From a virus: a DNA stretch of 23,872 nt. Positions 1 through 23,872 of the stretch are shown here, in pieces. The notes beneath the pieces were generated by a model. It worked only from the letters and a program-made list of their open reading frames with translations, made no database searches and was not told where the DNA came from. Position 1 is the first letter of the stretch. Each line of letters opens with the position of its first letter. Location of the stretch: IMG/VR virus record IMGVR_UViG_3300010371_000114, positions 1 through 23,872 of that record, one strand, 5' to 3'. Position numbers and translations under genes: made by a program.

Positions 1-180
1 TAATTCGTCCTTACGATCCTTTTGCAATGTTTTCATTGGATAATCTGGATCCTCAGAACGTCTTTTATTTACGGTTTGTTTTTGAATATCTTTAGAATCG
101 TCTTCCCGTAAGTTTTCTTTCCGGTAAGCCTCATTCATTTTTTTACGGTTATGTGCAATAATTCTTGATGTAATATCCAT
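1..180 (-). CDS. Partial gene downstream of the portal; highly charged N-terminus, unidentified
   Basis: An open frame on the minus strand starts with ATG at 178-180 and runs off the left edge of the window, so only the first 60 residues are seen (MDITSRIIAHNRKKMNEAYR...). The visible part is strongly hydrophilic, rich in Lys, Arg, Asp and Glu, with no membrane segment and no recognised motif. An exact TATAAATA late box at 200-207 lies just upstream, giving a predicted leader of about 14 bases containing AGAG. In T4 the genes after portal gene 20 are the prohead core genes 67 and 68 and then protease gene 21. A head core or scaffold role is therefore possible from position and charge, but this is inference. 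The gene was too short within the window to identify. Confidence 0.75.
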   Translation of the reverse strand, partial: MDITSRIIAHNRKKMNEAYRKENLREDDSKDIQKQTVNKRRSEDPDYPMKTLQKDRKDEL

Positions 181-199
181 TTTAGGTTTTCTCTTGATA

Positions 200-207
200 T
201 ATTTATA
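200..207 (-). promoter_or_regulatory. Late promoter, exact TATAAATA
   Basis: The plus strand reads TATTTATA here, which is TATAAATA on the minus strand, an exact match to the T4 late promoter box. It lies 20 bases upstream of the ATG at 180, so it would drive the gene at the left edge separately from the portal gene. Confidence 0.6.
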
Positions 208-212
208 AAATT

Positions 213-2021
213 TTACTTTTTACCAGATTTTGGTTTATTTTGTGGTTCTCTTTGCTGTAATTGGGCTTGAGTCATCATTTGTTGTAACTGTTGATTAGAC
301 TGTATTTCTGCTTGTTTTTGTTGCATTTTCATTTGTATCTTGGCTTGGTCTTGTGCCAAATCACCTTGAACATCTGCTTGTGTTCCAATCAAATCCTTCT
401 GGTTTTCACTTTCAGTATTCATCAATTGTTTTTGTGTTTCCAATTGAATTTGAGCGGATTGTGGTAATTGGATAGGTTGTTTTGCTTCTTTAGCAATTTG
501 TTTAACCATATCCTTAATATCTTCTTCATTTTGTTTCAAAACAGTTTTTTTGACCCATTCTTGGGAATAGTAAATACCAATCAATTCTTGTAATTGGGTA
601 ACTGTTGCTACACGATTTAATAGTATTTCAGTATCTTCTAATTCAGCATAATAAGAATCTTTTAAATAATTGTAATCCAAAAATGGTTCAATTTTCTGAG
701 TCCATTCCTCAAGAGTTACAATACCTTTTAATACCAATTGGATTTTCAAAATCTTAGTAAAAAGCATTGAAAATCTACGGCGAATTCTAACTACAAACTT
801 ATTAAATTTTCTTTCTTCATTTGAAATTTCTGATGGTCTACCAATTTGAAAACCGCTATCGGAACGTAACCTAGAAAGAGGTACGTTCATTGATTTCATT
901 ACTCTTTCCAAAAAATATTGTAATTCATCAATATCGGTAAAACCTTTATCACCTGAAAGTGTATCGATGGTAGTGGCGCTTGATCCATTTCTCCTGGGCA
1001 TCCAAAAATCTTCCATCATAGATAGAAATTTTTTATCATCACGGATTTCACCAGTATTAGCATCATATACCGTTTTATTTCGGTATTTCAACATTAAATC
1101 ATTAACATAGGCCGTGGCTTTTGCTGGTGGTAAATCACCCACATCTACATAAAAAATTCTACGTTCCGGTGCCCGGCTCATTTTATAAATGATTACAGCA
1201 TCTTCAATCATTCGTAATTGATTAACCGAGCGGATCGCCTTATGTAAATAACTCAAAATCATATTCCGATGTGAATCTGAGATACCGGAATCACAATCGG
1301 CAATAGAATCTGGTGATACTTTAGTACCCTGGAAAGACATTCCAGTACTTTGAATAAATTGTGAATTGGTACCTATACCACGTTCATTATATACATAATA
1401 TTCAATCATTCCGGTTATTTCTTCATGACCGTTGGCGTTAGGTTTCTTTTGAATTTCCCTAACTTTTCTTAAACGGCGAGGATCAATATACCGAAGTTCC
1501 TGAACTCCTTTTCTAGGAGAGGTAGTATCAATCATGATATGGTAATAAATTCTTCCATCAACATACCAACGCCGGAAGATTTCATGACCATTATTTTTAA
1601 AATCAAAACCTGGTAAATTTAAAATGGTTTCAAATTCTTTATAGAGAATTTCTTTAAAATCATCACTATAATTTTCTAACCGATCTAAATCTAATTTTAC
1701 TGGAGGTTCATTTGATTCCACAACAATGGCATTATTAACAATTTCTTCAATAGCTCCATCTACTTCTGGATAATTTGAAATCTCACGGTATCTATTGATT
1801 AATTCAATAATATCTTTAGCAACACCTTCTACATCAACATAATGGCCATATACACCACCAGCTTGAATTGTAACTGTACCATCAGCTAATTGTGGTATTG
1901 CAAAAGTTTTTGTAATTTCTTGTCCGTTGAATCCTTTACCTACAGAAAAACCGAAAGTTTTCAAAGCATTTTCTAATAATGCTAATTGGTTTTTTGGTGC
2001 TGTTTTCTTAGGAGTAGACAT
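213..2021 (-). CDS. Portal vertex protein (T4 gp20-like)
   Basis: A 602-residue protein that matches the T4-type portal family, the dodecameric ring through which DNA is packaged and to which the neck and tail attach. Typical stretches are visible: YPEVDGAIEEIVNNAIV at about residues 84-100, RRWYVDGRIYYH at about 150-161, and LRYIDPRRLRKVRE just after. The position after sheath and tube genes is the T4 order. It is longer than T4 gp20 (524 residues). Most of the extra length is a Gln-rich, probably coiled-coil C-terminal tail from about residue 520 to the end, finishing in a Lys-rich segment (NKPKSGKK). A weak late-type box (GTTAAATA) at 2034-2041 would leave only about 7 bases of leader, and no Shine-Dalgarno is seen before ATG 2021. 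A terminator hairpin at 2049-2082 separates it from the tube gene. Confidence 0.95.
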   Translation of the reverse strand: MSTPKKTAPKNQLALLENALKTFGFSVGKGFNGQEITKTFAIPQLADGTVTIQAGGVYGHYVDVEGVAKDIIELINRYREISNYPEVDGAIEEIVNNAIVVESNEPPVKLDLDRLENYSDDFKEILYKEFETILNLPGFDFKNNGHEIFRRWYVDGRIYYHIMIDTTSPRKGVQELRYIDPRRLRKVREIQKKPNANGHEEITGMIEYYVYNERGIGTNSQFIQSTGMSFQGTKVSPDSIADCDSGISDSHRNMILSYLHKAIRSVNQLRMIEDAVIIYKMSRAPERRIFYVDVGDLPPAKATAYVNDLMLKYRNKTVYDANTGEIRDDKKFLSMMEDFWMPRRNGSSATTIDTLSGDKGFTDIDELQYFLERVMKSMNVPLSRLRSDSGFQIGRPSEISNEERKFNKFVVRIRRRFSMLFTKILKIQLVLKGIVTLEEWTQKIEPFLDYNYLKDSYYAELEDTEILLNRVATVTQLQELIGIYYSQEWVKKTVLKQNEEDIKDMVKQIAKEAKQPIQLPQSAQIQLETQKQLMNTESENQKDLIGTQADVQGDLAQDQAKIQMKMQQKQAEIQSNQQLQQMMTQAQLQQREPQNKPKSGKK

Positions 2022-2033
2022 TATTTCAAATAA

Positions 2034-2041
2034 TATTTAAC
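2034..2041 (-). promoter_or_regulatory. Possible late promoter for portal (GTTAAATA)
   Basis: On the minus strand this reads GTTAAATA, matching the last six bases of TATAAATA. It lies between the hairpin at 2049-2082 and the portal ATG at 2021. It is a weak match in AT-rich DNA, supported mainly by the need for a promoter after the terminator. Confidence 0.35.
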
Positions 2042-2048
2042 CAAATAA

Positions 2049-2082
2049 AAATAGAGGAAATCATTACAAATTTCCTCTATTT
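2049..2082 (-). terminator. Rho-independent terminator between tube and portal genes
   Basis: A perfect 13-bp stem (2049-2061 with 2070-2082) and an 8-base loop lie just beyond the stop of the tube gene. On the minus strand the stem is followed by a T-rich run (ATTTTTATTTGG), as expected for intrinsic termination of the sheath-tube transcript. Confidence 0.7.
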
Positions 2083-2103
2083 GTTCAATATCAAAAATAA
2101 AAT

Positions 2104-2703
2104 TTAGAATTCGGATATAACAGATTCTGCAATATTTTCTAAGGTTGATAATGGACTTGATTGATCGGTAGCAATTGATTCCCACCAATCAATTGATAAT
2201 ACTACAGGAAAAGTTTCAATTTGATCTTTTGCCGACCAATCTAATTGAATATCACCAATATTCATTGGCCAACAACCAGCCATTCGGTAAGTGGCAATCA
2301 CCGGTCCGCCAATCTTTGACATTTGTTGGACAATTCCATCTACCTTATAACCAGTTGGAATTGCAGCTATAGGATTACGAATATTTGAAACGTGGCCATT
2401 AATTGCATTAGACCATGTTTCAAAACCTCTACGGACTGCATAATCTTCATCGACATATACATTAAGTTGCCAAGGATTAAATGTACGATCACCAGGAAAA
2501 TTGACTGCTCTTCCAAAGTAATTGTAAGGAATTTGTCCTAATTGTGATGTAGGAATACTAGTCGCAAATGCTTGGAATGTGAGTAATCTACCAGCAACTA
2601 AATTTAAAGCCGCTACTGGAAAATTAAGGGATACTTGAAATAAGGTGGGTCTTGCACCACTTCCTTGGAAATTTGCAACGAAGGACGAAATATTAAATGC
2701 CAT
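2104..2703 (-). CDS. Tail tube protein (T4 gp19-like)
   Basis: A 199-residue soluble protein directly after the sheath gene, the position of gp19 in T4-like phages. This subunit stacks in hexameric rings to form the inner tube through which DNA passes. Supporting features are its size (T4 gp19 has 163 residues), the N-terminal segment MAFNISSFVANF followed by ARPTLFQVSLNFP, a central GRAVNFPGDRTFNPW stretch, and a C-terminal region ending in DQIETFPVVLSIDWWES, all in keeping with T4-like tube proteins. It is separated from the sheath by 33 bases holding a GGAG at 2723-2726 and a CTAAATA late-like element at 2727-2733. It is followed by a terminator, so sheath and tube may form one transcription unit with a possible internal start. 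Confidence 0.88.
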   Translation of the reverse strand: MAFNISSFVANFQGSGARPTLFQVSLNFPVAALNLVAGRLLTFQAFATSIPTSQLGQIPYNYFGRAVNFPGDRTFNPWQLNVYVDEDYAVRRGFETWSNAINGHVSNIRNPIAAIPTGYKVDGIVQQMSKIGGPVIATYRMAGCWPMNIGDIQLDWSAKDQIETFPVVLSIDWWESIATDQSSPLSTLENIAESVISEF

Positions 2704-2736
2704 ATATTTTCTTTATTAAAAACTCCTATTTAGAAA

Positions 2737-4869
2737 TTACTGAGGATTAATAATTTCTGAGAAATCTACTCCTGATGGTGTTGAAATAAAATTCAATAAC
2801 ACGTACCGGATTGAATGAACTGGTTTAACAAAAATATTAGCAAGAAACTCACCATTATCCTCAGTTTGTGGTGTATTTCCTGATAAATCAATTTGGAAAT
2901 CAGTGATAGCTCCTTGACCTTTTAAAGAAGTTAAAAATGGATTTACTCTTGAAACAAATTGTGACCGTGTAAAAGCATCATTTAATTCAAACAATGTATA
3001 TTTGGCTGCATTAGCAATAGCTACTTCCATTGTGATAAACAAATATCTAATACCAACTTCATTAAAAGCATCAGGTTTGTTTAGTAGTGTCTTATCACCA
3101 AATAGGAGAGAACCAAATCCTGGTTCAGAAAATGCAGGATTAATTCCTAATGGAAATAATTGATCTCTATCTGTTTCATTTGGATTCCAACCAAGTTTAA
3201 TACAATTTTTAATTATTCCTCGATTATATCCAGCAAATGGTACCCAAGGATTTGAATTACCAGCAGTTGATGCCCAAAGACCAGCAATATCACCATTAAG
3301 AGGCACCCAACGATTTACATCATTATAAGGATCATATTGATATTTCCAATTACCGTCTAAGAAACCATAAGATGAAGAAGGTAATTCATTTCGGTACGTT
3401 TCGATATCGGTAATTTCATTTCCTGAATTATTAACCACATCATTTAAATTTGGAGAAACAAATGCTACACAATCTTTCCGAACCTCGGCAATACTGGAAA
3501 TCAAATAATTTGCTAAAGTAAAACTTGCATCTCCAGCAATCAAGGCTCTAATGGTTAGATTTTGTTTATTTAAAAACAAATTAAAAGCTGTTTCTTTATC
3601 ACCATCTGTAATAGTGTCATTACCATCTACTCCACCGCTTAACGTATCTTGTACAGATTGATTAGTAATTGTAGTAGGAACACCATTTGCTCCAGATGTA
3701 GCACCTAATACTAAATCTGATGTAGTAAAAGCACCTTTGGTCATACTAACCACAAGTGTTTTACTGGTACTATTGTATGAAATTACAGTACCAGATTTTA
3801 CAGCAGTTGTTCCAAAAACCACTGTTGCTGTTGCTGTTGCACCAGTACCTGCTCCAGTGAATGTAACTGTAGGTGTTGATGTATATCCAGATCCTGGATT
3901 TGTAACCGTTACACTAATTACAGAACCACCAGATACAGTGGCAGTTGCAGTAGCTTGAACTCCACCAGAAGGTGGTGCTGAAATGGTAACTGTTGGTGCA
4001 GTTGTATAACCTGTACCACCAGCATTTACGGTAACGGTACCTGAAATTGGTCCAGAAAATACATTAACCTTTTCATTTGCTGCAAATTGTCCACCTGTAA
4101 CAGTGGTAAAAATTATAGTTGATGAAAGAATATCAAAACTGGTACTTTGTGCATTGTTTCCCCAATTTGTTCCTTCGGTTGGATGTTGCATCCAATAAAT
4201 TAATTGAGAATCACGGTTAATTACATTTACATAATAATTAGATGTTCCGTCAGAATTTTTTGCATCCTTTGCTTTTGACACAAAGGAATACTTTTTGATA
4301 ACTCCACCAATTGTTCCTGTAATATGTCCATCGAGATCAATAATAATCACATGCATTTCGTCATTTGAACCACCACGAGCGGAAACATAGCTTGAAGTTC
4401 CTGGAGAAATACCAAAATTTTTTGCATAAGTCCAAGTACCATAATTTCCAGCATCAGCGATAGAAATTAAAATGTTATTACCATATGCACCAGGATATTT
4501 AGCTGCCCAATTACCTACATTTCCTGAGCCATCGGCAAATTGGGTATCATAAGCATCTTGATTTGGAATTAATAATCCGGCGCCATCCGAAGTAGCATTT
4601 TTAGCATCACTAGAAATAGCACGAACTACAAAAGCTGAACTAGAATATTGTAAAAAATTCCAAATAGAAAAATAACTATTTGCTACGGTATCATCTGGTT
4701 TTTGAAAAACGTTATTTAAGTCAGTGACACCAGATAGTAAAACTGCTTGGTTTGCTGGTCCCCATTTAAATATACCGGCAAAACCAGCAGTTTGTGGATT
4801 AGTAGCGGCTACAGAACTTTGTAAACTGGTTTCTTGTACGGTAACTGAAGGTGATAGATTTAGAGACAT
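2737..4869 (-). CDS. Contractile tail sheath protein (T4 gp18-like) with an inserted beta-repeat domain
   Basis: A 710-residue protein; T4 gp18 has 659. It forms the contractile outer tail sheath. The N-terminus ([20 protein letters not shown], then [11 protein letters not shown]) is typical of sheath proteins. The conserved C-terminal half is also present ([20 protein letters not shown] near residue 610, and the final [17 protein letters not shown]). Between about residues 277 and 350 lie two copies of a Gly/Thr/Val-rich unit ([13 protein letters not shown] and [12 protein letters not shown], each followed by an ATATATV strand). They look like an inserted surface domain and are not part of the core fold. 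An exact late box at 4935-4942 lies about 66 bases upstream. An AGGAG at about 4891 and an AAGG nearer the ATG could serve as ribosome sites. It lies between the terminase and tube genes as in T4. Confidence 0.94.
3820..4041 (-). repeat. Tandem beta-repeat domain inside the sheath gene
   Basis: Two imperfect tandem units of about 36-38 codons. Each contains G-x-GYT-x-x-PTVT and ends in ATATATV. At DNA level the GTTGCTGTTGCTGTTGC run at about 3821-3837 reflects the Ala/Thr/Val alternation. The domain is probably exposed on the sheath surface. Confidence 0.65.
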
Positions 4870-4934
4870 ATTTTAAAAGTTTACCTTTTTCTCCTAATAA
4901 TAAATTCCTTTATGGATTTTGAAAATTCTCTTAG

Positions 4935-4942
4935 TATTTATA
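4935..4942 (-). promoter_or_regulatory. Late promoter of the sheath gene, exact TATAAATA
   Basis: The plus strand reads TATTTATA, that is TATAAATA on the minus strand, a full match to the T4 late box. It lies in the 105-base gap between terminase and sheath, about 66 bases before the sheath ATG at 4869. The predicted leader of about 60 bases is the longest among the late genes here. Confidence 0.75.
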
Positions 4943-4974
4943 TATTTGGGAAAATCGGTAAAATGGTAAGTTCC

Positions 4975-6684
4975 TTAATTATATATAGTTTCCACAGGAA
5001 ACCACCAATCACCATCGATAAACTCTGGTTCCGATTCTGTTGGAATTAATCCACCAATAAAACCAATTGGAGTCAAATTGTGCTCTAATTCCTTCTCATA
5101 TTCTATTCGGATTGAATTTTTGAGTCCATCCGATATATATTCCCGGAAATTCTTTTGGTTTATTAACCAGGAAAATAATACCAAAGGTGTTACCAAATCA
5201 TCATGTTGACCTTCCGCCGCGGCAAAAGACGGACCATTACTGACAAAGTTAATTAATTGACTAACTATTTCTTTATCAACAAATGTTAATTTATCCATTT
5301 CAATCAAAGATTTCATTTGAGCACAACCAATTTTCTTAACTTGTTTACTCATTTTTACACCAGGTACCGTAGCATTTAATCCACCCTTACCAATAAAACC
5401 ACTAGAAAGAATTTGACCACTTCTTCCTTTAGTTTGAGTTTTAAACAAATTTTCATATTCAAATTCATAATGTAAATCCTTAGCCACTTCAGGTGAATCA
5501 TTTAATTCAACTAAAACCCAAGCATTATTATATTTTTTGGCTATATTATAAACCACTTGTGGATATACCAAAGTAGAAATTATATTAGATTTAAATGTAG
5601 CAACCACTTTATAAGGAATTTCAGTAATATCAACAACCACAAAGGCAGAATAATCCAATTGTCTACCCTGGGCTGTATCAGCTACCAATACATATTTTCG
5701 AGGAATTAAAACTATCTTACCATTTTCATGTTGGATTCTATCGGTTTTTGGATCTTCATAAACACATAAATCATTTTGTGTATATAAAGGTTTTCTAACA
5801 ATTGAGGATAATAATCTTAGTTTCTTTTTAGATAAAAGAGTATCGGATGCACCAATAAATGAGGTATTGAATTCTTGGTCGAATGCTTCTTCGGAACCAA
5901 GTTCCGCGATCATAGCCTTCTTCCATTCTTCATCTCTACCAGGAACATCATTCCATTCAATTGAAAATGGAACAAATTTACTGGTTTTTTCTGCCTCTTC
6001 TTTTATAGCCTCCATCCAAAGAGTATAAAATAAATCCATACCTTGAGGAGTAGAAATTATGAATACTTTGGTAGTTTTACCAGAAACAATTGTTGGTAAT
6101 GTTGAATTATAAAATTTTTGTTGTTTATTTAAATCAATATGGGCAAATTCATCAAGGATCAATAGCGACATTGATTTACCACGAATGGCACTTGATGATG
6201 TTGCAGCGGCAAATACTTTAGATCCATTCTCTAATTTAATGGATTTTTTGTTCCAACCACCATCTGGAATACCTTGCTGTAACCATTTAGGAAGATTTTC
6301 ATATGCTTCCTTTAAACGGTCTAAAAGTTCAATAGCTGTATCCAATTTGTTGGCAGCAAAAGCAACATTTTTATAATCATTAAAAAGAATATAATGGAGA
6401 GTAAATGCAACTAGAGACGATGTTTTTCCTGACTGCCGCGGTAATTTACCAATAAAAAACCTATTATCTCTACAAATTGTAAGCATTTCCTTCTGGAAAT
6501 CATACAAATTAAATGGAATTAGACCTTTATCAACATGAACAATTTTACAATAATGCTCAATAAAATAAAAAACATCCTTTTCACATTTAACAATTTCTGT
6601 TATTTGTTCAGGAGTATAATTGTGAGTAGTACCGGCCGCTTTTAATTTATCATTACCGAGATAATGATCTCTTCCATATGGCAT
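4975..6684 (-). CDS. Terminase large subunit (T4 gp17-like packaging ATPase and nuclease)
   Basis: A 569-residue motor protein (T4 gp17: 610) that docks on the portal, translocates DNA and cuts concatemers. ATPase motifs are visible: Walker A PRQSGKT at residues 82-88, Walker B SLLILDEF at 173-180 with the catalytic Glu after Asp, and the coupling motif STPQG at 211-215. The RNase H-like nuclease half has the expected acidic residues in VADTAQG (Asp336), VELND (Glu393) and QHDDL (Asp495/Asp496). It starts 12 bases after the stop of the upstream 485-residue protein. A TTTAAATA element at 6694-6701 (7 of 8 with the late box) would leave a leader of only about 4 bases, and there is no Shine-Dalgarno before the ATG. 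No small terminase is visible beside it; its usual place upstream is taken by the secreted-type proteins. Confidence 0.97.
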   Translation of the reverse strand: MPYGRDHYLGNDKLKAAGTTHNYTPEQITEIVKCEKDVFYFIEHYCKIVHVDKGLIPFNLYDFQKEMLTICRDNRFFIGKLPRQSGKTSSLVAFTLHYILFNDYKNVAFAANKLDTAIELLDRLKEAYENLPKWLQQGIPDGGWNKKSIKLENGSKVFAAATSSSAIRGKSMSLLILDEFAHIDLNKQQKFYNSTLPTIVSGKTTKVFIISTPQGMDLFYTLWMEAIKEEAEKTSKFVPFSIEWNDVPGRDEEWKKAMIAELGSEEAFDQEFNTSFIGASDTLLSKKKLRLLSSIVRKPLYTQNDLCVYEDPKTDRIQHENGKIVLIPRKYVLVADTAQGRQLDYSAFVVVDITEIPYKVVATFKSNIISTLVYPQVVYNIAKKYNNAWVLVELNDSPEVAKDLHYEFEYENLFKTQTKGRSGQILSSGFIGKGGLNATVPGVKMSKQVKKIGCAQMKSLIEMDKLTFVDKEIVSQLINFVSNGPSFAAAEGQHDDLVTPLVLFSWLINQKNFREYISDGLKNSIRIEYEKELEHNLTPIGFIGGLIPTESEPEFIDGDWWFPVETIYN

Positions 6685-6693
6685 TATATATAG

Positions 6694-6701
6694 TATTTAA
6701 A
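6694..6701 (-). promoter_or_regulatory. Possible late promoter of terminase (TTTAAATA)
   Basis: Seven of eight matches to TATAAATA, overlapping the stop codon region of the preceding gene. The expected transcription start falls about 4 bases before the terminase ATG, so the message would be practically leaderless. Confidence 0.4.
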
Positions 6702-8154
6702 GAATATACCAACCAGTCCCATCATATTGTAAAGTGTAGGATTGATTTTGTGTATTAATTGTCAATGTACTAAGTCCATCAATCGTTTTACCATTTCCAT
6801 TTATTGTTACTGTATTGGCACTAGAATCTACTTTTTTAACATTTAAAATTTCACCAGAATTTGGTGTTGCTGGTAATGTAATTGTAAATCCCGCAGTAGA
6901 ACTATTAGCTAAAAGTGTATAATCACTTGATGTAACTGTATATGCTCCGGTTTTAGTTGCAATATTTGGAGTAATTTTGGAATTTAATTGTGTTTGAATA
7001 TTTCCGGTTAAACCAATTAAATCATCAAAAAGAGTATTTGTAATACTACCACTTCCTACTTTTGTTGCATCAATACCACTAGGTATTTGTCCTAATGGTA
7101 CAACAGCAGAAGCAGTTAATTTTATAGTAGAATTGGATGTGTTAGGTGTTGCAAATGCTGCCGATACAGCAGCAATATTGGCTGCACTTTGTCCACCAAC
7201 TTTATTAACCGTTGCAGATACAGATCCAGAACCAGATGCGGAAATATCATTTGTCAAAGCTGTAATACCACCACCAGAACCGCTTCCTGGAGGAGCTCCA
7301 GTATCAATTAATTGACCATTTGGTCCCCATTGAACACCATTACCAGGAACTGGTGTTGTTCCATTAATCCATGGTAAACTTCTAGTAGTTGAACCGTCTC
7401 CATATACTAAAGATAAGGTGGTAGAATTTAATCCCAATAAACCAGCCGTAACTGGAGAATAAGATGTAGAGATAGGTATTTTTAAGGTTCCCATACTCAA
7501 ATCTTGTAAACCAGATGTATATGAATTACCTTGATTATTTTTGACTACTTGACTACCATCACTTAATGTTGAAACAGATAAACTACCTAATCCTAAATGG
7601 ATAGTATCCCCTAAATGATATGTTCCAGCACCTGAAATACCACCCGAGGTAGTAATAATAAATCCAGAATTAGCCAAGGCATTATTTGGAATAGATTCAT
7701 AAGTTACTACACCGGGAGCAGTAACAATTGGTACAGTATTTGTTCCTGGATTATTTGGATAAGTTACTCCATTTACTCCTATAACAGAAATGTTTTTTGA
7801 ACCAGCAGTATTTTGAAGATCCCCACCAAATGATGGAATTTGTGAGGTTGTTAATAACGAATCAGGACCAAGAGTAGCTAATCCATTGGCGGCCCCTGCA
7901 CCAGTTGCAGTAAATGTTTGTTGTGTCCATAAACCTCCATGACAAATAAAAGTAGATAAGGTAACAATACTTGTAACTTGGGCACCTTCGGTAGTACATC
8001 CTGTCCCGATAGGATTTGTAGAAATAATTGGCAATTTTACATAAGGAGCAGAAGACATATCCACATAACCAATAAATCGAGTATCGCCATTTGTCAAAAC
8101 TTCAGAAAATATTGGTAAACAAATACAAAAAAGTAATAAAAATTTTTTAAACAT
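6697..8154 (-). CDS. Tail-fibre-like repeat protein with N-terminal signal peptide (485 aa)
   Basis: Residues 1-17 (MFKKFLLLFCICLPIFS, then EVLT) have the layout of a Sec signal peptide: basic start, hydrophobic core and a small residue at the presumed cleavage site. The mature part is low-complexity beta-structure rich in Ser, Thr, Gly and Asn, of the kind found in fibres and adhesins. It has a two-Cys segment near residues 53-77 ending in GGLWTQ, a GGISGAGTYHLGDTIHLGL repeat-like stretch near 170-188, and NNQGNSYTSGLQDLS at about 206-220, also present in the 795-residue protein. The C-terminal 90 residues (TYTV..SDYTLL, then TITLP, then QYDGTGWYIL at the end) form a beta domain also seen near the N-terminus of the 795-residue protein. 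No catalytic motif is recognised. It lies just upstream of terminase and is probably a late gene. Whether it is a virion fibre or an exported protein cannot be settled from sequence alone. Confidence 0.85.
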   Translation of the reverse strand: MFKKFLLLFCICLPIFSEVLTNGDTRFIGYVDMSSAPYVKLPIISTNPIGTGCTTEGAQVTSIVTLSTFICHGGLWTQQTFTATGAGAANGLATLGPDSLLTTSQIPSFGGDLQNTAGSKNISVIGVNGVTYPNNPGTNTVPIVTAPGVVTYESIPNNALANSGFIITTSGGISGAGTYHLGDTIHLGLGSLSVSTLSDGSQVVKNNQGNSYTSGLQDLSMGTLKIPISTSYSPVTAGLLGLNSTTLSLVYGDGSTTRSLPWINGTTPVPGNGVQWGPNGQLIDTGAPPGSGSGGGITALTNDISASGSGSVSATVNKVGGQSAANIAAVSAAFATPNTSNSTIKLTASAVVPLGQIPSGIDATKVGSGSITNTLFDDLIGLTGNIQTQLNSKITPNIATKTGAYTVTSSDYTLLANSSTAGFTITLPATPNSGEILNVKKVDSSANTVTINGNGKTIDGLSTLTINTQNQSYTLQYDGTGWYIL

Positions 8155-8173
8155 ATACCGGTATTCTTAATTA

Positions 8174-8181
8174 TATTTACT
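8174..8181 (-). promoter_or_regulatory. Possible late promoter (AGTAAATA) for the 485-aa gene
   Basis: The minus strand reads AGTAAATA, keeping the TAAATA core of the late box. It overlaps the stop of the upstream gene and would give a leader of about 14 bases before ATG 8154. This is a weak match. Confidence 0.3.
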
Positions 8182-11122
8182 GATGTCCTAAAATTACATG
8201 TCCTCGAATTTGTACATTTCCAAAAATACTTAATGGATTCGTAATTATTGGTGGAGGTGTTGTATTTACAACGGTAAAAGGTTGTGATGATGAAGAATAT
8301 GGATTACACCACACATCTGTAGCGGTAGTTTTTAATGTATGGCTACCATTTGATAAAGAAGTAGTACTCGCATTTAGAGTATAAGGGCTTGTTTGATCTG
8401 TACCAAAAGAATTATTTGAATTATCTACATAAAAATCTGTTTGGAATATTTGATTAGAAGTCAAAATTCCACTCAATGTAGCAGTAGCAGATACAATATT
8501 ATTACTAACATTTGGAGTACTTAATGACATGTTAGCTAAATTAGTTGGACATGTAGTGGAAATAGTATTATTACTCCATGTTTCATTCCATTTAATAGAA
8601 TTAGTTCCAGTATTTGGATTTCCATTTACTAAACTATTTGGATTATCCTGTTGGTCATGAAATGGAATACCAGTACTTCCTAAAGAATTACAAATATAAT
8701 TAAAATTAACAACACCATTTAAAGCTGATGATAATTGTATACCTGCTTGCATTTTTCCTTGAATTAGATAATTACCGGTAGCTACTGCATTTTCCCCCAT
8801 TAGTTCTACCGCTAAGGACATAAGATTATTATTAGAATCATTTCCAAAAATAATATTATTTCTAACAGTGGCGTTTTTTCCACCTATTTGGATACAACCT
8901 CCACTAGCAGAACTACATATTTGATTAGTCGAAAAATTATAATATTGTACTGGTAATGCTAAGGAAGTAAAAAATGTATTCCAATATGGATCCCATGGAT
9001 TATCGAACACATTTGATTCATCCATAAAACTAGTTTCCAATACTCCTCTAGGATTTTGAGAATAAGAACCTCCACAACCAGTAGGTCCTTGTATTTCCAT
9101 ACCCATACGATGAATAAAATTAAAATAATTATGATCAATTGATATATTAGATGTGGTATATCCATTTTCCAAACAAATTTTGAGACCTTGATTTACATGA
9201 TCAAAGGTATTATACGAAATATTAGTATTATCAAGTCCATAAAACCAAATACCTCCACCATTCGCACAATCAGGCCAATTTGTTTGACCATTACAACTTG
9301 CCCTGGTACTATTATTTGAAATTAAATTTTTAAAAGTATTGTGATCAATAGAACTATTTTTAAATCCTGTATCAGAACCAATTGCTACATTTTGTAAATT
9401 TGACCCACTACTACCAAACATATTTTGGATTGTATTTCCTCTAATTATCCAATTGGTTGGAGGATTAGATTTACTACCATCAAAAACTCCAATACCTCCT
9501 CCGTCTAATACAAATCCTTCAATAGTTGTGTAATTCGGAGGATTTGTCGTTAAAAATATTGAATGAATTACAGTTTCTGGAATATTAATTTGTACAGTTT
9601 TAGGAACTGCGACCATATAGGTAATATGATCGGCTGATTTTAAATTTAAACTGGAACTTATTTTATATGTACCAGAATCAAAAACCAATGTATCACCAGA
9701 AACTAAAGAATTTATTGCATTTTGCAAATGGGTTGTATCATCTGTAGTTCCATTTCCCACTGCACCAAAAGAACTAGTATGTTTAGCTCCGGAAGGTATT
9801 GTATAACTTGTTGGAGGATTTGAATTTCCATTTTCACATTGATTCGGAACTGGACCAGTTCCGCCTCCACCCTGGTCGCCGCCATTAGAAATTGTTCCTA
9901 CAATAAAATCAGTTGATGTAACAGTTTGCGAGGTAGAACTACTTGTATTCAATGATATTCCCAATTGAGCTACATTTATCGCATAAATGTATTGTGATTT
10001 TTGAATAAAATTAATACCATCAGAAGATGTTAAACAAGAAAAAGTATTACCGCTTCTTTTCATTTGTAACCAATAAAATGATGCTGATCCTAAGGTAGTA
10101 CCTTGATCTACAGATGTTCCTGTAGATCCATTAACATATCCGGACCAAGTTACCACACCGCTACCAAAATTATCAATTTCACATCTAGCAAAATGTGTAA
10201 AATCTTGAATTGCCTCAAGACCTTGACCTTGGCCTGTACCAGGACTACTAGTTAATTTGGTCGTAATTGTAAAATCAGTATTGGGGGATGCTTGGATAGC
10301 AATTAATCCATTATTCCCAGAAGTCCATCCGTCATGAGGACTATTTGAAGGAATTGATAAATTTAATGCTCCACTTCCAAAACTCATGGTGCCACCACCA
10401 GGTACATCCATTTTTTGCCACATAGAAGTTAAAGAAGAATCATTGAAAAAATGGTCTGTAATTACAATAGGTCTAAAATAATCAAATTTTGCGGTATAAG
10501 CTGGTGAATTTGCTACCGTTGAATTAAAATTATATGCATATAAACCAATATTATCTGAAGTAATTGGTATAGAAGAACTACTTCCTAAAAGAGTATAATT
10601 TGTACCATCTGTAGAATAATTTGCTGTATAAGTATTTCCTAATTTTTGAAATCTCAAATATATGACACTTGGCGGAGAAAATCCAGTGGTTTGAAAAACT
10701 TGTGTTTGGACCCCATTTACAACATAATTCCAAGAGATATGAACATTACCATCTGTACCATTATCACTTCCAAATTCAAATCGGATATAATGATTAATAT
10801 CCTGGATGATCATAATTCCAGCTCCAATAAATTTAGAGTTGGAAATAGAATCAATTTTTGTTTCCACAAAAAAATCATTTTGACCAATATTTTGCATAAT
10901 TCTAACAGAATTATTACCACCTACAAAAGCATCATTATTTGTGCCACCTGCTAAAGTCATAACTAGTTCACCATTCGAAACATTAATTGATTCATTTGTA
11001 TTTTTAGTTTGTGTCCACACACTACTATTCAACGGAGATGAAAAATCATCAGATGTAACCAAATTACCAGCAAATGTAATATTGGTTAGGATAAAAATAA
11101 AAAAGAAAATTCTATAAAACAT
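8177..11122 (-). CDS. Secreted-type multidomain beta-helix protein with two lectin-like domains and an Ig-like domain (981 aa)
   Basis: The largest gene of the window. It starts with a signal-peptide-like segment (MFYRIFFFIFILTNITFA, then GNLV; TFA fits the -3/-1 rule). Residues about 22-220 and 221-410 are two related beta-sandwich units of the DUF1349/concanavalin-like type: the first begins DDFSSPLNSSVW, the second DHFFNDSSLTSMW, and both have a GNTYTANYSTDGTNY or GNTFSCLTSSDGINF strand pair. A Gly/Pro linker follows. Then comes a pectate-lyase-type right-handed beta-helix (SSFGAVGNGTTDDTTHLQNAI near 449-469, followed by many N-x-x-x-N-x-F/I turns) to about residue 860. An Ig-like domain (about 870-955, with TDFYVDNS and SNGSHTLKTTATD) closes it. 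The likely role is binding and perhaps cleaving polysaccharide outside the cell; no catalytic residues can be assigned. It starts only 6 bases after the upstream gene and is probably co-transcribed with it. Confidence 0.88.
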   Translation of the reverse strand: MFYRIFFFIFILTNITFAGNLVTSDDFSSPLNSSVWTQTKNTNESINVSNGELVMTLAGGTNNDAFVGGNNSVRIMQNIGQNDFFVETKIDSISNSKFIGAGIMIIQDINHYIRFEFGSDNGTDGNVHISWNYVVNGVQTQVFQTTGFSPPSVIYLRFQKLGNTYTANYSTDGTNYTLLGSSSSIPITSDNIGLYAYNFNSTVANSPAYTAKFDYFRPIVITDHFFNDSSLTSMWQKMDVPGGGTMSFGSGALNLSIPSNSPHDGWTSGNNGLIAIQASPNTDFTITTKLTSSPGTGQGQGLEAIQDFTHFARCEIDNFGSGVVTWSGYVNGSTGTSVDQGTTLGSASFYWLQMKRSGNTFSCLTSSDGINFIQKSQYIYAINVAQLGISLNTSSSTSQTVTSTDFIVGTISNGGDQGGGGTGPVPNQCENGNSNPPTSYTIPSGAKHTSSFGAVGNGTTDDTTHLQNAINSLVSGDTLVFDSGTYKISSSLNLKSADHITYMVAVPKTVQINIPETVIHSIFLTTNPPNYTTIEGFVLDGGGIGVFDGSKSNPPTNWIIRGNTIQNMFGSSGSNLQNVAIGSDTGFKNSSIDHNTFKNLISNNSTRASCNGQTNWPDCANGGGIWFYGLDNTNISYNTFDHVNQGLKICLENGYTTSNISIDHNYFNFIHRMGMEIQGPTGCGGSYSQNPRGVLETSFMDESNVFDNPWDPYWNTFFTSLALPVQYYNFSTNQICSSASGGCIQIGGKNATVRNNIIFGNDSNNNLMSLAVELMGENAVATGNYLIQGKMQAGIQLSSALNGVVNFNYICNSLGSTGIPFHDQQDNPNSLVNGNPNTGTNSIKWNETWSNNTISTTCPTNLANMSLSTPNVSNNIVSATATLSGILTSNQIFQTDFYVDNSNNSFGTDQTSPYTLNASTTSLSNGSHTLKTTATDVWCNPYSSSSQPFTVVNTTPPPIITNPLSIFGNVQIRGHVILGHQ

Positions 11123-11128
11123 TTCGGA

Positions 11129-13177
11129 TTATTGTGGTAAAGTAACGGTTGTATCACTTGCTAATCCATTAGTTGGCTTAACAGTCAAAGTATGTCCACC
11201 AGTTGATTCTTTAAGTAAAACTTGACCTGTGGCACTTCCTCCGGAATTTAATCCAACAGGAGAATTAACTGTTCCATCTGTATTTAAAACACAAACAAAT
11301 AAACTGCTACTAACTTTATCTACCCATATACCAGTTCCTGATGCCACTGGTGAACCTAAATTACAACCAGCATCATAAACCCAAACATGTGATCCTTGCT
11401 TCATTCCTGATAACATTGAAAATGGTATTTCCATATTCTTTAACAAATATGTATTACCAAATGTTGATACTGGTGTTCCAGAAGATGTCCAATATACCCA
11501 AGCTGAAGGATATAATCCTGTAGTATTGGAATCATATGTTGTATAAGTAGTTGAATCCATAGCCACTGTAATATTATTACCACTTATAGCAATTACAGTA
11601 GGACATTGACCATTTGCTTGTGTCATACCTTGAATACCTAACAGACACAATTTTGCTCCAACAGTAATTGCTGAATCTGTACCAGAAATTGTTACCACTG
11701 CAGGATTAGCCTTTGTTATGTTAGTAACTCCAATATTATTATTACTACCCACAATTCCTATTGGAATTTGCCAACCACTTCCTAAAAAATTATCTTCTAA
11801 AATTTCAGTAAAACTACTTGAGGTTCCAGCATCGATAGTTACACAAGTCGCCATCGGTTGACCCAAAAATAAACCACTTACAGGAGTTCCACCACTACCT
11901 GTTAGTTGATTGGAAACACAACCATTTCTATAAAACTTATTTCCTCCAGTAGTACTACCCGCACCTAATTGGAATCCTAATGGTGTATTAATTGCCCAAT
12001 TATCATGAGCAATTGCTCCTTCAAAATGACCACACCAATTTGTTCCACCATAACAAGTGTTGTTATAAATTTGATCAGGAATACCTATTAATCGTAAACT
12101 TTGATTAGTTGAAGAAAATCCAGCGGAAGCATATAATTGATTATCGTGACAACGATTTCCAAAACCACCTTCTTCAGAACAATAGAAATTATCTCTTGAA
12201 AACCATATTTGATTATCATGGACATCATTAAATGCAGTATTTTCTCCTACTCTAATACCAGACCATTGAGTATTATCAATTATATTATGAGCTACTTCAC
12301 AATTCCAAATTTGATATAACAAAATTCCATTTCCAAATTGTCCTGTACCATTAAAAGCATCAGTAATGTTTCTAATGTTATTTCCTTCTATAAAACAATA
12401 TCCTGGTTTTGAATTAGAACTACCACCAGAATTTTCCATAACAATAGCATTATCCTGAGGTCCGGTAATATCATTATTCTGGATTCTGACAATTCGATTA
12501 GTAGAACCACCCATATCTACAAATGCAAATGTTCCTGTTGGTCCATCACCAACTGTATTTTTTTGGATTGTTACTGATGATTGGAAAACCTGAATATCTC
12601 TAACTAAATTACCAGTGCTACCTGCAAATCTAAATACATCATCTTGTATCGTAATTGAAGAGGACTGGTTAATATTAATCAAAGGAGAGGATGAATTTAC
12701 TGAATTTCCATTGATTGTACAACCAATAATACCAGCAAAAAACGAACCGGTATTAACTTTAAACATTGAAGTTGTAGTACCACTAGATAAATGAATAAAA
12801 CCAGAATTATTTGAATGATTATTACAAATAATTAAAGTATTTGATGGTATTGATACATTATCAATTGCTAAAATACAATTTGATGGAAGATAAACAATAT
12901 TAGCAGCATTCATTGCATTTACTAATGATTGGCTATTATTAGTAGTGCTATCATTACAAACTGGTAATACATTATTCGAATTTTTCCATTCTGTTATAAA
13001 GGTTGTTTGTTGATTCTTTGTTTGCTGGGAAAGAACTCCACCATTGGCTCCTTGACTAGGTGTATAAAAAATAGATCCAGGAGTAGCGGATTGACCAGAG
13101 TTTGGATTATAAGTTGCAAATATTGGTGAAACAAACAAAAATATTGAACAAACAATTGAAAAAAACTTTTTTACCAT
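11129..13177 (-). CDS. Beta-helix fibre-like protein with signal peptide (682 aa)
   Basis: The N-terminus MVKKFFSIVCSIFLFVSPIF followed by Ala-Thr reads as a signal peptide cleaved after Ala21. From about residue 70 to 470 the chain has the short Asn-rich rungs of a right-handed parallel beta-helix (for example DNTQWSGIRVGENTAFNDVH and FGNRCHDNQLYAS). This fold is common in phage tailspikes and polysaccharide lyases. The C-terminus is a beta-rich segment that stops at GGHTLTVKPTNGLASDTTVT followed by LPQ. In many fibres this TLP element continues into a longer domain, so the end may be shortened. A GATAAATA late box at 13191-13198 lies immediately upstream, with a predicted leader of 8 bases and no Shine-Dalgarno. 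The next gene follows after 6 bases, suggesting a two-gene transcript. Binding or degradation of host surface glycans is an inference from fold only. Confidence 0.86.
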   Translation of the reverse strand: MVKKFFSIVCSIFLFVSPIFATYNPNSGQSATPGSIFYTPSQGANGGVLSQQTKNQQTTFITEWKNSNNVLPVCNDSTTNNSQSLVNAMNAANIVYLPSNCILAIDNVSIPSNTLIICNNHSNNSGFIHLSSGTTTSMFKVNTGSFFAGIIGCTINGNSVNSSSPLININQSSSITIQDDVFRFAGSTGNLVRDIQVFQSSVTIQKNTVGDGPTGTFAFVDMGGSTNRIVRIQNNDITGPQDNAIVMENSGGSSNSKPGYCFIEGNNIRNITDAFNGTGQFGNGILLYQIWNCEVAHNIIDNTQWSGIRVGENTAFNDVHDNQIWFSRDNFYCSEEGGFGNRCHDNQLYASAGFSSTNQSLRLIGIPDQIYNNTCYGGTNWCGHFEGAIAHDNWAINTPLGFQLGAGSTTGGNKFYRNGCVSNQLTGSGGTPVSGLFLGQPMATCVTIDAGTSSSFTEILEDNFLGSGWQIPIGIVGSNNNIGVTNITKANPAVVTISGTDSAITVGAKLCLLGIQGMTQANGQCPTVIAISGNNITVAMDSTTYTTYDSNTTGLYPSAWVYWTSSGTPVSTFGNTYLLKNMEIPFSMLSGMKQGSHVWVYDAGCNLGSPVASGTGIWVDKVSSSLFVCVLNTDGTVNSPVGLNSGGSATGQVLLKESTGGHTLTVKPTNGLASDTTVTLPQ

Positions 13178-13190
13178 ATGGTTTCTATAC

Positions 13191-13198
13191 TATTTATC
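13191..13198 (-). promoter_or_regulatory. Late promoter GATAAATA of the 682-aa gene
   Basis: GATAAATA on the minus strand (7 of 8 with TATAAATA). The same octamer occurs before the 795-residue gene and the 122-residue gene. It forms a dyad with GATAAATC on the plus strand two bases away, so the spot could fire in both directions. Confidence 0.65.
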
Positions 13199-13200
13199 TT

Positions 13201-13208
13201 GATAAATC
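13201..13208 (+). promoter_or_regulatory. Possible late promoter GATAAATC for the plus-strand small genes
   Basis: The plus-strand half of the dyad at 13191-13208 reads GATAAATC (6 of 8 with TATAAATA). It would start transcription about 30 bases before ATG 13244, leaving room for the AGAAGG ribosome site at 13233-13238. No sigma-70 promoter is evident here. Confidence 0.4.
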
Positions 13209-13243
13209 ATTCTGAAAAATAGTAAAATAAAAAGAAGGTAAAG

Positions 13244-13531
13244 ATGAAAAAAATCTCTTTTTTTAGTATTTTGATATTATTTGTCTTTGGAATAGGCTAT
13301 TATATATGTACAAATCCACCGGCGCCAAAAGGAATGTATTGGTTAAAAGTTAAAAATAATTATATAGAAGCTGGAGATTTGTTTTATGGTAATATCCATG
13401 TAGCAGCATATTTAGATAAGGAAGTATGGTGCCAGGTAACAAATCATTATACGAAGTATAAATTTAATATTCAAGCAAAATGGTTGGCTAGGCAATGCGG
13501 ACAAAAATATCTAAAAAATCTGGCTAAATAA
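13244..13531 (+). CDS. Small membrane-anchored or exported protein of unknown function (95 aa)
   Basis: A 95-residue protein on the opposite strand from its neighbours, with a good ribosome site (AGAAGG, 5-base gap). The N-terminus MKKISFFSILILFVFGIGYY is a signal anchor or uncleaved signal peptide. It is followed by PPAPKGMYWLK and a basic, probably extracytoplasmic domain with two further Cys (in VWCQV and RQCGQK) that could pair after export. The PAP-x-G-x-x-W motif directly after the membrane segment recurs in the 242-residue protein at 20791. It resembles the segment after the membrane anchor of TraF-type signal peptidases, but no catalytic Ser is present. With the next tiny gene it forms a plus-strand pair inside the late cluster. 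A lysis (spanin-like) or envelope function is possible but unproven. Confidence 0.75.
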   Translation: MKKISFFSILILFVFGIGYYICTNPPAPKGMYWLKVKNNYIEAGDLFYGNIHVAAYLDKEVWCQVTNHYTKYKFNIQAKWLARQCGQKYLKNLAK

Positions 13532-13549
13532 AAAAAACAAAAATTTAGA

Positions 13550-13601
13550 GTGAAACTTTCGTACTAGTAGTATAGTCTAAAAATTGTGAAAGCATGTACT
13601 A
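13550..13601 (+). repeat. Direct repeat GTGAAA-N4/5-GTACTA between the two small genes
   Basis: GTGAAA-CTTTC-GTACTA at 13550-13566 is echoed by GTGAAA-GCAT-GTACTA at 13586-13601. The second copy is part of the hairpin at 13581-13616. Its role is unknown; a protein binding site or paired RNA structures are both possible. Confidence 0.4.
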
Positions 13602-13616
13602 TTACTTTCACAATTT
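13581..13616 (+). other. 12-bp perfect hairpin in the gap between two small secreted genes
   Basis: AAATTGTGAAAG (13581-13592) pairs perfectly with CTTTCACAATTT (13605-13616) around a 12-base loop. No T-run follows on either strand, so it is not a standard terminator. It lies 24 bases before the proposed TTG start of the next gene and could slow transcription, protect the 3' end of the first message or regulate the second. Confidence 0.55.
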
Positions 13617-13640
13617 AAATCAATAAGGATTATACAAATT

Positions 13641-13790
13641 TTGAAAAACTTCGTTTTGTTGTTTTGTTTTGCTTTAGGATTGACGATTTTACCACAAGCC
13701 AGAAAAGGACCTTATATTCAAGGAACACCTTATCCAATTCCACAAGGACCTACTTTACCTCAACCACACCAACCAATTCCACGTAAGTAA
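13641..13790 (+). CDS. Tiny secreted proline-rich peptide (49 aa, TTG start)
   Basis: An open frame of 49 residues with a TTG start at 13641 and AAGG at 13625-13628 (12-base gap, somewhat long). Residues 1-20 (MKNFVLLFCFALGLTILPQA) form a good signal peptide with a cleavage site after Ala20. The predicted mature peptide of 29 residues is basic and proline-rich (RKGPYIQGTPYPIPQG..., ending QPIPRK). No ATG is available in frame. No lipobox is present; the single Cys lies inside the hydrophobic core. The gene ends 22 bases before a strong terminator. A small, proline-rich exported protein after a single-pass membrane protein recalls the Rz/Rz1 layout, but the lipidated Cys of Rz1 is missing. A proline-rich antimicrobial-type peptide is another reading. 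Both are inference. Confidence 0.55.
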   Translation: MKNFVLLFCFALGLTILPQARKGPYIQGTPYPIPQGPTLPQPHQPIPRK

Positions 13791-13811
13791 AATATTTTTT
13801 TTTTTCAAAAT

Positions 13812-13842
13812 AAAAAAGGTACCAAAATAAGGTACCTTTTTT
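13812..13842. terminator. Bidirectional rho-independent terminator
   Basis: A perfect 12-bp stem (AAAAAAGGTACC at 13812-13823 with GGTACCTTTTTT at 13831-13842) and a 7-base loop. A-runs and T-runs are built in, so it works on both strands. It lies between the convergent ends of the 49-residue gene (plus) and the 795-residue gene (minus). Confidence 0.88.
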
Positions 13843-13846
13843 ATTT

Positions 13847-16234
13847 TTAATAAGATTTAAACATTACACTATTCATATCCTGGGTAATACCAGTATCTTT
13901 AATACTAGATTTTTGTACCATTACTCCGATATACCATTGAGCAGTTGTATCTAACGTAACAGCGGTAGAATTATTATCATTCAATATTGTTGGAGATCCA
14001 CCTGCCGTGGTCGCGGCTATCAATGTTCCATGACAAATTAATGTTCCTGTTGATCCTGTTGTGGCCACTTGACAACCAGCATTTATATTCCAAGAATTTG
14101 TATAAGGATTACCAGTGGAACCTACTGTAGCTGTAGTCCATGTTGCTAAAATTTTTCTTGTGGATCCACAAGTATTGGAATCACATGCATTAAGTGTAAA
14201 AGTTAATGTTGTGCCAGTTTCATCGGCATTTGTAGTATATGTTCCACCACCTTTATAATCAAATTCCTGATTTACATAATTTAAAACGCCAGTTGTAGTC
14301 AACGCAGTGGCTAACATCATTGGAGTAGTTACTTCATGTAATTGGGTTACAGGAACCGTTCCAAAATAATTTCTTTTTGATGATGAAATGTTTAAATAAC
14401 CTGAAGGATCATGATACGCTGCAATAGCTTGACCAGAAGAATAAAAATCTTCAACCCGATTAGTACCTTGATATGCATATGGTAAGAAATTAGGATCACC
14501 TAAAACATTAATACCATAATCACCACCAACGCATTGACCACCTTGTATATGAATTTGTACGGCATTCATTAAAGCTATACAAGCCTTACCTGATCCTGTA
14601 GGAATACCTGAAATAGCAGGATTGATAATTGAAAAACTTTGACCTTCTGTATAAATACCATAACGTCCAGCGGTTTCATTACCTGAAGGAATTAAAGTGA
14701 TATTTTTTGGTCTACCACCAGATTCAGCATAAAAGTGATAACCATCAACTGTAGCGGCATCACAAGCAGTACCAAGAAACGCAGAATATTGTAAATCACC
14801 AATATTATAACAATGATTTCCTGGTGCATCTCCATATGTTGAAATAAAATTAGTAGATGTTGATGGTCCGGTAACCGAAAACGAATTTTGTATGGAATTA
14901 TTTGCTCGGTCACCAATAATATAAGAATTGATTGGATTAACTAAATGCTCACCATCTTCAAATCCATAAATTTGATTACCTGATAAATGCAAAATTGCTG
15001 TATCACTTGTACCATCAATCCAAATACCGTGACCGGTAGTTCTAGTTGCTAAAACACCATCTGTAATATTCAAATTATCAATTTCAATATTCCGAGAACC
15101 AGAAAGAGTAGCTTTGGCATCAATAGCATCTGCCGTAGTTGATGTTTGTTTGATACCATTATCAGCAAAACCTGATCCAATAATTCTCTGATTTGATTTC
15201 ATTATTAAGGCTGAAGAAATCTTATAACAACCACCAGGAGCTCTCGGAAAATAAACAATAGGATATGTATTTAAAACAGCTTGAATTGCTGAAGTATCGT
15301 CGGTAGAACAATTACCTGTAACACCATGCATTAAAACATTTTCCGCAAAAATAGCGGATGTACTGGGAATCCAAGATGGGGTTCCAGGAGTAGTTCCATT
15401 ACCAATATCAATATAAAAACCAGGAACCGTAGTAGCATTACCAGCCACTCTAATTGGTGTTCCTCCAGCACTTGCACTAATACCATCTCCTGCCGAAGTC
15501 ATTGGATTTGTTAATCCAGTTCCTAATAATTGTTGTGTCCATGTATTAGTTGCTGTACATTCCCAGAGATTTTGCCCTGCTGTAGAAGTACTATTAAAAA
15601 ATAATTGACCAACACCACAAGTAGCAGGATTTGAAGAACCTGAATTTATTTTAATACCAACTGCTGAAAAATCTTGTAAACCAGATGTGTAAGTATTTGC
15701 TTGATTTGTTTTAACAACTGTCGCACCTAAAGACAATGCACCAAGAATCGTTTGCCAATTGGTTCCATCACTAACAATCATTAATCCTTGGCCTGTGGTT
15801 ACAGCCAAAGAAGATGCACCATTTATTGTTGATGTTGTTGGCGTAATTGTTACAGTACCAGCACCAACATTTTGGACATAAAAAGAAAAACCAGAAGTAA
15901 AACTTCCAGTTGCCTGTGGTAATGTAACCGAAATAGTACTGGCATTATTAAATGTAACTAACTTACCACAATCAGAAGAAGATACGGTATATGTGGTACC
16001 AGTTTGTGCATTCACTGTAATGGACAACTTTGTGGTTCCAGAACCACCTAAAGCAATTGATCCTGCACCAGAAACTCCACAACTACCATTTTCTGTAATA
16101 TTAGAACTGGAAAGAGATCCTGGACCTATACCACCAATAGTTTGATTTGTAATACCATTGATTGTAGCTGTTTGGGCTTTTAAAAAAGAAATAGATGATA
16201 ATAATATTAGTAGTGTGGAGAGCTTTTTTACCAT
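13847..16234 (-). CDS. Modular fibre and beta-helix (pectate-lyase-3-like) protein with signal peptide (795 aa)
   Basis: Residues 1-20 (MVKKLSTLLILLSSISFLKA, then Gln) are a signal peptide of classic form. Directly after it, ATINGITNQ is nearly the same as VTINGITNQ in the 749-residue neighbour. Residues about 70-165 form a beta domain (TYTVSSSDCGKLVTF, VTLPQATG, VSDGTNWQTIL) related to the C-terminus of the 485-residue protein. NQANTYTSGLQDFS at 177-190 is shared with that protein too. A Cys-flanked segment (ATCGVGQLFFNS... near 204-215) follows. Then a Pectate_lyase_3-type motif begins the beta-helix at about 303-340 (HGVTGNCSTDDTSAIQAVL, YFPRAPGGCYKIS). The last 150 residues are a separate beta-rich domain ending in VMFKSY. 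The late box GATAAATA is at 16249-16256 with a 9-base leader. The fold suggests glycan binding or cleavage; the active site cannot be named. Confidence 0.87.
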   Translation of the reverse strand: MVKKLSTLLILLSSISFLKAQTATINGITNQTIGGIGPGSLSSSNITENGSCGVSGAGSIALGGSGTTKLSITVNAQTGTTYTVSSSDCGKLVTFNNASTISVTLPQATGSFTSGFSFYVQNVGAGTVTITPTTSTINGASSLAVTTGQGLMIVSDGTNWQTILGALSLGATVVKTNQANTYTSGLQDFSAVGIKINSGSSNPATCGVGQLFFNSTSTAGQNLWECTATNTWTQQLLGTGLTNPMTSAGDGISASAGGTPIRVAGNATTVPGFYIDIGNGTTPGTPSWIPSTSAIFAENVLMHGVTGNCSTDDTSAIQAVLNTYPIVYFPRAPGGCYKISSALIMKSNQRIIGSGFADNGIKQTSTTADAIDAKATLSGSRNIEIDNLNITDGVLATRTTGHGIWIDGTSDTAILHLSGNQIYGFEDGEHLVNPINSYIIGDRANNSIQNSFSVTGPSTSTNFISTYGDAPGNHCYNIGDLQYSAFLGTACDAATVDGYHFYAESGGRPKNITLIPSGNETAGRYGIYTEGQSFSIINPAISGIPTGSGKACIALMNAVQIHIQGGQCVGGDYGINVLGDPNFLPYAYQGTNRVEDFYSSGQAIAAYHDPSGYLNISSSKRNYFGTVPVTQLHEVTTPMMLATALTTTGVLNYVNQEFDYKGGGTYTTNADETGTTLTFTLNACDSNTCGSTRKILATWTTATVGSTGNPYTNSWNINAGCQVATTGSTGTLICHGTLIAATTAGGSPTILNDNNSTAVTLDTTAQWYIGVMVQKSSIKDTGITQDMNSVMFKSY

Positions 16235-16248
16235 AGATTTTTCTTAAT

Positions 16249-16256
16249 TATTTATC
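16249..16256 (-). promoter_or_regulatory. Late promoter GATAAATA of the 795-aa gene
   Basis: GATAAATA on the minus strand, preceded by ATCAAA, as at 13191 (ATCAA before GATAAATA). The predicted start lies 9 bases before the ATG at 16234. It is the only obvious promoter in this 55-base gap. Confidence 0.6.
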
Positions 16257-16289
16257 TTTGATAAAATAATCAACAAAATAATCCCTTTA

Positions 16290-18539
16290 TTAGGAACTTC
16301 GGGCTATTAATATCCACTTATTTAATCCGGATACATACCGGAAAAATACCGATGAATTTGGTGCTAATGCGACATTTGCCACTAATGATATATTGGTATC
16401 TGATACAAATGTAATTGTGTTACTTCCTATGTTTTTTATTTGAATTTCTGTACCATCTTCCGATTTACTTGCATCAATTGTAGCCGTAATGGGTGTGCTA
16501 TTATCAAATACCATTACAACAGGACCCATAGGAGTAATTACTGTACCTTCTGCGGATAAATCCCATTGTCCTGTAGTGGTATCAGATGTAATACACAAAC
16601 TACAAATCTCGTTATTCCAAGAAACATTTTTTCCGGCTAGAGTACTATATGAGCCTGATCCCCAGGCTCCAAAATAATACAAAGGAAATTGATAATCCCA
16701 AGTATTATTTCGAATTCGGAATTGGCTCCAATTTGTGGCAGCGGAATCGAAATATCCTGGTTGAATATTGTAAATAGCATGAATAGTTTTTCCGGCAGAG
16801 ATTGCCGCGGTACTTGCAGTTCCATAATTTCCTTGTACTATCACTTTTTTAGCAAATTTTGGCATCAAGAAAAAAGATTGAAGGCTATATTTATCCATGC
16901 TCCAATCGTTTCCTTTAACAACTACATTGGGCCCGGCATTGTCTTGGAGATTTAAAAACCAATCACAATCATGGCAAGTGTTTTGAAGAACTGTCACATT
17001 TGCAATAGGTGTGGAAGTACCTTGATATCCAACTTTCACCGCCGATCTGGCTCCGGTTGTAATAGGTTGGACTCCAATCGTATCAAAATGGTTGTGATCC
17101 ACTCGCAATTCGCCTGAATAGGAATTATTATCCACTCCTACAACTGTAATACCTTCACCACACATATCACTGATGTTATTATCTCGGTACACTTGCCGAA
17201 TGAGGGGCGCGGCGCCTCCATCACCAGTAGTAGAATTTTCGACCGCTCCATGAAATCCTCTTTTTATCGTATTTCCAACAACTTGTAAATCGGCGGCCTG
17301 GATACTGATTCCATCACCATTGAAATTATCAAAAGTGGAATTACTTATTACAGCCATAGAAAGATTATCTCCTCCACCGTAAATATTTTCACCTTTGAAA
17401 TCCTGAATCCAAACATGGTCAATTAAAACATTATTCATCGTGGCATTATCATGTAAATAAATTCCTTTGTGGGTTTCATCCCAACCATCACCCGTATTTA
17501 CATGCCGAGAATCACTAGGCGTAAAATCATCCGTAAATGTTCTACCATTTGTCATCCCAAATAAATGTAAATTTTGAATTGTTGTATTATTAATATTTGC
17601 AGTACCTAAAGGTCCTGTCGGATCACCAATTAAAATACAACTTCCTCGAATTTCATTATTTCCAGCACCAAATTGGGCACTATTAGAAAGTATCGAATAT
17701 GCTCCACGACAAAATATATTTGTACCGTTAGGATCACCTATTAAAGCAATATTTGGATATTGAATTTTAATAGCCGCTGGTATTGGCGCGGTTGCCATAT
17801 CTGTTTCTTTAAATACATACCCACAATCAGCACCAGCAGGGCAAGAATCTGGTTTAGGTATCCGTAACAATCCTCCTCCAGATGCACCAATAGTATCTAA
17901 CGCATTTTTAAATGCGGCTTCATTATCAGTTCCGTATGCATATCGTGTATTAGTTATAGTTCCAGATGCGGCTGTACTTAATGTTACTTGAGTGGCACTT
18001 TGTACAGATAAAATTGTTCCTTCTAAGGTCATATATCCGTAAAAATAAGCTCCACCTGAAACATTTGTATTTGCATTGGCACTAAGTGTAATATTAGTTG
18101 GAGAATTAAATGCCTGAATATATCCAAATAAATTCGATCCTCCTGATCCAGCACCAATAACCATGATACCTCTACCAACATCATTTGCAGTAAAAGTACC
18201 GGCTTCTGAAGATAGAATAGGGGAACCAGAATTCATTACTCCATCACTATGAGTAGAACCACCAGGTCCGGCACCAATTACTTGAATATATTTTCCAACA
18301 TCAGCCGAAGAAAAAGTTCCTGATGCGGAATTTAATACAATACTCCCGGCAACCATAGAACCATCGGTCCGAGAAATGCCATCAGCTTTGGCGTTATATT
18401 TTAATACGGAAGTAATTTCATTCGGATTACTAATCTTTTGATTAGTAATCCCATTAATAGTTACAATGGTTTGAGAGAAACTTTTTGGCAAAGTTATAAA
18501 CCAAATAACTAAAATGAAAGTAAAAAATTTTTTCCCCAT
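16290..18539 (-). CDS. Pectate-lyase-superfamily beta-helix protein with signal peptide (749 aa)
   Basis: Begins with a signal-peptide-like MGKKFFTFILVIWFITLPKS and a small-residue site (SFS before Gln-Thr), then VTINGITNQ as in the 795-residue protein. Residues about 60-133 hold two tandem copies of an S-x-x-GTF-x-x-x-DVG-x-x-I-x-VIGAG unit, a common lead-in of phage beta-helix proteins. At about 205-235 the pattern AYGTDNEAAFKNALDTIGAS and GGLLRIP is the Pectate_lyase_3 start. Asn-rich helix rungs follow to about residue 650 (for example DNATMNNVLIDHVWIQDF). The C-terminal 90 residues (STPITATIDASKSEDGTEIQ, NTITFVSD, NKWILIARSS) form a beta domain of the TLP/W type seen in two neighbours. 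A terminator lies just upstream and no clear late box is seen in the 30 bases between, so its promoter is unclear. The likely substrate is a surface or extracellular polysaccharide (inference). Confidence 0.87.
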   Translation of the reverse strand: MGKKFFTFILVIWFITLPKSFSQTIVTINGITNQKISNPNEITSVLKYNAKADGISRTDGSMVAGSIVLNSASGTFSSADVGKYIQVIGAGPGGSTHSDGVMNSGSPILSSEAGTFTANDVGRGIMVIGAGSGGSNLFGYIQAFNSPTNITLSANANTNVSGGAYFYGYMTLEGTILSVQSATQVTLSTAASGTITNTRYAYGTDNEAAFKNALDTIGASGGGLLRIPKPDSCPAGADCGYVFKETDMATAPIPAAIKIQYPNIALIGDPNGTNIFCRGAYSILSNSAQFGAGNNEIRGSCILIGDPTGPLGTANINNTTIQNLHLFGMTNGRTFTDDFTPSDSRHVNTGDGWDETHKGIYLHDNATMNNVLIDHVWIQDFKGENIYGGGDNLSMAVISNSTFDNFNGDGISIQAADLQVVGNTIKRGFHGAVENSTTGDGGAAPLIRQVYRDNNISDMCGEGITVVGVDNNSYSGELRVDHNHFDTIGVQPITTGARSAVKVGYQGTSTPIANVTVLQNTCHDCDWFLNLQDNAGPNVVVKGNDWSMDKYSLQSFFLMPKFAKKVIVQGNYGTASTAAISAGKTIHAIYNIQPGYFDSAATNWSQFRIRNNTWDYQFPLYYFGAWGSGSYSTLAGKNVSWNNEICSLCITSDTTTGQWDLSAEGTVITPMGPVVMVFDNSTPITATIDASKSEDGTEIQIKNIGSNTITFVSDTNISLVANVALAPNSSVFFRYVSGLNKWILIARSS
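18141..18362 (-). repeat. Tandem GTF-DVG-VIGAG repeat within the 749-aa gene
   Basis: Two adjacent units of about 38 codons, SASGTFSSADVGKYIQVIGAG and SEAGTFTANDVGRGIMVIGAG (differing at about a third of positions), each followed by GGS. They look like duplicated beta-strand lead-in modules before the beta-helix. Confidence 0.65.
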
Positions 18540-18568
18540 ATATTTTCTAAATTAAAAATCTAAGATAA

Positions 18569-18598
18569 AAAAAGAGGAGATATACCTCTCCTCTTTTT
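18569..18598 (-). terminator. Rho-independent terminator after the 122-aa gene
   Basis: An 11-bp stem (AAAAAGAGGAG at 18569-18579 with CTCCTCTTTTT at 18588-18598) and an 8-base loop. On the minus strand it ends in a run of seven T. It closes the transcript of the 18654-19022 gene. Confidence 0.82.
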
Positions 18599-18653
18599 AA
18601 TTGTGTGGTCCAAACAAACTTTGATTTAATTAATTTCCAATTAAATTTTTAGT

Positions 18654-19022
18654 TTATCCCCCAAATTTATGAACTAACAAGGCCAATAAGGTGGATAAAC
18701 CAGCTTGTGTAGTTGTTAATCCAAATTCTTTTTGGACAATAAAAGTTACAGCCTTAAAAAGATAATTTTTTACATCATCTTCAACTACTTGGATTCCACC
18801 GGATACAATCTTTTCTAATTCATCTTCAACTGGTACACCATACTTTACAAAAAATTCTTTAACCTTTGCAGGTACTAGATTTGCATCAGCAGCTTCTTTA
18901 ACATATGGAAGTGCTTTATCATACAATTCCACTGCTTCCGTAGCTACCTTCACTACATCTGGTAACCCCTTGGAAAATAAAGACTTAATTTTACTAACAA
19001 TAGTGGTAACGAAATTTGCCAT
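18654..19022 (-). CDS. Small helical late protein, unidentified (122 aa)
   Basis: A monocistronic gene with its own late box (GATAAATA at 19043-19050), an excellent ribosome site (GAGAGGAG at 19027-19034, 4-5 bases before the ATG) and its own terminator. These features suggest high expression late in infection. The protein looks mostly alpha-helical. The N-terminus (MANFVTTIVSKIKSLFSKGL) is an amphipathic basic helix, the middle is acidic, and the C-terminus (AGLSTLLALLVHKFGG) is a short hydrophobic helix. The hydrophobic stretch is short for a stable membrane span. Possible roles are a holin or membrane-active protein, or a small virion protein. No family was recognised with confidence. Confidence 0.82.
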   Translation of the reverse strand: MANFVTTIVSKIKSLFSKGLPDVVKVATEAVELYDKALPYVKEAADANLVPAKVKEFFVKYGVPVEDELEKIVSGGIQVVEDDVKNYLFKAVTFIVQKEFGLTTTQAGLSTLLALLVHKFGG

Positions 19023-19042
19023 TTTACTCCTCTCTCACTCTA

Positions 19043-19050
19043 TATTTATC
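19043..19050 (-). promoter_or_regulatory. Late promoter GATAAATA of the 122-aa gene
   Basis: The third exact copy of GATAAATA in the window, placed 21 bases before the ATG at 19022 with a strong Shine-Dalgarno in the leader. It lies back to back with the early promoter at 19065-19093. Confidence 0.7.
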
Positions 19051-19064
19051 GTTTAAAAAATATC

Positions 19065-19093
19065 TTGACATTTGGTAAAATTTGCTGTATATT
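19065..19093 (+). promoter_or_regulatory. Sigma-70 early promoter TTGACA-N17-TATATT
   Basis: A perfect -35 hexamer (19065-19070), a 17-base spacer and TATATT (19088-19093). The expected start is at about 19100, which is the A of the ATG of the first early gene, so that message would be leaderless. Confidence 0.85.
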
Positions 19094-19099
19094 GGATAC

Positions 19100-19387
19100 A
19101 TGATTAGCACAAAACAACTTACATGGAATAAAGAGTCTAAGACCTTTTCCGCGTTCATTTCTGATTTTGGTAAAAACTTTCAGTTTGAACGGATTTACCC
19201 AGATGCCTGTGATGAAGGTATTACAGTGTTAAGTGATAAAACAGGCAAAACGGCCGTTTTTTATGTAAAAGGTATTCAGAGAAATTATGAAGATGGGATA
19301 CAATATTGGATTTTGGAAGCTGATCAGAAATCTATCAAACAGAATCCAACATTAAAAAATGTTAAGATTCAAATTTGGAATGATTGA
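19100..19387 (+). CDS. Early-type hypothetical phage protein (95 aa)
   Basis: The frame can be extended upstream to a TTG at 19082, but that lies within the promoter, so the ATG at 19100 is the sensible start. The 95-residue product (MISTKQLTWNKESKTFSAFI..., DACDEGITVLSDKTGKTAVF, ending KIQIWND) is a compact soluble protein. It resembles small hypothetical proteins seen in many tailed phages (an ...DACD-x-G-I/F... core), with no known function. It has no Shine-Dalgarno. The -10 box ends 6 bases before the ATG, pointing to leaderless translation. It is the first gene of the plus-strand early block, and a second promoter follows immediately after its stop. Confidence 0.8.
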   Translation: MISTKQLTWNKESKTFSAFISDFGKNFQFERIYPDACDEGITVLSDKTGKTAVFYVKGIQRNYEDGIQYWILEADQKSIKQNPTLKNVKIQIWND

Positions 19388-19393
19388 AAAAAC

Positions 19394-19422
19394 TTGACAT
19401 TTCTACCAAGTGGTGTTAATCT
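19394..19422 (+). promoter_or_regulatory. Sigma-70 early promoter TTGACA-N17-TAATCT
   Basis: A perfect -35 (19394-19399), a 17-base spacer and TAATCT (19417-19422), starting 7 bases after the preceding stop codon. The spacer contains CTACCAAGTGGT, with an ACCA/TGGT dyad. The predicted start is near 19429, before the AGAGAGG ribosome site. Confidence 0.8.
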
Positions 19423-19445
19423 TTAAATCAGAAGAGAGGAAAACA

Positions 19446-19781
19446 ATGATTACGTGGAACAAAGAACAAATTCTAGCGGTTTTGGAAAATCCTGATTACA
19501 GAACTGGTACATTAGAAAATCGTTATATTATTTACCGGATGTTGCAATCTATGTACAATCGACAAACAGTGGACGAACAAAATGCAGAATTTACTTTACA
19601 TCACAATAATATAGGTTTCAATGGACCTGATTCTCGGTTACTTTCTTCTATCGCATCTGAAAGTAAGCGATATAACAATTTGACAATTCGGCAAGCTTTC
19701 TTGGTTGCAAAGAAAATGAAAAAGTACTGGCGGCAATTAGTCGAAATTGCTGAAACAAATACAACAGCAAAGGCGGCATAA
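19446..19781 (+). CDS. Early-type hypothetical phage protein (111 aa)
   Basis: Start chosen at ATG 19446, because the ribosome site AGAGAGG (19434-19440) is 6 bases before it; the upstream GTG at 19410 lies inside the promoter. The soluble product (MITWNKEQILAVLENPDY...) contains IGFNGPDSRLLSSIASESK and a basic helix NNLTIRQAFLVAKKMKKYWR followed by QLVEIAE. This pattern (NxxGF-x-x-x-D..., Lt-x-x-Q..., KY-x-x-QL) occurs in widespread uncharacterised phage and plasmid proteins. The basic C-terminal helices suggest nucleic-acid contact, but that is inference. It is the first gene of what appears to be a six-gene operon. Confidence 0.82.
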   Translation: MITWNKEQILAVLENPDYRTGTLENRYIIYRMLQSMYNRQTVDEQNAEFTLHHNNIGFNGPDSRLLSSIASESKRYNNLTIRQAFLVAKKMKKYWRQLVEIAETNTTAKAA

Positions 19782-19787
19782 TTATAA

Positions 19788-20102
19788 ATGAAAAAATTAC
19801 AATTGAAATGGAAAAGGTTTAAAAAGCGTTTTTCATGGGATAAAACATACCGAGTCATTCGTTACAGAAAAAATAAGGAAATAGAATATTCAATCCAATT
19901 TCATTCTCAACAATATTGTGGACCTTGGGTATGTTTTTCTCAAGAAGATATTTACCAAAATGAAGTATATTACTCCAGAATGTTACTAATAATTGATCCA
20001 AAACATTGGTTTGAAAAGAAACGACCAATCAAGAATTGTCCTGGATGTGGAGAAGAGCCTAATAGATGTACTTATTGTGATCCATTAGACTATGGAGAAT
20101 AA
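19788..20102 (+). CDS. Early-type protein with C-terminal zinc-ribbon-like CxxC-x6-CxxC (104 aa)
   Basis: A 104-residue protein starting 6 bases after the previous stop. The N-terminus is very basic (MKKLQLKWKRFKKRFSWDK), followed by a YRVIRYRKNKEIEYSIQF strand pair. The C-terminus NCPGCGEEPNRCTYCDP carries four Cys in CxxC-x6-CxxC spacing, which could bind one zinc. A small nucleic-acid-binding or adaptor protein acting early on host machinery is a reasonable guess, not shown. Its final codons contain the GGAG used by the next gene, which starts 4 bases after its stop (ATG 20107). Confidence 0.8.
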   Translation: MKKLQLKWKRFKKRFSWDKTYRVIRYRKNKEIEYSIQFHSQQYCGPWVCFSQEDIYQNEVYYSRMLLIIDPKHWFEKKRPIKNCPGCGEEPNRCTYCDPLDYGE

Positions 20103-20106
20103 AAAA

Positions 20107-20373
20107 ATGAATCATATCATATTAAAGGATCAAAAACTTCTAAAAGTATCAGAACGAACATTCAAATTGTATTCTTCAAAACACGATAAAACCAAATACA
20201 GTTTTACCGATGTTAATTTGGTAACATTTGACCAAAAACTGGATATTGAAGCTGGTAAAGAATATTTTATCGTTCTGTTAGAAAAGGAGGAAGTTATTTT
20301 CAACTTTCACTTGACAAATATTTTAGATAGAATTGATATATTGATTGAATGGTTAGAAAAATATAGAAAATAA
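20107..20373 (+). CDS. Early-type hypothetical protein (88 aa), possibly with a frameshifted CxxC tail
   Basis: The first in-frame ATG is at 20092, but ATG 20107 has GGAG at the right distance (9 bases), so it is taken as the start. The 88-residue product (MNHIILKDQKLLKVSERTFK...) is a mixed alpha/beta soluble protein with an acidic middle and a helical end (NILDRIDILIEWLEKYRK). No family is recognised. Directly after the TAA at 20371-20373, the +1 frame continues as NICPNCGKRISKNY to a TAA at 20414. This looks like a natural C-terminal tail lost by a one-base change or reached by +1 frameshifting. Confidence 0.75.
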   Translation: MNHIILKDQKLLKVSERTFKLYSSKHDKTKYSFTDVNLVTFDQKLDIEAGKEYFIVLLEKEEVIFNFHLTNILDRIDILIEWLEKYRK

Positions 20374-20416
20374 CATTTGTCCAAATTGTGGTAAAAGAAT
20401 TAGTAAGAATTATTAA
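20371..20416 (+). other. CPNC coding remnant or +1 frameshift extension
   Basis: Skipping the T of the stop codon (AAA TAA C) joins the 88-residue protein to AAC ATT TGT CCA AAT TGT..., giving 14 further residues with a CPNC knuckle. In its own frame this segment has no usable start codon: it follows a TAG and has only ATA or ATT candidates. It is therefore either a relic or expressed by frameshift. Confidence 0.4.
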
Positions 20417-20425
20417 GGAGAAAGC

Positions 20426-20794
20426 ATGAAAATTGAAATAGAAATCCCTGAGAATTATATTCCAGAGGGATATGAACCTACTGGAGAATATGGATCTTTA
20501 TTAGATAATGAATTTGGAGTAGGTATTAATGGTGGAGGTATTATAGAAGGACCGACCTTTCATAATTATATTAAAATCCGAAAAACTTGTTGGAAACCAA
20601 AAAAATATGAAACCTATTTTGCTATTTATGGTGATGGAACAATTGCTAAATGTATAATGAAAACCGACATGTTGGATGATAAATATATTAAAATGAATAA
20701 CTATTTTAAAACCATGGAAGATGCTGAAAAAGCAGTCAAAGGACTACAACAGTACTTTGAAGAATTTAAAAAAGAGGTAAACCAATTCGAGTGA
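20426..20794 (+). CDS. Early-type hypothetical phage protein (122 aa)
   Basis: Has a strong ribosome site (AAGGAG at 20415-20420). The product starts with MKIEIEIPENYIPEGYEPTG and contains YIKIRKTCWKPKKYETYFAI and, near the end, MNNYFKTMEDAEKAVKGLQQ. This order (GYEPTGEY, WKPK, NYFKT-x-E-A) recurs in uncharacterised small phage proteins from diverse hosts; no function is known. The predicted protein is soluble and acidic. Its TGA overlaps the GTG start of the next gene by four bases (GTGA), so translation is likely coupled. Confidence 0.82.
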   Translation: MKIEIEIPENYIPEGYEPTGEYGSLLDNEFGVGINGGGIIEGPTFHNYIKIRKTCWKPKKYETYFAIYGDGTIAKCIMKTDMLDDKYIKMNNYFKTMEDAEKAVKGLQQYFEEFKKEVNQFE

Positions 20795-21519
20795 TAATTG
20801 GAACGAAACAAATTGCATTAGGTATATTTGGATTATTATGTATCATTGGAGGTATTGCTTACAAATATCATGTAAGTATGAAATTACTTCCGGCACCTAT
20901 TGGTTATCATTGGTCAGAAACCAAATTATTTGATCGTTTAACTATATCAAATCATCATCAATTAATTGATAATGAAACCAAAAAAGATATTGGATCCTTT
21001 GTAGATACTCATTTTTACATCCGAAATAATTATTGTGGATATTCATCCGGAGAAAAATCCGATACAAAAGAAGCACAACAAGAATTAATAATGTGCGCCA
21101 ATTATATTACATCATCAAAATATCCTCAAGATATGGAATATTCTAATGGAACAAATTATCAGATATCAAGCGATGCTCTTTTTAATTTCAACAATGATGG
21201 ATCTTTAGCATCAATTAATGGAGTTCCAAATAAAAATATTAAAGAACAAAAACCAACATCTTATTCCATAAATGATGTAGTTATAAATGGTCCTTTCACA
21301 ATAACCATAGAAAATGGTATTAATACATCATGTTCTAAGATTACAATTGATAGAAACGGAAAGTATCATGTAAAAATGGATTGTGATGTAAAAATACAAA
21401 TGTGTATAGATAGTGATAAAGGTTTTCATTGTAATGTAACCGTGTCAAATAGTGGATTAACTAAAGATTCAGCAGGAAAAGGAAATTGGAAGTTTAAAGG
21501 TGATAAAATAAAGAGATGA
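20791..21519 (+). CDS. Membrane-anchored exported protein with many cysteines (242 aa)
   Basis: The GTG start overlaps the previous stop. Residues about 7-24 form a hydrophobic span (IALGIFGLLCIIGGIAYKY), followed by KLLPAPIGYHWSE. The PAP-x-G-x-x-W motif is also found in the 95-residue protein at 13244. The remaining 200 residues are hydrophilic with at least six Cys (NNYCGY, IMCANY, TSCSK, DCDVKIQMC, FHCNV), typical of an extracytoplasmic domain held by disulfides. The orientation is probably N-in, C-out. It is unusual among the otherwise cytoplasmic early genes. A role at the envelope during early infection, such as superinfection exclusion, is inference. It is followed by an ATGA overlap with the next gene. 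Confidence 0.8.
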   Translation: MIIGTKQIALGIFGLLCIIGGIAYKYHVSMKLLPAPIGYHWSETKLFDRLTISNHHQLIDNETKKDIGSFVDTHFYIRNNYCGYSSGEKSDTKEAQQELIMCANYITSSKYPQDMEYSNGTNYQISSDALFNFNNDGSLASINGVPNKNIKEQKPTSYSINDVVINGPFTITIENGINTSCSKITIDRNGKYHVKMDCDVKIQMCIDSDKGFHCNVTVSNSGLTKDSAGKGNWKFKGDKIKR

Positions 21520-21902
21520 TTACATTACAAGAAGCATTCAATAAAAATTGGGATTGGTTTATTGTTCAGAAGAAACCAAAATCTTTGGTTAGTTCTCGAT
21601 TGGCGACATGTATGTATGAAAATACAAAAGGTGATAGATGTGGTATTGGTTGCTTCTTACCAAAAGATTTATTAAACCAAGTTACTGAATCAGGTTTATA
21701 TATTGACCAATTGATTGAAAAGAATTTATATCTTGCTAGATTTTTAAGTCAAATTCCAGTATCATTATTAATTGAATTACAGCATCTCCATGATTGTGCA
21801 ATTTGGAAAGATGAAGATCCTAAAATATTTTATGAGTTTATGTTAAATGGTCTGATCAGATTTGCAAAACAAAACCATTTAACGATACCAGAAGTTCATT
21901 AA
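21516..21902 (+). CDS. Widespread phage hypothetical protein with CxxxxxxxGxxCGIGC motif (128 aa)
   Basis: The last gene of the plus-strand early operon, coupled to its neighbour by ATGA. The 128-residue product has CMYENTKGDRCGIGCFLPKD near residues 32-51 and LIELQHLHDCAIW near 85-97. The pattern C-x-Y-x-x-x-x-G-x-x-C-x-IG-C...LQ-x-x-HD is familiar from many small proteins of phages and proteobacteria with no assigned function. The Cys/His set could bind a metal. It ends five bases before a 15-bp hairpin that marks the meeting point with the minus-strand early genes. Confidence 0.82.
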   Translation: MITLQEAFNKNWDWFIVQKKPKSLVSSRLATCMYENTKGDRCGIGCFLPKDLLNQVTESGLYIDQLIEKNLYLARFLSQIPVSLLIELQHLHDCAIWKDEDPKIFYEFMLNGLIRFAKQNHLTIPEVH

Positions 21903-21906
21903 AGCC

Positions 21907-21945
21907 AATTTACACGGTAACACCAATAATGTTACCGTGTAAATT
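21907..21945. terminator. Convergent-operon hairpin, probable bidirectional terminator
   Basis: A perfect 15-bp stem (AATTTACACGGTAAC at 21907-21921 with its complement at 21931-21945) and a 9-base loop, placed exactly between two converging operons. No long T-run follows on either strand, so termination may be partial or the stem may protect message ends. Confidence 0.7.
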
Positions 21946-21950
21946 GTAGT

Positions 21951-22109
21951 TTATTTCAAATAATCTTTTTCCAGCTTTACCAAAGCTTTTTCATATTCAC
22001 CAGTAAACCAATGGAGAATACTGTAAATCCATAGAAATGGTAATCCAATAACTTGAACTATCGTATAAAGTGTAAAAGCAACCATCCAACTAATTGAGTT
22101 TGTTTTCAT
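21951..22109 (-). CDS. Small membrane protein (52 aa)
   Basis: Minus-strand frame beginning two bases after the upstream stop (TAA-AA-ATG) and ending just before the convergent hairpin. The 52 residues (MKTNSISWMVAFTLYTIVQV, then IGLPFLWIYSILHWF) contain one long or two short hydrophobic helices and end in a charged GEYEKALVKLEKDYLK tail. It is the third gene of a compact early-type operon with another membrane peptide. No family was recognised. Confidence 0.65.
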   Translation of the reverse strand: MKTNSISWMVAFTLYTIVQVIGLPFLWIYSILHWFTGEYEKALVKLEKDYLK

Positions 22110-22111
22110 TT

Positions 22112-22267
22112 TTATAATTCTTTCAGTATACTTTGTAATCCAGCAAAAAAACCTGAAAAGACAGCAAAAACTACTGCGGATCCGTTATTATGCATGATGG
22201 ACATATTAATGGATCCCAATCCAGCTATAACAGCCCACATTATTAACAACATTTTTACATATATCAT
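22112..22267 (-). CDS. Small membrane protein (51 aa)
   Basis: The product (MIYVKMLLIMWAVIAGLGSI..., SAVVFAVFSGFFAGLQSILK) has two hydrophobic segments joined by a short NNGS turn, a hairpin-like membrane peptide. The start chosen is ATG 22267, which avoids overlap with the upstream gene and follows GAGGA at 22281-22285. A longer form from ATG 22294 (60 residues) would overlap the upstream gene by 23 bases and is possible. It is co-transcribed with its neighbours on both sides. Its function is unknown. Confidence 0.65.
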   Translation of the reverse strand: MIYVKMLLIMWAVIAGLGSINMSIMHNNGSAVVFAVFSGFFAGLQSILKEL

Positions 22268-22271
22268 AAGT

Positions 22272-22493
22272 TTAAAATGTTCCTCGAATTTCATTAAATT
22301 GTTGTTGTTGGAATTTCATGAAATTTTGTTCACTCGGAACATTTCCACCAAACATCTTGGTCAGGAAATTATATTCTCTAAGATTCAAAATTTCATCATT
22401 CAAAGCACAAGAAAAATTGACATATCCAAGATCCAACAAAATGGAAATATACCGTGTGTACATCGCATATGTAGGTACTAAAATTGCTTGCAT
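22272..22493 (-). CDS. Early-type hypothetical protein (73 aa)
   Basis: First gene behind the minus-strand promoter at 22522-22550, with AAGGA upstream of the ATG. The 73 residues (MQAILVPTYAMYTRYISILL..., DEILNLREYNFLTKMF, ending NEIRGTF) form a soluble, mostly helical protein with a Gln run (FQQQQF). Competing plus-strand frames overlap it but lack promoter and ribosome signals. No family was recognised. Confidence 0.65.
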   Translation of the reverse strand: MQAILVPTYAMYTRYISILLDLGYVNFSCALNDEILNLREYNFLTKMFGGNVPSEQNFMKFQQQQFNEIRGTF

Positions 22494-22521
22494 AAGTTTA
22501 TCTTTATTTCCTTATATTTTG

Positions 22522-22550
22522 ATCTTAACAGAAGTGGTAGAATTTGTCAA
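22522..22550 (-). promoter_or_regulatory. Sigma-70 early promoter TTGACA-N17-TAAGAT (minus strand)
   Basis: The -35 TTGACA is at 22545-22550, with a 17-base spacer and TAAGAT at 22522-22527. It reads left into three small genes. The -35 sits in the centre of an 11-bp inverted repeat (22532-22564). Confidence 0.75.
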
Positions 22551-22564
22551 ATTTTCTACCACTT
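22532..22564. other. 11-bp inverted repeat bracketing the -35 element
   Basis: AAGTGGTAGAA (22532-22542) and TTCTACCACTT (22554-22564) are perfect complements around 11 bases that include TTGACA. It lies just after the stop of the 114-residue gene, so it could be an operator for the promoter, a terminator for the upstream gene, or both. Confidence 0.6.
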
Positions 22565-22579
22565 TCACAATGTAAAATT

Positions 22580-22924
22580 TTAGAAAGAATAATCGTGATA
22601 TTTGTCACGTTTACCAATCAACAACCTTCTACCACCAGTACTAACATATTCACCATTTTTTCTCAACCGAAATGTTTCACGCCGACCATTTGGATCCGCA
22701 GCAAATTCATACTGTTGACTTTCTGACATTCCATTTTTATCCAATCGAATTGCTTTGTCTTCTTGAACTGTAATAGATTTTGGTGTCATTTTAACAATGG
22801 TACCAGCATGACGGTCCGTATAAGAAAGCATGGTACAACCCATACCAATTTTTGGATCTGTAGCATTTCCACATTGGCTCATAATGTGATTCATCAAACT
22901 ACCGGTTTCTGTTCCAAGTTTCAT
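22580..22924 (-). CDS. Early-type hypothetical phage protein (114 aa)
   Basis: Monocistronic, with promoter at 22947-22975 and AAGGAGAT about 9 bases before the ATG. The product has a conserved-looking middle, SYTDRHAGTIVKMTPKSITV followed by QEDKAIRLDKNGMSESQQY, and a basic C-terminus with KNGEYVSTGGRRLLIGKRDK. The order YTDR-x-x-GTI...K-x-I-x-VQ-D-x-A-x-R-D-x-NGMSE-x-Q is well known from small hypothetical proteins of many phages and looks like a small beta-barrel. Function unknown. It is the outermost early gene on the right, back to back with the late-type gene at 23012. Confidence 0.85.
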   Translation of the reverse strand: MKLGTETGSLMNHIMSQCGNATDPKIGMGCTMLSYTDRHAGTIVKMTPKSITVQEDKAIRLDKNGMSESQQYEFAADPNGRRETFRLRKNGEYVSTGGRRLLIGKRDKYHDYSF

Positions 22925-22946
22925 TTTGTAATCTCCTTACATTCTT

Positions 22947-22975
22947 AATATAGTGGATTTGGTACCATTTGTCAA
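22947..22975 (-). promoter_or_regulatory. Sigma-70 early promoter TTGACA-N17-TATATT (minus strand)
   Basis: The -35 TTGACA is at 22970-22975, with a 17-base spacer containing GGTACCA and TATATT at 22947-22952. The hexamers and spacing are the same as at 19065-19093, but facing the other way. Confidence 0.83.
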
Positions 22976-22995
22976 CATCTTTCCAAAATTTTTTC

Positions 22996-23003
22996 AATAA
23001 ATA
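22996..23003 (+). promoter_or_regulatory. Late-type promoter AATAAATA of the tail-fibre-like gene
   Basis: Seven of eight matches to TATAAATA. The expected transcription start is about 3 bases before ATG 23012. No Shine-Dalgarno is present, so this gene would also be read from a nearly leaderless message. Confidence 0.5.
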
Positions 23004-23011
23004 TTGTGTGA

Positions 23012-23866
23012 ATGTCGAATCCTAATACAGCTAAGTTTCCCACCAATATTGCTACTGACCAGGATATTCCTATTGCTAATGATGCATTTTTTACAACATT
23101 AACAGCAAATATTACAGATACCCAAACAAGTGGTATTACCGTTGCAAATGGTTCTTTTAATTTTCCTTGTCTATTTTATGTAGAAGATGAAGCCATTTTA
23201 GTACTAGCTGTATCTGGTCAAACTATTACCAATTGTATTCGTGGTGTACAGAATACAATTGCAGTGGCTCATAATTCTGGTGCTCAAGTTACCAATGAAA
23301 TTTTTGCAACTTGTCAGAACCAACTTTCTGTAGAAGTTCAAGCGATAGAAAATTTCATTGGCGCCGCTGGAGCCAATGTAATCAAAAATGGTCAAATTGC
23401 TGGTGGAAATCTATCGGGAATATATCCAAACCCAACAGTGGCCGCAGTAGGCTCTTCCACATCCTCTCAAATTGCAAATGCGGTTGCAAACAGCCATACT
23501 CGAAATGCTGATGTAGGAACATCAAATACCAGTTTCCAAATTGATTCTGGTAATAATGGTCCAGTTTTAAAAGATAATGCTGGAACGCTAGAAGTAAAGA
23601 GTTTTGATGATTCTTCTTATAGTGACCTTAAAGTACAAAACCTTACAGTAACCGGGGCCATTAATGGTCGAAAGTTTGTCCAAACGTTTACTTCACAAAC
23701 AACTGTAACCGTTACTCACAATTTAAACACATTAGATGTAATTGCTTTAGCGTATGATTCTACCAATTCTGTGATTGGTTATTCTAGTTTACAATGTAAT
23801 ACTGTTAATAGTTTAACAGTTACCTTTACCGGTCCTCAAACTGGTAAAATCGTTGTTATGGGTTAA
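23012..23866 (+). CDS. Tail-fibre or structural protein (284 aa), no signal peptide
   Basis: The N-terminal part has the phage structural pattern TSGITVANG... followed by CIRGVQNTIAVAHNSGAQV (residues 76-94; the RG-x-x-x-T-x-A-x-x-H-x-x-GA-x-V motif). GGNLSGIYPNPTV at about 131-143 is the GG-x-LSG-x-YPNPTV element typical of phage tail-fibre and collar proteins. The C-terminus (TTVTVTHNLNTLDVIALAYD, then TVTFTGPQTGKIVVMG) is a fibre-tip-like beta domain. The protein starts with a hydrophilic MSNPNTAKF and has no signal peptide, in contrast to the five large fibre-like proteins on the minus strand. It is probably a virion fibre or baseplate-associated protein made late. The stop is six bases before the right edge of the window. 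Confidence 0.88.
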   Translation: MSNPNTAKFPTNIATDQDIPIANDAFFTTLTANITDTQTSGITVANGSFNFPCLFYVEDEAILVLAVSGQTITNCIRGVQNTIAVAHNSGAQVTNEIFATCQNQLSVEVQAIENFIGAAGANVIKNGQIAGGNLSGIYPNPTVAAVGSSTSSQIANAVANSHTRNADVGTSNTSFQIDSGNNGPVLKDNAGTLEVKSFDDSSYSDLKVQNLTVTGAINGRKFVQTFTSQTTVTVTHNLNTLDVIALAYDSTNSVIGYSSLQCNTVNSLTVTFTGPQTGKIVVMG

Positions 23867-23872
23867 AAATAA

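What the first reader, a model, noticed from the sequence alone, without database searches (positions are those of the whole stretch)
6697..18539. Five late beta-helix or fibre-like phage proteins, each with an apparent Sec signal peptide
Seen: all five large genes (485, 981, 682, 795 and 749 residues) begin with a basic start, a 12-16 residue hydrophobic core and a small-residue cleavage site (IFS, TFA, IFA, LKA, SFS). They lie in the structural region next to terminase, and at least two have late-type boxes. Known: tail fibres and tailspikes of T4-like phages are folded and assembled in the cytoplasm and normally carry no signal peptide; the 284-residue fibre-like protein at 23012 has none. 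Inference: the phage may run a late secretion programme that exports a set of glycan-binding or depolymerase-like proteins, for matrix breakdown, masking of receptors against superinfection, keeping progeny from sticking to debris, or attack on neighbours. This is the best candidate here for an undescribed system.
Basis: partly seen in the sequence, partly recalled or inferred. Interest (0 to 1): 0.85.

Follow-up and report, generated by a model that had tools for sequence, protein, structure and literature searches.

The report
Phage fibre genes carrying export signals
A T4-like phage carries, inside its late structural gene block, five large fibre- or spike-like genes that all begin with a bacterial export signal; unrelated phages of Geobacter-type bacteria do the same in their tail-fibre slot, so some phages appear to send spike-type proteins out of the cell before it bursts, which tail fibres are not known to do.

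Summary
The window is a T4-like myovirus fragment (portal, tube, sheath and terminase are clear). All five genes from 6697 to 18539 start with a tripartite Sec-type signal peptide. My rule-based scorer finds 9/9 known exported and 0/30 other E. coli proteins; in T4-like relatives it flags 3 of 177 large proteins (one true porin, two evident false calls). The five sit directly upstream of gp17. Late-promoter-like boxes precede 7 of 10 late-strand genes, including three of the five.

They are fibre/spike-type: three share a small beta-sandwich domain with fibre proteins of unrelated phages, and one is a carbohydrate-binding, polysaccharide-lyase-like mosaic.

New here: about a dozen unrelated myo-, podo- and sipho-type (pro)phages, hosts Geobacterales/Deltaproteobacteria where known, carry signal-peptide fibre or beta-helix genes in the tail-fibre slot. 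Their signal has a drifting core but a conserved cleavage site and mature N-terminus, as a working signal should.

Most likely these are late proteins exported through Sec that act on glycans outside the cytoplasm; joining the virion at lysis is not excluded. Function is untested. No structure was obtained (models failed) and no close relatives of the five were found.

The parts
16290..18539 (-). 749-aa signal-peptide protein (first of the five in transcription order); C-terminal beta-sandwich of the phage-fibre kind
   Evidence: SP score 14.05; phrog_32881 pectin lyase repeats, residues 99-168; shared domain
18474..18539 (-). signal peptide of the 749-aa protein, predicted SFS|QT
13847..16234 (-). 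795-aa signal-peptide protein with the fibre beta-sandwich near its N-terminus (residues 65-163)
   Evidence: GATAAATA box upstream
16175..16234 (-). signal peptide of the 795-aa protein, predicted LKA|QT
11129..13177 (-). 682-aa signal-peptide protein, beta-helix-like, 16 Cys in the mature part
   Evidence: weak TIGR03808 match, 23 bits against a cut-off of 120; GATAAATA box upstream
13115..13177 (-). signal peptide of the 682-aa protein, predicted IFA|TY
8177..11122 (-). 981-aa signal-peptide protein: two GH43_C2 concanavalin-like stretches, polysaccharide-lyase-like start of a beta-helix, Big_7
11069..11122 (-). signal peptide of the 981-aa protein, predicted TFA|GN
6697..8154 (-). 485-aa signal-peptide fibre-like protein with C-terminal fibre beta-sandwich
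8104..8154 (-). signal peptide of the 485-aa protein (IFS|EV; the scorer preferred TNG|DT)
6700..6984 (-). fibre beta-sandwich domain at the 485-aa C-terminus; homologous stretches at 15746-16042 (795 aa) and 16293-16562 (749 aa)
   Evidence: profile comparison with fibre proteins of Geobacterales phages, probability 97.6%
13191..13198 (-). late-promoter-like GATAAATA before the 682-aa gene
16249..16256 (-). late-promoter-like GATAAATA before the 795-aa gene
8174..8179 (-). TAAATA box before the 485-aa gene
4975..6684 (-). gp17 terminase large subunit (context)
213..4869 (-). gp20 portal, gp19 tube, gp18 sheath (context)

Best explanation
The five genes form a late cassette of fibre/spike-type glycan proteins built from phage fibre modules, beta-helices and carbohydrate domains. 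They are exported through the host Sec pathway before lysis instead of staying in the cytoplasm. SHOWN by sequence: signal-peptide grammar on all five, late-type boxes, the place in the gp17-20 block, phage-fibre domains in three, lyase-like or carbohydrate-binding domains in one. INFERRED: signal peptidase removes the signal, the mature proteins fold in the periplasm or reach the outside, and there they bind or cleave envelope or matrix glycans around the time of lysis, so that progeny leave and spread instead of sticking to the spent host. Unrelated phages carry the same combination in their tail-fibre slot, so the cassette is best seen as an exported offshoot of the tail-fibre repertoire. 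Export itself I rate at about 0.85; export plus free action on glycans at the figure given.
For: Five of five signal peptides with a calibrated scorer, against 3 of 177 in T4-like relatives, only one of them real. Late boxes. Fibre and glycan domains. Independent recurrence in tail loci of unrelated phages, with the signal's core drifting (41% identity) and its cleavage region and mature start conserved (80%, 75%). Related chromosomal genes, some beside polysaccharide genes, also have the signal. T4-like phages do encode exported proteins, such as the S-CREM1 porin. Phage use of Sec is established for endolysins (PMC6116005).
Against: No experiment, no SignalP score, no structure; host unknown. 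No close relative of any of the five bodies was found, so conservation of these particular signals is untested. The link to the Geobacterales cases rests on one small domain. No catalytic site was identified.
Confidence: 0.5

Rival explanations
1. Exported tail fibres or spikes that join the virion late: the proteins are translocated, mature in the periplasm, and attach to finished particles at or after lysis through a docking domain.
For: In Geobacterales (pro)phages the signal-peptide genes occupy the tail-fibre slot, next to a signal-less anchor protein and, in L121 and L124, just before the lysozyme gene; two are true fibre-repeat proteins. The mature N-terminus is conserved while the body varies, as in spikes with a docking segment. 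In T4 some fibre parts can be added to completed particles (gp12 annotation).
Against: The five window proteins share no common N-terminal docking segment; only the 749- and 795-aa proteins share about 12 residues. Assembly after export is not known for tailed phages.
Confidence: 0.25
2. Captured host genes: secreted host proteins picked up as morons or auxiliary genes and kept for the host's or phage's benefit, with no tie to tail fibres.
For: The 981-aa protein looks like a bacterial secreted polysaccharide enzyme. Homologues of the Geobacterales family also lie in phage-free chromosomal sites, and a tree does not separate them from phage copies.
Against: Three of the five carry a phage-fibre domain and the 485-aa C-terminus matches tail proteins; they lie in the structural block with late boxes.
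Confidence: 0.13
3. The hydrophobic N-terminus is not an export signal but an uncleaved docking or trimer-forming peptide of ordinary cytoplasmically assembled fibres.
For: The proteins are fibre-like and the genes sit among structural genes.
Against: Grammar, not sequence, is common to the five: Lys/Arg, uncharged core, small-residue site, with different residues. In the Geobacterales family the core drifts while the cleavage region is kept. A docking peptide would show the reverse.
Confidence: 0.09
4. Chance or wrong start codons: the signals are artefacts of ORF calling.
For: Shine-Dalgarno sites before these genes are weak.
Against: Shuffle tests, near absence of such starts in T4-like relatives, late boxes at fitting distances and distant next start codons.
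Confidence: 0.03

Closest known systems
Signal-peptide fibre and beta-helix genes in tail loci of Geobacterales (pro)phages (found here; no published description found)
   Same: Signal peptide on fibre/spike-type genes in the late tail region; a shared small beta-sandwich domain
   Different: Different beta-helix bodies and mature N-termini; temperate Mu/P2-, podo- and sipho-type phages rather than T4-like; one or two genes rather than five
Receptor-binding protein cluster rbp1-4 of Campylobacter phage F367 (Fletchervirus)
   Same: Array of pectin-lyase-fold receptor-binding proteins in a T4-type phage
   Different: None has a signal peptide; annotated as virion receptor-binding proteins
Soluble phage depolymerases released at lysis
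   Same: Phage glycan-active proteins not fixed to the particle (PMC5380687)
   Different: Described as set free by lysis, not exported by a signal peptide
Sec-exported phage endolysins (fOg44 Lys44, SAR endolysins)
   Same: Late phage proteins that use host Sec (PMC6116005)
   Different: Murein lytic enzymes for lysis; the five proteins have no lysin domain

Membership tests
Sec-exported proteins | Tripartite N-terminal signal (positive n-region, hydrophobic core, AXA-like site), no further membrane segment | tested here: met
Sec-exported proteins | Translocation and cleavage in the host | not testable with these tools
   Needs PhoA fusion or proteomics
Virion tailspike/receptor-binding array (rbp1-4 type) | Beta-helix (pectin-lyase) fold | tested here: inconclusive
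   Partial family hits for the 981, 682 and 749 proteins; models failed
Virion tailspike/receptor-binding array (rbp1-4 type) | No signal peptide; made and assembled in the cytoplasm | tested here: not met
   All five have a signal peptide; rbp1-4 have none
Virion tailspike/receptor-binding array (rbp1-4 type) | Common N-terminal virion anchor | tested here: not met
   Only a ~12-residue stretch shared by two of the five
Virion tailspike/receptor-binding array (rbp1-4 type) | Presence on virions | not testable with these tools
   No proteomics
Geobacterales tail-locus signal-peptide spikes | Signal peptide on a fibre/spike gene in the tail/late block | tested here: met
Geobacterales tail-locus signal-peptide spikes | Conserved mature start TNTSGPWGxDAxGF | tested here: not met
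   Absent from all five mature N-termini
Geobacterales tail-locus signal-peptide spikes | DGTNWQTI-type beta-sandwich in the fibre set | tested here: met
   hhalign probability 97.6%, three of five proteins
Sec-exported endolysins | Murein hydrolase domain | tested here: not met
   No such Pfam, PHROG or NCBIfam hit

The most novel reading that the evidence does not exclude
Some tailed phages export tail fibres or spikes through the host Sec pathway, fold them outside the cytoplasm and load them onto virions at or after lysis: a split assembly route for receptor-binding proteins, used by a T4-like phage and by Geobacterales myo-, podo- and sipho-type phages.
Probability: 0.22. Interest if true: 0.88.

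Novelty: new variant of a known kind. Interest (0 to 1): 0.6.

Why it matters
If the exported proteins act freely, phages run a pre-lysis programme on extracellular glycans that annotation pipelines would file as 'tail fibre' or as a captured 'pectate lyase'. If they end up on virions, tail-fibre assembly is not always cytoplasmic. Either way, a signal peptide on a fibre-slot gene is a simple mark for finding such cases, and culturable Geobacterales lysogens (for example Geomonas limicola, L094) make the question testable.

Tried and rejected
Close relatives of the five bodies: viral scans with four of the five gave nothing, the 795-aa scan gave only its small domain in unrelated phages, and annotated phages gave only short domain matches. 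The shared motif INGITNQ as a family mark: 52 viral contigs, no signal-peptide context, near the number expected by chance. Single-sequence AlphaFold models of the 795- and 749-aa proteins: pLDDT 33, not used for fold search. A regular-expression count of beta-helix turns: not discriminating. A tree to decide whether phages or hosts hold the ancestral signal-peptide family: unresolved. Literature searches for signal peptides on tail fibres found no description in the open library; subscription papers are not covered. Host of the window phage: not determined.
Full report
WHAT THE WINDOW IS. The window is a complete 23,872-bp IMG/VR record, probably a genome fragment. The minus strand carries, in transcription order, a 122-aa gene, the five genes of the finding, then gp17 terminase, gp18 sheath, gp19 tube and gp20 portal of a T4-like myovirus. 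The terminase is at most about 46% identical to cyanophages and pelagiphages and 39-43% to other viral contigs, so the phage is divergent. In T4, Mosig, S-CREM1 and HTVC008M the genes upstream of gp17 are gp16, 15, 14 and 13, in some with small additions. Here the five large genes take that place, and the coding strand switches at about 19,050.

THE OBSERVATION. SignalP was not available, so I wrote a rule-based scorer: net positive n-region, an uncharged hydrophobic core of 9-14 residues, an AXA-like site and no later membrane segment. On an annotated E. coli K-12 stretch it found 9 of 9 exported proteins and 0 of 30 others. It finds all five, and none of gp17-20 or the 284-aa fibre-like protein. 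Shuffling each protein reached its score at most 3 times in 2000. Among 177 non-redundant large proteins of T4-like relatives 3 score: one annotated iron-uptake porin and two low-scoring false calls. TAAATA boxes lie 6-40 nt before 7 of 10 minus-strand starts against 0.35 expected, including the 485-, 682- and 795-aa genes. The 981-aa gene follows the 682-aa gene by 6 nt; the 749-aa gene has no recognised box.

WHAT THE PROTEINS ARE. The 981-aa protein has GH43_C2 concanavalin-like stretches, a Big_7 domain and a stretch resembling the start of a polysaccharide lyase in the PDB. The 682-aa protein weakly matches the exported repetitive family TIGR03808, far below its cut-off. The 749-aa protein shares repeats with a phage pectin-lyase family. 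The 485-aa C-terminus matches tail-fibre and minor tail proteins. The 485-, 795- and 749-aa proteins share a beta-sandwich-like stretch of about 90 residues, which profile comparison links (97.6%, E 4e-12) to the DGTNWQTI-ending domain of fibre proteins in other phages. The 485- and 795-aa proteins also share a TYTSGLQDFS-type module. So these are fibre/spike-type mosaics. A beta-helix fold was not confirmed by a model.

THE SAME COMBINATION ELSEWHERE. Following the shared domain led to unrelated phages. In Mu/P2-like contigs L025, L026, L027, L088 and L089, and in L084, L085, L090 and L093, a large gene with a clear signal peptide lies just downstream of baseplate and fibre genes, in most of them directly after a fibre protein ending in a DGTNWQTI-like sequence. 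It has a conserved start (APTNTSGPWGIDASGFKNLSTALASP) and a variable body; two of four tested hit Pfam Beta_helix. L026, L084 and L093 carry a second signal-peptide gene; in L026 and L084 its body holds classical fibre repeats, and the L084 one matches gp37 long tail fibres of Acinetobacter T4-like phages. One contig corresponds to a prophage of Geomonas limicola. A profile of the signal and mature N-terminus hits 18 of 141 genomes of that order, the weakest hits being marginal. Larger loci show podovirus-like prophages: in L121 and L124 a fibre gene with a signal peptide (in L124 read at an internal Met), a signal-peptide beta-helix gene and a probable lysozyme gene lie in a row; L123 is similar but its last gene does not score; L122 is siphovirus-like. 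Here anchor and lysozyme are my readings of the sequences, not family hits. Other copies lie at phage-free chromosomal sites, some beside polysaccharide genes; a tree does not separate the two kinds. Across seven family members, pairwise identity is 41% in the signal core, 80% in the cleavage region, 75% in the first mature residues and 44% after them. That is the pattern of a working signal followed by a conserved attachment or folding segment. In 52 essentially random viral contigs, 0 of 9 fibre-like proteins had a signal.

HOW IT MOST LIKELY WORKS. Shown: signals, late boxes, fibre and glycan domains, slot in the late block. Inferred: the proteins are made late, pass through Sec, and act on glycans at the cell surface or in the surrounding matrix around the time of lysis. 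Four of the five are richer in cysteine than most structural proteins here, which fits an oxidising compartment but is weak evidence, since the signal-less 284-aa protein is too. The main rival is that the exported proteins are spikes that join particles at lysis. The tail-fibre slot and the conserved mature N-terminus of the Geobacterales family favour it; the lack of a common anchor in the five speaks against it for this phage. Host-gene capture explains parts, particularly the 981-aa protein, but not the fibre domains. A docking peptide without export is unlikely because grammar, not sequence, is conserved.

KNOWN OR NEW. Sec use by phages is known for endolysins (PMC6116005). Free depolymerases are known but are described as released by lysis (PMC5380687). 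Clusters of signal-less beta-helix receptor-binding proteins are known in Campylobacter T4-type phages. I found no description of signal peptides on tail-locus fibre/spike genes in the open literature searched. I therefore call this a new variant of a known kind.

LIMITS. No SignalP, no usable structure, no close relatives of the five bodies, host unknown, no experimental evidence of export. The T4-like and Geobacterales cases share only one small domain, so they may be convergent.

Noticed in passing
13244-13531 and 13641-13790, + strand: Two small opposite-strand ORFs in the gap between the 682- and 795-aa genes: a 95-aa one with a membrane or signal N-terminus, and a 49-aa TTG-start one with a signal-like start and a proline-rich tail, followed by a terminator-like hairpin.
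   Followed up: partly
20791-21519, + strand: 242-aa protein with an N-terminal membrane or signal segment and no firm family hit.
   Followed up: no
2737-4869, - strand: The tail sheath has an internal stretch (about residues 245-380) matching repeats in many phage fibre, baseplate and virion families, as if a decoration domain were inserted.
   Followed up: no
18654-19022, - strand: 122-aa gene with a GATAAATA box and a good Shine-Dalgarno site heads the late block; no family match.
   Followed up: no
L118, L119, L120, L125, L126: Geobacterales chromosomes carry related signal-peptide beta-helix genes away from phage genes, some beside glycosyltransferase or polysaccharide genes.
   Followed up: partly
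L092 39903-40838 (S-CREM1): A T4-like cyanophage encodes an iron uptake porin with a signal peptide, a separate case of phage-directed export.
   Followed up: no
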